In this document: one piece after another, positions 1-64,000 of the stretch
Numbering within the stretch: position 1 is the first letter of the stretch
Layout: each line of letters opens with the position of its first letter
Program-made: the position numbers and the translations under genes
Assembly (NCBI RefSeq): GCF_012999535.1
Contig: NZ_JABBWV010000001.1
Location: 186,001 to 250,000 of the forward strand
DNA length: 64,000 nucleotides
Reading direction: 5' to 3'
Source of the DNA: Microbispora sp. H11081
Lineage (GTDB): Bacteria; Actinomycetota; Actinomycetes; Streptosporangiales; Streptosporangiaceae
The notes under the pieces: model-generated
The model's database searches: none
Told to the model about the DNA's origin: nothing
Seen by the model: the letters and a program-made list of their open reading frames with translations, nothing else

Positions 1-2732
1 CGGCCGGCGCCGCCGACTGGGCCAGGGCGTTCGCGGTCGACCTCGACGAGGTGCCGCTCCCGGCGCGGACCGGCCCCGGCGAAAGCGGCAGTTGGCGGCT
101 GTACACCGCGGGGACCTCCGCGATCGCCGAGCCGCTGCGCCGGGCGCTCGACAAGGGGAACGTCGGCTCCGGGGTGCTGGTGTGCCTGCCCCCGGACTGC
201 GCGGAGGAGCACCTGGAGCAGGCGCTGCTGGGCGCCAAGGCCGCGCTGGCCGGCCCGCCCGGCACCCGGTTCGTCCTGGTCCAGCATGGCCGGGGCGCGG
301 CCGGGCTGGCCAAGACGCTGCACCTGGAGGCGCCGCACCTGACCACCACCGTCGTGCACACCCCCGCGGTGCCGCAGGCGGTCGACCGCGTGGTGGCCGA
401 GGTGGCGGCGACCAACGGCTTCGCCGAGGTGTACTACGACGCCGACGGCGTGCGCCGGGTGCCGACGCTGCGCGCCCTTCCGGTACGGCCGGCCGCCCAG
501 GCGCAGCCGCTCGGCCCGGAGGACGTCCTGCTGGTGACCGGCGGCGGCAAGGGCATCACCGCCGAGTGCGCCCTGGCCGTGGCCGAGGACACCGGCGCGA
601 AGCTGGCCGTGCTCGGCCGCTCCGACCCCGCGGGCGACGCGGAGCTCTCCGCCACCCTGCGGCGGATGGCCGAGGCCGGGGTGACCGTGCGGTACGCCAG
701 GGCGGACGTGACCGACCTCGGTCAGGTGCGCCGTGGGATCGCCGAGCTGGAGGCGGAGCTGGGGCAGGTCACGGCCGTCCTGCACGGCGCGGGCCGCAAC
801 GAGCCCGTGGGCCTCGCCGGTCTCGACGCCGACGCCTTCAGGCGGACGTTCGCCCCCAAGGTCGGCGGGCTGCGCAACGTGCTCGACGTGGTGGACGCCG
901 GCAGGCTGCGCCTGCTGGTCACCTTCGGCAGCATCATCGGCCGGGCCGGCCTGCACGGCGAGGCGCACTACGCCACCGCCAACGAGTGGCTGGCCGACCT
1001 GACCGCCGAGGTCGCGGACAAGCACCCCGGCTGCCGCGCCATCTGCATGGAGTGGTCGGTCTGGTCGGACGTCGGCATGGGCGAGCGCCTGTCGGTGGTC
1101 GAGGGGCTGACCCGCAAGGGCATCGTCCCGATCACCCCCGCGCAGGGGGTGGAGATCATGCGGAGGCTGGTCGCCGACCCCGCCTCGCCCGTCGTCGCCG
1201 TGATCAGCGGGCGTACGGAGGGGATCGGCACGGTCCGCAGGGACGAGCCGCCGCTGCCCCTGCTGCGCTTCGTCGACCGGCCGCTGGTCCGCTACCACGG
1301 CGTGGAGCTCGTCACCGAGGTCGAGGTCAACTCGGGCACCGACCTCTACCTCGCCGACCACCTCCTCGACGGCAACCTCCTGTTCCCGGCCGTCTTCGGG
1401 ATGGAGGCCATGGCCCAGGTCGCGTACGCGGCCACCGGGCGGGCGGAGACGCCGGCGATCGAGGACGCGCGGTTCCTGCGGCCGATCGTGGTGCCGCCGT
1501 CCGGCAGCACGACGCTGCGGATCGCCGCGACGGTCACCGGCGACGACATCGTCGAGGCGGCGATCCGAAGCTCGGACACCGGCTTCGAGGTGGACCACTT
1601 CCGCGCGACGCTGCGCTACACCGGCGAGCCCGTGGCGGACGGGCCGCCCGGCCAGGTCGCCGAGGGGCTGCCCCCGGTGACGCTGGACCCGGCGCGGGAG
1701 ATGTACGGTGACGTGCTGTTCCAGGGCGGCCGGTTCCACCGGCTGCGCCGTTACCACCGAGCCGCAGCCCGGCACGTGGACGCGGACGTCGCGGCGGTGG
1801 CCGACGGCGACTGGTTCGCCCGCTACCTGCCGGACACCCTGCTCCTCGGCGACCCGGGCACGCGGGACGCGCTGATGCACGGCAACCAGGTCTGCGTGCC
1901 GGACGCCACGCTGCTTCCCGTGGGGATCGAGCGGGTGCGTCCGGGCGGCCCCGCCCTCGTGGAGGCCGGCGCGCTGCGGTACTGCGCGACGGAGCGGGAG
2001 CGCGACGGCGACACCTACGTCTACGACATCGCGGTCCGCACCAAGGACGGCGCCGTCGTGGAGCGGTGGGACGGCCTGACGCTGCAGGCGGTGCGCAAGA
2101 AGGACGGCGACGCCGGCCCCTGGGTGGCCCCCCTGCTCGGCTCCTACCTGGAGCGCACGCTGGAGGACCTGACCGGTGACCGGGTGGCCGTCGTGGTGGA
2201 GCCCGGCCTGCCGGGCGAGCAGGACGGCCCGGCCGAGCGGGACGCCCGCGCCGCCGTCGGGCTCGGCCGGGCGCTCGGCCGGCCCGTGGAGGTGCGGTTC
2301 GGTCCCGGCGGCGAGCCGGAGATCGACGGAGAGGCCGGTGTCGCGGTGTCGGCGGCGCACGGGGCCGGGGTGACGCTCTGCGTCGCCGGCGGCGGGCGGC
2401 TCGGCTGCGACGTCGCCGAGGTGGCGGCGTCCGGCGAGGGGCCCGAGCGGTGGCGGGAGGCCCTCGGGCCGAACGCCGCGCTCGCCGAGCGGGTCGCCGG
2501 CCTCGCGGGCGAGGCCCCCGCGGTCGCGGCCGCGCGGGTCCTGGCCGCGGCGCGGTCCCTTGGGCGGGCCGGCCTGCCGGAGGACACCCCGCTCGCGGCC
2601 GGGACCGTGTCCGGCCCGTGGGTGGTCGTCGACGCCGGGGACGCGCGGATCGCGACGCTCGTCACCACCCTGCGGGACGTCGCGGGGCCGGTAGTGATCG
2701 CGGTGCTCACCGAAGGGGGGTCGCGGCCGTGA
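1..2732 (+). CDS. Enediyne polyketide synthase (PKSE), C-terminal part, 5' end outside window
   Basis: The reading frame is open from base 3, so the gene is cut by the window edge; a GTG at 51 is only an internal Val. About 909 residues are present. A ketoreductase comes first: Rossmann motif TGGGKG near residue 178, catalytic Ser in TFGS near 309 and Tyr in AHYATAN near 322. A hot-dog dehydratase follows (ADHLLDGNLLFPAVFGMEAMAQ region near 452). The last 200 residues match the position of the PPTase domain of enediyne synthases. Known enzymes of this family (SgcE, CalE8, DynE8) are KS-AT-ACP-KR-DH-PPT and build the polyene precursor from malonyl-CoA. The PPT-like tail looks degenerate here: GCDVAEV near 801 and RVLAAARSLGRAGL near 845 lack the W, K and E residues expected. 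The stop overlaps the thioesterase start by GTGA, which is the usual E-E10 order. Identification is firm; loss of PPT activity is inferred from memory of family motifs. Confidence 0.93.
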   Translation, partial: AGAADWARAFAVDLDEVPLPARTGPGESGSWRLYTAGTSAIAEPLRRALDKGNVGSGVLVCLPPDCAEEHLEQALLGAKAALAGPPGTRFVLVQHGRGAAGLAKTLHLEAPHLTTTVVHTPAVPQAVDRVVAEVAATNGFAEVYYDADGVRRVPTLRALPVRPAAQAQPLGPEDVLLVTGGGKGITAECALAVAEDTGAKLAVLGRSDPAGDAELSATLRRMAEAGVTVRYARADVTDLGQVRRGIAELEAELGQVTAVLHGAGRNEPVGLAGLDADAFRRTFAPKVGGLRNVLDVVDAGRLRLLVTFGSIIGRAGLHGEAHYATANEWLADLTAEVADKHPGCRAICMEWSVWSDVGMGERLSVVEGLTRKGIVPITPAQGVEIMRRLVADPASPVVAVISGRTEGIGTVRRDEPPLPLLRFVDRPLVRYHGVELVTEVEVNSGTDLYLADHLLDGNLLFPAVFGMEAMAQVAYAATGRAETPAIEDARFLRPIVVPPSGSTTLRIAATVTGDDIVEAAIRSSDTGFEVDHFRATLRYTGEPVADGPPGQVAEGLPPVTLDPAREMYGDVLFQGGRFHRLRRYHRAAARHVDADVAAVADGDWFARYLPDTLLLGDPGTRDALMHGNQVCVPDATLLPVGIERVRPGGPALVEAGALRYCATERERDGDTYVYDIAVRTKDGAVVERWDGLTLQAVRKKDGDAGPWVAPLLGSYLERTLEDLTGDRVAVVVEPGLPGEQDGPAERDARAAVGLGRALGRPVEVRFGPGGEPEIDGEAGVAVSAAHGAGVTLCVAGGGRLGCDVAEVAASGEGPERWREALGPNAALAERVAGLAGEAPAVAAARVLAAARSLGRAGLPEDTPLAAGTVSGPWVVVDAGDARIATLVTTLRDVAGPVVIAVLTEGGSRP

Positions 2733-3157
2733 GCGACTACTACGAATACCTCCACACCGTGGGGTTCGAGGAGACGAACATCGTCGGGAACGTCTACTAC
2801 GTCAACTACCTGCGGTGGCAGGGACGCTGCCGGGAGATGTTCCTCAAGGAGCGGGCTCCGGAGGTGCTCGCCGACCTGCAGGACGACCTGAAGCTCTTCA
2901 CGCTGAAGGTGGACTGCGAGTTCTACGCCGAGATCACCGCCTTCGACGAGCTGTCCATCCGGATGCGTCTGGTCGATCTCGCCCAGACGCAGGTGGAGTT
3001 CAGCTTCGACTACGTGCGGCTCAACCCGGGCGAGGGCGAGACGCTCGTGGCCCGCGGGAGGCAGCGCGTGGCCTGCATGCGCGGGCCGAACACCCGCACC
3101 GCGCCCGCCCGGGTCCCCGACGCGCTGGTCAGGGCGCTCGAACCCTACGCGTCCTAA
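2729..3157 (+). CDS. Enediyne hot-dog acyl-CoA/ACP thioesterase (SgcE10/CalE7/DynE7 type)
   Basis: This 142-residue protein has the single hot-dog fold expected for the thioesterase that releases the nascent polyene from the enediyne synthase. The family signature GFEETNIVGNVYYVNYLRWQGRCRE lies at about residues 10-34 (written here in part: NIVGNVYYVNYLRWQG). The length matches the family. The GTG start at 2729 overlaps the stop of the synthase gene (GTGA), so the two are translationally coupled. An upstream frame-extension to 2450 would run inside the synthase gene and is not used. With the synthase it forms the core of the minimal enediyne cassette, and E3-E4-E5-like genes would be expected upstream outside the window. 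Confidence 0.93.
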   Translation: MSDYYEYLHTVGFEETNIVGNVYYVNYLRWQGRCREMFLKERAPEVLADLQDDLKLFTLKVDCEFYAEITAFDELSIRMRLVDLAQTQVEFSFDYVRLNPGEGETLVARGRQRVACMRGPNTRTAPARVPDALVRALEPYAS

Positions 3158-3173
3158 CCCCCAGGAGGTCAGC

Positions 3174-3725
3174 GTGACTGTCGACCAATCAACGGCATCA
3201 TCCCTGCAGATGGACGGCCAGGTGAACGACGCCAAGGCGCTGCGGCGGGCGTTCGGCGCATTCGCCACCGGTGTGACCGTGGTGACGACGGGCGGGTCCG
3301 TCCCGCACGCCATGACCGCCAACTCCTTCGCCTCCGTCTCGCTCGACCCGCCGCTCGTGCTGGTCTGCATCGACCGGGCAGCCGTCATGCACCAGTGCCT
3401 CAGCATGACGAGCTACTTCGGGGTCTCGGTCCTCGCGGCCCACCAGGAGAGCGAGGCGAGGCACTTCGCCAACCGTTACCGCGCGCTGGGCGCCGCCCAG
3501 TTCGAGGAGGTCGAGTGGGTGCCCGGCGACCTCACGGGGGTCCCGCTCATCGCAGGGACGGTCGCCAGGTTCGAGTGCGAGCTGTGGCGTACCTACGACG
3601 GGGGCGACCACACGATCTTCCTGGGCAAGGTGCTGTCCATGGAGCAGCAGACCGACAGGGAGGGACTGCTGGTCTACCGCGGACGGTTCCAGGAGCTCAC
3701 CGACCGGCCGGGGGTGGCGGCGTGA
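3174..3725 (+). CDS. Flavin reductase (HpaC/SgcE6-like)
   Basis: The 183-residue product has a flavin-reductase-like split beta-barrel. It opens with LRRAFGAFATGVTVVTT and carries the typical AMTANSFASVSLDPPLVLVCID stretch (A-M-T-A-N-S-F core near residue 43). Such proteins supply reduced FAD or FMN to two-component monooxygenases; SgcE6 does this in the C-1027 enediyne pathway. The GTG start at 3174 follows an AGGAGG box at 3163-3168. Its stop overlaps the start of the P450 gene by GTGA. No oxygenase partner gene is inside the window, so the partner is presumably upstream in the cluster. Confidence 0.88.
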   Translation: MTVDQSTASSLQMDGQVNDAKALRRAFGAFATGVTVVTTGGSVPHAMTANSFASVSLDPPLVLVCIDRAAVMHQCLSMTSYFGVSVLAAHQESEARHFANRYRALGAAQFEEVEWVPGDLTGVPLIAGTVARFECELWRTYDGGDHTIFLGKVLSMEQQTDREGLLVYRGRFQELTDRPGVAA

Positions 3726-5101
3726 GCGTCACGAGCCGCCGCGCCCCCGCCCGGCCCGGGACCCGTACGGGCGGCGCCGCCCTGGCGCCGCCCGGGCCTC
3801 CGATCACGGCCACGCCGCGGCTGTTCCTCCAGCTCGTCCGTGACCGGATCGGGATGCTCACCTCGGCCACCAAGGCGTACGGCGACGCCGTACGCCTGAC
3901 CATCGGGCCCAAGAGCATCTACCTGTTCAACCACCCGGACCACGCCAAGCACGTGCTGGCGGACAACAGCGCGGCGTACCACAAGGGCATCGGCCTCGCC
4001 GAGGCGAAGCGGGTCATCGGCGACGGGCTGCTCACCAGCGAGGGCGAGGTGTGGCGCGCCCAGCGCAGGACGGTCCAGCCGATGTTCCAGAACAAGCGGA
4101 TCGCCCACCAGGACACCGTGATCGCCGGCGAGGCGGCGCGCCTGGTGGAGCGGCTGCGGGCGCGGGCGGGCGGGCCGCCGGTCGACCTGGCGGTGGAGAT
4201 GACGAGGCTCGCCCTCGGAGTGCTCGGCCGCACCCTGCTCGACACCGACCTCGACCGGTTCCACTCCATCGGGCACGCCTTCGAGGACATGCAGGACCAG
4301 GCGATGTTCGAGATGGTGACGCTGAGCATGGTGCCGCTGTGGCTGCCGCTGCCGGGGCACCTGCGCTTCCGCCGCGCCCGCCGGGACCTCTACCAGGTGG
4401 CCGACCGCCTGGTGGCGTCCCATCGGGACGGCGGGGACGACGTCGTCACCCGGCTGCTGGCCGCGCCCCCCGGCGCCGACCGCCGGTCCAGGCGGCAGCG
4501 GATGCGCGAGGACCTGGTCACCCTGCTGCTGGCCGGGCACGAGACGACGGCGAGCACGCTGTCGTGGGCCTTCCACCTGCTCGACCGGCATCCGGAGGTG
4601 CGCGAACGGCTGCGCGCCGAGGCCGTGGAGGTCCTGGGCGACCGGCAGCCGGTGTACGACGACCTGCACAGGCTCAGGTACACCGCCATGGTGATCGAGG
4701 AGGTGATGCGTCTGTACCCGCCCGTGTGGGCGCTGACCCGGGTGGCCCAGCGGGACGACGAGGTCGGCGGCTACCACGTGCCGGCCGGGGCGGACGTCAT
4801 GATCAGCCCGTACACGCTGCACCGGCACCCGGCGTACTGGACCGACCCCGAGCGGTTCGATCCCGAGCGGTTCGACCCGGACCGCGCGCACGGCCGGCCG
4901 CGGTACGCCTACATCCCGTTCGGCGCGGGGCCGCGGTTCTGCGTCGGCAACCACCTCGGCATGATGGAGGCGACGTTCGTCCTCGCGATGGTCTGCAGGG
5001 AGCTGCGGCTGGCCCATGTGCCCGGCCGTCCCGTGGAACCCGAGGCGATGCTGTCGCTGCGGGTCCGCGGCGGCCTGCCGATGACCGTCCATCGCGTGTA
5101 G
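3722..5101 (+). CDS. Cytochrome P450, enediyne-cluster type
   Basis: A 459-residue P450. The I-helix oxygen-binding motif AGHETT lies near residue 273, the K-helix ExxR in EEVMRL near 325, and the heme loop FGAGPRFCVG ends with the axial Cys at residue 407. The start used is GTG at 3722, overlapping the flavin-reductase stop. A longer open frame from 3395 lies inside the reductase gene and is rejected. It is the last gene of the enediyne operon; a strong hairpin follows. P450s in other enediyne clusters hydroxylate the core or peripheral aromatic units, but the substrate here cannot be read from sequence. No N-terminal membrane anchor is visible, as usual for bacterial P450s. Confidence 0.92.
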   Translation: MSVTSRRAPARPGTRTGGAALAPPGPPITATPRLFLQLVRDRIGMLTSATKAYGDAVRLTIGPKSIYLFNHPDHAKHVLADNSAAYHKGIGLAEAKRVIGDGLLTSEGEVWRAQRRTVQPMFQNKRIAHQDTVIAGEAARLVERLRARAGGPPVDLAVEMTRLALGVLGRTLLDTDLDRFHSIGHAFEDMQDQAMFEMVTLSMVPLWLPLPGHLRFRRARRDLYQVADRLVASHRDGGDDVVTRLLAAPPGADRRSRRQRMREDLVTLLLAGHETTASTLSWAFHLLDRHPEVRERLRAEAVEVLGDRQPVYDDLHRLRYTAMVIEEVMRLYPPVWALTRVAQRDDEVGGYHVPAGADVMISPYTLHRHPAYWTDPERFDPERFDPDRAHGRPRYAYIPFGAGPRFCVGNHLGMMEATFVLAMVCRELRLAHVPGRPVEPEAMLSLRVRGGLPMTVHRV

Positions 5102-5133
5102 GCGACCCGGTGCGGGCAGCCGGGGAAAAGCGA

Positions 5134-5159
5134 GCGGCCGGGCGGTGACGCCCGGCCGC
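5134..5159. terminator. Strong hairpin between convergent P450 and AraC genes
   Basis: Perfect 11-base stem GCGGCCGGGCG / CGCCCGGCCGC with a GTGA loop, 32 bases after the P450 stop and 52 before the stop of the minus-strand AraC gene. It lacks a T-run, as is common in actinomycetes, and may end both transcripts. Confidence 0.75.
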
Positions 5160-5210
5160 CTTCGTCTCCGGCGAGCCGCTTGGGAACCGCGGGGGCGCGG
5201 GACCGGCCGG

Positions 5211-5993
5211 TCAGGAGGCCTGCCTGGAGGCGCCGGCCGGTGACAGCAGGTCACGCAGGGCCAGCAGGACCGGCGGGTCGATCGGGCGCATCGGCCGGAG
5301 CCGGACGTCGGCGAGCTGCGGTTCCGCACCCGCCTGCACGGTGATCGGCCCGAGGCACGCGATGCACTGTGCCTCGTCCTCGCCGCCGGGGATGCCGCCG
5401 GGGATGCCGAAGGCGTCCTCGTGGCCCTCGGCCGCGGACTGCGCGATCAGGTGCCACCGCCCCGGCGGCACGTTCTCCAGCACGTACGGCCCCGGCCGGT
5501 CGAGCAGGGTGAAAGAGACCGGCCGCCCGCCGAGGATCCGCTCGGGGAACAGCCCGGCGAAGACCGGCCGGTCCGGCAGGGGAGAGGAGATCTCCCCGAC
5601 GATCGTCGCGGTGGCGCCGGCCGCCGCGCCGCCGCGCCCGGCCGCGAGAAGTTGGGCCGGCACGCTCCCGAGCACGCGGTACCTGCTCGGGGACAGGCCC
5701 ACACTGCTGGTGAACCGCGAGCTGAAGGTGCCGACGCTCGAATAGCCGACCTGGTGGCTGATGTTCGTCACGCTCATCGCCGTCGAGGCGAGCAGCCTCT
5801 TGGCCTCGCGGAGCCGTACGGCCGACAGGAAGCGTCCTGGCGACAGTCCGGTGACCCGCTGGAAGACCCTTGAGAAGTGGAACTTGCTGAACATGGCCAC
5901 CCTGGCCATGTCGTCGATGGTGATGGGTTCGCCGAGGTTCTCGTGCATGTTCTCGATCACTCTCAGCGCGGCTCGCTCGATTACGTCGTCCAT
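5211..5993 (-). CDS. AraC-family transcriptional regulator (N-terminal HTH)
   Basis: The 260-residue protein begins directly with the AraC double helix-turn-helix (about residues 5-105: ITIDDMARVAMFSKFHFSRVF then VGYSSVGTFSSRFTSSVGLSPSRYR). An unassigned C-terminal region of about 150 residues may sense a ligand. A GGAGG box sits just before the ATG at 5993. It is convergent to the enediyne operon and could regulate it, but no operator was identified. The C-terminal half contains a Gly/Pro-rich stretch (GIPGGIPGG) and two Cys. AraC proteins with the DNA-binding domain first are less common than those with it last. Confidence 0.85.
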   Translation of the reverse strand: MDDVIERAALRVIENMHENLGEPITIDDMARVAMFSKFHFSRVFQRVTGLSPGRFLSAVRLREAKRLLASTAMSVTNISHQVGYSSVGTFSSRFTSSVGLSPSRYRVLGSVPAQLLAAGRGGAAAGATATIVGEISSPLPDRPVFAGLFPERILGGRPVSFTLLDRPGPYVLENVPPGRWHLIAQSAAEGHEDAFGIPGGIPGGEDEAQCIACLGPITVQAGAEPQLADVRLRPMRPIDPPVLLALRDLLSPAGASRQAS

Positions 5994-6288
5994 TACTCCT
6001 CCCGGGGTTCGGAGGCGTCTGGTGAGCGATCCTCAATCGGATCGGGGTGGCCCGCGCGGCGAATTGTGCCGCCCGTGCCTTTCCTGGAATGCTCGTCGTC
6101 CGGAATCCACGGCGGCGCCGTGCGATTTCCGACCGCCTCGTTCCGGTCTCTGTTCTTTTACATGCGGCCGGAGCGGCCGGGCGCTGCATGGAAACATGGA
6201 TTAATTTGATAATTGTTTTCCGGTGGTCGTCTGGTCGCTTTCCGTGGTCGCCGCGCCGCGTTCGGCACGGTGGTGGCGGCGCCCGCGC
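5994..6288. other. Intergenic gap with AT-rich patch
   Basis: 295 bases between the AraC start and the stop of the metallophosphoesterase gene. It should hold the AraC promoter. Around 6195-6220 the sequence is unusually AT-rich for this genome (ATTAATTTGATAATTG). No gene or clear hairpin was seen. Confidence 0.5.
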
Positions 6289-7134
6289 CTACGCCGCGGC
6301 GGGGAGGATCTGCCGCATCGCCGTGGGTCCGGGGCGGTGGCGCCGCTCGCGCGGGTAGCCGAGCGACACCTCCTCGAACCGCACGCCGTCGTGCCATGTG
6401 GTCCGCGGCACGTGCAGGTGGCCGTACACCACGGCGGACGCCTGGTAGCGCAGGTGCCAGTCGGCGGTGTGCTCGGTGCCGCACCACTGGGCGAACACCT
6501 GGTGGCGCAGCACGCGGGTGGGTTCGCGCAGCAGCGGGAAGTGGTTGACCAGCACGGTCGGCAGCCCGGGGTCGCGCGTGTCGAGTCGCGCCTCGGTCTC
6601 CATCAGCCGCGCCCTGCACCAGGCCTCCCGGCTGGGGTACGGGTGGGGGTCGAGCAGGATCTCGTCGGTGCAGACGATGCCCAGCCGGTACGCCTGGGCG
6701 AGCGACTCCTCCTTGGTGAGGCGGGGGTCGCGGAAGCTGTAGTCGTAGAGCAGGAACAGGGGGACGACGGTCGCCGGGCCGCCCGGCCCGGTCCACACGG
6801 GGTAGGGGTCCTCGGGTGTGAGCACCCCGATCCGGCGGCAGACCTGGACGAGCCTGCGGTAGCGCTCCTCGCCGCGGAGGGGCTCCGGGTCGCCGGGCGT
6901 GGTCCACAATTCGTGGTTGCCCGGCGTCCACACCACCGCCGCGAAACGATTTCGCAGAGTGGTCAGCGCCCATTCGATGTCGGAAACCTGTTCGCCGACG
7001 TCGCCGGCGACAATAAGCCAGTCACCGGGCGCGCCGGGACGCAGCGACTCCACGAAAGCCCTGTTTTCCGGGTGGGCGACATGGAGGTCGCTTATCGCGA
7101 GTAATCTTCCATTTCTCGTCCGCCGACCGGTCAC
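6289..7134 (-). CDS. Calcineurin-like metallophosphoesterase
   Basis: The 281-residue protein carries all metallophosphoesterase metal motifs in order: DLH (ISDLHVAHPEN near residue 15), GDVGE, GNHE, NHFP and GHLH. It is therefore probably an active dinuclear-metal phosphoesterase. The start used is GTG at 7134. In actinomycetes members of this family often sit beside phosphopantetheinyl transferase genes, and one is present 10 kb away here, but I cannot assign a substrate. It is transcribed divergently from the sigma-factor operon across 206 bases. Confidence 0.85.
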   Translation of the reverse strand: MTGRRTRNGRLLAISDLHVAHPENRAFVESLRPGAPGDWLIVAGDVGEQVSDIEWALTTLRNRFAAVVWTPGNHELWTTPGDPEPLRGEERYRRLVQVCRRIGVLTPEDPYPVWTGPGGPATVVPLFLLYDYSFRDPRLTKEESLAQAYRLGIVCTDEILLDPHPYPSREAWCRARLMETEARLDTRDPGLPTVLVNHFPLLREPTRVLRHQVFAQWCGTEHTADWHLRYQASAVVYGHLHVPRTTWHDGVRFEEVSLGYPRERRHRPGPTAMRQILPAAA

Positions 7135-7200
7135 GACGAAATACTAAGGGGGCGCGCGGGGCAGGGGAATCGCTCACGGCGGTTATGGGACCCCAGATTT

Positions 7201-7231
7201 CCGGATAGGGGACAGGGGATCCGGATAGGGG
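7201..7231. repeat. Direct repeat CCGGATAGGGG x2, 20-base period
   Basis: CCGGATAGGGG occurs exactly at 7201-7211 and 7221-7231, in the divergent promoter region of the metallophosphoesterase and sigma-factor genes. The spacing is two helical turns, which suits a dimeric or tandem DNA-binding regulator. Confidence 0.5.
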
Positions 7232-7340
7232 TTGTGACACCAACTTGGGCGACCAATTCTGACTCCGTTGGCCCATGCCGCGTCCGTCCTGACACCGGAC
7301 GCGGGCAGGGACGCGGCCCCTCTTTGGGAGTGTGGGACGG

Positions 7341-7904
7341 ATGGCCGAGGCTCGTGACGGCGGGTTCTCGCGCTATGCGAGACAGGCCTGGCCGGCGCTG
7401 CGGCGCACGGCTTTCCTTCTCTCGGGGGACTGGCACGAGGCCGAGGACCTCGTCCAGCGGACCCTGATCGCCCTCCACCGCCACTGGGACAGGCTGGAGC
7501 GGCACGACAGGATCTCCGGGTACGCCCGGGTGATCATGATCAGGCTGGTCTACAGCGACCGCAGGTCGCACCGGTGGTCGCGGGAGGTCCCGCACGAGTT
7601 GCCGCCGGAGCCCGAGCCCCTGGCAGATCCCTACACGCTCGTGGTCGACCGCATCCTGCTGATGAACGCGCTCGCCGGTCTCGGCCCCAGGCAGCGGGCC
7701 GCCGTCGTGCTGCGCTACTGGGAGGACCGGAGCGTCGAGGAGACGGCGTCGGCGATGGGCAGCGAGGGCTCCACGGTCCGCAGCCAGACGGTCCGCGCGC
7801 TGGCCACCCTGCGTACGGCCCTGACGGCCGCGCCGGACGGCACGGCGGGAGAGGCGCGGCGCAACGCGGAAGATGCGGCCCGCGCGGCGGTCACCGGACG
7901 ATGA
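7341..7904 (+). CDS. SigE-family ECF-type RNA polymerase sigma factor
   Basis: This 187-residue protein has sigma region 2 (FLLSGDWHEAEDLVQRTLIALHRHWDRL, about residues 26-55) and region 4 (LGPRQRAAVVLRYWEDRSVEETASAMGSEGSTVRSQ, about 114-150) of the SigE/SigM-like ECF group; each was read in shorter pieces. The ATG at 7341 is preferred because a GGGAG at 7326-7330 is well placed; the GTG at 7332 would touch it. No anti-sigma gene is adjacent, which is typical of this group. It heads a run of five plus-strand genes with short gaps or overlaps and may direct their transcription. Confidence 0.9.
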   Translation: MAEARDGGFSRYARQAWPALRRTAFLLSGDWHEAEDLVQRTLIALHRHWDRLERHDRISGYARVIMIRLVYSDRRSHRWSREVPHELPPEPEPLADPYTLVVDRILLMNALAGLGPRQRAAVVLRYWEDRSVEETASAMGSEGSTVRSQTVRALATLRTALTAAPDGTAGEARRNAEDAARAAVTGR

Positions 7905-7942
7905 GGGTGACCTGAGTCGAACTGAGACACGAGGGAACGCCC

Positions 7943-8512
7943 ATGCCGCCGCGAGCCCCAGCAGACGACAATCCCAGGACGACGACACTGGAAGCCTTCG
8001 CGGACACGATCGTCCCCGGTGAGAAGAGGTACCCGGACGACGTGGCCGTGGCCGGCGCGGCCGAGGGGGGCGGCGCGGTGCAGGCCGGCGCCATAGAACT
8101 GCTCGAATGGAACGCGACCGGCGTCACCGAGGGCCTGGACGACTACGCCCGCATGCTCAGCGACCACGCTCGCGACTACGCGGCGGAGCACGGGCTCACT
8201 CTGGACGAGTCCCTGCCGCCGTTCGTCGCGCTCTCCTTCGAGCACAGGACCGCCCTGGTGCGCCGGCTGACCGCGCCCGACCACCCGGAGAAGCCGTTCT
8301 GGGTCCTGCTCACGCTGTTCAGCAACATGGCCTACGACTCCGCGGCGCACATGAGCACGGCCGAGGCGATCGCCGCCGGGCATCCCGGGCTGCTCGCGAT
8401 GGGCGTCGCCCGGCCCGACGAGGACGGCCTGTGGCGGTTCCCCGCCCACTCCTACGGCAGGCCGCTGGCCCGCCTGCACCCGGACACGACGCCTTCAGGG
8501 AGCCCCGCATGA
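7943..8512 (+). CDS. DUF5987-like / gluconate-dehydrogenase-subunit-3-like protein
   Basis: A 189-residue protein beginning TTLEAFADTIVPGEKRYPDDVAVAG near residue 12, a pattern seen in small partner subunits of GMC oxidoreductases. Later aromatic and Asp-rich stretches (FWVLLTLFSNMAYDSAAH) support this. No Tat signal is obvious. The stop overlaps the next gene's ATG by ATGA, so a complex with the GMC oxidoreductase is likely. The RBS GAGGGAA precedes the ATG. The catalytic role, if any, is unknown; it may stabilise or export the oxidoreductase. Confidence 0.7.
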   Translation: MPPRAPADDNPRTTTLEAFADTIVPGEKRYPDDVAVAGAAEGGGAVQAGAIELLEWNATGVTEGLDDYARMLSDHARDYAAEHGLTLDESLPPFVALSFEHRTALVRRLTAPDHPEKPFWVLLTLFSNMAYDSAAHMSTAEAIAAGHPGLLAMGVARPDEDGLWRFPAHSYGRPLARLHPDTTPSGSPA

Positions 8513-10170
8513 CCAGCACTGAACGCACCGACGTCCTCGTGGTCGGCAGCGGCTTCGGCGGCGCCATCGCGGCCTACCACCTGGCCGCGGGCGGCGCGCG
8601 CGTCGTCGTGCTCGAACGGGGGCCGTGGCTGGGCACGCAGGACTTCGAGCACGACTTCAAGCTCGGCTCGTCCTACACACGGGCCTTCGACTTCGTCGTC
8701 GGCGACGGCATGAGCGTGCTCGGCGGCAACTGCGTGGGCGGCGGAAGCGTCGTGTACTTCGCCGCCATGCCCCGCGCGCCGCGCTTCATCTTCGAGCGGC
8801 ACGGCACCATCGGCCGCAGGATGTGGCCGGCCTCCGTCACCCGCGACACCCTCGACCCCTGGTACGACCGGGTCGCGGAGTCCATCCCCGTCACCACCCA
8901 GGACTGGAACGACGTCACGTACGCGGGCGGGCTGTGGGCCGCCGCCTGCGACCACTCCGGCCGCACCGCCAACCCGGTGCCCGTCGCGATCGACAACACC
9001 AAGTGCGTCAACTGCAACTGGATGATGGCCGGGTGCCGCTTCGACGCGAAGCGCTCGCTGCTGACCAACTACCTGCCCGCGGCGCTCGCCCACGGCGCGC
9101 AGATCCGCCCGCTGCACGAGGTGCAGCAGATCGCGCGCAACGACGACGGCTCCTACCGCGTGCACTACGACCTCATCGACGAGGAGGACTACCGGATCCG
9201 CTACGACGGCGGGGCGATCGACGCCAAGATCGTCGTGCTGGCGGCGGGCGCCGGCGCCACCCCCGTCATCCTGCAGCGCAGCGAGGCGACGCTCGGCGCC
9301 ATGCCGCACGCCGTGGGCCGCTACTTCTCCGGCAACGGCGAACGGCTCAACACCGCCGTGCTCAACGAGGACCGGGTGCGCGAGGTGCTCGGCCTGTCGC
9401 GGGGCGACGGCCTCGCGTACGCGGCCAACCAGATCGGCAAGGGCCCGACCGTGGCGAACTGGGACCGGCTCGACGGCTCGCTGCCGGAGTTCACCCGCTA
9501 CTCGCTCGAACAGCTCTACTTCCCGCCCGGCCTCGGCACCATCCTCGCCCAGGTCGCCGACGCCGCCCCCGGCGAGTCGACCTGGTTCGGCGTGAAGAAG
9601 AAGGAGATGCTGCGGCGCTGGCAGTCCTGGCTGATCATCTTCCAGATGATCGAGGACGCCAACGAGGGCGTCTTCGGCCCGCCGCCGGCCAAGGGCAACG
9701 CCGACCGCGTGTCCCAGCAGATGCTCGGCATCGGGCGCCTCAAGTACGACCCCGTGGAGTCCACGCTGCGCGCCTGGGCGATGGCCGACGCGGAGGTGAA
9801 GGAGATCCTGGAGCGCGACGGCCTGGCCACCGTCACCGCCTGGACCAACGACGTGATCGGCGCGTACACCGTGCACCCGCTGGCGTCCTGCCGCATCGGC
9901 GACGACCCCGCGACCTCCGCCCTCGACGACAGGAACGAACTGCGCGGGCACCCGGGCATCTTCGTCACCGACGGCTCCGCCGTGCCGGGCGCGCTCACCG
10001 TGAACCCCGCCATGACCATCGCGGCGCTCGCCGAGCGCGCGATCCCCGGCATCGTACGGGCCGCCCAGGAGCGGGGGGTGGACGTCACCTACGGCGCGCC
10101 GGCCCCCGACGGCGGGATCAGCGCCCGCCGGGGGGTCGCCGACCTGCTGCCCAGCCTGACGAGAAGGTAG
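8509..10170 (+). CDS. GMC-family FAD-dependent oxidoreductase (cholesterol-oxidase-like)
   Basis: This 553-residue protein starts with an FAD-binding Rossmann motif (VLVVGSGFGGAIAAYHLA, residues 9-26) and a following ERGP turn. The GMC loop GGNCVGGGSVVYFAA lies near residue 73. Close to the C-terminus are VHPLASCRIGDDP (active-site His region) and the second FAD segment GIFVTDGSAVPGALTVNPAMTIAALAERA. A Cys pair in CVNCNW near 165 could bind metal or form a disulfide. The ATG at 8509 overlaps the upstream gene. The substrate is probably an alcohol, sterol-like or natural-product hydroxyl; the operon context does not decide. Confidence 0.87.
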   Translation: MTSTERTDVLVVGSGFGGAIAAYHLAAGGARVVVLERGPWLGTQDFEHDFKLGSSYTRAFDFVVGDGMSVLGGNCVGGGSVVYFAAMPRAPRFIFERHGTIGRRMWPASVTRDTLDPWYDRVAESIPVTTQDWNDVTYAGGLWAAACDHSGRTANPVPVAIDNTKCVNCNWMMAGCRFDAKRSLLTNYLPAALAHGAQIRPLHEVQQIARNDDGSYRVHYDLIDEEDYRIRYDGGAIDAKIVVLAAGAGATPVILQRSEATLGAMPHAVGRYFSGNGERLNTAVLNEDRVREVLGLSRGDGLAYAANQIGKGPTVANWDRLDGSLPEFTRYSLEQLYFPPGLGTILAQVADAAPGESTWFGVKKKEMLRRWQSWLIIFQMIEDANEGVFGPPPAKGNADRVSQQMLGIGRLKYDPVESTLRAWAMADAEVKEILERDGLATVTAWTNDVIGAYTVHPLASCRIGDDPATSALDDRNELRGHPGIFVTDGSAVPGALTVNPAMTIAALAERAIPGIVRAAQERGVDVTYGAPAPDGGISARRGVADLLPSLTRR

Positions 10171-10180
10171 GGGGCCACCG

Positions 10181-11281
10181 ATGGGGGCCGTCCTCGCCCG
10201 CGTGATGCTGCCGGCGACGCTGCGGCAGATACGCCACGTCACGCCGGTGCGCCCCGGCGCCGCGCCGGACCTCGTGCGCCGGGTGTACGGGCAGGTCGAG
10301 CGGGACTTCGGCATGCTCGCGCCGCCCGTCATCCTGCACTCGCCCGCGCCGCAGGTGCTGGCCGCGTGCTGGCTGACGCTGCGTGAGTCGCTGCTCGCGC
10401 GGGGCGCGGTCACCCGGGAGGTCAAGGAGGCCGTCGCGGCGGGCGTCTCGCGCGGCAACTCCTGCCCGTACTGCGTGGACGTGCACCAGGCCACGATGGA
10501 CGCGCTCGTCAGACGCGGCGGCGCGCCCGGCGACGGGCTGACCGCGCGGGTCGAGGAGTGGGCGCGTACGGCCGGGCGGGGCGGGCAGGCCGGGTCGCAG
10601 GCCGTTCCCGCGCCGTCCGGGCAGGCGGCGGAACTGCTCGCGGTGGCCGTGACGTTCCACTACCTGAACCGGATGGTCAACGTCTTCCTCGGCGAGTCCC
10701 CGCTGCCCCCCGCGGTGCCCGCGCGGGCGCGCAAGGGATCCATGCGGCTGTTCGGGCTGGTCATGGCGCCCGCGGCGAGCAAGGCGGGGACCCCGGGCGA
10801 CTCGCTGGACCTGCTGCCCGACGCGCCGCTGCCGCCCGACCTGTCGTGGGCGGGGGACGTCCCGCACGTCGCCCTGGCCTTCGCCAGGGCGGCCGCGGCC
10901 GTGGAGGAGGCCGGACGCCGCTCGGTGCCGGAACCCGTGCGCGACCTGGTCACCGGCACGCTCGCCGGCTGGGACGGCGAGCCTCCGGGCCCGAGCCGCG
11001 CCTGGGTCGCCGACGCCGTGTCCGGCCTGCCGGACCGGCACCGCCCGGCGGGACGCCTGGCGCTGCTCACCGCCCTCGCTTCATACCAGGTGGACGACGG
11101 GGTCGTGAACGACTTCAGGCGCGAGGAGCCCGGTGACCGCGCGCTCGTCGAACTGACCGCGTGGGCCGCCATGTCCGCCGCGCGCCGCGCCGGCGCCCTG
11201 GCCCACGCGACCGGCCCGTACGCGGGCGACCGTGACACCGCTACGACTCCTACGACCTCAAGTGAGAGGACTGCGCGATGA
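10181..11281 (+). CDS. AhpD/carboxymuconolactone-decarboxylase-like protein with CxxC motif
   Basis: A 366-residue protein whose key feature is GNSCPYCVDVHQATM near residue 90. This is the CxxC...H redox centre of AhpD-like peroxidases. The remaining 270 residues are helical and Ala/Pro-rich, longer than a single AhpD domain, so a second degenerate copy is possible. Its stop overlaps the start of the next gene (ATGA). In this operon it may provide peroxide reduction for the flavin oxidase upstream. That link is inferred from neighbourhood only. Confidence 0.72.
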   Translation: MGAVLARVMLPATLRQIRHVTPVRPGAAPDLVRRVYGQVERDFGMLAPPVILHSPAPQVLAACWLTLRESLLARGAVTREVKEAVAAGVSRGNSCPYCVDVHQATMDALVRRGGAPGDGLTARVEEWARTAGRGGQAGSQAVPAPSGQAAELLAVAVTFHYLNRMVNVFLGESPLPPAVPARARKGSMRLFGLVMAPAASKAGTPGDSLDLLPDAPLPPDLSWAGDVPHVALAFARAAAAVEEAGRRSVPEPVRDLVTGTLAGWDGEPPGPSRAWVADAVSGLPDRHRPAGRLALLTALASYQVDDGVVNDFRREEPGDRALVELTAWAAMSAARRAGALAHATGPYAGDRDTATTPTTSSERTAR

Positions 11282-12081
11282 CCCAGCTGGAGACCGTGCT
11301 CAGGGACCTCACCGCGGAGGGCGAACAGCTCGACCGCGTCGTGGCCGGCCTCGACGCCGACCAGTGGAACCTGCCCACCCCCGCGCCCGGATGGACGATC
11401 CGGGACCAGATCGCCCACCTCACCTTCGTCTTCCGGCTGGCCGCGACGGCGGCGAGCGACCCCGCGGCGTTCGAGGCGATGACCGCCCCGGCCAAGGGGA
11501 ACTTCGACGCGGCCGTGAACGCCGCGCTCAAGATGTTCGAGAACGACACGCCGGCGGAACTGCTCGCCAAGTGGCGTGCGGTGCGCGCGGAGGTGGTCGA
11601 GGCGCTCGCCGCCGTGCCCGAGGGCACGACCGTGCCCTGGCTGGTCAACCCGCTGCCGCCGGTCGTGCTCGCGTGCGCCGGGATCATGGAGCAGTTCGCC
11701 CACGGGCAGGACATCGCCGACACGCTGGGAGTGGAGTTCGAGCGCACCGACCGGCTCGGCCACCTCGTCGTGTTCGCCGTGCTCACCCGCGACTTCGGCT
11801 ACCTGTCGCGGGGCCTCACGCCGCCGGCCGAGGAGTTCCGCTTCGAGATCACCGCGCCCTCCGGCCAGGTCTGGGCGTACGGCCCGGAGGACGCCGAGCA
11901 GCGGGTCTCCGGCCCCGCCGCCGACTTCTGCCTCCTGGTGACCCGGCGCAGGCACCGCGACGACCTCGCGGTCACGGCCGTCGGCGCCGAGGCCGACCGC
12001 TGGCTGGACATCGCCCAGGCCTACCGCGGCCCGGCCGGTGAGGGTCGCAGGCCGGGCCAGTTCGCTCCCGCGCGCGTGTAG
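11278..12081 (+). CDS. TIGR03084-type DinB/maleylpyruvate-isomerase-like protein
   Basis: The 267-residue product opens with an N-terminal four-helix DinB-like domain typical of mycothiol-dependent enzymes: LDADQWNLPTPAPGWTIRDQIAHLTF near residue 25, with a putative metal-binding His in QIAHL, and a further HGQDI near 145. The C-terminal 90 residues resemble the SCP2-like or wyosine-like tail of the TIGR03084 group. The family uses or handles mycothiol and a bound metal in known members. Its reaction here is unknown. It overlaps the upstream gene and precedes the YcaO-like gene by 25 bases. Confidence 0.75.
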   Translation: MTQLETVLRDLTAEGEQLDRVVAGLDADQWNLPTPAPGWTIRDQIAHLTFVFRLAATAASDPAAFEAMTAPAKGNFDAAVNAALKMFENDTPAELLAKWRAVRAEVVEALAAVPEGTTVPWLVNPLPPVVLACAGIMEQFAHGQDIADTLGVEFERTDRLGHLVVFAVLTRDFGYLSRGLTPPAEEFRFEITAPSGQVWAYGPEDAEQRVSGPAADFCLLVTRRRHRDDLAVTAVGAEADRWLDIAQAYRGPAGEGRRPGQFAPARV

Positions 12082-12106
12082 CGGGAGGCGGAGTAAGGAG
12101 GAACCG

Positions 12107-13204
12107 ATGAGGCCCACACCCGCGGGCTTCCGGACGGCGGGGGAGACGCCGGGGACGGCGGGAGAGGTGGCGGGCTGCCTGGACGGCACGGTCCACCTCG
12201 CGTACGCGCGGGCGTCGGCGGCCGATCCCCCCGTGGTCGCCGCCGGTTTCTCCCCCGAGACGGCACTGTCCAGGGCACGGGCCCGCGCCCGTGCCCTGGG
12301 CCTGCTGCGCGAGGCGCGCGGACCGCACGCGGCGCCCGGCGGGAACGCCAGGACGCTGCGGCTGTCCGATTTCGCGCCGCGCTCTGCTGCCGAACCGCGC
12401 TCTGCTGCCGAACCGCGCCCCGATTCCGGGCCGCACGCGGCCGGGGCCGCCGTCCCGCAGGTCGCCGGCAGGGGGCTGCTGACCGGCGCCGCCTACCGGC
12501 TGCCCGGCGAGGTCGTGTGGCTGCGGGATCACGGCGGCCCGGTCGGGCCGACCGCGATCGGGGTGGTGGACGACCACGCCCCGGCCGGCGTCGCCGACGT
12601 GCTCGCCCACGACGCGGTCGTCCGCTGGCGGGCCGCATCTCGCCGCCCGCCGCTGCGGATCACGCCGTACCTCGGCGGCCTGCTCCCGCCCGGGGTCGCG
12701 GAGGCGGCCGCCGGGCTCGGCCTGTCGGTCTCGGCGTACGCGCTGCCGGCCGGCGAGTTCAGGGCCGTGCTGGTCCGCGTGGGCGGCGCGGCCACGACCA
12801 CGGCCGCCGCCTGCGGGCACGCGCTCGGCGCGGCGGTCCGCGAGGCGTTCCTGCGCGCGCTCGCGGGCGGGGTGCGGCCGGGGCGCGACGCCGGCGACCC
12901 GGGCGCGCCGGGCGGCCTCGCCGTGTGGCGCCACGAGGACGGCGACCTGAAGGACAGCGACCTGAAGGACGGCGACCCATTGGACCTGGAGCGGGTGGCC
13001 GTCGACGCCCATCCGGGGATCGTCGACGAGGCCGCCGGGCCCGTCCCTTCCGGCTGGGCGGGCGTCGCCCACCGCCGGTTCGGGCACGAGCCGATCCTCG
13101 TCCAGGCGGGAGAGGCCCGCGAGGCCGTCAAGGTGGTCTGCCCGGGCGCCGCCTGCTATCGGAGAGAGCGGCAGGGAATCGGGGTGCCGTGTCCCGTTCT
13201 GTAG
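12107..13204 (+). CDS. Divergent YcaO-like protein
   Basis: A 365-residue protein following an AAGGAGG box. Several segments resemble the YcaO cyclodehydratase fold: a central helix GHALGAAVREAFLRALAG near residue 235, and a C-terminal EAVKVVCPGAACYRRERQGIG...P.PVL, the place where YcaO proteins end in a conserved V-x-x-PG and Pro-rich tail. The N-terminal helix that should carry ATP/Mg-binding Glu residues reads ALSRARARARALGLLREA and lacks them. It may therefore be a non-catalytic partner or a YcaO relative with another role. Short internal duplications are visible (RSAAEPRSAAEP; DGDLKDSDLKDGD). Family assignment is tentative and made from pattern only. Confidence 0.5.
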   Translation: MRPTPAGFRTAGETPGTAGEVAGCLDGTVHLAYARASAADPPVVAAGFSPETALSRARARARALGLLREARGPHAAPGGNARTLRLSDFAPRSAAEPRSAAEPRPDSGPHAAGAAVPQVAGRGLLTGAAYRLPGEVVWLRDHGGPVGPTAIGVVDDHAPAGVADVLAHDAVVRWRAASRRPPLRITPYLGGLLPPGVAEAAAGLGLSVSAYALPAGEFRAVLVRVGGAATTTAAACGHALGAAVREAFLRALAGGVRPGRDAGDPGAPGGLAVWRHEDGDLKDSDLKDGDPLDLERVAVDAHPGIVDEAAGPVPSGWAGVAHRRFGHEPILVQAGEAREAVKVVCPGAACYRRERQGIGVPCPVL

Positions 13205-13210
13205 TCCCCG

Positions 13211-13255
13211 CACCGTCGCACACACCGTCGCACACACCGTCGCACACACCGTCGC
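13211..13255 (+). repeat. 12-base tandem repeat CACCGTCGCACA, about 3.7 copies
   Basis: Three exact units (13211-13222, 13223-13234, 13235-13246) and a partial fourth lie in the gap between the YcaO-like gene and the TrmB/LuxR regulator. The rest of this 121-base gap shows looser copies of CCGTCG. They may be a slippage product or regulator sites. Confidence 0.8.
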
Positions 13256-13325
13256 GGGCCCTGTCGGGTGCCCCGTCGGACGCGCCGTCGCGCGGATCGC
13301 GCCACCAGGACGCGGGAGGTGAGCC

Positions 13326-14312
13326 GTGGACGTCTCCGTGATCGGCATCTCGCCCGAGGCGGCCGAGATCTACCGGTATTTCCTCCGGTGCAAGGGCGAG
13401 GGAGTCGGATCGGTGCCGGAGGCCCTGGGGCTCTCTCCGGACACCGTCGAGGCCGCCGTCGAGACGCTCAACCGGCTGTCCCTGATCGACATCTCCGACC
13501 GGCACAGGGTCGTGGCGACGGAGCCGCGGATCGGCATCGAGCGGCTGGTGGAAAAGCGGCTCAACGAGCTCAATGCGGAGATCCGCCGGGTCCTCGCGGC
13601 GCGCGATGCCATCGCCGTCTTCATGGAGGACAAGAACGAGGGCGACCGCGCGGCGACGGTCCTCGACATCGAACGGGTGGAGGGCGTGGAGCGGGTCCGC
13701 CAGCGCATCGACGACCTCGCCTTCTTCTCCTACAAGGAGACGCTCTGCCTGCACCCGGGCGGCCCGTTCAGCCGGGCGATGATCGAGTCGGCGCTGCCGC
13801 TTGACACCCGCTCGCTGCGCCGGGGCCTGGCGATCAAGGGCGTCTACCACCCGGCCGCGCTCGACGACCCGTTCATGGTGTCCTACCTGCGCGAGCTGGT
13901 CAGCCTCGGCGCCGAAGTACGCGTCACGGACCAGCCGATGGACCGCATGCTCATCTACGACAGGAGCGCCGCCGTCGTGCCCATCGACCCCAAGGAGAGC
14001 GCGAAGGGCGCCTTGCTGGTCAGGGAACCTGGGCTGGTCTCGCAGCTCGTCATCTACTTCGACGGGGTGTGGAAGTCGGCCACCGACTTCCGCGACATCA
14101 TCGAGCCCACGACCGTGGAGCCGGTGCTGTCGGAGATGGAACAACGGGTGCTCGCGGTGATGGCCACGGCGGACAAGGACGAGATCGCGGCCAGGGAGCT
14201 GGACGTCTCTGTGCGGACCTACCGGCGCTACGTGGCCGATCTGATGGCCAGGCTCGGCGCCGTCAACCGTTTCCAGGCGGCCCTGCGGGCCAAGGAGGAG
14301 AAGTGGATCTGA
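13326..14312 (+). CDS. TrmB/LuxR hybrid transcriptional regulator
   Basis: This 328-residue regulator has three parts. Residues 1-60 form a TrmB-like winged helix (ISPEAAEIYRYFLRCKGEG...ALGLSPDTVEAAVETLNRL). The middle matches the TrmB sugar-regulator/PLD-like sensor domain (RGLAIKGVYHPA...LVSLGAEVRVTDQPMDRMLIYD). The C-terminus is a LuxR HTH (LSEMEQRVLAVMATAD...ELDVSVRTYRRYVADLM). The start is GTG at 13326 with a GGGAGGT box. It is convergent with a small secreted-peptide gene, and a repeated palindromic promoter element lies just beyond that gene. I infer it controls these promoters. What it senses is not known. Confidence 0.85.
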   Translation: MDVSVIGISPEAAEIYRYFLRCKGEGVGSVPEALGLSPDTVEAAVETLNRLSLIDISDRHRVVATEPRIGIERLVEKRLNELNAEIRRVLAARDAIAVFMEDKNEGDRAATVLDIERVEGVERVRQRIDDLAFFSYKETLCLHPGGPFSRAMIESALPLDTRSLRRGLAIKGVYHPAALDDPFMVSYLRELVSLGAEVRVTDQPMDRMLIYDRSAAVVPIDPKESAKGALLVREPGLVSQLVIYFDGVWKSATDFRDIIEPTTVEPVLSEMEQRVLAVMATADKDEIAARELDVSVRTYRRYVADLMARLGAVNRFQAALRAKEEKWI

Positions 14313-14343
14313 GCGCGGTGCCGCCCACGTGGGGGCGCCGCGC
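14313..14343. terminator. Bidirectional hairpin between regulator and peptide gene
   Basis: An imperfect GC-rich stem (GCGCGG...CCGCGC outer, CCGCCC/GGGGCG inner) fills the 31 bases between two convergent stops, and probably ends both transcripts. Confidence 0.65.
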
Positions 14344-14562
14344 TCACCCCCAGGTGTTGCCGTACTGCACCGGGCTGCCCCAGGTGTTGCCGTCGGCGAG
14401 CACGGTGATCCGCGGCGTGCCGTCCACGACGCCGGAGTCCTGCGCCGTGCCCACCGCGCCCGCCGTCAGCCCGCACACGAGCGCGCCGGAGGTCAGGGCG
14501 ACGGCCCACTTGAGGGTGCTCCACGAGGCGGTGGCGGTGGCGGTGGCGACCAGGGTCTTCAT
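14344..14562 (-). CDS. Small secreted peptide precursor with repeated GNTWG C-terminus
   Basis: The gene encodes 72 residues. It starts at the ATG at 14562, preceded by GAGAGAGG; a longer minus frame running to 16662 passes through the carboxylase gene and is rejected. Residues 1-40 look like a signal peptide: MKTL, then a hydrophobic core WAVALTSGALVCGLTAGAV and a GTAQ cleavage-like site. The tail is short and polar and ends GNTWGSPVQYGNTWG. The pentapeptide GNTWG is duplicated, and the DNA beneath (GGCAACACCTGGGG) is repeated exactly. It sits convergent to the TrmB/LuxR regulator and has its own copy of the shared promoter element. I do not recognise the family. A secreted signal peptide or RiPP-like precursor are both possible. 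Confidence 0.78.
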   Translation of the reverse strand: MKTLVATATATASWSTLKWAVALTSGALVCGLTAGAVGTAQDSGVVDGTPRITVLADGNTWGSPVQYGNTWG

Positions 14563-14598
14563 CTCGGTACCTCTCTCAGTGCCGGAGCAGTTCGTTCT

Positions 14599-14684
14599 CG
14601 CACTACCTACTGTGCGTCGGCGCGGGGCCGGGAACCAGGCGTACGGCGTGCAGCAAGCTGCACCGGCGTTACCGCTTCCTGCCA
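14599..14684 (-). promoter_or_regulatory. Shared promoter element, copy 1 (drives peptide gene)
   Basis: Read on the minus strand, a 35-base core (14684-14650) begins TGGCAGGA and ends with the palindrome GCAGCTTGCTGC; 32 of 35 bases match copy 2 at 16493-16527. CCTGGTTCCC follows after 10 bases in both copies, and GCACA follows after 14 bases here (15 in copy 2). The palindrome extends to GTGCAGCAAGCTGCAC at 14648-14663. The ATG of the peptide gene lies about 50 bases downstream of the GCACA box. The copy is also 120 bases upstream of the divergent carboxylase gene. Confidence 0.75.
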
Positions 14685-14805
14685 TCGCCGCGCCGCATGG
14701 CAAAGCAGGAGGTGACAGGGCAGGCGCGGGAGATTTTGACTGAGGCCACGTGACCCGGAACGCCGGCGCGCGCACACCGCGCACCCCCCGGGGGAAGGAG
14801 CGCTG

Positions 14806-16422
14806 ATGAGCATCTCGGAACTCGACGTCGCACCGGCCGGCCCGCCGCCGCGTACGCCCCCGGAGCGGCGGGCCCGTTCCATGGGGGCGCTGCGCGAGGA
14901 ACTGGCCCGCCTGCGCGCCCGTACGGTCGCGGGCCGGCCGGACGGCGTGGCCAGGCAGCACGCGCTCGGCAAGCGGACCGCCCGCGAGCGGCTGGAGATG
15001 CTGCTCGACGAGGACTCGTTCGTGGAGATCGACATCTACCGGCGCCACCGGGCGCAGGGGCTGGGCATGGACGGGCGGCGCCCCCACACCGACGGCGTCG
15101 TCGCGGGCTCGGGCACCGTGCACGGCAGGCGGGTGTTCGTCTACGCCCAGGACTTCACGATCTTCGGCGGCGCGCTGGGAGAGGCGCACGCCGAGAAGAT
15201 CCACAAGGTGATGGACCTCGCCATGTCCACCGGCTCGCCGTTCATCGGCCTGAACGACAGCGGCGGCGCGCGGATCCAGGAGGGGGTGATGTCCCTCAAC
15301 GGATACGGCGGCATCTTCCGGCGCAACGTGCAGGCGTCCGGCGTGATCCCGCAGATCAGCGTCGTGCTCGGGCCCTGCGCCGGAGGCGCGGCCTACTCCG
15401 CCGCGCTCGCCGACTTCACCTTCATGGTGCAGGGCACCTCGCAGCTCTACCTGACGGGACCGGACGTCGTCGAGGCCGTGACCGGCCAGCGGGTCACCCA
15501 CGCGGAGCTGGGCGGCGCCCAGGTCCACGGGACCCGGTCCGGCGTGGCGGCGTTCGTGCACGAGGACGAGGAGGCCTGCCTGGCGGAGGTGCGCTACCTG
15601 CTGTCGATGCTGCCGGGCAACAACCTCGAACCGCCGCCCGCGGGGCCGGCGTGCGGCGCGACCCACGACGCCCGCCCGCGCCTGGCGGAGATCGTCCCGG
15701 CCGAGCCCAGCAAGCCGTACGACATGCGCGAGGTGATCGCGGAGGTGGTCGACGACGGCGACTTCCTCGAACTGCACGAAGGCTGGGCGCGCAACGTCAT
15801 CTGCGCCCTCGCCCGCGTGGACGGCGCGGTGGTCGGGATCGTCGGCAACCAGCCGCTGGTGCTCGCCGGCGTGCTGGACGCCGACGCGGCGCAGAAGGCG
15901 GCCAGGTTCGTCCGGTTCTGCGACGCCTTCAACATCCCGCTGGTGACCCTCGTCGACGTGCCGGGCTTCCTCCCCGGCACCGAGCAGGAGTACGCCGGCA
16001 TCATCAGGCACGGCGCAAAGCTGCTCTACGCGTACTGCGAGGCGACCGTGCCCCGCGTCCAGGTCATCCTCCGCAAGGCGTACGGCGGGGCCTACATCGT
16101 GATGGACTCCCGGTCGATCGGCGCGGACCTGTCGCTGGCGTGGCCGACCAACGAGATCGCGGTGATGGGCGCGGAGGGGGCGGTCAACGTCGTCTTCCGC
16201 CGTGAGCTCGCCGCCGCGACCGACCCGGCGGGACTGCGCGCCGAACTGCTCGCGCGGTACGCCGGCGAGCTGGTGCACCCGCAGTACGCCGCCGAGCGCG
16301 GCCTGGTCGACGACGTGATCGACCCGGCGCAGACGCGCTCCGCCGTCGCCCGCGGCCTCGCCATGCTGCGTGACAAGCGCAAGCCAGGGGCCCAGCGCAA
16401 GCACGGGAACGTCCCCCTCTAA
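14806..16422 (+). CDS. Acyl-CoA carboxylase beta (carboxyltransferase) subunit, AccB/PccB type
   Basis: The 538-residue protein has the full two-domain carboxyltransferase fold. The N-domain oxyanion region is PFIGLNDSGGARIQEGV near residue 145 and GPCAGGAAYSAALADF near 187; the C-domain is NQPLVLAGVLDADAAQKAARFVRFCDAFNIPLVTLVDVPGF and AYGGAYIVMDSRSIGADL, here read in short pieces. The residue after AYGGAY is Ile. In the Streptomyces coelicolor enzymes Ile here marks the broad AccB and Asp marks propionyl-specific PccB, so acetyl-CoA may be accepted. ATG at 14806 follows GGGGGAAGGAG. No biotin-carboxylase subunit is in the window; a shared alpha subunit is assumed. Malonyl-CoA supply to the enediyne synthase is a plausible role. 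Confidence 0.92.
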   Translation: MSISELDVAPAGPPPRTPPERRARSMGALREELARLRARTVAGRPDGVARQHALGKRTARERLEMLLDEDSFVEIDIYRRHRAQGLGMDGRRPHTDGVVAGSGTVHGRRVFVYAQDFTIFGGALGEAHAEKIHKVMDLAMSTGSPFIGLNDSGGARIQEGVMSLNGYGGIFRRNVQASGVIPQISVVLGPCAGGAAYSAALADFTFMVQGTSQLYLTGPDVVEAVTGQRVTHAELGGAQVHGTRSGVAAFVHEDEEACLAEVRYLLSMLPGNNLEPPPAGPACGATHDARPRLAEIVPAEPSKPYDMREVIAEVVDDGDFLELHEGWARNVICALARVDGAVVGIVGNQPLVLAGVLDADAAQKAARFVRFCDAFNIPLVTLVDVPGFLPGTEQEYAGIIRHGAKLLYAYCEATVPRVQVILRKAYGGAYIVMDSRSIGADLSLAWPTNEIAVMGAEGAVNVVFRRELAAATDPAGLRAELLARYAGELVHPQYAAERGLVDDVIDPAQTRSAVARGLAMLRDKRKPGAQRKHGNVPL

Positions 16423-16436
16423 ACGCACCGTCTCCG

Positions 16437-16469
16437 CGCCCGCCCCGCCCGCACGGGCGGCGGCGGGCG
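16437..16469 (+). terminator. GC-rich hairpin after carboxylase gene
   Basis: CGCCCGCCCCGCCCG / CGGGCGGCGGCGGGCG with a 2-base CA loop and one bulge, starting 15 bases after the stop. It separates the carboxylase from the next transcription unit. Confidence 0.65.
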
Positions 16470-16492
16470 TTCGCGTGCCCGGACTCCTCCGC

Positions 16493-16580
16493 TGGCAGGA
16501 TGCGGTAACCCCGCTGCAGCTTGCTGCCTGGCCAAGCCCTGGTTCCCCACCACCCCACGGCCGCACATTGATGGTGTGAC
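16493..16580 (+). promoter_or_regulatory. Shared promoter element, copy 2 (drives small gene and PPTase)
   Basis: The 35-base core at 16493-16527 starts TGGCAGGA, includes GCGGTAAC and ends GCAGCTTGCTGC. CCTGGTTCCC lies at 16538-16547 and GCACA at 16563-16567. Sequence between the boxes has diverged from copy 1 while spacing is kept within one base. It sits after the carboxylase terminator and points toward the genes at 16704 and 16992. Confidence 0.72.
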
Positions 16581-16703
16581 GACAGAAGGCAGCGGACGGA
16601 GACGGCCCCCGGGCGCCCGCCTCCCCGCAGGAGCCGTGTGCCGGCCAGGGACGCGGCGGCACGCGAGGTCGCCGGGCCGGCGGCCGGAGAGGGAGCCGAG
16701 GCC

Positions 16704-16967
16704 ATGCTGGTTCAGCTGACGGTGCGGCGGACGGACGGGCAGGCGGCGCCGGGCTCGCCGGTGGACGGGATCCGGGTGCTCGCGCTTCTTCCCGGGAGCT
16801 GGCACAAGCACCTCGAACACGTCGCGGGCGACATCGTCATCAGAGTCCGCGCCGAGGGGACGACGGCGGGCGGAGTCCGCGCCGAGGTGACGAGGATCCT
16901 CGCCACCCCCGAAGTGAGCCACCTGGAACTGGTCGCCTGCCGTTCCCTCGACGGCCCCCGGCAGTAG
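16704..16967 (+). CDS. Small protein of unknown function upstream of PPTase
   Basis: An 87-residue product if read from the ATG at 16704, which follows GAGAGGGAG. An in-frame GTG at 16638 would add 22 residues and also has an AGGAG nearby, but spaced very close. The protein alternates likely strands and helices (LVQLTVRR; WHKHLEHVA; DIVIRVRAEG; VRAEVTRILA; HLELVACRS), which could make a small ferredoxin-like alpha/beta fold. I do not recognise the family. It does not resemble the known small epsilon subunits of acyl-CoA carboxylases. It is the first gene after the shared promoter element copy 2 and is 24 bases from the PPTase gene, so the two are probably co-transcribed. Confidence 0.6.
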   Translation: MLVQLTVRRTDGQAAPGSPVDGIRVLALLPGSWHKHLEHVAGDIVIRVRAEGTTAGGVRAEVTRILATPEVSHLELVACRSLDGPRQ

Positions 16968-16991
16968 GACGCGAACAGAAGGAGACAACCG

Positions 16992-17753
16992 ATGATCGCC
17001 TCGGCTGTGACGGCGGGTGAGTGCCAGGTGTGGTGGGCGGACCCGCGGCAGGAAACGATCGAGACCCTGGTGGGTGACCTCAGTGCGAACGAACTGCGGC
17101 GTGCGGCGCGCTTCCGCCGTGAGCCGGACCGCCGGCGCTTCCTGACCGGGGCGTGGCTGCTGCGGGAGGCGGCCGGCGACCGGCTGGGAGTCCGCCCCGC
17201 GGACGTGGTGGTGGACCGGACGTGCCCCGACTGCGACAGGTACCACGGCAAGCCCCGCGTCGTGACGGAGGAGGAGAGCCTGCACGTCTCCATCTCCCAC
17301 TCCGGCGACAGGGTCGCGGTGGCGCTGACGGACGTGGGGCCGCTGGGCGTCGACGTGGAGGCGGTGCCCGAGACGCCGGTGGACGACCTGGCGCGCTGCG
17401 CGCTGACCGAGAGCGAGCGCCAGGCCCTCGCGGCGCTCCCCGAGCACGCGCGGTACGAGGGCTTCGCCCGGATCTGGGTGCGCAAGGAGGCGGCGCTCAA
17501 GGCCACCGGGCACGGACTGCGGATCTCGCCGGACCGGGTCGAGGTGACAGGTCCGGGGGAGAGCCCCGCGCTGCTCGGCTGGCCCGTCGACGTGCCGCCG
17601 GAAGCGGTGCGGATCCACCCGCTCGACCCCGGCCCGGGGTACGTCGCCGTCGTCGCGGTCGTCGGCGGCGACCACGGCATCACCATCCGCGAGGCGGACG
17701 CTGCGCTCCTGCGCGGGCGCGCCGGGATCGCGACGGCACGCCAGGCCGCGTGA
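16992..17753 (+). CDS. Sfp-type 4'-phosphopantetheinyl transferase
   Basis: This 253-residue enzyme transfers phosphopantetheine from CoA to carrier proteins. The metal-binding motif GVDVEAV lies near residue 119 and WVRKEAALKATGHGL near 162, so the catalytic Asp, Glu and Lys are all present. The upstream RRRFLTGAWLLRE and SISHSGDRV segments also fit Sfp-type enzymes. ATG at 16992 follows AAGGAG. It lies in the unit led by promoter copy 2. The enediyne synthase at the start of the window has a degenerate self-activating domain, so this enzyme is a good candidate to activate its ACP; that is inference. Confidence 0.92.
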   Translation: MIASAVTAGECQVWWADPRQETIETLVGDLSANELRRAARFRREPDRRRFLTGAWLLREAAGDRLGVRPADVVVDRTCPDCDRYHGKPRVVTEEESLHVSISHSGDRVAVALTDVGPLGVDVEAVPETPVDDLARCALTESERQALAALPEHARYEGFARIWVRKEAALKATGHGLRISPDRVEVTGPGESPALLGWPVDVPPEAVRIHPLDPGPGYVAVVAVVGGDHGITIREADAALLRGRAGIATARQAA

Positions 17754-17852
17754 CCGGCGTTGACGACTCCCGGTGTGAGGCGCTCAATGGCGGGTGAGGC
17801 CCGCCGCGCAGGGTAGCTCCGCACCTGGCCGACCAGAAGAAGGCTGATTCTC

Positions 17853-18578
17853 GTGAACAAGGGCTTCATCTTGATCCCCGGCCCCTGGATGGGCGCCTGG
17901 GCGTGGGGGCCGGTGGCCCGGCGCCTGCGTGGTCACGGTCACGCCACTCGCGCGATCACGCTCCCGGGCCTGGCCGACCCCGACGGGGACGTCGCCGGCG
18001 TCGGACTCGAGACGCACGTCGGCACCGTGCTGTCGCTGCTGGAGGAGGAGGACCTGCGCGACGTCGTCCTCGTCGCGCACAGCTACTCGGGCATCGTGGC
18101 CGGGCAGGTCGCCGACCGCGCGGCCGACCGGGTGGCGCACACGGTGTTCGTCGAGGCGTTCCTGCCGCACGACGGCAAGTCGATGCTGCACGCGTTCCCC
18201 GAGCGTCAGCACGCCGCCGAACTGCGGCTCATCGAGGACAACGGCGGCCGCTGGCCCGCCCCCGACGCCGCCGTCGTTGGCGAGGGGCAGGGCCTGACCC
18301 GGCGGCAGGCGCGGTGGCTGGCCGATCGGCTCGTCGGCCATCCGGGGCGCACCGTCGCGGAGCCCGCCGTCCTCACCCGCCCCCTGACGCAGCAGCGCGC
18401 CACGTACGTCGTCTGCTCGATGGAGCACTTCGACGGACGCGTCGCCGCGGACGTCGACGCCATGCGCGCCGCCCCGAACTGGCGCTTCCACACCCTCCCG
18501 ACCGGGCACTGGCCCATGATCTCGGCGCCGGGGCGGCTCGCCCATCTCCTGCACCGGATCGCCGCACGCGCCGAGTAG
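17853..18578 (+). CDS. Alpha/beta-hydrolase
   Basis: A 241-residue hydrolase of the esterase/hydroxynitrile-lyase-like group. FILIPGPWMGAWAWGPVARRL at residues 5-25 gives the oxyanion loop, VLVAHSYSGIVAG near 73 holds the nucleophile Ser (A-H-S-Y-S-G), and LPTGHWPM near 221 holds the catalytic His. GTG start at 17853 with AAGAAGG upstream. It lies 99 bases after the PPTase stop and may belong to the same transcript. The natural substrate is not evident. Confidence 0.85.
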   Translation: MNKGFILIPGPWMGAWAWGPVARRLRGHGHATRAITLPGLADPDGDVAGVGLETHVGTVLSLLEEEDLRDVVLVAHSYSGIVAGQVADRAADRVAHTVFVEAFLPHDGKSMLHAFPERQHAAELRLIEDNGGRWPAPDAAVVGEGQGLTRRQARWLADRLVGHPGRTVAEPAVLTRPLTQQRATYVVCSMEHFDGRVAADVDAMRAAPNWRFHTLPTGHWPMISAPGRLAHLLHRIAARAE

Positions 18579-18633
18579 GGCGTCCCGGCGCGCCGCCCCG
18601 GGAATCGCCCGCATCCGGGGTAACTTCGGCATC

Positions 18634-21198
18634 ATGGCCACCCGTACGTCCGGACAGGGGTCCGGCAAGCGCCCCTCGTCGCGCTCCGGATCCCGTGCGG
18701 CTTCCCCGAAGCGATCCCCGGCGGGTTCCCAGAGACGGCCCCCGGCGGGCTCCCGAGGCAGGGCGGCGCCCAGGCCCGCGCCCAGACGGCCGGTCGCCAC
18801 CGGCCAGGACCCGGTCAGCTGGTTCTTCATGGTGATCGGCAAGCTCGTCATCGGCATGTGGATGCTGGTGGCGAACAGCGTGGGCGCGGCCGCGCGGGCG
18901 CTGGGACAGGGCGCGCGCGACCTCGACCCCGTGCACCGCCGCGACGGGCAGGGCCTGTCGGTGCTCGCGGGCGCCATCGTGATCGCCACTTTGACCTGGC
19001 GGGACACCAAGACGGGGTTCGCCGCGATCGTCGACGCCGTGGTGCGCGGGACGGTGGGGGCGCTCGCCTGGGCGGTGCCCGTGCTGCTCGCGGTGCTCGC
19101 CTGGCGGCTGCTGCGCCACCCCGACCAGAACGCCGAGACCGGCAGGATGGGCATCGGCTGGACCGCGCTGCTGGCCGGGATCCTCGGGATCGTGCACGTC
19201 GCCCACGGCACGCCGTACCCCTCGGGGGGACCCAGCGACGGCATGGACAACGTGTCGGCGGCGGGCGGCATGGTCGGCTTCATCGTCTCGGCGCCGCCGT
19301 CGAGCATCCTGCCGGCGTTCATCACGATCCCGCTGCTGCTGATGCTGTCCGGCTTCGGCCTGCTGGTCATCACCGCGACGCCGGTGCACCGCATCCCCGA
19401 GCGCCTCGCCGAGATCCAGCACATGCTCTTCCATCGGCCGGAGGAGACCGGGGAGACCCGCAAGCCGTCGGCGCCGCGCAAGCGCGGGCGCAGGCAGCCG
19501 GGCGGCGGGCGAGAAGGGTCCGAGGGCGGCGACGGCGTCAAGCCGTACGACACGCCGGTGCTGTCGGACAAGGACCACTCGCCGGAGATCGTCCCCGGCC
19601 TGATGGACGAGGCTGCGGATCCGGCCGAGCCGACCGAGCCGGAGATGCGGATCCCCAGGCAGGGGCCGCAGCCCCCGCTGCCGACACCCGCGCCGCGCAA
19701 GGTCGAGCAGCTCGTCCTGTCCAGCCAGGAGGGGCCCTACACGCTGCCTGACCTCGCGCTGCTGCGGCCGGGCAGCGCGCCCAAGCAGGAGACCAAGGCC
19801 AACCGGACGGTCCTGAACGCGCTGACCAGCGTGCTCGAGCAGTTCTCCATCGACGCGCAGGTCGTCGGGTTCACCCGGGGGCCGACGGTGACCCGGTACG
19901 AGATCGAGCTGGGCCCGGCCGTCAAGGTCGAGAAGGTCACCGCGCTCACCAAGAACATCGCCTACGCCGTCAAGTCCGCGGACGTGCGGATCCTGTCCCC
20001 GATCCCCGGCAAGTCGGCGATCGGCGTGGAGATCCCCAACGTCGACAAGGACCTCGTGTCGCTGGGCGACGTGCTGCGCTCGCAGGTGGCCCAGGCCGAC
20101 CACCACCCGATGATCGTCGGGCTCGGCAAGGACGTCGAGGGCCGCACGATAGTGGCCAACCTGGCCAAGATGCCGCACATCCTCATCGCGGGCGCCACCG
20201 GCGCGGGCAAGTCGACGTGCATCAACGGGCTGATCTCCTCGATCCTGCTGCGGGCCACGCCCGACGAGGTCCGGATGGTGCTGGTCGACCCCAAGCGGGT
20301 GGAGCTCAGCGTGTACGAGGGGATCCCCCACCTCATCACGCCGATCATCACGAACCCGAAGAAGGCCGCCGAGGCCCTCGAATGGGTGGTGGGCGAGATG
20401 GACCGGCGCTACGACGACCTCGCGGCCAGCGGCTTCCGGCACGTGGACGACTTCAACAAGGCCGTAAGGGCGGGCAAGCTGGTGCCGCCGCCGGGCAGCG
20501 AGCGGGTCTACCAGCCGTACCCGTACCTGCTGGTGATCGTGGACGAGCTGGCCGACCTGATGATGGTCGCGCCGCGCGACGTGGAGGACTCGATCGTCCG
20601 CATCACGCAGCTCGCCAGGGCCGCCGGCATCCACCTGGTCATCGCCACCCAGCGGCCGTCCGTGGACGTCGTCACCGGTCTGATCAAGGCGAACGTGCCG
20701 TCGCGGCTGGCGTTCGCGACCTCCTCGCTCGCCGACTCGCGGGTCATCCTCGACCAGCCGGGCGCGGAGAAGCTGGTCGGGCAGGGCGACGCGCTGTTCC
20801 TGCCGATGGGCGCGAGCAAGCCGATGCGGCTGCAGAACGCGTTCGTCTCCGAGAAGGAGATCGGGGAGGTCGTCGCCCACTGCAAGGCCCAGATGCAGGC
20901 CGAGTACCGGGAGGACGTCGCCGCGCCCGCCGCCGCCAAGCGGGAGGTCGACGAGGAGATCGGCGACGACCTCGACCTGCTCGTCCAGGCGGCCGAGCTG
21001 ATCGTGTCGACGCAGTTCGGGTCCACGTCCATGCTGCAGCGCAAGCTGCGCGTCGGCTTCGCCAAGGCCGGTCGGCTGATGGACCTGCTGGAGAGCCGCA
21101 ACGTGGTCGGCCCGAGCGAGGGGTCCAAGGCCAGGGAGGTGCTGGTCAAGCCCGACGAGCTGCCCGGCCTGCTCGCCGATCTGCGCGGGGGGGCGTAG
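18634..21198 (+). CDS. ftsK: DNA translocase FtsK/SpoIIIE
   Basis: An 854-residue septal DNA pump. After a basic, Ser/Pro-rich N-terminus (residues 1-65) come about four membrane segments (roughly 67-260), a charged linker, and the motor: Walker A GATGAGKST near residue 519, Walker B-type LLVIVDELADLM near 631 and the QRPS arm (ATQRPSVDVVTGLIKANVPSR). The last 65 residues (DDLDLLVQAAELIV...LMDLLESRNVVGPSEGSKAREVL) form the gamma winged helix that reads chromosome-orienting sequences. Length and order are normal for actinomycetes. A strong terminator follows 7 bases after the stop. Confidence 0.97.
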   Translation: MATRTSGQGSGKRPSSRSGSRAASPKRSPAGSQRRPPAGSRGRAAPRPAPRRPVATGQDPVSWFFMVIGKLVIGMWMLVANSVGAAARALGQGARDLDPVHRRDGQGLSVLAGAIVIATLTWRDTKTGFAAIVDAVVRGTVGALAWAVPVLLAVLAWRLLRHPDQNAETGRMGIGWTALLAGILGIVHVAHGTPYPSGGPSDGMDNVSAAGGMVGFIVSAPPSSILPAFITIPLLLMLSGFGLLVITATPVHRIPERLAEIQHMLFHRPEETGETRKPSAPRKRGRRQPGGGREGSEGGDGVKPYDTPVLSDKDHSPEIVPGLMDEAADPAEPTEPEMRIPRQGPQPPLPTPAPRKVEQLVLSSQEGPYTLPDLALLRPGSAPKQETKANRTVLNALTSVLEQFSIDAQVVGFTRGPTVTRYEIELGPAVKVEKVTALTKNIAYAVKSADVRILSPIPGKSAIGVEIPNVDKDLVSLGDVLRSQVAQADHHPMIVGLGKDVEGRTIVANLAKMPHILIAGATGAGKSTCINGLISSILLRATPDEVRMVLVDPKRVELSVYEGIPHLITPIITNPKKAAEALEWVVGEMDRRYDDLAASGFRHVDDFNKAVRAGKLVPPPGSERVYQPYPYLLVIVDELADLMMVAPRDVEDSIVRITQLARAAGIHLVIATQRPSVDVVTGLIKANVPSRLAFATSSLADSRVILDQPGAEKLVGQGDALFLPMGASKPMRLQNAFVSEKEIGEVVAHCKAQMQAEYREDVAAPAAAKREVDEEIGDDLDLLVQAAELIVSTQFGSTSMLQRKLRVGFAKAGRLMDLLESRNVVGPSEGSKAREVLVKPDELPGLLADLRGGA

Positions 21199-21205
21199 GG
21201 CCGCC

Positions 21206-21243
21206 GCCCGCCCCTCAGGCCCGGCCCGCCCTGAGGGGCGGGC
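21206..21243 (+). terminator. Terminator of ftsK
   Basis: Perfect 14-base stem GCCCGCCCCTCAGG / CCTGAGGGGCGGGC with a 10-base loop, directly after the ftsK stop. Confidence 0.85.
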
Positions 21244-21507
21244 CCGCGCGCCATGCCCTCGTACCGCCGCCGCATGACCGGCCCGGCGGCGAAGACGTGG
21301 CCGGGCCCCACCCCCGCCGAGGAGCGGATCTCCAGCCTGGAGATCGTCGTGTCCCGCCCCGTCCCCTAAACCAGTCTGGAAGTGACAGGGTAGTTGCTCG
21401 ATGTCCCCCTCTGGGTACCCTCCGTAGTTAGTTACTGATTGAATGCGACTAACTACGCATCGCGGGGTGAGCTGGACGACGGTGCGCTGGAGACAGGGGG
21501 CGGAACG
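21244..21507. other. Intergenic region between ftsK and RodZ-like gene
   Basis: Apart from the ftsK hairpin this 264-base stretch holds a 38-codon plus frame (21253-21369) without a ribosome site, judged doubtful, and an AT-richer promoter region from about 21360 to 21450 containing a 10-base inverted repeat listed separately. Confidence 0.5.
21423..21457. promoter_or_regulatory. Inverted repeat CGTAGTTAGT / ACTAACTACG
   Basis: A perfect 10-base inverted repeat with a 15-base centre, 50 bases upstream of the RodZ-like start. Its low GC relative to the region and absence of a T-run suggest an operator rather than a terminator. Confidence 0.65.
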
Positions 21508-22245
21508 ATGAGCGTTGGTGCTGTTTTGGCCGAGGCCCGTGAGCGCGCCGGGCTGACCGTGCGTCAGCTCGGCGAACGCACGCGGATCCGCGAGACCGTC
21601 ATCGAACGCTTCGAGCAGGACGACTTCTCGGTGGGCGACTTCTACGTACGCGGACACCTGCAGGCGATCGCCTCCGCTCTCGGCCTGGACCCGGACGAGG
21701 TGCTGCGGCAGTACGCGCAGGAGAACGCCGACATCGCGTCGCCGGTCAGGGCGTCGGCCGTGTTCAGGGGCGACGTGGGCGAGCGGGCCCGCATAGCGCC
21801 CGGCTGGACGAAGGCCGCCGCGGTCGCCCTGGCCATCGTCGTGGTCGTCGTCGTCGCGCGGATGCTCGGAGGCGCCGGCGAGAAGGCGGGCCCGACGGCC
21901 GCCCAGGTTCCGGTGACGGCGCCGCACCTGCACGCGCGGCAGGACAAGGCCCACGACAAGAAGACCTTCGAGGAGGCCCTCACGCCCGGCCGCGTGGTCG
22001 TGAAGGTCACCACGCGCAAGCCCGCCTACATCGACGTGAAGGACGCCAAGGGCAAGGAGATCTTCCAGGGGACCCTGCCCGAGGGGAAGACCACGACCTA
22101 CTCGGCCAAGGACAAGGTGCGGATGGTCATCGGCGACGCCGGAGCGGTCCGCGTGGAGGTCAACGGAAAGGACGTCGGCACCCTCGGCAGGGACGGCCAG
22201 ATGGTCCGCCGCACCTTCGCGGCGGGCGGCCCGAGTCCCCGTTAA
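21508..22245 (+). CDS. RodZ-like HTH membrane protein with DUF4115 domain
   Basis: The 245-residue protein has an N-terminal Cro/RodZ-type HTH (VGAVLAEARERAGLTVRQLGERTRIRETVIERFEQDDF, residues 3-41, read in short pieces), one membrane helix (AAAVALAIVVVVVVARML, near 107-124) and an extracellular C-terminal beta domain (VVVKVTTRKPAYIDVKDA...GREGQ-like end) of the DUF4115 type. I chose ATG 21508 because GGGGGCGGA precedes it. An in-frame upstream ATG at 21439 lies inside the inverted repeat and has no ribosome site. The family links the cytoskeleton or division apparatus with the envelope; position beside ftsK fits. Confidence 0.87.
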   Translation: MSVGAVLAEARERAGLTVRQLGERTRIRETVIERFEQDDFSVGDFYVRGHLQAIASALGLDPDEVLRQYAQENADIASPVRASAVFRGDVGERARIAPGWTKAAAVALAIVVVVVVARMLGGAGEKAGPTAAQVPVTAPHLHARQDKAHDKKTFEEALTPGRVVVKVTTRKPAYIDVKDAKGKEIFQGTLPEGKTTTYSAKDKVRMVIGDAGAVRVEVNGKDVGTLGRDGQMVRRTFAAGGPSPR

Positions 22246-22275
22246 TCGCCGACTGCCGATACCGTAGTTCGCATC

Positions 22276-23688
22276 ATGTCTTCTCGCCGAACCGTATCGC
22301 TGATCACGCTGGGCTGCGCCCGCAACGAGGTCGACTCCGAGGAGCTGGCCGCTCGCCTGGAGGCCGCCGGCTGGCACACCGGCGACGACGATCCCGACGT
22401 CGTCGTCGTCAACACGTGCGGCTTCATCGATTCGGCGAAGAAGGACTCGATCGACACCCTGCTCGCCGCGGCCGACTCGGGCGCGAAGGTGGTGGCGGCG
22501 GGCTGCATGGCCGAGCGGTACGGCGCGCAGCTCGCCGACGCCCTGCCCGAGGCGTCGGTGATCTCCTTCGACGACTACGCCGACATCGGGGAGCGTCTCG
22601 ACGACGTGCTCGCGGGCAGGCCGCTCGTCCCGCACTCGCCCAGGGACCGCCGCACGCTCCTGCCGATCTCTCCGGTCGAGCGCTCGGCCGCCCAGGCGCA
22701 CATCCCCGGGCACGGCCAGGACGACGCGCTCCCCGCGGGGGTCGTCCCCGCCAGCGGCCCGCGCACCCTGCGCAAGCGGCTCACCGGCGGCCCGGTCGCC
22801 TCCCTCAAGCTCGCGTCCGGCTGCGACCGGCGCTGCACCTTCTGCGCGATCCCGGCCTTCCGCGGCTCGTACGTCTCCCGCCGGCCGGAGGACCTGCTCG
22901 CCGAGGCCGCCTGGCTGGCCACCCAGGGCGTCAAGGAGCTCGTGCTCGTCAGCGAGAACTCCACGTCGTACGGCAAGGACCTGGGCGACCTGCGCGCACT
23001 GGAGAAGCTGCTGCCCCCGCTGGCCGCGACCGAGGGCATCGAGCGGGTCCGCGTCAGCTACCTGCAGCCCGCCGAACTGCGGCCCGGCCTGCTCGACGTG
23101 ATCGCCTCGACCGAGGGCGTCGCGCCCTACTTCGACCTGTCCTTCCAGCACGCGAGCGGGACCGTGCTGCGGCGGATGCGGCGCTTCGGCGACCCCGAGA
23201 GGTTCCTCGGCCTGCTCGCGCAGATCCGCGAACGCGCCCCGGAGGCGGGCGTCAGGTCCAACTTCATCGTCGGGTTCCCCGGGGAGACGCAGGAGGAGTT
23301 CGACGAGCTCGTTGGCTTCATCGAGGAGGCCAGGCTCGACGTCGTCGGCGTGTTCGGCTACTCAGACGAGGACGGCACCGAGGCGTACGGCTTCGGCGGC
23401 AAGCTCGACCAGGACGTGATCGACGAGCGGGTCGCGACGCTGACCGAGCTCGCGGAGGAGCTGACCGCCCAGCGGGCCGAGGAGCGCATCGGCACCGAGC
23501 TCGAGGTCCTGATCGAGGAGGACCTCGGCGACGGCGGCTACGAGGGCCGGGCGGCCCACCAGGGGCCGGAGGTGGACGGCGCGGTCACGGTCCAGGGCAT
23601 CGGCCTGGTCCCCGGCCAGATCGTCCAGGCGGTCGCCGTCGACTCCGAGGGGGTCGACCTCATCGCCCGGATCAAGGCAGGCACATGA
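22276..23688 (+). CDS. rimO: Ribosomal protein S12 methylthiotransferase RimO
   Basis: A 470-residue radical-SAM enzyme that adds a methylthio group to Asp of ribosomal protein S12. The N-terminal MTTase domain shows the three auxiliary-cluster Cys ([32 protein letters not shown]). The radical-SAM cluster motif [11 protein letters not shown] lies near residue 183, and a C-terminal TRAM domain ends the protein. The GCAR..VDSE signature separates it from MiaB. Its stop overlaps the pgsA start by ATGA. Confidence 0.96.
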
Positions 23689-24458
23689 CGGAGCGCGGTG
23701 AGCCGCCGGTGGACGTGGCGGGCCCGGGAGAGGTGGCGGGCGAGCCGATGACGCCGCCGGTCGTCGCCATGCCCGCCATGCCCGCTGTCGCCGCCGGGCC
23801 GGCCGTGCCCGCCGCTCCGGCCATGCCCACGCCGGCCATGCCCACTCCTGCGGTGCCCGCCGCCCCGGAGCCGCCGGCCGCGGGGGCCGCGGCGGAGGGC
23901 CAGGCGCGCCGTGTCAGCACCTGGAACATCGCGAACGTCCTGACGATCGCCAGGCTGGCGATCGTGCCCGTCTTCATCGTCTTCATGTTCGCCGAGGGGC
24001 AGGCCTGGCGTCTGGCGGCCCTCGGCGTGTTCCTGCTCGCCTCCCTGACCGACCAGCTAGACGGCTGGCTCGCCAGGAAGTACGCGCTGATCACGGATTT
24101 CGGGAAGATCGCCGACCCGATCGCGGACAAGGCGCTGATCGGCGCCGCGCTGGTCAGCCTGTCGTGGCTCGGCGAGGTCCCGTGGTGGGTCACACTCGTG
24201 ATCATCGCCCGCGAGGCCGGGGTGACGCTGCTGCGCTTCCTCGTGATCAGGCACGGGGTCATCCCCGCCAGCTACGGCGGCAAGGTGAAGACCGTGCTGC
24301 AGATCGTGGCCATCGCCCTCTACATCGTGCCGGTGATGCCCGACCTGGTCAGGTGGGCGGCGATGGGCCTCGCCCTGCTGGTCACGGTGGGGACGGGAGC
24401 CGACTACGTGGTGCGGGCGGTGCGGCTGCGGCAGTTGGCCAGGAGCGCGAGAACCTGA
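23685..24458 (+). CDS. pgsA: CDP-diacylglycerol-glycerol-3-phosphate 3-phosphatidyltransferase
   Basis: The 257-residue membrane enzyme makes phosphatidylglycerol phosphate from CDP-diacylglycerol. The CDP-alcohol transferase motif D-x2-DG-x2-AR-x8-G-x3-D-x3-D is readable in [19 protein letters not shown] then KIADPIADK (near residues 121-148). About five membrane segments follow. An unusual 75-residue N-terminal extension is rich in Ala, Pro and Met, with loose repeats such as PAMPT and PAMPA. The ATG overlaps the rimO stop, and the gene is overlapped in turn by cinA (TGATG), so the three are translationally coupled. Confidence 0.94.
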
Positions 24459-24952
24459 TGATGGGCCTGGCAGGCGAGGTGCTGTCCCTGCTGGTCAGGC
24501 AGGGCGCGACGGCAGCCGTGGCGGAGTCGCTTACGGGCGGCCTCATCGGCGCCGCGATGACCGGCCCGATGGGGGCCTCGGCCGCGTTCCGCGGCGGGGT
24601 CATCGCGTACGCCACCGAGTTGAAGGCGAGCCTTCTCGGCGTCCCTCCCGACCTCCTCGACGCGGAGGGGGCGGTGCATCCCGGCGTGGCCGCGGCCATG
24701 GCGGCCGGAGTGCGGAAACTCACAGAGGCCGACTACGGCCTCGCGGTGACGGGGGTCGCCGGCCCCGACCCGCAGGACGGCAAGCCGGTCGGCACGGTCC
24801 ACATCGCGCTGGCGGGGCCTGGTGAGCGCGTCTGGCACCGTGACCTGCGCCTGACCGGAGACAGGGACTCCATCAGAAACACCACGTGCCTGGAAGCGTT
24901 GAAGCTGCTGGAAGGTGTGCTGAAGGCAAATTCGGGGGAACATTCCGGGTGA
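24458..24952 (+). CDS. cinA: CinA C-terminal-domain protein (NMN deamidase-like)
   Basis: This 164-residue protein is the stand-alone CinA C-terminal domain, named in other bacteria as PncC, nicotinamide-nucleotide amidohydrolase. The hallmark [18 protein letters not shown] lies at residues 18-35, followed by [19 protein letters not shown] and [23 protein letters not shown]. The start could be ATG 24458 or 24461. It overlaps the pgsA stop. The rimO-pgsA-cinA-clgR order is common in actinomycetes. Confidence 0.93.
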
Positions 24953-24971
24953 TCACCGCGTTACGTCCCCA

Positions 24972-24985
24972 GCGAACATGCTCGC
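24972..24985. promoter_or_regulatory. Imperfect palindrome GCGAACATGCTCGC upstream of clgR
   Basis: One mismatched pair only. It lies in the 253-base gap between cinA and clgR and could be an autoregulatory ClgR site, since ClgR boxes contain CGC and GCG half-sites. The match to a published consensus was not tested. Confidence 0.35.
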
Positions 24986-25205
24986 ATCGGTCTGCCGCGG
25001 TGTCGCCCTCTACAGGTACGGTGGAGCTGTGAGTGAGGTCCGTGAGCCATCGGCGAGGAGCAAGACAGGCACGCGCCCGGCGAAGGGGCCGAGCGAACCC
25101 ATGATGACGGCGAGGCGTATGTACGAAGGGCAGATGAAGAAGGGGCGGCATGAGCCCACCGTGCGAGGCGTCGTGAAGGCGCCCCCCCTGGGGAGGGAGC
25201 GACAG

Positions 25206-25562
25206 ATGATCCTGCTGCGTCAGCTGCTCGGTGACGTACTGCGGCGGCTGAGGGTGCGGCAGAATCGCACCCTCCGTGAGGTCTCCACGGTGGCGCGTGT
25301 CTCACTCGGCTATCTGTCCGAGGTCGAGCGCGGCCAGAAGGAGGCCTCCTCCGAGCTGCTCGCCTCGATTTGCGGCGCACTCGGTGTGCCGCTGTCCCAG
25401 GTGTTGCGCGAGGTGTCCGACCAGTTCGCGCTGGCCGAGCTGCAGGCCGCCCCCGTGCTCGCGGATGTGCCTGAGCACGAGCGCCTGCCCATCCCCGAGA
25501 CCGTGCCCGCGGGGCCGGAGTTCGAGGGTTTCCCGGAAGTCAAGGACATGGTCGCCGCCTAG
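25206..25562 (+). CDS. clgR: ClgR transcriptional activator
   Basis: A 118-residue XRE-type activator of clp protease genes. It begins [19 protein letters not shown] and contains the [35 protein letters not shown] (residues 21-52, in pieces). Both match Streptomyces ClgR. The C-terminus is DMVAA: ClgR proteins end in AA residues that make them ClpP substrates, so turnover by the proteases it induces is likely. ATG 25206 has GGGAGGGA upstream; GTG at 25029 would give a 178-residue form and sits behind a TACGGT-like box. Confidence 0.92.
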
Positions 25563-25880
25563 GCGGCGGATTTCACCCCGTCGCGCGGCCGAGGCGTCCC
25601 CGCGACGTCGCCTGGCCGGTCCGTGCCGGTGGGCAGAGGGTCAGGTGTGGCCCGCGCTCGCGGTGCGGGGTGTGCCCTGGTGAGGGCCGAAGCCGGGTGC
25701 CCGTCCCGGCCCTGCAGACGGGTGCCTGCCCCCCGCAGGCGTTCACGCGTTCTCTTTCGCGCTGTCTCCGCCGGTCGTGTTCGGCGATCTGTCCCTCGGT
25801 CGCGTCCTTCGCCGGTCAGTCCCGCGCTGTCTCCGCCGGTCGCGTCCGCCGGACAGTCCCTCGGTCGGGTCCTTCGCCGG
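25563..25880. other. Intergenic region between clgR and nei-type gene
   Basis: 318 bases between convergent genes. Apart from the 65-base tandem duplication at its right end, listed separately, no gene or clean terminator was seen. Short plus frames here lack ribosome sites. Confidence 0.5.
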
Positions 25881-25890
25881 TCAGTCCCGC
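25761..25890. repeat. 65-base tandem duplication running into the nei-type gene
   Basis: Units 25761-25825 and 25826-25890 both begin GCTGTCTCCGCCGGTCG and end TCCTTCGCCGGTCAGTCCCGC; about eight bases differ between them, mostly in the middle. The second unit includes the last ten bases of the minus-strand DNA glycosylase gene, including its stop. Confidence 0.85.
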
Positions 25891-26666
25891 TGGCAGGCGG
25901 GGCACCAGTAGACGAGCCGCTCGGACGGCTGAGGTCCCATCTCCCCGCGCCTGATCGGGGCGCCGCAGCGGCGGCAGGCCTGGTGCGTCCTCCCGTACAC
26001 GAACAACGACCGCCCGGGGCGCGGGTCGCCCGTCGTCACGGGAAACCGCGCGTCCTTGTTCGCGTCGAGGAGACGGTGGGCGACTGAGACCAGCGCCTCC
26101 AGGTCATCCGCGGGGAAGGATCCCACCGGACGCCACGGCGACACCCGCGCGGCGTACAGCGTCTCGGCCCGCCAGATCGTCCCGATGCCGGCGAGGTCGC
26201 GCTGGTCGAGCAGCGCCTCCCCGATCGTCCGCTCCGGGGCGCGCAGCAGGTTGCGCACGGCCAGGGCCGCGTCCCAGTCGGGACCGAGCAGGTCCGGGCC
26301 GAGATGCCCGACGACCCGCTCCTCGCGGTCGGTGGGCACGAGATCGACCATCCCCAGCCGGGTGCCGACCGCCTGCCACTCGGCGTTGGCGAGGATCAGC
26401 CGGACCACGTCGCCCCTGGGCGCCGGGCCGCCGGCGGGGCCGACCCGCCAGCTTCCCTCCATGCGCAGGTGGGTGTGGACCGTGAGGCCGCCCTCCACCC
26501 GGGTCAGGAGATGCTTGCCACGCGAGATCGTCGTCATCACGGTGCGGCCGCGCAGGTCGGCGGTGGCGTACCGGGGCACCCGGAAGTCGCTGCGGGTCAG
26601 CCTCCGGCCGTCGAGGGCCTGCCTGAGCCGCTTGGCGGTCCGGTAGACGGCGTCACCCTCCGGCAC
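25881..26666 (-). CDS. Fpg/Nei-family DNA glycosylase (endonuclease VIII-like)
   Basis: A 261-residue base-excision repair enzyme. The N-terminus MPEGDAVYRTAKRLRQAL supplies the catalytic Pro2-Glu3 of Nei-type enzymes. The lesion-loop/helix-2-turn-helix part reads LLDQRDLAGIGTIWRAETLYAARVSPWRPV. A C-terminal zinc finger CRRCGAPI...CPACQ ends the protein. PEGD, rather than PELP, favours Nei (oxidised pyrimidines) over Fpg. It is convergent with clgR. Three residues before the end lie inside the tandem duplication. Confidence 0.92.
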   Translation of the reverse strand: MPEGDAVYRTAKRLRQALDGRRLTRSDFRVPRYATADLRGRTVMTTISRGKHLLTRVEGGLTVHTHLRMEGSWRVGPAGGPAPRGDVVRLILANAEWQAVGTRLGMVDLVPTDREERVVGHLGPDLLGPDWDAALAVRNLLRAPERTIGEALLDQRDLAGIGTIWRAETLYAARVSPWRPVGSFPADDLEALVSVAHRLLDANKDARFPVTTGDPRPGRSLFVYGRTHQACRRCGAPIRRGEMGPQPSERLVYWCPACQRD

Positions 26667-26700
26667 GGCTCTCCTCCCGTGAGGATCGTGGCCAGGCGGC

Positions 26701-27165
26701 TCACACGGGCATGTGCGAGTCCCACGCCGCCGGGTCGGCGGCGAGCTCGGTCACCCGCGCCGGCAGCTCGCCCTTGGCGATCTGCTCCAGGGTGACCTCT
26801 TCGAGGATGGCCCGCTCGCTCGCCCGCAAGGCGATCCACACCTGCTGCAGCGCCTGCGCGGCGCCCTGGTAGCCGACGTGCTCGGGCCGTTCGCCCCGGA
26901 CGTTGGCCAGCGGTCCGTCCACCGCGCGGATGACGTCCGCGAGTGAGATCTTGCTGGCCGGCCGTGCCAGGACATAACCCCCCTCTGGACCCCGCTGACC
27001 GCGCACCAGTCCGGCGCGCCGCATCTGCAGCAGGATGTTCTCCAGGTATTTGGGGGGCATCTCCTGCTCCTTGGCCAGCTCGCCCACCGTGGTGGGTCCC
27101 TCGCCCGCGGCGGCGAGCTCGGCGGCGGCACGGAGGGCGTAGTCGACACGGGCAGAAAGTCGCAT
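26701..27165 (-). CDS. Rrf2-family transcriptional regulator
   Basis: A 154-residue winged-helix regulator starting MRLSARVDYALRAAAELA, with the recognition region EMPPKYLENILLQMRRAGLVRGQRGPEGGYVLARP at about residues 38-72 (read in pieces). I chose ATG 27165 because it matches the family N-terminus; a longer frame to 27372 lacks similarity. There is no Cys anywhere, so the IscR/NsrR-type three-Cys iron-sulfur site is absent and another sensing mode is implied. It is 34 bases downstream of nothing conserved; the nei-type gene follows 34 bases later on the same strand. Confidence 0.88.
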   Translation of the reverse strand: MRLSARVDYALRAAAELAAAGEGPTTVGELAKEQEMPPKYLENILLQMRRAGLVRGQRGPEGGYVLARPASKISLADVIRAVDGPLANVRGERPEHVGYQGAAQALQQVWIALRASERAILEEVTLEQIAKGELPARVTELAADPAAWDSHMPV

Positions 27166-27340
27166 GTAGTCGATTATCCCGCCTGGTTGACCTCGGTAGG
27201 ACGTCGCCCGCCCACATGACCCCGGAAGGGCCTCATCCAGACGCGGCCGTACGACGGGGGAGCGGCCAGGAGCACGGCACGCGGCGGGTCGACGGCCACC
27301 GCCGTGGCTCCCGCCGGGCTCAGGGCTGCCGCGCACCGCC

Positions 27341-27799
27341 TCAGGCGTCACCCGCGACGTTCTGGATCGCACGGGCGAGGCGCGCGAGATCGATGCCTTC
27401 GAGGTGGTCGAGGAAGTGCCTGCGCACGCTGGCCAGGTTGCTCGGCCACGCCCGTTCCAGGCGGGCGAGGCCGGCGTCGGTGAGGACGGCGTTGAACCCG
27501 CGGGCGTCGTCGGCGCTCCTGACGCGCTCGACCAGGCCTTGCCGCTCGAGGACGGTGACGATGCGGGTCATCCCGCTCAGCGACAGCTCGCAGGCGACCG
27601 CGAGCTCGCCCATCCGCATCCGCCGCTCCGGCGCCTCCTGCAACCGCATCAGCGCGATCCACTCGATGAGCGGCAACTGTTGTTCCCGCACCAGGTCGGC
27701 GTCGATCGCGCGGGGGAGCGCGTAGATCAGGCGAGGCAGCGCGCGGACGAGCGCGTCCTCGTCGTCGGTCAGCGGCCTCATCGGCTCCGATGTGGTCAT
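27341..27799 (-). CDS. MarR-family regulator
   Basis: The 152-residue regulator has the MarR wing: MRMGELAVACELSLSGMTRIVTVLERQGLVERVRSADDARGFNAVLTDAG, residues about 63-112, read in pieces. The invariant Asp-Arg region appears as DDARGFNA. The start used is ATG 27799; GTG 27805 is two codons upstream. The gene is divergent from an FMN reductase/SDR pair, and a 48-base inverted repeat lies in the 87-base gap. Repression of both directions by this protein is the simplest reading. Confidence 0.9.
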   Translation of the reverse strand: MTTSEPMRPLTDDEDALVRALPRLIYALPRAIDADLVREQQLPLIEWIALMRLQEAPERRMRMGELAVACELSLSGMTRIVTVLERQGLVERVRSADDARGFNAVLTDAGLARLERAWPSNLASVRRHFLDHLEGIDLARLARAIQNVAGDA

Positions 27800-27810
27800 G
27801 CCCACATTCT

Positions 27811-27858
27811 ACTTGCTTCGCGAACGAAGCATTCATATGCTTCCTTCGCGAAGCAAGT
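27811..27858. promoter_or_regulatory. Large inverted repeat, MarR operator pair
   Basis: The arms ACTTGCTTCGCGAA and TTCGCGAAGCAAGT are exact; the full 22-base arms differ at one base. Each arm is also close to self-complementary, with a TTGCTTCG/CGAAGCAA core, so two MarR dimers could bind side by side. It overlaps the expected promoters of both divergent genes. Confidence 0.85.
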
Positions 27859-27886
27859 ATTTCGCTTTCGGGAAACGGAGATCGTC

Positions 27887-28447
27887 ATGACCAGAATCGG
27901 GATCATCCTCGGCAGCACCCGCCCCGGACGCAACGGGGAGGCCGTCGCCCACTGGGTGCACCAGGTCGCCGCGCGGCGGACCGACGCGGAGTTCGAGCTC
28001 GTCGACCTGCTCGACTACAAACTCCCGCACCTCGACGAGGCGCTGCCGCCGTCGCTGGGTCAGTACACGCAGCCGCACACGATGGCGTGGGCCGGCAAGA
28101 TCGCGTCGTTCGACGGGTTCGTCATGGTGACGCCGGAATACAACCACTCGACGTCGGGCGCGCTGAAGAACGCCATCGACTTCCTGTACGGCGAGTGGAA
28201 CAACAAGGCCGTCGGTTTCGTCAGCTACGGCTCGGTCGGCGGCACCCGCGCGGTGGAGCACCTGCGCCTGATCGCCGGTGAGCTGCAGATGGCGGACGTG
28301 CGAGCCCAGGTGGCGCTGTCGCTCTTCACCGACTTCAAGGACTTCAGCGTGTTCACGCCCAGCGAGTTCCAGCTCGACTCGCTCACCGCGATGCTGGACC
28401 AGGTCGTCGCGTGGAGCAGGGCGCTCGCGCCGCTGCGCACCCGTTGA
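27887..28447 (+). CDS. NAD(P)H-dependent FMN reductase / quinone reductase
   Basis: The 186-residue flavodoxin-like protein shows the phosphate-binding loop GSTRPGRNGEAVA at residues 9-21, and TPEYNHSTSGALKNAIDFL near 84, typical of the NADPH-dependent FMN reductase family (YieF/ChrR, azoreductase-like). It is next to its MarR regulator and followed 36 bases later by an SDR gene. Members reduce quinones, nitro compounds or azo dyes; induction by an electrophilic or aromatic compound through MarR is plausible. Confidence 0.91.
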   Translation: MTRIGIILGSTRPGRNGEAVAHWVHQVAARRTDAEFELVDLLDYKLPHLDEALPPSLGQYTQPHTMAWAGKIASFDGFVMVTPEYNHSTSGALKNAIDFLYGEWNNKAVGFVSYGSVGGTRAVEHLRLIAGELQMADVRAQVALSLFTDFKDFSVFTPSEFQLDSLTAMLDQVVAWSRALAPLRTR

Positions 28448-28483
28448 GCCGGCGCCGTTCACAGGAAGCGGGAGGGGGACTCG

Positions 28484-29248
28484 ATGGGGACGCTTGACGG
28501 CAAGGTGGTTCTGATCACCGGCACCGCCGGAGGTCAGGGCAGGGTCGCGTCGCTGGTCTTCGCGCGAGAGGGCGCGAAGGTCGTCGGGTGCGACATCCAG
28601 GTCGAGGCGAACGACGAGACGGTGGAACTCGTCCGGCGCGCCGGAGGTGACATGACGGGCATCGCGCCCGTCGACCTCACAGACCCGGAACAGGCGCGGC
28701 GGATGGTCGAGGACGCCGTGGCCGCCTACGGCGGGCTCGACGTCGTCTACAACAACGCGGCCAGGCCGCGCTTCGGGCCGGTGCCGGACTTCTCGGTGGA
28801 AGACTGGCGGGTGACCATCGCCAGCGAACTCGACAATCCCTTCTTCGTGTTGAAGTTCGCCTGGCCGCACCTGGTCCGGCGGGGTGGCGGCGTCATCGTC
28901 AACGTGGCGTCCATGGCCGGCATGATCGCCGGTGAGGTCCCCCCGATGGTCGCGCACAGCGCGGCGAACGCCGGGGTCATCGGCATGACCCGGCAACTCG
29001 CGCTCGAAGGCGCGCGCCACGGGATCCGCGCCGTGGCGATCAGCCCCGGGCCGGTCCTCACCCCGGCCAGCGAGCGCGATCTCGGCGACAACCAGGCGGT
29101 CAGGGACGCGATAACCCGCAAGACGCTCCTCAAGCGCTTCGCCAGGCCGGAGGAGATCGTCGAACTGGCGGCCTTCCTCGCCTCCGACCGTGCGGCGTAC
29201 ATCACGGGCGTGAACTACGCGGTCGACGGGGGCGCGACCGCCTGGTGA
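28484..29248 (+). CDS. Short-chain dehydrogenase/reductase-like protein with altered active site
   Basis: A 254-residue classical-SDR fold. The cofactor loop TGTAGGQGR (TGxxxGxG, near residue 13), NNAA (near 87) and the catalytic-region Ser in NVASMAG are present. The Tyr-x-x-x-Lys pair, expected about 13 residues after that Ser, reads HSAAN: His replaces Tyr and Asn replaces Lys. The C-terminal YITGVNYAVDGGATAW is normal. The protein may use different chemistry or be a binding protein. It is co-transcribed with the FMN reductase, and a strong terminator follows. Confidence 0.87.
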   Translation: MGTLDGKVVLITGTAGGQGRVASLVFAREGAKVVGCDIQVEANDETVELVRRAGGDMTGIAPVDLTDPEQARRMVEDAVAAYGGLDVVYNNAARPRFGPVPDFSVEDWRVTIASELDNPFFVLKFAWPHLVRRGGGVIVNVASMAGMIAGEVPPMVAHSAANAGVIGMTRQLALEGARHGIRAVAISPGPVLTPASERDLGDNQAVRDAITRKTLLKRFARPEEIVELAAFLASDRAAYITGVNYAVDGGATAW

Positions 29249-29260
29249 CGCCGGCCCGCT

Positions 29261-29300
29261 GTCTCCGGTGCCCGGCGCGTCGCGGCCGGGCACCGGAGAC
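29261..29300 (+). terminator. Terminator of FMN reductase/SDR operon
   Basis: Perfect 16-base stem GTCTCCGGTGCCCGGC / GCCGGGCACCGGAGAC with an 8-base loop, 12 bases after the SDR stop. Confidence 0.88.
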
Positions 29301-29503
29301 GTGGGGGAGGAAGCGGACGGGGGCACGATGGGAGCGTTATCAAGACGTTCTACCGGGGCGTTCCCCGTCCTTGCCGGCTCGCTAAGCTTGCTGGAAACCT
29401 TGTTGTTCATTCACGGGCGCACATGGTCGGTGCGCCACCGGGGGCCGAGCGAGCCGGCGGAGGCGTGGGTGGGCGCACCGACGGCGAGCCGGAGACTCAG
29501 ACG

Positions 29504-30697
29504 ATGGAAAGCAGGAGCATGGAGCGACGTCCTGGCGTGCCCCGGCTGCTCCGGGAGATCAACGACCGGGCCGCCCTCGAACTGCTGCTCGCCTCGGGAC
29601 CCCTGACGCGCGGCCAGATCGGCGAGCTCACCGGCCTGTCCAAGGTCACCGCGTCCCAGACGCTGGCGCGGCTGGAGGAGCGCGGCCTGGTGGAGGTCGT
29701 GGGGGAGCAGGCCGGCAACCGGGGTCCCAACGCCGCGTTGTACGGCGTGATCGCCTCCTGCGCGTACGTCGCCGGGCTCGACGTCGGCCCCGACCGGGTG
29801 TCGGCGGCGATCGCCGACATCCACGGCGACGTGGTGGCCGAGGTGACCGCCACTCCCGAGGGGCGGGACGACCCGGTGTCACTCGTGCACACGGCCGTCG
29901 TGAAGGCGTGCAGGAGCGCGAAGGTGGCGCTGTCACGGCTGCGCGGCGTCGTCATCGGCACGCCCGGCGTCGTGGACCCCCGCACCGGGGACGTGCGGTT
30001 CTCCTTCGACCTGCCGCAGTGGCACGAGGGCATCCACGAGGCGCTCGCCCACGACCTGCGCAGGGACGTCACGATCGAGAACGACGTCAACCTCGCCGCT
30101 ATCGCGGAACGCGCGAAGGGCGCCGCCCGGGAGGTGGACGACTTCGTGCTCGTGTGGGTGGGCCGGGGCATCGGCCTGGCCGTCGTGCTGGGCGGACGGC
30201 TGCACCGCGGCCGGTCGGGCAGTGCGGGGGAGATCGGCTACCTGCCGGTGCCCGGGGTGCCGCTCGCCGGCGACGTCAGGGCGGTTCCCGGGCGCATGCC
30301 GTCGCTCGGGGGCGGCCTGCAGTCGCTGGTCAGCTCCGAGGCGGTCACGGAACTGGCCCGGCAGCACGGCTTCACCGGCGACACCGCAGCCGACTGCGTG
30401 ACCGCGGCCGTCGCGGCCGGGACCGCGGGCGAGCCGCTGCTCGACGAGGTCGCCTCCAGGCTCGCCCTCGGCGTGGCGTCGGTGTGCGTGGTGCTCGACC
30501 CCGGCCTCGTGGTGCTGGCAGGGGAGGTCTGCCGGGCCGGCGGGGCGGCGCTGACCGCCCGCGTGGAGGAGGCGGTCGCCCGCATCTGCCCGGTGCCGCC
30601 GCAGGTCGTCACGAGCGGGGTGGAGGGCAATCCGGTGCTGCGCGGCGCCGTGCTCGCCGCGCTCGACCAGGCCAGGGAAGAGATCTTCGCGTCCTGA
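29504..30697 (+). CDS. ROK-family transcriptional repressor (first paralogue)
   Basis: A 397-residue regulator with an N-terminal winged helix (LLREINDRAALELLLASG...GELTGLSKVTASQTLARLEERGLV) and a sugar-kinase-like ROK domain: VIGTPGVVDPRTGDV, ENDVNLAAIAE, GRGIGLAVVLGGRLHRG. The zinc-binding C-x-C-x4-C motif of many ROK proteins is absent. I chose ATG 29504 with GGAG upstream; ATG 29519 is an alternative. It is 50-60% identical by eye to the second ROK gene at 35846; the pair brackets the sugar ABC locus. Control of that locus is inferred. Confidence 0.92.
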   Translation: MESRSMERRPGVPRLLREINDRAALELLLASGPLTRGQIGELTGLSKVTASQTLARLEERGLVEVVGEQAGNRGPNAALYGVIASCAYVAGLDVGPDRVSAAIADIHGDVVAEVTATPEGRDDPVSLVHTAVVKACRSAKVALSRLRGVVIGTPGVVDPRTGDVRFSFDLPQWHEGIHEALAHDLRRDVTIENDVNLAAIAERAKGAAREVDDFVLVWVGRGIGLAVVLGGRLHRGRSGSAGEIGYLPVPGVPLAGDVRAVPGRMPSLGGGLQSLVSSEAVTELARQHGFTGDTAADCVTAAVAAGTAGEPLLDEVASRLALGVASVCVVLDPGLVVLAGEVCRAGGAALTARVEEAVARICPVPPQVVTSGVEGNPVLRGAVLAALDQAREEIFAS

Positions 30698-30826
30698 GGG
30701 ACAGCCGCCTGATACGGCCCAAACCCACCGATGTGCTGAACGCCTCGCGGCCGTCGGCGAGAACCGTGAATTCGAGCGGGATCGCTTCTCCCTTCCCGCC
30801 CGTCGAGGGAAAGCGGGGGGAGCGGT

Positions 30827-32311
30827 TCAGGCCGTGAGCAGTTCCACGGCCGCCTGGGTGTTGGCGCGGGCCGCGCCGTACGTCGCGATGTAGGCGCCGG
30901 CGCCCGGCCGCCAGATCGGCAGGCCCATCTCCATCACGACGGCGTCCGGGCGGGCGGCGAGCAGCCTGGAGACCAGGTCCCTGCTGCGCGGGTGCCGGTG
31001 GGCGTCCTTGACGATCACGATGAGCGTGCGGTCGCGGGCCCGGCCGAGCAGCGCCCCGGCGTCGGCGTCCTGCGGCGCGACCCGGACGATCTCGGCCTGC
31101 GGCAGCCAGGGCGCGACCCCCCAGGGCACCTCGCCCACCGCGATCGTCGGCGGCGTGTCGACCTCGACCACGAACGGATCGACCAGCGGCCCCGCCGACC
31201 CCGTGAGCGACACGGCGCGGCGGGCGGCGTCGATCCCGGCGACGTCGTCCTCCGCCACCGCCGTACGCGCGCCCTCGAACCAGTCGCGCAGCCGTTCCAC
31301 CCGCGCGGCGGCCTCCTCCAGGCGCTCGCCGGCGAGCCTGCCCTCGCGGACGGCGTCCGCGATGTGGGCCAGCATGCGCCGTACGTCCTCTGGCGTGGGC
31401 AGCGGCCCGAGACACAGCATGTCCGCGCCCGCCGAGAGGGCCAGCACCGCACCCTCCGCGAGCCCGACGCTCCCGCTGATCGCGTGCATGTCGAGGGCGT
31501 CGGTCAGCACGACACCGTCGTAGCCGAGTTCGCGGCGCAGCAGCCGGGTCAGCGCCTGCCCGCTGAGGGTCGCCGGCAGGTCCCCGGTCAGCGCGGGGAC
31601 CGCCACGTGCGCCGTCATGATCGACTTGGCTCCGGCCTCGATCGCCGCGACGAAGGGGACGAGTTCCCGCTCCACGAGCAGGTCGAGCGGGGCGTCCACG
31701 ACCGGGATCTCCAGGTGGGAGTCCTGCCGGGTGGCGCCGTGGCCGGGGAAGTGCTTCACGCAGGCGGCGACCCCCGCCGACTGCAGGCCGCGTACGGCGG
31801 CGACCGTGTGCCGCGCCACGAGGCCGGGCGACGAGCCGAACGACCGGGTGCCGATGATCGGGTTGTCGTCGGCGGTGTTGACGTCGGCCACCGGGCCCAT
31901 GTCGAGGTTCACCCCGCAGCGCACGAGGTCGGCGGCCATCGCGCGGTAGACCCGCTCGGTCAGGGCCGTGTCGTCGACCGCGCCGAGCGCCGCGTTGCCC
32001 GGGTAGGCGCTCCCGGTGTGGTAGGCCAGCCGGGTGACGTCGCCGCCCTCCTCGTCGAGGGAGACGATCGGGCGTCCCGCCCGGCTCAGGCGGGCGACGA
32101 GCGCGGCGACCTGCTCGCCGCCGGAGACGTTGGATCCGAAGAGGCAGACGCCGCCCAGGCCGTCCTCCAGGCCGCGCATGACCCAGTCCGGCGCGGTCGT
32201 GCCGCGGAACGAGATCAGCAGTGCGCCGGCCGCGAGCCGGTGCAGGCCCGGGTCGCCGGTACGCGTGGACAGGTCGGCGGCCCCCGTCAGGGGGTCGCGG
32301 GTGGCGGACAT
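30827..32311 (-). CDS. Glycoside hydrolase family 3 beta-N-acetylhexosaminidase-like enzyme
   Basis: A 494-residue GH3 enzyme without a signal peptide. The motif KHFPGHGATRQDSHLEIP near residue 185 is the NagZ/beta-N-acetylglucosaminidase form KH(F)PGHG-x4-DSH, in which the Asp-His pair acts as acid/base; VLTDALDMHAIS near 275 holds the nucleophile Asp. About 150 further residues form a C-terminal domain. It is last in the minus-strand order binding protein-permease-permease-GH3, the arrangement of the Streptomyces das (chitobiose) operon. A cytoplasmic role cleaving imported GlcNAc oligomers or muropeptides is likely. Confidence 0.9.
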   Translation of the reverse strand: MSATRDPLTGAADLSTRTGDPGLHRLAAGALLISFRGTTAPDWVMRGLEDGLGGVCLFGSNVSGGEQVAALVARLSRAGRPIVSLDEEGGDVTRLAYHTGSAYPGNAALGAVDDTALTERVYRAMAADLVRCGVNLDMGPVADVNTADDNPIIGTRSFGSSPGLVARHTVAAVRGLQSAGVAACVKHFPGHGATRQDSHLEIPVVDAPLDLLVERELVPFVAAIEAGAKSIMTAHVAVPALTGDLPATLSGQALTRLLRRELGYDGVVLTDALDMHAISGSVGLAEGAVLALSAGADMLCLGPLPTPEDVRRMLAHIADAVREGRLAGERLEEAAARVERLRDWFEGARTAVAEDDVAGIDAARRAVSLTGSAGPLVDPFVVEVDTPPTIAVGEVPWGVAPWLPQAEIVRVAPQDADAGALLGRARDRTLIVIVKDAHRHPRSRDLVSRLLAARPDAVVMEMGLPIWRPGAGAYIATYGAARANTQAAVELLTA

Positions 32312-32368
32312 GGTGTCTCGGCTCCTTGGGTGACGGTGCGGGTGAGAGCGCGCGGGCAGGGGCCCGTA

Positions 32369-32390
32369 CGGCCACCGGGGGCGGTGGCCG
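32369..32390 (-). promoter_or_regulatory. Intercistronic hairpin between permease and GH3 gene
   Basis: Perfect 8-base stem CGGCCACC / GGTGGCCG with a 6-base loop in the 123-base gap. It could protect the upstream mRNA end or reduce read-through into the GH3 gene. Confidence 0.5.
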
Positions 32391-32434
32391 CGCGGGCGGC
32401 CGCGAGAGGGGGGAGATGCCGGTGGCGGCGGGCG

Positions 32435-33286
32435 TCAGCCCTTGACCGCGCCCGCGACGAGGCCGGAGACCATCCGCCGCTGGACCAGCAGGAAGAAGAC
32501 GAGGACCGGGATGGTCATGAGGGTGGAGGCGGCCATGATGCCGCCCCAGTCGGTCGACCGCTGGCCGACGAAGAACTTCAGGGCGACCGGCATCGTGTAC
32601 TTGCCCTGGTCGCTGATCAGAGTCAGGGCGAAGACGAACTCGTTCCAGGTGGTGATGAAGGCGAAGATGCTCGTCGCCACCAGGCCCGGCGCGACCAGCG
32701 GGAACAGCACCCGCCAGAAGGTGGTGAACCGGCCGGCGCCGTCGATCCAGGCCGCCTCCTCCAGTTCCTTGGGCACGGCCACGACGAACGTGCGCAGCAT
32801 CCAGACGGAGAACGGCAGCGTGAGGCCGACGTTGATGACGATCAGGCCGAGCAACTGGTCGTACAGGCCGATCCGCTTGACCATGGTGAACAGCGGGATC
32901 AGCAGCGCCTCGGCCGGCACCATCTGCACGATCAGCAGCAGGATCAGGAACGAGGTGCGGAAGCGGAAGCGGAACCGCGCCACCGCGGTCGCCGCCAGCA
33001 GGGCGAAGACCGCGCCGAGCACGACGGCGCTGAGCGCCACGATCGCGCTGTTGAGCAGGTACTGCCAGATGGGGAGTTCGCCCACGCCCTTGGTGAAGAC
33101 CCGCTGCACGTGGTCCATCGACGGCGGGCTGGGGAACGGGATGAAGCTCGTGGTGAAGATCTGGTCGTTCGGCTTGAAGGCCGTGGCGACCATCCAGTAG
33201 ACGGGGAAGACCGCGAAGAGGAACACCGCGACCCCGGCCGCGTTCAGCGCGATCCGCCCGATTCTCCTGCGCGCGAGCGGGTTCAT
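32435..33286 (-). CDS. Carbohydrate ABC transporter permease (MalG/DasC type)
   Basis: The 283-residue inner-membrane protein has six likely membrane helices and the EAA loop ELEEAAWIDGAGRFTTFWRVLFPLVAPG near residue 190, where the ATPase docks. N-terminal FPVYWMVATAFKP is typical of MalG-type permeases. The ATG overlaps the stop of the upstream permease gene (ATGA). No ATPase gene is present in the locus, so a shared MsiK-like ATPase encoded elsewhere is assumed. Confidence 0.93.
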   Translation of the reverse strand: MNPLARRRIGRIALNAAGVAVFLFAVFPVYWMVATAFKPNDQIFTTSFIPFPSPPSMDHVQRVFTKGVGELPIWQYLLNSAIVALSAVVLGAVFALLAATAVARFRFRFRTSFLILLLIVQMVPAEALLIPLFTMVKRIGLYDQLLGLIVINVGLTLPFSVWMLRTFVVAVPKELEEAAWIDGAGRFTTFWRVLFPLVAPGLVATSIFAFITTWNEFVFALTLISDQGKYTMPVALKFFVGQRSTDWGGIMAASTLMTIPVLVFFLLVQRRMVSGLVAGAVKG

Positions 33287-34302
33287 CGGATGTCGTCCTC
33301 CGTCTTCACGATCTGCCGGACGTAGACGAGGGTGATCAGCAGCAGGATCACGGTCAGCACGACCGCGATGGCGGCGCCGAGCCCCAGCTTCGGCGAGCTG
33401 CCGCCGAACGCCTCGGCGTAGCTCCACAGCGACAGGTTGAACGCGTCCCGGTTCGTGGTGCCGCCCGCCAGCAGGTAGAGCTGGGTGAAGACCTTGAAGT
33501 CCCAGATGATCGACAGCACGACCAGCACCGAGAACACCGGCTTGAGCAGGGGGAAGGTGATCCTCCTGAACGTGCGGGCCGCGCTGGAGCCGTCCATCTT
33601 CGCCGCCTCGTACAGCTCAGACGGGATGCTCTTCAGGCCGGCGAGCACCGACACCGCGACGAACGGGAACGACGCCCACACCACGGCCACGATCAGCACG
33701 AGGTAGAGGGTGGAGGTGTCGTTGAACCAGGGCTGGCCGCTCCAGTCCGAGCGGCCGAACAGCAGTCGCGACAGGCCGTCGGGCAGCAGGTTCAGCAGCC
33801 AGTTGACGACGCCCGCGTCCGAGTCGAACAGCCACTTCCACACGATGGCCTGCGCGGTCGGCGGGGTCGCCCAGGCGGCCATGATGCCGACGACCACGAA
33901 GGTCGACATCTTCGGGCCGAGCTTGTCGAGCAGCAGGCCGACAAGGGTCCCGAGGACGAGCGTCAGCGCGACGGTGACGAGGGCGAAGACCACCGTGTTG
34001 CGCAGCGACGACCAGAACAGGGGCGAGCCGAGGACGCTCTCGTAGTTGTCCAGGCCGACGAAGTCGGCGGGCGCGGGGTTGACGGCCTTGATCTGCCGTA
34101 GCCCCACCTTGTGGAAGGACATCTCGATCATCTGGTACATCGGGTAGAGCAGCAGCACCGCGATGACCAGGAAGCCCGGCAGGAGCAGGGCGTACGGCAC
34201 GGCCTTCGGGGAGAGCCCGGAGCCGCGCGTCCGCTTGCGACCGCGCCGCGACGGGGCGGAGGTGTCGGCTCCGCCCCGGGCGAGGGTTGACGTCTGAGTC
34301 AT
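33283..34302 (-). CDS. Carbohydrate ABC transporter permease (MalF/DasB type)
   Basis: The 339-residue permease has a basic N-terminal tail (SRRGRKRTRGSG), six or more membrane helices and the EAA loop ELYEAAKMDGSSAARTFRRITFPLLKP near residue 236. It starts 3 bases after the binding-protein stop and overlaps the next permease. It forms the heterodimeric channel with that permease. Confidence 0.93.
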   Translation of the reverse strand: MTQTSTLARGGADTSAPSRRGRKRTRGSGLSPKAVPYALLLPGFLVIAVLLLYPMYQMIEMSFHKVGLRQIKAVNPAPADFVGLDNYESVLGSPLFWSSLRNTVVFALVTVALTLVLGTLVGLLLDKLGPKMSTFVVVGIMAAWATPPTAQAIVWKWLFDSDAGVVNWLLNLLPDGLSRLLFGRSDWSGQPWFNDTSTLYLVLIVAVVWASFPFVAVSVLAGLKSIPSELYEAAKMDGSSAARTFRRITFPLLKPVFSVLVVLSIIWDFKVFTQLYLLAGGTTNRDAFNLSLWSYAEAFGGSSPKLGLGAAIAVVLTVILLLITLVYVRQIVKTEDDIR

Positions 34303-34305
34303 GAT

Positions 34306-35628
34306 CTACTGGTTGAGGATCGTCTCAAGCTCGGTGTTGGCGTCGGCGAGAGCCTGGTCGACGCTCTTCTTGCCCTCGATCACCTCACGCGCCGCGTTCT
34401 GCAGCACGGCCTTGGTGTCGTTGGCCTCGGCCCAGTTGGGGCTGGCCGGGAAGCCCTTGGCGACCTTGAAGGTGTCCGTGAACGGCTTCTGGGCGGGGTC
34501 GCTGCCCATCTCCGCGAGCGCGTCGGGGTAGAGCGGCAGCAGGCCGCCCTCCTTCGCGTACCGGACGCCGAACTCCTTGCCCGCCGCGAGCTTGACGTAC
34601 TCGAGGGCGAGCTCGGGGTTCTTGGAATCCTTCCAGACGGCGATGTCGTTGCCGCCCTGGAAGGCCGGGGCCGGGCCGGAGCCGTCCTTGGCGGGCAGCG
34701 AGAAGAAGCCCATCTGCCCGTCGTCGACCTTGCCCTTGCTCTGCTCCTTGATGGCGGCGATGTCCCACCCGCCGGTCACGTACATGCCCACCTTGCCGGC
34801 GGCGAAGCGCTGGGCGATGTCGACGGAGTTCTGGGTCAGGCGGCCCTTGCCGGAGACGCCGTCCTTGGCGACCAGGTCCGTGTAGAACTGGAAGCCCTCC
34901 TTGAAGCCCGGCTGGGTGAGCTGGCCCACCCACTTGCCGCCCTCGAACTTGGCGAAGTCGCCGCCGGCGGACCAGACGAACGGCGACAGGGACATGTTCG
35001 CGTCGGAGCCGCCGTTGAAGGCGAAGCCGTCCACGTCCTTGCCCTGCTCGTCCACGATCTTCTTGGCCGCGGCCCGCAGGTCGTCCCAGGTCTTCGGGAT
35101 CTCGATGCCGAGCTTGTCGAACCAGTCCTTGCGGTACAGCACCGCGCGGGTGCCGCCGCCCCACGGCACGGCGTAGATCTTGTCGTCGATCGTCTCGTAG
35201 CTCCACAGGTTCTGCGGGATCTGCTGGAGCTCGGTGTCGTTCTTGACGGCGTCGGTGAGGTCCGCGAGCGCGTCCTGCGCCACCCACGCGGCGACCTGGT
35301 CGTTGCCGAACTCGGTGACGTCCGGGCCCTCGCCGCCGGCGAGCGCGGTGGTCCACTTCTTCTGGGCGTCGGGCCAGGGAATCCACTGGACCTTCGCCTC
35401 GGCGCCCGTCTTCGTCTTGAACTCGGCGTTCAGGTCGTCCATGTACTTGGTGAAGACGTCGGTGGGGGCACCGAGTCGCCACACGGTAAGAGTCTGGCCG
35501 GCGAACTTGGGACCGTCGGCGGCGGCGGAGGCCGCCGGAGCGGTTGTGTTCCCGGAGTCGTCGCTTCCGCAAGCGGCGAGTCCCAGGGCCAGGGCTGCGG
35601 TCGCGGCCGCGATCTTAGCGATCTTCAC
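34306..35628 (-). CDS. Sugar-binding lipoprotein of ABC transporter
   Basis: A 440-residue extracellular binding protein with a lipoprotein signal: MKIAKIAAATAALALGLAACGSDDS, lipobox LAAC with Cys20. The mature part is a cluster B-type fold of the SBP_bac_1 family (VWRLGAPTDVFTKYMDDLNAEF; FAFNGGSDANMSLSPFVWSAGGDF). Context (GH3 hexosaminidase, ROK regulators) suggests an amino sugar or disaccharide such as chitobiose, but alpha- or beta-glucosides are not excluded. It leads the four-gene minus-strand unit; the divergent ROK gene shares the 217-base promoter region. Confidence 0.93.
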   Translation of the reverse strand: MKIAKIAAATAALALGLAACGSDDSGNTTAPAASAAADGPKFAGQTLTVWRLGAPTDVFTKYMDDLNAEFKTKTGAEAKVQWIPWPDAQKKWTTALAGGEGPDVTEFGNDQVAAWVAQDALADLTDAVKNDTELQQIPQNLWSYETIDDKIYAVPWGGGTRAVLYRKDWFDKLGIEIPKTWDDLRAAAKKIVDEQGKDVDGFAFNGGSDANMSLSPFVWSAGGDFAKFEGGKWVGQLTQPGFKEGFQFYTDLVAKDGVSGKGRLTQNSVDIAQRFAAGKVGMYVTGGWDIAAIKEQSKGKVDDGQMGFFSLPAKDGSGPAPAFQGGNDIAVWKDSKNPELALEYVKLAAGKEFGVRYAKEGGLLPLYPDALAEMGSDPAQKPFTDTFKVAKGFPASPNWAEANDTKAVLQNAAREVIEGKKSVDQALADANTELETILNQ

Positions 35629-35785
35629 GGTGGGTCTCTCCCTTCCCGGCTTCGCGTCGGGGGTGCGCCTCGTTGGGGGGTGTCGGCGGGCCGCTCACCT
35701 GCTGGAAGGCGCTCTCCTTTCGGTCGGCGCTCATGGCGTCCCGAGGCTGATCGGTTGCCTCCGGGCTGGCTGCCGATAAACTAAC

Positions 35786-35798
35786 AAGAAAGTTTCTT
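35786..35798. promoter_or_regulatory. ROK operator candidate AAGAAAgTTTCTT
   Basis: A perfect 6-1-6 palindrome inside an AT-rich patch (ACTAACAAG...TTATAAAAAA) in the divergent region between the binding-protein and second ROK genes, 48 bases upstream of the ROK start. A/T-rich short palindromes of this kind are bound by ROK repressors in other actinomycetes. Confidence 0.65.
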
Positions 35799-35845
35799 AT
35801 AAAAAAGACCGCGTTAGCGGATCGTGACGAGAGGGGAACCTGCCG

Positions 35846-37021
35846 GTGCCTCAACGACCGGGTACGCCTCGGCTGCTACGGCAGATCAACGACCGCGCGG
35901 CGCTGGAACTCCTCATCTCCAGGGGCCCGCTCACCAGGGCCGAGTTGGGAGAGCTTACCGGGCTGTCAAAGGTCACATCAGGCCAGCTTCTGGCCAGGCT
36001 GGAGACGCGCGGGCTGGTCACCGCCGCCGGGGAGCGCCCAGGCGGGCGCGGGCCCAACGCCGCGCTGTACGGCGTCAACCCCTCAAGCGCGTACGTCGCC
36101 GGCCTGGAGGTGCTGCCGGACGGCGTCACGGCGGCCGTCGCCGACATCACCGGCACGGTCGTCGCCCAGGTCACCGTGGACCCCACCGAGGCCCGTGATC
36201 CCGTGCGCATCGTCCACGAAGCCGTCCAGCGGGCCTGCGGGACCGCCGGGATCGAGGTGGCCCGGCTGCGCTGCTTCGTCATCGGCACGCGCGGAGTGGT
36301 CGACCCCGTCACCGGCGACGTGCGTTACTCGGTCGACCTGCCCACCTGGCACGTCGGCATCCTGGCCGGGCTGCGCGGCCTGCTCGGCGAATGCGTGATC
36401 ATCGAGAACGACGTCAACCTGGCCGCGCTCGCCGAGCAGGCGTACGGCGCGGCGCGGGGCGCCGACGACTTCGTGATCCTCTGGACGGGTGTCGGCCAGG
36501 GCCTCGGCGTCATGCTCGGCGGCCGGTTGCACCGCGGCATCACCGGCGGCGCGGGCGAGATCGGCTGGCTGCCCGTCCCCGGGGAGCCGCTGCCGAGCGC
36601 GGTCACCGCGCCGCAAACCGGGTCGTTCCAGCGCCTCGTCGGGGGACAGGCGCTGCGGAACCTGGCCCGCGCGCACGGCGTCACCGCCGCCGACGACCCC
36701 GATCCCACGGTGGCCGACCTCGTCCGTACGGCCATCGACGCGGGCAGCGAGGCTTTCGTCGAGGACCTAGCAGGACGGCTCGCGGTCGGGGTCGCGGCGG
36801 TCGCCGTGGTCCTCGACCCGGGACTCGTCGTGCTCGGCGGGGACGTGGGCAGGGCCGGCGGGAGCCACCTCGCCGAGCGCGTGGAGGAGGCGGTGGCCCA
36901 GGTGTGCCCGAGCCGCCCGACGGTGGTGGCGACCGCGGTCGAGGGCAATCCCGTGCTCATGGGTGCGATCGTCGCGGCACTGGACCGAGCGCGCGAGGAG
37001 GTCTTCTCTGACACGGTCTGA
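35846..37021 (+). CDS. ROK-family transcriptional repressor (second paralogue)
   Basis: A 391-residue ROK regulator: winged helix LLRQINDRAALELLISRG...LTGLSKVTSGQLLARLETRGLV, then the ROK domain with GTRGVVDPVTGDV, ENDVNLAALAEQ and GQGLGVMLGGRLHRG. Like its paralogue at 29504 it lacks the zinc Cys motif. GTG start with GAGGGGA upstream. The divergent position at the sugar operon promoter, with a palindrome between them, makes it the likely direct repressor of that operon. Confidence 0.92.
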   Translation: MPQRPGTPRLLRQINDRAALELLISRGPLTRAELGELTGLSKVTSGQLLARLETRGLVTAAGERPGGRGPNAALYGVNPSSAYVAGLEVLPDGVTAAVADITGTVVAQVTVDPTEARDPVRIVHEAVQRACGTAGIEVARLRCFVIGTRGVVDPVTGDVRYSVDLPTWHVGILAGLRGLLGECVIIENDVNLAALAEQAYGAARGADDFVILWTGVGQGLGVMLGGRLHRGITGGAGEIGWLPVPGEPLPSAVTAPQTGSFQRLVGGQALRNLARAHGVTAADDPDPTVADLVRTAIDAGSEAFVEDLAGRLAVGVAAVAVVLDPGLVVLGGDVGRAGGSHLAERVEEAVAQVCPSRPTVVATAVEGNPVLMGAIVAALDRAREEVFSDTV

Positions 37022-37072
37022 CGCCGGGCCGGTCATGGGTGCCCGGCCGCCCGGCGGCGGACGCGAGGCCGT

Positions 37073-38125
37073 CTACGCCGAGCCATCGCGTGCGGAGCCG
37101 GCGTGTGCGGAGCCGGCGTGTGCGGAGCCGTCGCGTGCGGAGCCGCCTTGAGTGGAGCCGCCCCGCGTCGAGCCGTCCGGGGCCGGTCGCCCTTGCGGAG
37201 GGCAGCCCAGGCGGCGGTACCTTCCGGGGGCCATGCCGTACTCGCGCTTGAACGCGTTGGCGAAGGCGAACTCCGAGCCGTAGCCGACCGCGCCGGCGAT
37301 CTCGCCCAGCGTGGCGCCGGAGTCGCGCAGCATGCGCGCGGCCGTGCTCAGCCGCCACCACGTCAGATAGGTCAGCGGCGGCTGCCCGACGAGCCGGGTG
37401 AACCGGCGCGAGAACGCGGCGCGGGACAGCCCCGCGCGGCGGCCGAGGGCCTCCACCGTCCATGGGCGGGCGGGATCGCGGTGGATGCCGTCGAGTGCGG
37501 CGCTGACGGCCGGGTCGGCCAGCGCCGCGGCCCAGCCGCCGACCGCGCAGTGCTCGATCGAGACGTCGAACCAGGCCCGCAGGATGTACAGCAGCAGCAT
37601 GTCCAGCAGCGCGGGCACCACCAAGGCAGCGCCCGGCCGCGGAGCGGCGATCTCGCCGCCGAGCAGTTCGACGGCGGCCCGCAACTCGGTGTCGTGCCCC
37701 AGCCTGGCGGGCAGGTGGATCATGGCGGGCAGCCCTCCGAGCAGCGGATGCACCCAGGAGGAGTCGAGCTGGTAGCCGCCGCAGAGCGTCACGGTGACGG
37801 GACCGCTGCCCTCCACGGAGGCCGAGGCGAACAGCTCGGCGTGGGCGAGGGGGTCGCCGTCGGGCTCGGTGACGGGGGTGCCCGGTGAGTCGGCCAGCGC
37901 GTAGCCGTGCCCGTGGGGGAAGAACAGCACGTCGCCCGTCGTGACCGCGATCGGCTCGCCCTCCGGCGGGATCACCCAGCACGAGCCCTGCAGCACCACC
38001 TGGAAACCCGCATAGCCGGGTGCCGGCGGAAACCGCTGCCCCCACGGCGCCGACCACTCGACACGCGCGGAACGGGGCACGCCCCTGCGCATGGAGGCGA
38101 TCACGTCGCTCAGCACGTCCACCAC
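37073..38125 (-). CDS. AraC-family regulator with cupin sensor domain
   Basis: The 350-residue protein has an N-terminal cupin-like ligand domain (FQVVLQGSCWVIPPEGEPIAVTTGDVLFFPHG, residues about 41-72, in pieces) and a C-terminal AraC HTH (WTVEALGRRAGLSRAAFSRRFTRLVGQPP; YGSEFAFANAFKREYGMAPGRYRR). After the HTH there are about 40 residues of Gly/Ser/Ala repeats (GGSARDGSAHAGSAHAGS) that look like slippage additions. GTG 38125 or the adjacent GTG 38122 could start it; a TAGACT box six bases upstream of 38122 suggests a leaderless transcript. Confidence 0.88.
   Translation of the reverse strand: MVDVLSDVIASMRRGVPRSARVEWSAPWGQRFPPAPGYAGFQVVLQGSCWVIPPEGEPIAVTTGDVLFFPHGHGYALADSPGTPVTEPDGDPLAHAELFASASVEGSGPVTVTLCGGYQLDSSWVHPLLGGLPAMIHLPARLGHDTELRAAVELLGGEIAAPRPGAALVVPALLDMLLLYILRAWFDVSIEHCAVGGWAAALADPAVSAALDGIHRDPARPWTVEALGRRAGLSRAAFSRRFTRLVGQPPLTYLTWWRLSTAARMLRDSGATLGEIAGAVGYGSEFAFANAFKREYGMAPGRYRRLGCPPQGRPAPDGSTRGGSTQGGSARDGSAHAGSAHAGSARDGSA
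37078..37165. repeat. 15-base tandem repeat at the 3' end of the AraC gene
   Basis: Units of the form TGCGGAGCCGTCGCG or TGCGGAGCCGGCGTG repeat about five times, encoding GS(A/T)-type pentapeptides on the minus strand. Confidence 0.8.
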
Positions 38126-38175
38126 GTGAGTCTAGTCCGCGAGACGATTACGCATGAAACAGGGACTCGGGCACA

Positions 38176-38204
38176 TTGGACGCCTCACCTAGGGCTTCTA
38201 GGGT
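38176..38204 (+). promoter_or_regulatory. Promoter TTGGAC-17-TAGGGT, leaderless geometry
   Basis: TTGGAC at 38176-38181 and TAGGGT at 38199-38204 with a 17-base spacer. The ATG at 38212 begins seven bases after the -10 box, so transcription would start at or near that ATG. Confidence 0.7.
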
Positions 38205-38277
38205 GGACGGCATGACGAAAGTCCTGGTCAGCGGAGCGACCACCACGATCGACCGGCCGGTAGGCGGGGAGGAGACC

Positions 38278-39153
38278 ATGCGCGCCGCCCGCATCCACGA
38301 GTACGGCGACGCCTCCGTGATCTCGCTGGACGAGGTGCCGGTGCCGAAGCCCGGGCCGGGCGAGGTGCTCATCAGGGTGGCCGCCACGTCGTTCAACCCG
38401 TCGGAGGTCGGCCTGCGGATGGGCCTGCTGCGGGACGTGCTCGGCGGCACGCTGCCGCGCACGCTCGGCTCCGACGTGGCGGGCACGGTGGTCACCGGGG
38501 CGGGTGGCCTCGCCGTCGGGGACCGGGTGATCGGGCTCATCGAGGAGGCGGCGGCCGAGTACGCGGTGGCAAGGGCGAGTGCGCTGGTGAGGGCGCCGGA
38601 GCGGATTCCCCTGACGGACGCGGCGGCCGTGCCGGTGGCCGGGCTCACCGCGTGGCAGGCGGTCTTCGAACACGCCCGCGTCGGCAGCGGCAGCCGAGTG
38701 CTGATCAACGGCGCCGGTGGCGGCGTCGGGCTGTTCACCGTGCAGCTCGCCAAGCTCGCGGGCGCGCACGTGGTGGCGACCGCCGGGCCCCGCAGCGCCG
38801 CCGCCGTTAGGGCGCTGGGCGCCGACGAGATCGTCGACTACACCACCACCGCCCTGCCTGGCGGCAACGACGTGCTGATCAACCTGGTGCCCGGCGCCCC
38901 CGCCTCGGTGACGGAGCTGGCCGAGCACGTAGTCTCGATCACCCGGCTGATCGCGGACCCGCCCGCCGTCCACTTCGTGACCCGCAACGACCCTGGTCAG
39001 CTGACCGAGCTCGTGGCGCTGATCGACAAGGGCCTGGTGGACGTCAAGGCGGATGTTCGCCCGCTGGAGTCCCTGGCGGACGTGCACCGCGAAGCCGAGC
39101 GCGGCCTCGTCCGCGGGAAAGTCGTGCTGACGCCGGAGCCCCGGCGCGGGTGA
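38278..39153 (+). CDS. Zinc-independent NADP-dependent quinone oxidoreductase-like protein
   Basis: A 291-residue MDR-family protein (MRAARIHEYGDASVISLDEVPVPKPGPGEVLIRV), with the Rossmann loop INGAGGGVGLFTVQLAKLAG near residue 140. The zinc ligands of alcohol dehydrogenases are missing. ATG 38278 has GGGGAGGAG in front. However, an in-frame ATG at 38212 sits at leaderless distance from a good promoter and would add 22 residues (MTKVLVSGATTTIDR...). Both forms may exist. It is divergent from the AraC gene, which probably controls it. Confidence 0.88.
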   Translation: MRAARIHEYGDASVISLDEVPVPKPGPGEVLIRVAATSFNPSEVGLRMGLLRDVLGGTLPRTLGSDVAGTVVTGAGGLAVGDRVIGLIEEAAAEYAVARASALVRAPERIPLTDAAAVPVAGLTAWQAVFEHARVGSGSRVLINGAGGGVGLFTVQLAKLAGAHVVATAGPRSAAAVRALGADEIVDYTTTALPGGNDVLINLVPGAPASVTELAEHVVSITRLIADPPAVHFVTRNDPGQLTELVALIDKGLVDVKADVRPLESLADVHREAERGLVRGKVVLTPEPRRG

Positions 39154-39211
39154 GACGCCGCCCGGCGCACGCGCGGGGTGGCTCGGCGCCGCCCCTGGGC
39201 GCGCGGACCGG

Positions 39212-44395
<5,184 letters not shown>

Positions 44396-44532
44396 CGCGC
44401 CACCGACAGAAAACGCCGCGCCGTCAGCCCGCCGTCAGCCCGCCGCCAGGTCGGAGGCAAGTGGGGGCCATGACGGCCACAGCAGGCTGATCCCCGTACG
44501 ACGCGACCCCTGGCCCACGGAGGGAACACGAC

Positions 44533-44667
44533 ATGTTCGGCAGGAGAAACCGCACCGACCGGCAGGACCTCGCCCATCAGGCCCGGCACGCCCGCCTGAT
44601 CCGGTACGAGACGCTGCGGGCGCGGCGCGCGGAGTGGATCGGCTGGCGAAAATGGCTGCTTCCCTGA
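44533..44667 (+). CDS. Small basic protein, 44 residues
   Basis: Begins MFGRRNRTDRQDLAHQARHARLIRY (given in part) and ends WIGWRKWLLP. GGAGGGA sits 8 bases before the ATG, third positions are G/C-rich, and no other gene covers this strand. It is Arg-rich and may be a DNA- or RNA-associated or membrane-peripheral peptide. I do not recognise it. It lies between the divergent lhr gene and the VOC gene, 46 bases before the latter. Confidence 0.6.
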   Translation: MFGRRNRTDRQDLAHQARHARLIRYETLRARRAEWIGWRKWLLP

Positions 44668-44713
44668 TTTCGGTCTGGCATTACCCGCCATGCTGGGGAC
44701 AGGCTTCCTCAGT

Positions 44714-45202
44714 ATGGAAATCGACTACGCGGCCATCGAGGAGGAGCGCGCGCGGATCCGCGCGCGTTACCTCAGCGATCGCCGTGCCGCAAGCAGCGCG
44801 AGGGGCCTGCACCACTTCGCGCTTATCTCGTCAGACGTCGAGCGGACGATCCGCTTCTACCACGAACTCCTCGAGTTCCCGCTGACCGAGATCTTCGAGA
44901 ACCGCGACTACCGCGGGTCCAACCACTTCTTCTTCGACATCGGCAACGGCAACCTGCTGGCCTTCTTCGACCTGCCGGGCCTCGACCTGGAGCCGTACAA
45001 GGAGGTTCTCGGAGGCCTCCACCACATCGCGATCTCGGTGGAGCGGGACGCGTGGGAACGCCTGCGCGGCAAACTCGACGCCGCGGGCGTGCCCTACCAG
45101 GTGGAGAGCGGCAGCTCGATCTACTTCCGTGACCCGGACGGCGCCCGGCTGGAGTTGCTCGCCGACCCGCTGGGCGAGATGTACGGCAGCAAGGTGATGT
45201 AG
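44714..45202 (+). CDS. VOC-family (glyoxalase/dioxygenase-like) protein
   Basis: A 162-residue vicinal-oxygen-chelate fold with two beta-alpha-beta3 modules. Possible metal ligands are His in GLHHFALIS (near residue 32), His in GLHHIAIS (near 100) and Glu in ARLELLAD (near 149). The first 28 residues (AAIEEERARIRARYLSDRRAA) are a charged helix outside the fold. ATG 44714 is chosen; GTG or TTG alternatives are not better. Substrate unknown. A terminator follows. Confidence 0.87.
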   Translation: MEIDYAAIEEERARIRARYLSDRRAASSARGLHHFALISSDVERTIRFYHELLEFPLTEIFENRDYRGSNHFFFDIGNGNLLAFFDLPGLDLEPYKEVLGGLHHIAISVERDAWERLRGKLDAAGVPYQVESGSSIYFRDPDGARLELLADPLGEMYGSKVM

Positions 45203-45223
45203 TCCCCTCCCACAGGGGAGGCC

Positions 45224-45256
45224 GCCGCGGCCGGGACGGCTCATCCCGGCCGCGGC
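45224..45256 (+). terminator. Terminator after VOC gene
   Basis: Perfect 13-base stem GCCGCGGCCGGGA / TCCCGGCCGCGGC with a 7-base loop. Confidence 0.87.
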
Positions 45257-45270
45257 GTCATACTGAACGC

Positions 45271-45465
45271 ATGCGCCTCACAGACTTCTGGAACAGGATG
45301 CGCCGCCATTTCGGCGAGGCGTACGCGGAGTCGTGGGCGAAGGACTACGTGATCGCCGGGCTCGGCGGGCGCACCGTCGAGCAGGCCCTCGGTGAGGGCG
45401 TGGCGGCCAAGCAGGTCTGGCGCGCCGTCTGCCAGGAGGTCGACGTGGACCCCCGGCTGCGCTGA
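45271..45465 (+). CDS. DUF3046 family protein
   Basis: A 64-residue actinobacterial protein (MRLTDFWNRMRRHFGEAYAES; GGRTVEQALGEGVAAKQVWRAVC) found close to recA in many actinomycetes, as here 3.5 kb before it. Function unknown. It is probably cytoplasmic; a single Cys is present in WRAVCQEVDVDP. Confidence 0.9.
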   Translation: MRLTDFWNRMRRHFGEAYAESWAKDYVIAGLGGRTVEQALGEGVAAKQVWRAVCQEVDVDPRLR

Positions 45466-45587
45466 CGCCGCTCCGCCTTTCCCGCTTCAACACGCCGTTC
45501 CACACCGTTCCGCCCTCTGCCGCGCGCTCTTTCCGCAGCCGCACAGGCTGCTCTCCGCCGCCTTCTACGGTCGTCGACGGCATGCAC

Positions 45588-45616
45588 TTGAACGCTGGTT
45601 GAGACGTTGCTACCGT
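45588..45616 (+). promoter_or_regulatory. Promoter TTGAAC-17-TACCGT
   Basis: Good -35 and -10 boxes with a 17-base spacer, 28 bases before the start of the four-gene membrane protein/ABC exporter unit. Confidence 0.7.
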
Positions 45617-45644
45617 GTTGAACAGGTGAACACGGAGGAAGCTC

Positions 45645-46076
45645 ATGGGCGAAGAACGTCTCACCCCTGACGAGGCGCTCCAGGAGATCGGGCGCGTGGA
45701 CCAAAGGGTCCGGCGCTCCTCGCGCGGGCCCGGACGGGCGTACCTGTTCGTGGGACTGGCCACGATGGTCTACTGGCCGGCCATGTTCCTCGGCTTCCCA
45801 CCGGTGCCCATGATCGCCGGAATCGGCTGGATCGTCCTGACGATCGCCCTGTGCGCGTACATGGCCCGGCTGCAGGTCCACGACCGGCTGATGAAATGGA
45901 TCAACGGGCCGATCTCCGCGGCGTACGTGCTGACGATGACGCTGCCGTTCGTCGTCGGTGTCCTGCTGCTGCCCGACGAGCCCACGGGAGGCTGGACGGC
46001 GGTGGTGGTGGGGCTCTCCGTATTGGCCGGACTACCCCTGGTGTACGGTGGGCTCCGCCTGATGAGGAACCGATGA
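45645..46076 (+). CDS. Small four-helix membrane protein
   Basis: A 143-residue protein with a charged N-terminus (residues 1-30) and four likely membrane helices (about 31-51, 55-72, 88-107, 115-136). Overlaps the next gene by ATGA. This type is found upstream of a small winged-helix regulator and ABC exporter in many actinomycetes. Function unknown; it may be a membrane part or sensor of the exporter system. Confidence 0.8.
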   Translation: MGEERLTPDEALQEIGRVDQRVRRSSRGPGRAYLFVGLATMVYWPAMFLGFPPVPMIAGIGWIVLTIALCAYMARLQVHDRLMKWINGPISAAYVLTMTLPFVVGVLLLPDEPTGGWTAVVVGLSVLAGLPLVYGGLRLMRNR

Positions 46077-46381
46077 CCACCCACCCCCGCCATGAGCTCG
46101 ACGAGATCATCCATGCGCCGGTCCGGTTGTCGATCATGGCCGCTCTCGCCGCGGCGGACAAGGCCGACTTCCGCTTCCTCCGGGACACCATCGAGGTCAG
46201 CGACTCGCTGCTCAGTAAGCACATCCTCACCCTCGAAGAGGCCGGTTACGTCCACGTGGAGAAGACCTTCGTCGGCAAACGGGGGCGCACGTGGCTCTCG
46301 CTGACCGACGCGGGGCGTACGGCCTTCGAGACCTACATGAATGTTCTGCGACGAATTGTGGAGGCAGCCCCCCGTGCTTGA
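46073..46381 (+). CDS. Small winged-helix transcriptional regulator (HTH_27/MarR-like)
   Basis: The 102-residue regulator is one winged helix: IIHAPVRLSIMAALAAADKADFRFLRDTIEVSDSLLSKHILTLEEAGYVHVEK at residues 12-64, read in pieces. It lacks metal-binding Cys. It overlaps the upstream membrane gene and the downstream ABC ATPase start, so it is translationally coupled and probably autoregulates the operon. Confidence 0.87.
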   Translation: MTTHPRHELDEIIHAPVRLSIMAALAAADKADFRFLRDTIEVSDSLLSKHILTLEEAGYVHVEKTFVGKRGRTWLSLTDAGRTAFETYMNVLRRIVEAAPRA

Positions 46382-47252
46382 GATCGACGGCCTGCGGAAA
46401 CGCTACGGAGACAAGACCGCGCTCGACGGAGTGGGCTTCACCGTGCGGCCGGGCGAGATGTTCGGATTCGTCGGGGCCAACGGCGCGGGCAAGACGACGA
46501 CGATGCGCATCGTGATGGGCGTGCTCGAGACCGACTCGGGCGAGGTGCGCGTCGGCGGGCGCAAGGTGACGTACGACGACCGCCGCGCCTTCGGTTACAT
46601 GCCGGAGGAGCGCGGGCTGTACCAGAAGATGAAGGTCGCGGAGCAGATCGAGTACTTCGGCAGGCTCCACGGGCTCACCCCGTCCGCCGCGCGCGCGGCC
46701 ACGGCCGCCCTGATCGAGCGGCTCGGCCTGACGGATCGGCGCGACGACGCCGTCGAGTCGCTGTCGCTGGGCAACCAGCAGCGGGTGCAGCTCGCCGTGG
46801 CGCTCGTCCACGACCCGGCGGTGCTGATCCTCGACGAGCCGTTCTCCGGCCTCGATCCGCTGGCGGTCGACGCGCTCGCCCAGGTGCTGAAGGACCGCGC
46901 CGCCGCGGGCGTGCCGGTGATCTTCTCCAGTCACCAGCTCGACGTGGTCGAACGACTCTGCGACTCGGTCGGCATCATCTCCGCGGGCCGCATGGTGGCG
47001 CACGGCCCGGTGGCCGAGCTGCGGGAGCGGGAGGGCCGCGGGGTGCTGCGTGTCGTGGTCAGGGACGCCGCGCCCGGGTGGGCCGCCGGCCTGCCCGGCG
47101 AGCTGACCCGGGAGGGCGACCGCGACGTCCTGCTGTGCGAGGAAGGCGACGACCAGGCCATCCTCCGTACGGCGATCGGCGCGGGCAAAGTGGAGCACTT
47201 CGGTCGCAGGCAGCCCACGCTGACCGAGATCTTCAGGGAGGCGGTGGCATGA
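46374..47252 (+). CDS. ABC-2 type transporter ATPase (NatA-like)
   Basis: A 292-residue ATPase. Walker A GANGAGKTTT near residue 38; signature region SLSLGNQQRVQLAVAL near 129, where LSLGN replaces LSGGQ in the usual way for this subfamily; Walker B VLILDEPFSGLDP near 150; H-loop SSHQ. The GTG start at 46374 lies inside the end of the regulator gene, behind a GGAGG at 46361-ish. It powers the permease encoded next. Confidence 0.92.
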   Translation: MLEIDGLRKRYGDKTALDGVGFTVRPGEMFGFVGANGAGKTTTMRIVMGVLETDSGEVRVGGRKVTYDDRRAFGYMPEERGLYQKMKVAEQIEYFGRLHGLTPSAARAATAALIERLGLTDRRDDAVESLSLGNQQRVQLAVALVHDPAVLILDEPFSGLDPLAVDALAQVLKDRAAAGVPVIFSSHQLDVVERLCDSVGIISAGRMVAHGPVAELREREGRGVLRVVVRDAAPGWAAGLPGELTREGDRDVLLCEEGDDQAILRTAIGAGKVEHFGRRQPTLTEIFREAVA

Positions 47253-48334
47253 ACGGGCTGATGCTGGTGGCCCAGCGGGAGATCCGCACCCGCGCCAGGA
47301 CGAAGTCGTTCCTGGTCAGCCTGGCGATCAGCGCGGTCCTGGTGGCCGTGCTCGCGTTCCTGCCGAAGGCCCTGGGCGGTGACGACACCTACGACGTGGG
47401 CGTCGTGGGCGGCACGCCCGCGCCCGTCGCCCAACTGGTGTACTCCCCGCTGCCCGACGAGGCGGCGGCGCGCAAGGCCGTGATCGACGGCGACATCGAC
47501 GCGGCCCTGGTGAACGGCGGCAAGGTCATCGCGAACGGCGAGCTCGACACCCGGCTCGGACTGATACTCGAAGCCGCCCACCGGGACGCCCAGATCAAGG
47601 CGGCCGGCGTCACGCTCACGCCGCTCCAGGTGGAGTCGGTCGGCGCCGACGCCAAGTATCAGAGCGTGCGCACCGGGCTGGCCACACTGCTCGTGATGGT
47701 GCTGTTCTTCCTGCTCGTCTACAGCGCGATGTTCGTCGCCATGGGAGTGGTGGAGGAGAAGGGCAGCCGCATCGTCGAGATCCTGCTCACCTCGGTGCGC
47801 CCCTGGCAGCTCCTCGGCGGCAAGATCGTCGGGCTGGGCGCGCTGGGGCTGGTCAACCTCGTCGTGATCATCGTCGTCGGCCTCGGGGCGTCCTTCGCGA
47901 CCGGCTTCACAGCCGACCTGCCGCCGGGGATGGCGGGAATCGTCGTCAGCGCGCTCGTCTGGTTCGTGCTCGGCTACGCGTTCTTCTCGGCGGTCGCCGC
48001 CGCCCTCGGCTCGCTCGTCTCCCGGCAGGAGGAGCTCAACAGCGTCCTGACGCCGCTGACCGCGGTGATGATGCTCGCCTACGTCACGGCCTACTTCGCC
48101 GCCGTCGAGCCCACCGGCACGCTCGCGCGCGTCCTGTCGCTCGTGCCGCCGTTCTCCTCGATGGTCATGCCGGTGCGTACGGCCGCCATGGAGGTGCCGC
48201 TGGGGGAGATCCTGCTGGCCGGAGCGCTCATGGTCGTGGCCGTGGCCGCCGTCGTGCTGGGCGCGGCCCGTGTCTACGAGCGCGCGGTGCTCCGCACCGG
48301 CGCCCGGGTCAAGCTCGGCGAAGTCGTCCGCTGA
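47249..48334 (+). CDS. ABC-2 type transporter permease (NatB-like)
   Basis: The 361-residue membrane protein has one N-terminal helix (residues 22-40), a 130-residue extracellular loop (YDVGVVGGTPAP...), and five clustered C-terminal helices; EEKGSRIVEILLTSVRP is the cytoplasmic ATPase-contact segment of the NatB/DrrB group. It overlaps its ATPase gene by ATGA. Sodium, lipid or drug export are all possible. Confidence 0.91.
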   Translation: MNGLMLVAQREIRTRARTKSFLVSLAISAVLVAVLAFLPKALGGDDTYDVGVVGGTPAPVAQLVYSPLPDEAAARKAVIDGDIDAALVNGGKVIANGELDTRLGLILEAAHRDAQIKAAGVTLTPLQVESVGADAKYQSVRTGLATLLVMVLFFLLVYSAMFVAMGVVEEKGSRIVEILLTSVRPWQLLGGKIVGLGALGLVNLVVIIVVGLGASFATGFTADLPPGMAGIVVSALVWFVLGYAFFSAVAAALGSLVSRQEELNSVLTPLTAVMMLAYVTAYFAAVEPTGTLARVLSLVPPFSSMVMPVRTAAMEVPLGEILLAGALMVVAVAAVVLGAARVYERAVLRTGARVKLGEVVR

Positions 48335-48353
48335 CCGGCCGGGCCCGGCAGGG

Positions 48354-48629
48354 TCAGGGGTGGCTGGAGAGCGTCCGGCTGATCATCTCGGCCGCGCGGC
48401 CGGGGTCGTCGGCGCTCTCCTGGCCGCCCGGGGCCCACAGGAACATCCATCCTTTCCCGGCGGGTGTGGCGAAGACGATCGTCTGCCTGCCGGTGCCCGG
48501 GTGCCGTACGGACAGGACCGGGTCGTCCGTGCCGAGCAGCCGCGAGGCGAGGCCGTGTTCGGACAGACGCGCCGCGAGTGCCGCGAGGTGGGCCAGGCGC
48601 TGCCGGCCGTAGTCGCCGGTGCCCGTCAC
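48354..48629 (-). CDS. Hypothetical protein, 91 residues, divergent from recA
   Basis: GTG start with GGAGGG upstream. Alternating strands (PVLSVRHPGTGRQTIVFATPAGKGWMFLWAPGG, residues about 37-69, in pieces) suggest a small beta-rich domain. Similar Trp-rich fragments occur near recA in related actinomycetes as I recall, but no function is known. It is convergent with the exporter operon, 19 bases from its stop. Confidence 0.7.
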   Translation of the reverse strand: MTGTGDYGRQRLAHLAALAARLSEHGLASRLLGTDDPVLSVRHPGTGRQTIVFATPAGKGWMFLWAPGGQESADDPGRAAEMISRTLSSHP

Positions 48630-48774
48630 GTGGCCCTCCAGCGGGAGATCCAGCTTTGCCTACCAGGATCGATCCAGGTCAGCGAACTGGCAACCATGGG
48701 AGGGTAACGCTCAAGGATGTAACGGCGGGGATGGGCCGCGTCCCTGGCCCGGGCCCGGCCGTTCCTGCATGTGA

Positions 48775-48790
48775 TCGAACAGTCGTTCGG
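48775..48790. promoter_or_regulatory. LexA (SOS) box of recA
   Basis: TCGAACAGTCGTTCGG: one base from a perfect TCGAAC-N4-GTTCGA, the Gram-positive/actinobacterial SOS box. It is 162 bases upstream of the recA ATG. Confidence 0.88.
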
Positions 48791-48889
48791 CTATATTGGA
48801 CTGGTGCCGCCGGGTGCGCCGCCAGGTCGCCGTGGGTGCGGCGGGTTCCCCGCCCGCCTTCCCGGTGGTGTGCGGGAAGCTCCGGAAAA

Positions 48890-48911
48890 TGTCGGTGGCA
48901 CCCCGTAGTTT
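48890..48911 (+). promoter_or_regulatory. PafBC-dependent (RecA-NDp) promoter of recA
   Basis: TGTCGGTG, eight bases, TAGTTT: an exact match to TGTCRGTG-N8-TAnnnT, the LexA-independent DNA-damage promoter known from mycobacteria. It is 41 bases upstream of the ATG. Confidence 0.82.
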
Positions 48912-48951
48912 TTCGGTGACCAGCAGACGACCACCCTCCAGGGGGCACCCA

Positions 48952-50073
48952 ATGGCAATCAACGACCGCGAGAAGGCCCTTGAGACCGCCCTCGCGCAAA
49001 TCGAGCGGCAGTTCGGCAAGGGCACCGTCATGCGCCTCGGAGACGACGCGCGTGCCCCGATCGAGGTCATCCCCACCGGCGCGATCGCCCTCGACGTCGC
49101 ACTCGGCATCGGCGGCTTCCCCCGCGGCCGGATCGTCGAGGTGTACGGCCCCGAGTCCTCCGGCAAGACGACGGTCGCCCTGCACGCCGTGGCCAACGCC
49201 CAGAAGGGCGGCGGCATCGCCGCCTTCATCGACGCCGAGCACGCCCTCGACCCCGAGTACGCGAAGAAGCTGGGCGTCGACGTCGACGCGTTGCTCGTGT
49301 CCCAGCCGGACACCGGCGAGCAGGCGCTCGAGATCGCGGACATGCTGATCCGCTCCGGCGCCGTCGACATCGTCGTGATCGACTCGGTGGCGGCCCTCGT
49401 GCCGAAGGCCGAGATCGAGGGCGAGATGGGCGACAGCCACGTCGGCCTCCAGGCCCGGCTCATGTCGCAGGCCCTGCGCAAGATCGCCGGCGCCCTGAAC
49501 CAGACCCGGACGACCGCGATCTTCATCAACCAGCTCCGCGAGAAGATCGGCGTCATGTTCGGAAGCCCCGAGACCACCACGGGTGGCAAGGCGCTGAAGT
49601 TCTACGCGTCGGTGCGGCTCGACGTCCGCAGGATCGAGACGCTCAAGGACGGCACCGAGCCGGTCGGCAACCGGACCCGGGTGAAGGTCGTCAAGAACAA
49701 GATGGCCCCGCCCTTCCGCCAGGCCGACTTCGACATCCTGTACGGCATCGGCATCTCCCGCGAGGGCGGCCTGATCGACATGGGTGTCGAGCACGGGTTC
49801 GTGCGCAAGGCCGGCGCCTGGTACACGTACGAGGGCGACCAGCTCGGGCAGGGCAAGGAGAACGCCCGCAACTTCCTGAAGAACAACCCCGACATCGCCA
49901 ACGAGATCGAGAAGAAGATCAAGGAGAAGCTGGGGGTCGGGCCCCGGCTCGACACGCCGAACGAGCCCGCCGCCGCTCCGGCGGCCTCGCCCGCTCCCGC
50001 GGCGGGCCGGGCGCCGGCCGCATCCGGCCGCGGCGCCAAAGCGGCCGCCGCGCCCAAGCCGGGTGACGTCTGA
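48952..50073 (+). CDS. recA: Recombinase RecA
   Basis: A 373-residue strand-exchange protein. Walker A GPESSGKT near residue 66, [17 protein letters not shown], Walker [15 protein letters not shown] and the L2 loop [21 protein letters not shown] are all present. ATG 48952 matches the family N-terminus [14 protein letters not shown]. The last 45 residues are Ala/Pro-rich and disordered. recX follows 8 bases after the stop. Regulation by LexA and PafBC sites is seen upstream. Confidence 0.98.
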
Positions 50074-50081
50074 GCGCAGGC

Positions 50082-51095
50082 ATGAGGCGTGAGGAGTCCC
50101 CCGGCCGGGACGACGGAATCAGGCCGGGGGACTGGAACTCTGGACCCTGGGGGGCGGACGGGGAGTCGTCCGGACCCGCCGTGGACGCGTCCGAGACGAT
50201 CTCCGCCCTGCGGGCGGAGATCCGCAGGCGCTCGGGCACCCCTCGCGGCCGGCGTGGTGGTGACCGCGCCGAGGGCTTCGGCGACACCGCAGGCGGCGCC
50301 GGAGACGGCTCGGGTGGCGACACCTGGAACGCGGGCACACCGGGTGGCACACAGAGCGATGCCGGGAGCGATACAGGAAGCGGCGGCGTGGGCTTCGGCG
50401 CGGGCGGGCTCCGGGAGGAGCGCGACGGGTCGAGCCGGGAGGACGCCGGGTCCGGACGCCCGCGTCAGGGGCGCGGCAGGCGGCGCAGGGGAGACCGGGG
50501 CGAGTCACGCGAGTGGTCCGGCGGGTGGCCGCCCGACGGGCCGCAGAAGGGCAAGGGGCCGCAGAAGGGCACAGGGGCGGCCGAAGGGCCGCCTGCCGAC
50601 CCCGAGGCGGTCGCCAGGGCCATCTGCTTGCGGCTGCTGACGATGGCGCCCAAGACCAGGGCCCAGCTAGCGGACGCGTTGCGCAAGCGGGACGTGCCCG
50701 AGGAGGCGGCGAACGCCGTGCTGGAGCGGTTCTCCGAGGTCGGGCTCATCGACGACGAGGCGTTCGCCGCCGCATGGGTGAGCTCCCGGCACGCCGGTCG
50801 CGGACTCGCCGGTCGCGCGCTCGCCCAGGAACTGCGACGTCGCGGCGTCGCGGAGGAGACGGTCAAGGACGCCGTCGGGCGGCTCGACCCCGACGAGGAG
50901 ACCGAGACCGCGCGCCGGCTGGTGGAGCGGAAGCTGGCCGCGACCCGAGGGGTGGAGCCGCAGGCGCGCATGCGACGCTTGGTCGGCATGCTGGCTCGCA
51001 AGGGCTACTCGCCGGGCCTGGCCTTCCGGGTGGTCCGAGAGGCGATCGAGGCCGAGGGAAGCCCGTCGGATGGGCTTCCGGATGCCTTCGAGTGA
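50082..51095 (+). CDS. recX: Regulatory protein RecX with long disordered N-terminal extension
   Basis: The C-terminal 160 residues are RecX helical repeats: AICLRLLTMAPKTRAQLADALRKRDVPEEAANAVLERFSEVGLIDDEAFAAAWV, in pieces, then GRALAQELRRRGV and RMRRLVGMLARKGY. RecX usually has 150-200 residues. Here about 175 residues rich in Gly, Asp, Ser and Arg precede it (for example GDTAGGAGDGSGGD; GRGRRRRGDRGES), probably disordered. The protein inhibits RecA filaments; co-transcription with recA is normal. Confidence 0.92.
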   Translation: MRREESPGRDDGIRPGDWNSGPWGADGESSGPAVDASETISALRAEIRRRSGTPRGRRGGDRAEGFGDTAGGAGDGSGGDTWNAGTPGGTQSDAGSDTGSGGVGFGAGGLREERDGSSREDAGSGRPRQGRGRRRRGDRGESREWSGGWPPDGPQKGKGPQKGTGAAEGPPADPEAVARAICLRLLTMAPKTRAQLADALRKRDVPEEAANAVLERFSEVGLIDDEAFAAAWVSSRHAGRGLAGRALAQELRRRGVAEETVKDAVGRLDPDEETETARRLVERKLAATRGVEPQARMRRLVGMLARKGYSPGLAFRVVREAIEAEGSPSDGLPDAFE

Positions 51096-51372
51096 TCGAT
51101 AGCACCATGCAAAAGTCGCTTGACAGGGTATCTTTGCTTGCTCGTTACCTCTCCGACGCTTAATCTCGACCGCAGTGAGGAGTTACTCCGCGCAGCGCGG
51201 ATTGCCATAACGGTGTACCCAACGGACGAGAGACTTTGACCGGCCTCCGGGCCATATCGGCCGCCCCTCGGGGCGTCCGGGCATTGCGACCATATTTGTC
51301 CTGGTGACGCCACCGGGCGCTGCCGTGCTGCGCGTGTAACCCCTGCCGAGAGTTGCCGAGAGGGGTGAGCGC
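51096..51372 (+). promoter_or_regulatory. rny upstream region with TTGACA box
   Basis: A 277-base gap. TTGACA at 51120-51125 is a consensus -35; the best -10 is a weak TTACCT 19 bases later. No coding or strong hairpin was found, and the long leader before rny could carry post-transcriptional control. Confidence 0.4.
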
Positions 51373-52998
51373 ATGGACACGGTCGTGATCGTACTTGCGG
51401 TTGCGGTGGTGCTGCTGGCTCTCGTGATGATCGCCGCCCTTGTCATAGTCATGCGCCGCACCGGCGGTGTCGTCGCACCGCCCGGCCCTACACCCGAGCA
51501 GCTCGCCGAGGTGAAGGCCGAGGTCAACGAGGAGCTCGAACGCGCCAGACACGAGGCCGAAGAGATCCGTACGAAGGCGGAGCGGGACGCGGGGGAGATT
51601 CTCAAGAAGTCGGAGACACTGGCCGAGAGCGCCGCGCTGATGCGCAAGGAGGTCGAGGAGGAGACGCGCGTCCTCAAGACCGAGCTCAAGGAGCTGCGCT
51701 CCGACCTCGAACGCCGCGAGAACCGGCTGGCCGAGCGTGAGCAGCGGCTCGACGAGGAGGCGCGCAGGCAGACCGAGCGGGCCCGCAAGCTGGCCGAGAC
51801 GGAGACCGAGCTGGCCGACCGCCGCGAGGAGCTGGACCGGGTGGCCGAGCGGCGGCAGGAGATCCTGGAACGGGTGGCCGGCCTGACGGCCGACCAGGCC
51901 AAGGCGGAGCTGGTCAAGGAGATCGAGAACCAGGCGAAGCGCGAGGCCGCGCTGATCGTCCGGGAGATCGAGGGCGAGGCCAGGCGTGAGGGGGAGAAGC
52001 GCGCCTGCAAGATCGTGACGCTGGCTGTGCAGCGGGTCGCCACCGAGCAGACGGCCGAGTCGGTGGTGAGCGTCCTCCATCTGCCCGGCGACGAGATGAA
52101 GGGCCGCATCATCGGCCGCGAAGGCCGCAACATCCGGGCCTTCGAGTCCACCACCGGCGTCAACCTGATCATCGACGACACGCCGGAGGCGGTGCTGCTG
52201 TCGTGCTTCGACCCGGTCCGCCGGGAGACGGCCCGGCTGACGCTGGAGAAGCTCGTCCTCGACGGCCGGATCCACCCCCAGCGCATCGAGGAGGCGTACG
52301 AGCGCAGCAAGGCCGAGGTGCTGGACCTGTGCGTGCGGGCCGGAGAGGACGCGCTGGTCGAGCTGGGCATCACCGAGATGCATCCCGAGCTGGTCACCCT
52401 GCTGGGCCAGCTCCGCTACCGCACCTCCTACGGCCAGAACGTGCTCAAGCACCTCATCGAGTCGGCGCACATCGCCGGCATCATGGCCTCGGAGCTGCGG
52501 CTCGACCGTGACCTCGTCAAGCGCTGCGCGCTGCTGCACGACATCGGCAAGGCGCTCACCCACGAGGTCGAGGGCAGCCACGCGATGATCGGCGCGGAGA
52601 TCGCCCGGCGGTACGGCGAACACGAGGACGTCGTCCACGCCATCGAGGCGCACCACAACGAGGTGGAGGTCAGGACCGTCGAAGCGGTTCTCACCCAGGC
52701 CGCGGACGCGATCAGCGGCAGTCGTCCCGGCGCCCGGCGCGAGTCCCTGGAGGCGTACGTCAAACGGCTGGAGCGCCTGGAGGAGATCGCCCAGTCCTAC
52801 GAGGGCGTGGACAAGGTCTTCGCGATGCAGGCGGGCAGGGAGATCCGGGTCATGGTCCGGCCGGACAACGTCGACGACATCCAGGCCCAGGTCATCGCGA
52901 GGGACGTCGCCAAGCAGGTCGAGGAGGAGCTGACCTACCCCGGCCAGATCCGCATCACCGTGGTCCGCGAGTCCCGCGCCACCGAATTCGCTCGCTGA
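51373..52998 (+). CDS. rny: Ribonuclease Y
   Basis: The 541-residue membrane-anchored endoribonuclease has an N-terminal helix (residues 2-27), a coiled coil rich in Glu/Arg/Lys (about 35-215), a KH domain with IIGREGRNIRAFESTTGV near 243, and an HD domain with LLHDIGKALTHEVEGSHAMIGAE near 387 (His-Asp metal pair). It starts decay of many mRNAs. It is 277 bases after recX. The recA-recX-rny order is common in Streptosporangiales and Streptomyces. Confidence 0.95.
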   Translation: MDTVVIVLAVAVVLLALVMIAALVIVMRRTGGVVAPPGPTPEQLAEVKAEVNEELERARHEAEEIRTKAERDAGEILKKSETLAESAALMRKEVEEETRVLKTELKELRSDLERRENRLAEREQRLDEEARRQTERARKLAETETELADRREELDRVAERRQEILERVAGLTADQAKAELVKEIENQAKREAALIVREIEGEARREGEKRACKIVTLAVQRVATEQTAESVVSVLHLPGDEMKGRIIGREGRNIRAFESTTGVNLIIDDTPEAVLLSCFDPVRRETARLTLEKLVLDGRIHPQRIEEAYERSKAEVLDLCVRAGEDALVELGITEMHPELVTLLGQLRYRTSYGQNVLKHLIESAHIAGIMASELRLDRDLVKRCALLHDIGKALTHEVEGSHAMIGAEIARRYGEHEDVVHAIEAHHNEVEVRTVEAVLTQAADAISGSRPGARRESLEAYVKRLERLEEIAQSYEGVDKVFAMQAGREIRVMVRPDNVDDIQAQVIARDVAKQVEEELTYPGQIRITVVRESRATEFAR

Positions 52999-53165
52999 CG
53001 CGCTCCCCGGCTCGAAGGACAGTGCCCCTCGTCGCCAGTTCATGACGACGAGAGGGTTCTTTCTCTCCGTCGTCCCGGAGGAGCGCGGCGACAGCGCCGT
53101 CTGGGCAGGGTCGCTCGGCCTGACGACGCGCATGGCCTGCGCAAGGTGGTGCGCGCGCGGGGCCG

Positions 53166-53190
53166 CCCGGCGGCCGTGGGGGCCGCCGGG
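53166..53190. terminator. Hairpin between convergent rny and methyltransferase genes
   Basis: Perfect 10-base stem CCCGGCGGCC / GGCCGCCGGG with a 5-base loop, 168 bases after the rny stop and 16 before the methyltransferase stop. Confidence 0.7.
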
Positions 53191-53205
53191 TGTCAGGCGC
53201 GGGTG

Positions 53206-54144
53206 TCAGGCGCGGCGGGCGGCCCAGACGGTGCGCTCGGTCCGTACGGCGAGATCCTCGCGGCGGAGAATGCTGGTCGGGCTGTCGGTGTCCAGGAGTT
53301 CGTCCAGCGCGGCGAGATCCTCGGGGCCGAGGGCGGGCGCGGCGACACCGCGGATGCGCCGCAGGCTGCTCAAGGCGTAGCGGCCGACCGCTTCGCTGCG
53401 CTTTCCTTCGATGTCGACGGTGATCGTGCGCATGTCCTCGACGGTGAAACCGGCGGCCGTCAGCATCGGGCCCCAGTCGGCGCCGCGGTGCGGAACGTGC
53501 TCGGCGTGGAAGCTGTCGGTCGCCGCATGGGCACGGTCTTCGAGCCCGGGCCGGCTCTCGGGGGCGTGGGCGGGCAGGAAGCGAGGGAAGCCCGCGAGTT
53601 CGACGAGGGCGAACAGGCCGCCGGGGGCGAGCAGGTCGTGGACGTTCCTGAGAGCGCGGCCGGGGTCGGCCATGTGGTGCATCGAGGCCGAGGCCCACAC
53701 CAGATCCGGCGTGCCGAGGTCGGGCCAGTGGCCGGCGTCGAGGTCGGCCCGCACGGTCCGTACGCGCTCCTCGGCTCCGCGGGCGCGTGCCCGCTCGCGC
53801 AGGCGCTGGAGATGCCCGGGCGAGGTGTCGACGGCGGTGACATGGGCGCCGGGGAAGCGTTCGAGGAGCGCGAAGGTGCCCGCGCCGGTGCCGGAGCCCA
53901 GGTCCACGATCTGGCGCGGCTCGCTCTTCAGCGGCAGCCAGGCGGTGATGGAGGCGGTGTGCTCGGCGAGCACCTCGGCGTCCAGGTCGAGGATCTCCGC
54001 CTGCCCCGCGTCGCCGTGCCCGTGGTCGCCAGGATGGTGACCAGGGTGGTGGCCGGAGTGATGGCCGGGGTGGTGGCCGGAGTGATGGCCGGGGTGGTGG
54101 CCGCCTTCGTCATGGTGGGCGGTGTGCCGGTGTGTTCTGGGCAT
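53206..54144 (-). CDS. SAM-dependent methyltransferase with His-rich N-terminus
   Basis: A 312-residue class I methyltransferase. IVDLGSGTGAGTFALLERFPGAHVTAVDTS near residue 79 is motif I with the acidic loop, and LDAGHWPDLGTPDLVWASASMHHMADPGRAL near 133 is motif II. The first 45 residues carry a tandem HHPGHHSG repeat with 14 or more His, which should bind nickel, zinc or copper. Substrate unknown. The XRE-cupin gene lies 122 bases upstream on the same strand and may control it. Confidence 0.88.
   Translation of the reverse strand: MPRTHRHTAHHDEGGHHPGHHSGHHPGHHSGHHPGHHPGDHGHGDAGQAEILDLDAEVLAEHTASITAWLPLKSEPRQIVDLGSGTGAGTFALLERFPGAHVTAVDTSPGHLQRLRERARARGAEERVRTVRADLDAGHWPDLGTPDLVWASASMHHMADPGRALRNVHDLLAPGGLFALVELAGFPRFLPAHAPESRPGLEDRAHAATDSFHAEHVPHRGADWGPMLTAAGFTVEDMRTITVDIEGKRSEAVGRYALSSLRRIRGVAAPALGPEDLAALDELLDTDSPTSILRREDLAVRTERTVWAARRA
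54031..54102. repeat. 24-base repeat encoding HHPGHHSG
   Basis: GTGGTGGCCGGAGTGATGGCCGGG-type units repeat about 2.5-3 times at the 5' end of the methyltransferase gene; half-units of 12 bases are also visible. The repeated phase always yields His-His-Pro/Ser-Gly. Confidence 0.8.
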
Positions 54145-54266
54145 GGCGTCACCGTAAGCCCGTCATGCGCCTGCCGCACTACCGCTTGCGGGATACGCAA
54201 GAAGATGGCGCGGCGCGCTGCCCGGCACGCAAGAACCCCCCAGGAGCCGGGCCGATCATGGTGCGG

Positions 54267-54863
54267 TCACTCGCGGGAGCCCTGGCCGGCTTCGGAGCCG
54301 TCGGCGTCCTTCTGGTGTCCGCGGCGGGCGTCGCGGTCGAAGATGCCCAGGATTTCGCATGGCCCGCCTCCGGCGCCGATGGCGTGCGGCATCATGGTGG
54401 GGAACTCGGCGGCCTGGTCGGTCTCGATGCGATAGCGCCGGTGGCCGAGCATGAGGATGGCGGTGCCGGACAGCACGACGAGCCATTCGCGGCCGGGGTG
54501 GGCGCGCATGCGGGCCGGGTTGTCGGGCGGAGGGCCGGTCAGCCGCTGGCGCATGACGCTCATGCCGGGGTCGCCCTTGATGGGCCAGCGCATCAGGCCG
54601 TGGGCGGCGTCGATCATCGGACTGATGACGACGTCGTCGGCGGCGTTCTCCACGAGCTGGTCCAGCGTGGTGTCGAGCGCGCGGGCCAGGGTGACGAGCT
54701 GATCCAGGGCGAGGCGGCGCCGGCCGTTCTCGATGCGGCTCAGTGACGACTGGCTGAGGTTGGCGCGGGTGGCCAGCTCCTCCAGTGACCAGCCCTGCGC
54801 GACCCGCAGCGCGCGGATCCGCTTGCGTACGAGGCTGTCCAGCTGTCCGTCGTCTTGCGTCAC
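54267..54863 (-). CDS. XRE-family regulator with C-terminal cupin domain
   Basis: A 198-residue protein: XRE HTH at residues 10-62 (RKRIRALRVAQGWSLEELATRANLSQSSLSRIENGRR, read in pieces) and a cupin sensor (MRAHPGREWLVVLSGTAILMLGHRRYRIETDQAAEFPTMMPHAIGAGG). Metal-type His occur in the cupin. I chose GTG 54863; a TAGCAT box ends seven bases upstream, indicating a leaderless mRNA. A longer frame to 54953 is less likely. Confidence 0.88.
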   Translation of the reverse strand: MTQDDGQLDSLVRKRIRALRVAQGWSLEELATRANLSQSSLSRIENGRRRLALDQLVTLARALDTTLDQLVENAADDVVISPMIDAAHGLMRWPIKGDPGMSVMRQRLTGPPPDNPARMRAHPGREWLVVLSGTAILMLGHRRYRIETDQAAEFPTMMPHAIGAGGGPCEILGIFDRDARRGHQKDADGSEAGQGSRE

Positions 54864-54870
54864 GGGCCAA

Positions 54871-54876
54871 ATGCTA
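54871..54876 (-). promoter_or_regulatory. -10 box of leaderless XRE-cupin mRNA
   Basis: TAGCAT on the minus strand, seven bases from the GTG start. An upstream TGGACA is spaced 15 bases away, somewhat short for a -35. Confidence 0.55.
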
Positions 54877-55003
54877 TGCCGCGCGGGCCGCTGTCCAGCG
54901 GCCCGCGCGGCAGGCAAGACGGGCAAGGTGTCGAGAGTGACCTCGGCGATCACGCCGATCGCGGTGGCTCCGTGATCGGCGTGATCGCTACTGAAAGACC
55001 CGG

Positions 55004-56809
55004 CTAGGCCTTACGGCCGAGCGCGTCGGCGAGGTCCTTGAGCGCGTCCGCCAGCGTCGCCTGCGCGGCGACGGAGGCGTCCAGCTGGTTGGAGACGGCC
55101 CGAAGCTGTGCCACGGCGGCGTTCTTCTGCGGCCCGTCGGCGAACCGCTCGGCCCGGTCGACGAACTTCTCCACGTTGGCGGCGGTGTTCTTCTGCATGG
55201 TGCCGGTGCGCAGCGCCTGCGCGTAGTACGCCCGCACCAGCGGGAAGCTCGCCGGCCACGTCACCCGCGGCTGGTGCTGGCTGTTGAAGGTGGCGAAGGT
55301 GGCCGTGGCCGCCGCGTCGATCTCGGCCTGGTCCAGGTGCTCGCTCGGGAGCAGCTTGAACGCGTCGAAGCCGCGGGCGATCTCGCTGCCGTAGACGTGG
55401 CCGTTGTAGTAGTACGCCGACCAGAAGCCACCGAGGAGCAGCGAGGTCGTGCTGATCGGGCCGCGGTCGAAGTACGCGATCTCGTGCGGGTTGGCCGAGT
55501 CGGTGAAGTCGAACATCGAGACGCCGCCCTGGTACCAGGCCTGGACCATGATGTCCCTGCCGGGCACGGGAACGAGCGACCCGTTGTGCGCGACGCAGTT
55601 CTCCTGGTTGGTCTGCGCCACCGGCAGCTTGTAGTAGCTGCGGAACTGCATCTTGCCGTCGACGATGTCGAAGATGGCGTTGGCGCCCCACGACGGCTCG
55701 TCGGTCACCCGGCACCGGGCCCCGCTGCCGCCACCCCACTCGTCAGTGAAGATGACCTTCGTGCCGTCGTTGTTGAACGTGGCCGAGTGCCAGTAGGCGA
55801 AGTTGGGGTCGGTGACCGCGTCGAGCCGCTTCGGGTTGGCCGGGTCGGAGATGTCGATCAGGATCCCGTTGCCGGCGCACGCGCCGGCGGCCAGGCCGAG
55901 CTCGGGGTAAGCCGTGATGTCGTGGCAGTGGCTGGTGACGGGCGACGGCGACCAGGTCGAGCCGGACGGGTGCCGCGGGGTCTGCGGGGTGTTCTGCAGA
56001 CCGTTGATCGCCCCGGTCACCGGGTCGGTGAAGAGACGCGGCGTGGAGACGATCTCCGCGCTCTGCGGCGCGGCCACCGGCACCTTGATGACCTCGATAC
56101 GCCACTGGGCGGTGTTCGGGTCGGTCGCCGCGGTGTTCGCGCAGCCCGCGAGCTCGGAGCCCGAGCGGATGCTCGACGTGCCCTGCACGTAGACGTACAC
56201 GTTGGCCGGGTCGTTCTTGCTCGTGACCAGGGTGTGCGTGTGCGAGCCGCGGCAGGTCTGCACGGCCGCCACCTGGGTCGGCCTGCTGATGTCGCTCACG
56301 TCGAAGATCCGGACACCGCGGAAGCGGTCCGGGTTCACCGTGCCGCTCGCGCCCTGGGTGCCGCAGTCGAGCCGGCCCCGGGTCTCCTCGACCGACATGA
56401 ACAGCAGGTTGCCGTACACCGACAGGTCGCCCTGGCCGCCGGGGCACACCACGGAGGTGGTCAGGACGGGGTTCGCGGGGGCGGATACGTCGTAGATGTT
56501 GAAGCCGTTGAAGTTGCCGACGAACGCGTACTTGCCGCTGAACGCCAGGTCGGAGTTCGCGAACGACGAGTTCCCCGGGTTCGAGGCCTGGTAGAAGCCC
56601 TCCGGCTTGTCCAGGTGGGCCAGGAGCTCCAGGCCCTGGCTCGCCTGCTGGGCGTCCAGCCAGCCGGCTCCGAGGCCGGCTCGCGGATCGGCGTCGTCGG
56701 CCATGGCGGTGGCGGGCATGATGCCCACCAGGACCGCCCCGGCCGCGACGACTCCGATCTTCTTAAGTCCAGCACGCCCCCAACGTGCTGCCGCACGGGT
56801 GATTCTCAA
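55004..56809 (-). CDS. Secreted LVIVD-repeat beta-propeller-like protein
   Basis: A 601-residue secreted protein. I chose TTG 56809 since AAGGAGG lies 9 bases upstream and the product then begins with a clean signal peptide: RITRAAARWGRAGLKK, a hydrophobic core and ATAMA|DD. The open frame to 56854 would put 15 polar residues before it. Repeats such as GFNIYDVSAPANPVLTT, GVRIFDVSDISRPTQVA, GILIDISDPANPKRLD and GVSMFDFTDSANPHEIA are LVIVD units, likely blades. The last 90 residues form helices. Divergent from a DUF305 lipoprotein, a pairing seen in several actinomycetes. Confidence 0.9.
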   Translation of the reverse strand: MRITRAAARWGRAGLKKIGVVAAGAVLVGIMPATAMADDADPRAGLGAGWLDAQQASQGLELLAHLDKPEGFYQASNPGNSSFANSDLAFSGKYAFVGNFNGFNIYDVSAPANPVLTTSVVCPGGQGDLSVYGNLLFMSVEETRGRLDCGTQGASGTVNPDRFRGVRIFDVSDISRPTQVAAVQTCRGSHTHTLVTSKNDPANVYVYVQGTSSIRSGSELAGCANTAATDPNTAQWRIEVIKVPVAAPQSAEIVSTPRLFTDPVTGAINGLQNTPQTPRHPSGSTWSPSPVTSHCHDITAYPELGLAAGACAGNGILIDISDPANPKRLDAVTDPNFAYWHSATFNNDGTKVIFTDEWGGGSGARCRVTDEPSWGANAIFDIVDGKMQFRSYYKLPVAQTNQENCVAHNGSLVPVPGRDIMVQAWYQGGVSMFDFTDSANPHEIAYFDRGPISTTSLLLGGFWSAYYYNGHVYGSEIARGFDAFKLLPSEHLDQAEIDAAATATFATFNSQHQPRVTWPASFPLVRAYYAQALRTGTMQKNTAANVEKFVDRAERFADGPQKNAAVAQLRAVSNQLDASVAAQATLADALKDLADALGRKA

Positions 56810-57006
56810 GGGTGGTACCCCTCCTTGTGTTTCTGTGATTCCGGTGTGACCCATTGCGCGAGCAACAGATCCCCGGGTCCGGCCCGACCCAATAGATCTA
56901 TGCGGCGTTTGGGGGACACTAACTTAAATCGGGTTATATGTGCTATACCCCTACACATCCTCCGGTTTGGCCGGTCCCCCCCACCGCCGATAAGCGAGCC
57001 CAGGTC

Positions 57007-57684
57007 ATGATCTCCACCACCTCGTCCCGGCAGCTTCTGGCCCTCGTGCTGGCGGCCGCCGCGATCAGCGCCTGTACGGCCGAGACCGCCGGGAAGGCAG
57101 CGGAGAAGGCCGGGGTGAACGTCGTCCAGCCGGGTGCGCCGGGGCAGGACAGCAAGGTCCTGCCGGCCGACGAGGTGCCGAAGGCGGACGACGGGGAGTA
57201 CACCGACGCCGACGTGCGGTTCATGCAGGGGATGATCCGGCATCATTCCCAGGCCCTGCGCATGACCGGGCTCGTCGCCGGCCGCAGCGGCAGCGAGGAC
57301 CTGCCGCGTTTCGCCAGGCGGATCGAGATCTCCCAGCAGGACGAGATCGACCAGATGGTGCGCTGGCTCAGGGACCGGCTCCAGCAGGTCCCGAGCGTGG
57401 GCTCGGGCGCGGGGCACGACCACGGCGGCGGCGCGCTCATGCCCGGCATGCTCAGCGAGGAGCAGTTCGCCGAGTTGGAGCAGGCCAAGGGGGCGCGGTT
57501 CGACCGGCTCTTCTACGAGTACATGATCCAGCACCACCTGGGCGCGCTGACGATGGTGGAGGGGCTCTTCGGCGACGGTGGCGGCGAGGAGGCGGAGATC
57601 AACAAGTTCGTCACCCACGTCGACGCCGACCAGCGGATCGAGATCGACCGCATGCGCGGCCTCCTCGCCCGGATGGACGGGTGA
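57007..57684 (+). CDS. DUF305 (ferritin-like) lipoprotein
   Basis: A 225-residue lipoprotein: signal MISTTSSRQLLALVLAAAAIS with lipobox ISAC. The DUF305 domain shows two HH-containing helices, DVRFMQGMIRHHSQALRMTGLV (near residue 78) and FYEYMIQHHLGALTMVEGLF (near 173), plus HVDADQRIEIDRM, and a HDHGGG loop between them. The His pairs could bind copper or iron. ATG 57007 gives the lipobox; the upstream ATG 56938 would not. Convergent with the S9 peptidase gene. Confidence 0.9.
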   Translation: MISTTSSRQLLALVLAAAAISACTAETAGKAAEKAGVNVVQPGAPGQDSKVLPADEVPKADDGEYTDADVRFMQGMIRHHSQALRMTGLVAGRSGSEDLPRFARRIEISQQDEIDQMVRWLRDRLQQVPSVGSGAGHDHGGGALMPGMLSEEQFAELEQAKGARFDRLFYEYMIQHHLGALTMVEGLFGDGGGEEAEINKFVTHVDADQRIEIDRMRGLLARMDG

Positions 57685-57694
57685 GCGGCTCCGC

Positions 57695-59572
57695 TCACCC
57701 GAAGATCTGCAGGTAGAACGACAACTCGGCGGCGAGGGCCGCGGCCCGGGTCTCCAGTCTCCGGAACCCGTGCGCCTCGCCCTCGAACGTCAGATACGTG
57801 CAGGGCACGCCGCGCGCCATCAGGCGGTCGGCGAAGGACTGTGACTGGGCCGGCGGCACGACGGGATCGGCGAGACCCTGCATCAGCAGCATGGGACAGG
57901 TGACCCGGTCGGCGAGGGCCAGCGGCTCACGCTCGCCGTACAGGTCCTCCGGGCCGACCAGCCACTCCACGTAGCGCGACTCGAAGTCGTGGGTGGCCGC
58001 GACCAGGGGGGCGAGCGCGCTGACGCCCGCCACCGAGACGCCGCCCGCGAAGACGTCCGACGCGCCGCAGGCGGCCATGACCGTCCACCCGCCGGCGCTC
58101 GCCCCGCGGACGGCGATCCGCGCGGGGTCGGCGAGGCCCTCGGCGACCAGCCACTTCGCCGCCGCGACCACGTCCTCCACGTCGGTCACGCCCCACCGGC
58201 CGCGCAGGCGCTCCCGGTAAGCCCGGCCGTACCCGCTGGAACCCCCGTAGTTGACGTCGAGGACGCCGATGCCGCGGCTGGTGAAGAACGCCTTGTCCAG
58301 GCCGAGCTCGCTCGTCGCGTGCCCGGTCGGCCCGCCGTGCACGAAGATCACGTACGGTGTGGCGCCCTCGTCCGCCCGCTCAGGCGGGCAGAGGTACGCG
58401 TGGACGCGCGTGCCAGGCCCCGCCTCGAACTCCACCGGCCGGGGCACGGGCAGGACCCCGGCGGGAACGCCGTCGACCGCCCGCCGCAGTTCCGTGACGC
58501 GCCCTGCGTCACCCGTGGCGTCGATCCGTACGACGGAGCGCGGCGCGCCCGCCCGGTAGCCGAGGCCGGCGACCACGTCGCCGTCCGCGTCCAGCACGGG
58601 CGCCCACCCCTGGAAGGGGACGTCGAGGTCGGTCAGCGTGCCCGTCCGCGGGTCGAGGACCCCCAGGCGCAGGTCGCCGCGCCCGTGCAGCACGGCCAGC
58701 CGCCCGTCGCCCAGCACGGCGTACGGCAGGCCGCCGAGCTGCCACAGCGGCCCGGCGAACTCCTCGTCGAGCGGGCAGAGCGCCTCGCACGACGACCCGG
58801 ACACGTCGGCCCGGTAGAGGTTCCACCAGCCCGACCGGTCGGACACGGCGTACAGGTGCCGGTCGTCGCACCACAGCGGTGCGACGACCGACTCGGCGAG
58901 CCCGCCCATCACGGTCCGCGTGACGCCGTCGGACAGCCGCGTGACCCGCAGTTCGGTGCGGTTCCACGGCATGTGCGGGTGGTTCCAGCAGATGTGGGCG
59001 AGGTGCCGGCCGTCGGGGGACGGCGTGGGCGAGGCGTAGAAGTCGCTCCCCGTGACCCATTCGGTGACGCCGCCCCCGTACAGCGCCACCGACACGATCG
59101 AGCGGGTGACCTTGGCGTCCTGGTGGTGGCGTTCCCTGACGCACCACACCCGGGGCCCCTCAGGGCCGTCCTGGACCCGCAGGTCGGCGTAGCGCGACGC
59201 GCCCGGCTCGTCGGGCTCCGGCGTGATCGGCCGGGGCGGGGCGCCCCGGGACCCGGCGAGATAGAGCCGCTGGTCGGGATGGTGCGCGAAGACGATGCCG
59301 TGGCCGGGGACGACGACGTAGGACCGCCCGCCGTACTCGTGGACCCGCGTACGGGCGTCCCACGGCGCGGGAAGCAGGTCGGTGAGCGCGCCGTCGGCGG
59401 CCCGGTGGACGACCGTGCGGCGGCCGCCCTCGACGGCGCGGTCCTCCTCCCACCACGTCTCCCCGCCCAGCACGGTCGGGAACCCCGGCCGCAGGCCGGC
59501 ACGTGCCACGTCGGTGGTGGAGAGGGGCGAGGGGCGCGGCGAGAACGATCTCGGGCCGGGCGTGGGGGGCAT
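57695..59572 (-). CDS. S9-family prolyl oligopeptidase-like peptidase
   Basis: A 625-residue serine peptidase with an N-terminal beta-propeller of about 370 residues and a C-terminal alpha/beta-hydrolase. Catalytic Ser in VRGASAGGWTVMAACG (near 482), Asp in MQGLADPVVPPAQS (near 567) and His in EGEAHGFRR (near 604). No signal peptide is visible; the ATG at 59572 is the natural start. Probably an aminopeptidase or acylaminoacyl-peptidase of S9C type, acting on oligopeptides in the cytoplasm. Confidence 0.93.
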   Translation of the reverse strand: MPPTPGPRSFSPRPSPLSTTDVARAGLRPGFPTVLGGETWWEEDRAVEGGRRTVVHRAADGALTDLLPAPWDARTRVHEYGGRSYVVVPGHGIVFAHHPDQRLYLAGSRGAPPRPITPEPDEPGASRYADLRVQDGPEGPRVWCVRERHHQDAKVTRSIVSVALYGGGVTEWVTGSDFYASPTPSPDGRHLAHICWNHPHMPWNRTELRVTRLSDGVTRTVMGGLAESVVAPLWCDDRHLYAVSDRSGWWNLYRADVSGSSCEALCPLDEEFAGPLWQLGGLPYAVLGDGRLAVLHGRGDLRLGVLDPRTGTLTDLDVPFQGWAPVLDADGDVVAGLGYRAGAPRSVVRIDATGDAGRVTELRRAVDGVPAGVLPVPRPVEFEAGPGTRVHAYLCPPERADEGATPYVIFVHGGPTGHATSELGLDKAFFTSRGIGVLDVNYGGSSGYGRAYRERLRGRWGVTDVEDVVAAAKWLVAEGLADPARIAVRGASAGGWTVMAACGASDVFAGGVSVAGVSALAPLVAATHDFESRYVEWLVGPEDLYGEREPLALADRVTCPMLLMQGLADPVVPPAQSQSFADRLMARGVPCTYLTFEGEAHGFRRLETRAAALAAELSFYLQIFG

Positions 59573-59625
59573 GACCGCATCCTGCCCGACGAGCCCGGCC
59601 CGGGGGGCGGGAATGCGGCAAGGTG

Positions 59626-60363
59626 TCAGTCGAGAGACGGGGGAGCGGTGTAGCGGGTGGCGAGCGGGCCGAGCTGGTCGATGACCGTGCGTTTCCAGGT
59701 GCCGTCCTCGAACATCCGGCGCAGCGCGTCCTCGACCTGGTCGCGCAGCGCGGGAGTCCCGGCGGCGATGCCGTACTCCTCGGTCGCCAGCGGCCTGCCG
59801 CTGAAGCGGAACCTGCCGGGATACTGCGCCGACAGCCCGGCGAGCACGGGGGCGTCGGCGACGATCGCGTCCGTCCTGCCGGAGGCCAGCAGCGGCGCGC
59901 AGGCGGCGGGCAGGTTCGCCTCGGCGAGGAAGAACTGCCTCCATCGGGCGCCGAACCTCCGCACGAGGGGCTCGGCCGACTCACGGGTGGCGCACACGCG
60001 CTTGCGGGCGAGGTCGCGCGGCCGGCGTACGGACAGGTCGCCGGCCCGGACGAGGATGTCGGTGCTGGTCACCAGGTAGGGGCCGGCGACGTGCCGGGAG
60101 CCCGCGGGGCCGGTGGCGCCGACGACGAGATCGGCCCGCGACGGGTCGAGCGTGTAGACGATCTGGTCGTCGCGGTAGCCGAGCGCCCGCGCGACGTACC
60201 GCGCCACCTGGATGTCGAAGCCGCTGTAGCGGCCGTCGGGCAGCCGGGTGACCAGCCCCGGCTGGCCGGGACGCACGCCGACCACCAGCGTGCCGCCGTT
60301 CCCGCACCCGGAGGTCAGGAGCGCGGCCGCCAGCACGCCGATCAGGGCACCGCCACGCCACAC
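59626..60363 (-). CDS. Polar amino-acid ABC transporter binding lipoprotein (second copy)
   Basis: A 245-residue family-3 solute-binding lipoprotein with lipobox LTSGC (Cys near residue 17), SGFDIQVARYVARAL, and PCxC-like Cys later (RVCATRES; ACAPLLASGRTDAIVADAPVL). It resembles the binding protein at 62028 along its length (GFDxxVAxYVAxxLG; ILVRADD/GDLS; CAxxES/SSPKRL). GTG at 60363 is chosen for the lipobox. It lies 91 bases downstream of the second permease gene and is probably in the same transcript, giving the transporter two binding proteins. Confidence 0.85.
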   Translation of the reverse strand: MWRGGALIGVLAAALLTSGCGNGGTLVVGVRPGQPGLVTRLPDGRYSGFDIQVARYVARALGYRDDQIVYTLDPSRADLVVGATGPAGSRHVAGPYLVTSTDILVRAGDLSVRRPRDLARKRVCATRESAEPLVRRFGARWRQFFLAEANLPAACAPLLASGRTDAIVADAPVLAGLSAQYPGRFRFSGRPLATEEYGIAAGTPALRDQVEDALRRMFEDGTWKRTVIDQLGPLATRYTAPPSLD

Positions 60364-60454
60364 GCGCTCAATATCGGGGCCAGGCGTGTCCCCTCGCCAG
60401 CAGCGACACGGCAAAGCTCCGTTTACCCGCCGCCTTACCCGCCGCCGCGAGGGG

Positions 60455-61324
60455 TCAGCGCACGAGCGGCACCTCGCCGCCGGCCATCTCCGCGGCGGCC
60501 GGGTCGGCCGCGACCTTGCGGCTGCGCCTGCTGCGCCGTTCCAGCCAGGTGGCGAGGTAGCCCAGCGCCAGGTTGATCACGATGTAGATCGCCGCGATCA
60601 CGATGACCGAGGGGATCAGGTTGGCGTAGTTGGCCGGTACCACGCGGGCGCCCGCGTTCAGCAGGTCGGCGTACGCCACGACGAACCCGAGCGCGGTGTC
60701 CTTGAGCAGCACCACGAGCTGGCTGACGATCGCGGGCATCATCGCGGTGACCGCCTGCGGCAGCAGGATCAGCCGCATCACCTGGTTCTTGCGCAGGCCG
60801 ATGGCGGATCCCGCCTCCGCCTGGCCGCGTGGCACGGCGAGGATGCCCGCGCGCACAATCTCCGCCAGGACCGACCCGTTGTAGACCGTCAGACCGAACA
60901 CCACGGCCGCGAACTCCGTCACGACCAGCCCGGCCAGGCTCCCGCCGTACTGCGCGAAGAAGATGAGCATCAGCACGGGCACGGCGCGGAAGGCCTCGAC
61001 GACCACCGCGGCGGGGACGCGCACCCAGCGGTGGTCCGACAGGCGCGCGATGCCGAACACCGCTCCGAACAGCAGCGCGAGCACCGCGGCGAGCGCGGCG
61101 GCGGTCAGCGTGTTGACGAGCCCGGGCAGGATCAGCTCGGTCCACGTGTCGGCCCGCAGGAACGGCTGCCACAGCTCGCCCTTCCACTGGCCCTTCTCCT
61201 CGAACTTCGTCCACACGAAGTAGGCGGCGAGCAGCAGGACGACGGCGAACGCGAGCGTCAGGACGTTGTTGCGCAGCCGGGTCCGCGGGCCCGGGACGTC
61301 GTAGAGGACGCTGGCGCCGGTCAT
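60455..61324 (-). CDS. Amino-acid ABC transporter permease (GluD type)
   Basis: The 289-residue permease has an N-terminal helix, a long loop (TKFEEKGQWKGELWQPFL) and five membrane helices; PRGQAEAGSAIGLRKNQVMRLILLPQAV near residue 165 is the ATPase-contact loop of HisM-type permeases. Its ATG overlaps the stop of the upstream permease (ATGA). Confidence 0.93.
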   Translation of the reverse strand: MTGASVLYDVPGPRTRLRNNVLTLAFAVVLLLAAYFVWTKFEEKGQWKGELWQPFLRADTWTELILPGLVNTLTAAALAAVLALLFGAVFGIARLSDHRWVRVPAAVVVEAFRAVPVLMLIFFAQYGGSLAGLVVTEFAAVVFGLTVYNGSVLAEIVRAGILAVPRGQAEAGSAIGLRKNQVMRLILLPQAVTAMMPAIVSQLVVLLKDTALGFVVAYADLLNAGARVVPANYANLIPSVIVIAAIYIVINLALGYLATWLERRSRRSRKVAADPAAAEMAGGEVPLVR

Positions 61325-61992
61325 CGGACCACCGCCAGACGCCGGGCCAGCCGGCCGGCCAGCAGGTTCATGGGCAGGGTCAGCACGACGAACCCGGCCG
61401 CGAAGCCGAGGAAGATGGGAATGATCGCGTCTCCGTGGGCGTCGAACAGGTTCTTCATCCGCAGCGCCGCCTCCATGACGCCGATCGCGGCCGCGACCGT
61501 CGTGTTCTTGACCAGCGCGTTCAGCAGGCTCCCGAGCGGCGCGATGACCGTGCGCACCGCCTGGGGGAGGATCACCAGGCGGAGCGTCTGCAGGAACGTC
61601 AGGCCGATCGCCCGCGCCGCCTCCGCCTGCCCGAGCGGCACGGTGTTGATACCGGACCGCACGACCTCGCAGACGAAGGCGGACGTGTAGGCGGACAATC
61701 CGATGATCGACAGCCAGAAGCTGTTGAGCGACAGGTCGTCCCGGGAGAACTGGACGTTCATCACCGTGCCCAGGCCGAGGCCGCAGAACACGATGATCAG
61801 GGTGAGGGGCGTGTTGCGCAGCGCGTTGACGTACACCGTGCCCGCCCCTCGCAGCACCGGCAGCGGACTGACGCGCATGGCCGCCAGCACGATCCCCCAG
61901 ACCAGCGAGATGACCCCGCTGACCACCGTGAGCTTCACCGTCAGCCAGAACGCGCCGAGGATGACGGGAAGCTCGTCGACGACGGCCTCCAC
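61321..61992 (-). CDS. Amino-acid ABC transporter permease (GluC type)
   Basis: A 223-residue HisM-type permease with five membrane helices and PLGQAEAARAIGLTFLQTLRLVILPQAV near residue 123. It overlaps the GluD-type gene and follows the binding-protein gene by 35 bases. Corynebacterium GluABCD has the same order (ATPase, binding protein, two permeases) for glutamate. Confidence 0.93.
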   Translation of the reverse strand: MEAVVDELPVILGAFWLTVKLTVVSGVISLVWGIVLAAMRVSPLPVLRGAGTVYVNALRNTPLTLIIVFCGLGLGTVMNVQFSRDDLSLNSFWLSIIGLSAYTSAFVCEVVRSGINTVPLGQAEAARAIGLTFLQTLRLVILPQAVRTVIAPLGSLLNALVKNTTVAAAIGVMEAALRMKNLFDAHGDAIIPIFLGFAAGFVVLTLPMNLLAGRLARRLAVVR

Positions 61993-62027
61993 CGCCGGCC
62001 TCCTCTCAGTGCCGCTCGGTCGCCGTC

Positions 62028-62861
62028 CTAGTACCGCTCGACGGACGGCGGCGCGGTGAAGTACTTGCCGAACTCGCCGAGGTTGGCGTCGAGGGCCTTG
62101 CGCCAGCTCCCGTCGCTGAAGAACTTCTCGATGGCGGTGTTGATCGCGTCACGGCCGGCCTTGTCGTCCATCTTGATGCCGATGCCGTACTTCTCCTCGC
62201 TGAACGGCTTGCCGATCAGCTTGAACTTGCCGGGGAACTGGGCGGCGAACCCGGCGAGGATGGTCGCGTCCGTGGAGATCGCGTCGACCTGGTTGTTCTC
62301 CAGCAGCGGCAGGCAGGCGCCGTACCCCTGCTGCTGGGTGAGGTTCTTGGACTCCCACTCGGCGCCGAACTTGTCGGCGAGCCGCTTCGGCGACGACGAG
62401 CCCTGGGCGCCGCACACCTTCTTGTCCTTGAGGGACTCGACGTCGGTGATCGAGGTGTCGTCCGCGCGGACGAGGATGTCCTGCCCGGTGATCAGGTAGG
62501 GACCGGCGAAGGAGATCTTCTTCTTGCGCTCGTCGGTGATGGAGTAGGTCGCGACGACCATGTCCACCTGACCCTGCTGGATGAACGGCTCGCGGTTGGC
62601 CGACTGGGCCTCCTTGAAGGTGATCCCGCTCTCCGGCACGCCGAGTTCCTGGGCGACGTACTTGGCCACGTCGACGTCGAACCCGCCGTAGCTGCCGTCG
62701 GGCTTCTTCAGCCCCCAGCCCGGCTGGTCGATTTTGATGCCGACGACGAGCTTCTTGTCGTTCTTCGCCTTATCGGCGATCGAGTCCGTCCCGGAGTTGC
62801 CGCAGGCCGTCAGGCCGGTAGCCAGGGCGGCGAGCGCGAGCAGGCCGGCTCCGAATCGCAT
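62028..62861 (-). CDS. Polar amino-acid ABC transporter binding lipoprotein (GluB type)
   Basis: A 277-residue lipoprotein: MRFGAGLLALAALATGLTACGNS with lipobox LTAC. The mature domain has GIKIDQPGWGLKKPDGSYGGFDVDVAKYVAQELGV and CLPLLENNQVDAISTDATIL. ATG 62861 follows AAAGG; GTG 62870 is also in frame. Together with the ATPase and permeases it makes a glutamate/aspartate- or glutamine-type importer; the exact ligand is not decided. Confidence 0.93.
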   Translation of the reverse strand: MRFGAGLLALAALATGLTACGNSGTDSIADKAKNDKKLVVGIKIDQPGWGLKKPDGSYGGFDVDVAKYVAQELGVPESGITFKEAQSANREPFIQQGQVDMVVATYSITDERKKKISFAGPYLITGQDILVRADDTSITDVESLKDKKVCGAQGSSSPKRLADKFGAEWESKNLTQQQGYGACLPLLENNQVDAISTDATILAGFAAQFPGKFKLIGKPFSEEKYGIGIKMDDKAGRDAINTAIEKFFSDGSWRKALDANLGEFGKYFTAPPSVERY

Positions 62862-62904
62862 CCATGTCACCTTTCGCTTTTGTGGAGCTTGTTGTGATCG
62901 GGGA

Positions 62905-63666
62905 TCAGTGGGTGAGGATCTTCGAGAGGAAGTCGCGGGCGCGCTCGGTGCTCGGCTGGGTGAAGAACTCCGAGGGCTCGCCCTCCTCGACGATCTGGCC
63001 GTCGGCCATGAAGACGACCCGGTTGGCCGCCCTGCGGGCGAATCCCATCTCGTGGGTGACGACCATCATCGTCATGCCGTCGCGCGCCAGGCCCGTCATC
63101 ACGTCGAGCACTTCCTGGACCATCTCCGGGTCGAGAGCGGAGGTGGGCTCGTCGAACAGGATCATCTTGGGGTCCATCGCCAGCGCGCGGGCGATGGCGG
63201 CACGCTGCTGCTGGCCGCCGGACAACTGGGCGGGATACTTGTCGGCCTGAGAGGCGATGCCGACCCGTTCGAGCAGCTCCATGCCCCGCTGCCCGGCCTG
63301 CTGCCTGGAGATCTTCCTGACCCTGACCGGGCCGAGTGTGACGTTCTCCAGGATCGTCTTGTGGGAGAACAGGTTGAAGGACTGAAACACCATTCCCACC
63401 TCGGACCGCAGGCGCGCGAGCGCCCGGCCCTCCGCGGGAAGTTCCTGACCGTCGAAGACGATGCTCCCGCCGTCGATGGTCTCCAGCCGGTTGATCACGC
63501 GGCACAGTGTCGACTTGCCGCTTCCGGACGGGCCGATGACGACGACCACCTCGCCCCTGCCCACGCTCAGGTCGATGTCCCTGAGCACGTGCAGCGGACC
63601 GAAATGCTTGTTGACTCCCTCCAGCCTGACAAGCGGGGCCCCACCACTGTTCTCCGTCATGGTCAT
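62905..63666 (-). CDS. Amino-acid ABC transporter ATPase (GluA type)
   Basis: A 253-residue ATPase: Walker A GPSGSGKSTLCRVINRLE near residue 44, signature LSGGQQQRAAIARAL near 148, Walker B MILFDEPTSALDPEM near 168, H-loop VVTHEMGFARR. ATG 63666 or 63660 can start it. No ribosome site is clear, so the leading gene of the operon may be leaderless. It is first in the minus-strand unit. Confidence 0.94.
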   Translation of the reverse strand: MTMTENSGGAPLVRLEGVNKHFGPLHVLRDIDLSVGRGEVVVVIGPSGSGKSTLCRVINRLETIDGGSIVFDGQELPAEGRALARLRSEVGMVFQSFNLFSHKTILENVTLGPVRVRKISRQQAGQRGMELLERVGIASQADKYPAQLSGGQQQRAAIARALAMDPKMILFDEPTSALDPEMVQEVLDVMTGLARDGMTMMVVTHEMGFARRAANRVVFMADGQIVEEGEPSEFFTQPSTERARDFLSKILTH

Positions 63667-63833
63667 CAACGTAGGGGGGTGAAGACGACCAAGTCACTAA
63701 CGTCCTGGTACCGAATAGGTCACGCCATCGCTGGCCAGGGCCCTCATCGCCCGGGGCCGGGTGCGGCCCGCTCGCGGGGTCCGGGACGCGGCTTCTGCCC
63801 GCCTCGCGGCGCGGGAGCTTCGCCGGACACGAC

Positions 63834-64000
63834 CTACCGATGGGAGACGCCGGCGTGAGCGGCGTGGCCGTCGAGCGGGCCGGCCGCCCCCGGCGCCTGG
63901 CTGAGCGGGAGGCGCAGGACGAACCGGGCTCCCCGTTCGCTGTCCTCGATGGTCAAGGTGCCCTGGTGGGCGTGCGCGATCTCCCGGGCGATCGCGAGCC
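63834..64000 (-). CDS. Sensor histidine kinase, C-terminal end (partial)
   Basis: The minus frame from the window edge to a TAG at 63834-63836 reads LAIAREIAHAHQGTL, then TIEDSERGARFVLRLPLS. This is the G2 box and last strand of a HATPase_c domain. About 55 residues are present, with a 22-residue Gly/Ala/His-rich tail (APGAAGPLDGHAAHAGVSHR). Dimerisation and His boxes, and any response-regulator gene, must be outside the window. Confidence 0.85.
   Translation of the reverse strand, partial: LAIAREIAHAHQGTLTIEDSERGARFVLRLPLSQAPGAAGPLDGHAAHAGVSHR

Follow-up and report, generated by a model that had tools for sequence, protein, structure and literature searches.

A dispersed putative promoter element shared by a tryptophan-repeat peptide gene and a phosphopantetheinyl transferase unit in Microbispora, and its candidate LuxR-type regulator

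Why should a small peptide gene and a 4'-phosphopantetheinyl transferase (PPTase) unit be preceded by almost the same stretch of DNA, in two copies 1.8 kb apart? The question arises from 64,000 nucleotides of Microbispora sp. H11081 (the window), in which a sequence-only reading had proposed one circuit joining a secreted peptide, its regulator and carrier-protein activation next to an enediyne cluster. We consider it likely that both copies represent one activator-dependent promoter serving a dispersed secondary-metabolism regulon, with the regulator and the peptide as a putative pair, a reading that rests on comparison of sequences.

Two copies of a conserved element

The two copies and the genes downstream of them are the following.

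14344..14562, minus: peptide gene, 72 aa, with a hydrophobic N-terminal segment and two C-terminal GNTWG repeats
14591..14685, minus: promoter copy 1, full conserved unit upstream of the peptide gene (model R1, 80.8 bits)
14675..14683, minus: left half-site GGCAGGAAG of copy 1, putative regulator site (conserved model columns)
14649..14657, minus: right half-site CTTGCTGCA of the dyad, copy 1 (conserved columns)
14633..14638, minus: putative -35-like block CTGGTT, copy 1 (from the spacing of CTGGT to CTTGCTG)
14609..14614, minus: putative -10-like block CACAGT, copy 1 (from its spacing to the -35-like block)
16492..16583, plus: promoter copy 2, upstream of the small-gene/PPTase unit (model R1, 45.8 bits)
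16494..16502, plus: left half-site GGCAGGATG, copy 2 (sequence, conserved columns)
16520..16528, plus: right half-site CTTGCTGCC, copy 2 (sequence, conserved columns)
16539..16544, plus: putative -35-like block CTGGTT, copy 2 (sequence, conserved columns)
16706..16967, plus: small protein, 87 aa, first of the PPTase unit (alternative GTG start at 16638; no Pfam family)
16992..17753, plus: 4'-phosphopantetheinyl transferase (Pfam ACPS, 2.8e-17)
17853..18578, plus: alpha/beta hydrolase, end of the conserved block (Pfam Abhydrolase_6, 3.4e-17)

Read directly from the sequence, minus 14684-14650 (TGGCAGGAAGCGGTAACGCCGGTGCAGCTTGCTGC) and plus 16493-16527 (TGGCAGGATGCGGTAACCCCGCTGCAGCTTGCTGC) are identical at 32 of 35 bases. 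Both cores have GCAGCTTGCTGC as their 3' end, CCTGGTTCCC stands 10 bases past the core in both copies, and GCACA follows 14 bases past the minus core and 15 past the plus core. Core, downstream blocks and spacings are all as first described. A scan of the 7,376,733-base genome, in which the three differing bases could vary and as many as three further mismatches were tolerated, showed no third copy of the core, and a reversed control pattern gave 0 matches. Exact spaced patterns matched only the two window copies in 120 genomes including its own; the early impression of a private duplication that this gave was overturned by a model built from homologous peptide promoters. The model comprised nine peptide-gene promoters, with copy 1 included and copy 2 left out, and in a genome scan it recovered copy 2 independently at E 3.7e-11 and copy 1, one of its nine members, at E 4.6e-22. 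Given the whole-genome scan and the independent model score for copy 2, the similarity of the two copies is far above chance. The conserved unit spans about 95 bases (14685-14591 on the minus strand and 16492-16583 on the plus strand).

The element is laid out as an imperfect dyad, GGCAGGAAG-N17-CTTGCTGCC, with CTGGTT at a fixed 19 bases further on and CACAGTT about 24 bases beyond that. Among 146 distinct copies the spacers drift and the blocks are kept: the half-site-to-half-site spacing is retained in 139, the CTGGT block lies 19 nt from CTTGCTG (half-site to -35-like block) in 138, and the -10-like block follows the -35-like one at 24 nt in 119. The drift of spacer sequence at constant spacing, proposed from two copies, is thus borne out by the first two of these counts.

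The element, the regulator and the enediyne cassette

On either side of the peptide gene lie the following genes.

2729..3157, plus: enediyne thioesterase (phmmer: ACP-polyene thioesterase 4i4j, 1.9e-73; CalE7, 1.4e-64; DynE7, 2.7e-39)
12107..13204, plus: divergent YcaO-like protein, 365 aa (profile comparison)
13326..14312, plus: LuxR-type regulator, 328 aa, candidate activator and candidate receptor (Pfam GerE, 5.9e-7)
14806..16422, plus: acyl-CoA carboxylase carboxyltransferase subunit (Pfam Carboxyl_trans, 2.7e-188)

The regulator had been read as a TrmB/LuxR protein, of which the LuxR end holds: residues 267-321 match the GerE domain PF00196 at 29.5 bits against a curated cut-off of 23.5, and the profile of the protein matches DesR and GerE chains. 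GerE was the sole Pfam match to E 1e-3, with no TrmB family, TPR family or autoinducer-binding domain at that level, and no NCBIfam family matched. The neighboring gene at 12107 has no Pfam match of its own and a PDB profile search gave no family; its match to a Pfam-YcaO protein of another genome (G125) is moderate (hhalign E 1.3e-5, probability 80), and the YcaO-like gene adjoins the regulator in most loci read. Enediyne cassettes are recognized by an iterative polyketide synthase (PKS), a DUF1702 pair, UnbV, a membrane protein and a hot-dog thioesterase. The cassette beside this locus, mostly left of the window, has PKS domains, two DUF1702 genes, UnbV_ASPIC and the thioesterase; its membrane protein matched no family.

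Of 297 genomes, 37 have strong sites and 37 have an orthologue of the 13326 regulator; both are present in 36 (Fisher p 4e-44, kinship ignored). One genome (G007) has a strong site with neither a regulator nor a peptide match, and another (G123) has the regulator and only a weak site, at E 6.3e-4. With up to 13 candidates scored in each genome, at least 265 sites reach E 0.01 in the 37 regulator genomes, and the median is 7 per genome among the matches listed; of the 260 genomes without the regulator, 12 have any such site. The enediyne marker is present in all 37 regulator genomes, compared to 75 of 297 overall, and in 17 of them it lies no more than 33 kb from the regulator. The cuts behind these counts were placed at visible gaps after the lists were seen: 64% identity for regulator orthologues (next below, 51%, G034), 1e-8 for strong sites (next below, E 2.1e-4, G056) and 1e-117 for the enediyne marker (next below, E 3.8e-81, a second paralogue). 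In the Microbispora genome itself, the model also finds two further strong, independent sites (C43:122117 and C1:164861). Its 14 matches to E 10 there include no site at the gene of the regulator and none at the enediyne PKS operon.

The promoter thus recurs in about forty related actinobacteria, nearly always with the regulator gene and an enediyne cassette. Presence is patchy within genera, and shared descent accounts for much of the co-occurrence of site and regulator. The coincidence in 36 of 37 genomes each way supports the earlier nomination of the 13326 regulator as the candidate for acting on the element. Of the single circuit that had been proposed for peptide, regulator and PPTase, the link to enediynes stands, and the confinement to two copies gives way to a dispersed regulon.

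Repeat peptides and rival explanations

The 72-aa peptide has no Pfam family and no meaningful NCBIfam family, and a search of five peptides for RiPP precursor families (NCBIfam to E 1) returned none, the two weak matches at 0.031 and 0.093 being unrelated. Our initial peptide search gave 21 places, of which 9 were kept by repeat and promoter (L005-L009, L011, L017, L021 and L024) and 12 were rejected as chance frames (L010, L012-L016, L018-L020, L022, L023 and L025). This search was insensitive, as repeat peptides later turned up in 34 genomes. Of the 150 sites inspected, 85 precede short fixed-repeat peptides, and these sites come from those 34 genomes. The repeat unit is GNTWG here and GNTWP or GTTWD in other genomes, and it is nearly invariant within a genome (for example, 33/33 TTWD in G244 and G254 among search-expression matches). 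The description of the peptide as secreted fits the window peptide with its hydrophobic N-terminal segment but not the wider set, since a simple hydropathy test found no such segment in 44 of the 85 promoter-linked peptides, which makes them a poor fit to a secreted pheromone. The non-peptide genes behind sites include PPTase units, chorismate/tryptophan enzymes, CMD proteins and RiPP-type enzymes. Some of the distant regulon members are small-peptide operons of unusual make-up that include globin, YcaO or LanB genes.

The repeat class changes 2 times on the regulator tree, the fewest possible, and 6 times on the tree of enediyne DUF1702 proteins, with 33 rows common to both. When the labels were shuffled 300 times, no shuffle gave fewer than 10 changes on the former or 9 on the latter. 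These counts merge NTWG with NGWG, NTWP with TTWP and TTWD with STWD, and they omit three genomes with an unreadable repeat (G048, G198 and G123) and one with NGQWG (G058). Counting the latter gives 3 versus 7 changes, and with unmerged labels the contrast is smaller, at 5 versus 7. From these trees, the peptide and the regulator are probably a matched pair, possibly of pheromone and receptor. In NTWG- and NTWP-type genomes a single repeat peptide was found, near the regulator, so transfer as one cassette could account for the matched types there without molecular recognition. Unlinked peptide copies were seen only in TTWD- and STWD-type genomes, and there the repeat types match.

A different explanation accepts the regulon but makes the peptides multi-core substrates for modifying enzymes (YcaO-like, LanB-like, flavin or P450), or enediyne decoys that would protect the producer, while the regulator senses some other cue. 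The fixed-core repeats do resemble multi-core precursors, and the divergent YcaO-like gene beside the regulator, the YcaO and LanB genes under the same promoter in relatives and a P450-like gene (by eye) beside one of four peptide genes read (G141) point the same way. So do the peptides without an export-like segment, the at least 12 peptide genes in one genome and the enediyne marker in every regulator genome. However, the repeat type tracks the regulator and not the enediyne genes, and no convincing repeat peptide was found in 38 enediyne genomes without the regulator (by one query type, which missed 1 of 5 positive controls, G008). In addition, no recurring neighbor was seen by eye beside the dispersed short peptide genes of G244, G254 and G141. 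The standing of this explanation is lowered by these observations, and we regard it as doubtful, though still a serious competitor.

It is unlikely that a different activator or sigma factor binds the element and that the 13326 regulator is merely co-inherited. An element of this length could accommodate a second protein, and the regulator gene has no site in front of it in this genome, but the near-complete coincidence of element and regulator across 297 genomes, patchy within genera, argues against this, as does the dyad symmetry expected for a dimeric DNA-binding protein.

The proximity and near-identity of the two copies would also suit a recent local duplication of copy 1 without shared control, which is highly improbable for copy 2: the PPTase-unit site recurs in G004, G120, G225, G019, G002, G254, G249, G266, G227 and others, so copy 2 is old. 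The 87-aa small gene precedes the PPTase in relatives too, the alpha/beta hydrolase adjoins it in many of them, and in G002, G254 and G249 a repeat peptide is the first gene of the unit. Copy 2 is probably the promoter of a conserved PPTase operon whose own peptide gene was lost in this lineage.

At least 13 copies in some genomes might suggest a mobile piece, or a dispersed repeat with no role as a promoter, the latter raised by the sequence-only reading itself. This can be put aside as next to impossible: the element is dispersed, yet it stands before genes in one orientation and at a preferred distance from start codons, its spacers drift between kept blocks, and unrelated genes of one theme lie downstream. 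The preferred start codon position is about 125 nt from the start of the dyad: in 83 of 144 copies a start codon served by a ribosome site falls within +115..141 on the copy's own strand, compared to 4/144 at +415..441 and 10/144 on the mirror strand. It was on orientation and start-codon distance that the repeat was rejected, and the data support the element as a putative shared, regulator-linked promoter.

A putative peptide-linked regulon

In the regulon that we propose, the LuxR-type 13326 regulator would bind the dyad, which directly precedes the -35, and recruit RNA polymerase. In genomes with an enediyne cassette, this would co-activate the PPTase unit and chorismate/tryptophan enzymes along with the genes for tryptophan-repeat peptides and further genes of secondary metabolism. 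In the window, copy 2 would drive the PPTase operon. The repeat unit of the peptide would most likely be the signal and the regulator its receptor, and because the peptide gene carries the same promoter, the two would form a self-amplifying loop. More specifically, and tentatively, since we give it somewhat less than an even chance, this may be an actinobacterial peptide pheromone-receptor system in which a LuxR-type one-component regulator recognizes a five-residue tryptophan unit and drives a genome-wide regulon. GNTWG, GNTWP or GTTWD, in several copies per dedicated precursor, would then be pherotypes, and enediyne accessory and RiPP-type metabolism would be controlled through the dedicated dyad promoter.

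Peptide quorum-sensing circuits of Gram-positive bacteria include the RRNPP, Agr and ComQXPA types. As in these, a small peptide gene lies beside the regulator, the peptide promoter is part of the regulon, and across relatives a switch in peptide type goes with a switch in regulator type. In contrast to them, the regulator here is of LuxR type and matched no TPR domain, and the putative signals are repeated five-residue units, with many copies dispersed and without an export-like segment. Antibiotic clusters of actinobacteria can be activated by cluster-situated LuxR-type proteins, which share with the present regulator the GerE-type DNA-binding domain and the position beside a biosynthetic cluster. 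Unlike for these activators, the regulon here is chromosome-wide (by the median number of sites among the matches listed), and its commonest members are repeat-peptide genes.

Microbisporicin is auto-induced in Microbispora corallina through MibR, MibX and MibW, with feed-forward induction; MibR, whose DNA-binding end is of LuxR type, activates the mib lantibiotic operon (PMC4973701). The DNA-binding end, the secondary-metabolite target genes and the feed-forward induction would have counterparts here, whereas neither the ECF consensus, GAACC-N15-GCTAC, nor the motif described for the mibA promoter corresponds to the present element (PMC4973701). No description of the element, the GTTWD/GNTWG peptides or the regulator was found in the open-licence PMC literature, and our data suggest a hitherto undescribed control circuit linked to a peptide.

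Enediynes rank with the most potent cytotoxins found in nature, and in culture their clusters frequently stay silent. A promoter signature together with a candidate regulator and a synthesizable peptide unit would offer a handle for switching on such clusters. The signature also flags regulon members distant from the enediyne cluster, and the peptide unit would allow testing for ribosomal peptide signals in actinobacteria.

Two promoter copies and the spread of the element

The elements and genes concerned are as follows.

14591..14685, minus strand: promoter copy 1, upstream of the gene for a 72-aa peptide
16492..16583, plus strand: promoter copy 2, upstream of the small-gene/PPTase unit
13326..14312, plus strand: gene for the LuxR-type (GerE) 13326 regulator
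12107..13204, plus strand: YcaO-like gene adjoining the regulator gene

Reading of the window sequence bore out the duplication that the sequence-only reading had described, with 32 identities over the 35-base core, CCTGGTTCCC 10 bases past the core in both copies, and GCACA after 14 and 15 bases. The core pattern with up to three mismatches occurred at only two places in the strain's 7.38-Mb genome, both in the window, and the exact spaced patterns gave no matches in 119 other related genomes, so exact matching alone tells little about the kind of element. In a protein search, the 72-aa peptide matched 21 of 297 family genomes, nine of which (the strain's own included) were judged true relatives from the DNA around each place; the other twelve looked like chance frames when the surrounding DNA was read and were dropped. 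The same element lay at about the same upstream distance in all nine. A sequence-only model was made from the alignment of these nine peptide promoters, leaving out copy 2. In the strain's own genome, it matched copy 1 (E 4.6e-22), C43:122117 (contig and position; 4.4e-12), copy 2 (3.7e-11), and C1:164861 (6.0e-9), more weakly C1:165065 (6.0e-6), C48:87963 (1.1e-3), and C47:366906 (3.3e-3), and seven further places (E 0.1 to 3.4). Copy 2, left out of the model yet recovered, is thus an independent match.

At E 0.01, the model matched 49 of the 297 family genomes, with any match in only 12 of the 260 genomes lacking the regulator. In a 345-genome sample of the class, sites at E 1e-5 were found in 7 family genomes and 1 other, the latter a partial match (E 1.4e-6). 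Among the best listed matches, the distance between the left and right half-sites was 27 in 139 of 146 distinct copies, with a CTGGT block at 19 in 138 and a CACAGTT block at 24 in 119. Of the 144 copies with enough flank, 83 have a start codon and ribosome site on their own strand at +115..141 and 4 have one at +415..441; on the mirror strand, the count is 10 for each of the two intervals. This layout suggests an activator site ahead of the -35 and -10. The alternative that the core is a dispersed repeat unrelated to promoters is very unlikely given its fixed spacing and its preferred orientation and distance to start codons. The finding of the sequence-only reading is real and larger than stated, the element probably being the promoter of a regulon with at least 265 matches at E 0.01 in the 37 regulator genomes (median of 7 per genome, range of 1 to 13; 13 candidates were scored per genome, making the higher counts lower bounds).

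The 13326 regulator and the enediyne genes

Pfam places a LuxR-type GerE domain at the end of the 13326 product and no family beyond it to E 1e-3. Orthologues (at least 64% identity) were found in 37 of the 297 genomes, the next identities being 51%, 49%, and then 41% or less. Strong sites (E below 1e-8) also occurred in 37 genomes, 36 of them regulator genomes (Fisher p 4e-44; kinship ignored). One exception, G123, has the regulator and only a weak site. The other, G007, has a strong site (66.9 bits, L218:8946-9042) ahead of an unrelated 207-aa frame and no regulator orthologue, peptide match, or enediyne marker; this site is possibly a relic. A scan of named genomes gave 28 regulator loci in Microbispora, Planotetraspora, Streptosporangium, Planobispora, Planomonospora, Sphaerisporangium, Nonomuraea, Sphaerimonospora, and Rhizohabitans, the nearest being that of Microbispora sp. 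H13382 (97%). Comparison across genomes gives good support to the view that the element is the promoter of a regulon linked with the 13326 regulator, its predicted binding protein.

At 13213-13300, directly 5' of the regulator gene, is a brief series of ACACCGTCGC-like repeats. In three loci, small open reading frames between the YcaO-like gene and the regulator (L203:3100-3216, L208:2111-2242, and L209:2012-2125) encode one GTTWDE followed by tryptophan-acidic text; none of the promoter sites among the matches listed lies ahead of them.

A KS-AT-KR-DH polyketide synthase (PKS), two DUF1702 proteins, and an UnbV protein lie left of the window and into it, and 4i4j, CalE7, and DynE7 are the nearest matches of the thioesterase at 2729. 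Of the 297 genomes, 75 carry a strong orthologue of the DUF1702 enediyne marker, among them every one of the 37 regulator genomes (p 1.6e-26; kinship ignored). Judged from the positions listed, 17 of these 37 have the marker within 33 kb of the regulator, 10 have it on the regulator's contig at a distance of 58 to 116 kb, and 10 have it on a different contig. G004, G120, G125, and G155 show fuller enediyne cassettes next to the locus, and G225 and G198 show parts of one. A block of DUF5987, GMC oxidoreductase, CMD protein, and mycothiol-type isomerase genes (window 7943-12081) adjoins many regulator loci. Elsewhere in the window, perfect tandem repeats of a 36-base period (also a 135-base offset) occupy 40148-40325 inside a large gene (39212-44380).

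The repeat peptide and the 13326 regulator

The five-residue tryptophan unit of the peptides is of type NTWG (window), NTWP, or TTWD, with variants. Within a genome, it hardly varies among the units that the search expression matched (TTWD in 33/33 in G244, 33/33 in G254, and 23/23 in G236), with three deviant units in all genomes together; outside the expression, the tryptophan is lost in GTTGD (G218) and GTTRD (G266), and DTPWG (G266) is otherwise changed. Over the same 33 rows, repeat class changed twice on the regulator tree, as few times as three classes allow, and six times on the DUF1702 tree; genus changed 11 and 9 times, respectively. In 300 shuffles of the labels, the counts never fell below 10 and 9. 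Keeping six unmerged labels gave 5 changes (the minimum) versus 7, and counting G058 gave 3 versus 7. There are two clear cases. The enediyne genes of the window strain and H13382 group beside other Microbispora (TTWD), whereas regulator and peptide in the two strains belong to the NTWG type, next to Streptosporangium and Planotetraspora. Likewise, the enediyne genes of Sphaerisporangium album group beside G249 and G227 (TTWD), whereas regulator and peptide in this species belong to the NTWP type of Nonomuraea.

The two thus travel or switch as a pair, in the manner of a pheromone and its receptor, and the regulator may recognise the peptide. Joint transfer alone could explain the matching types, the two genes often being neighbours. 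Of the candidate roles of the peptide, that of a signal is the most likely. A simple hydropathy window found a hydrophobic segment in 41 of 85 peptides; the 44 lacking it, from eight genomes and all of the TTWD repeat, count against a simple secreted pheromone and may be otherwise exported, intracellular, or modified products. Among 38 enediyne genomes lacking the regulator, a TTWD-type query turned up no convincing repeat peptide, its sole match (G211) falling within a 939-aa frame; this negative is soft, since only 4 of 5 positive controls were matched (G008 was missed).

Genes downstream of the sites

We inspected 150 of 153 sites, comprising 147 of the 150 best among the matches listed and three weaker own-genome sites. 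Classes were set by sequence words; for most of them, Pfam or NCBIfam served as a check on one example.

Genes downstream of the 150 inspected sites
Tryptophan-repeat peptide, 24-142 aa: 85
Small-gene/PPTase unit without readable repeat peptide: 13 by script, plus window copy 2
Carboxymuconolactone-decarboxylase-like (CMD) proteins: 12, four by hand (missed by script)
Prephenate dehydrogenase: 4
Methyltransferases: 3
FAD/NAD proteins: 3
Alpha/beta hydrolases: 3
Peptides of VWDEL repeats: 3
AMP ligases: 2
DAHP synthases: 2
Tryptophan dioxygenases: 2
LanB-like dehydratases: 2
Mixed, unclear, or at contig ends: remaining 15

In G002, G254, and G249, the first gene of the PPTase operon encodes a repeat peptide and stands behind the same promoter; G120 has a peptide-like leader fused to the small gene, and G266 has a shortened peptide ending in GTTRD. 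No readable peptide gene precedes the PPTase unit in the window or G004. From these comparisons, copy 2 is an old promoter of the operon, which has probably lost its first gene.

Among repeat-peptide loci, L074 (G244:C107:21552-27692) is an array of about 6 kb with six near-identical 42-aa peptide genes, each with its own promoter, and L075 has two more such genes. In L087 (G141:C4:43909-45766), P450-like and ferredoxin-like genes (by eye) lie directly 5' of one peptide gene. The promoter also stands ahead of a 26-aa peptide (MDSNIWDLGQVDEEAQEFDVLGTKSY) and a YcaO protein (Pfam, 1.7e-22) in L118 (G125:C24:45560-48107) and ahead of LanB-like dehydratases in L176 (G249:C1:4231301-4233820; Pfam Lant_dehydr_N) and L157 (G227; by sequence likeness).

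In the strain's own L070 (C43:116138-122077), the shared promoter precedes an operon whose first gene encodes a 46-aa VWDEL-repeat peptide. The operon also has genes for a globin, an FAD monooxygenase, a FemAB-like protein, and, both named by eye, an MFS exporter and a PIG-L-like product. L128 (G045) has the VWDEL peptide and a PIG-L-like gene on the same strand, with an MFS-like gene beyond on the other; the partner genes were not seen in the stretch of L111 (G002) that was read. The VWDEL-peptide operon looks like an undescribed RiPP-type cluster.

Neither the enediyne PKS operon nor the regulator gene has a site among the 14 own-genome matches to E 10. Also downstream of own-genome sites are genes for a chorismate-binding/amidotransferase enzyme and a divergent prephenate dehydrogenase, 18 kb to the left of the enediyne PKS, the VWDEL-peptide operon with its globin and FAD enzyme, and a CMD protein. 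The theme of the regulon is the provision of aromatic units, the activation of acyl carriers, and small peptides.
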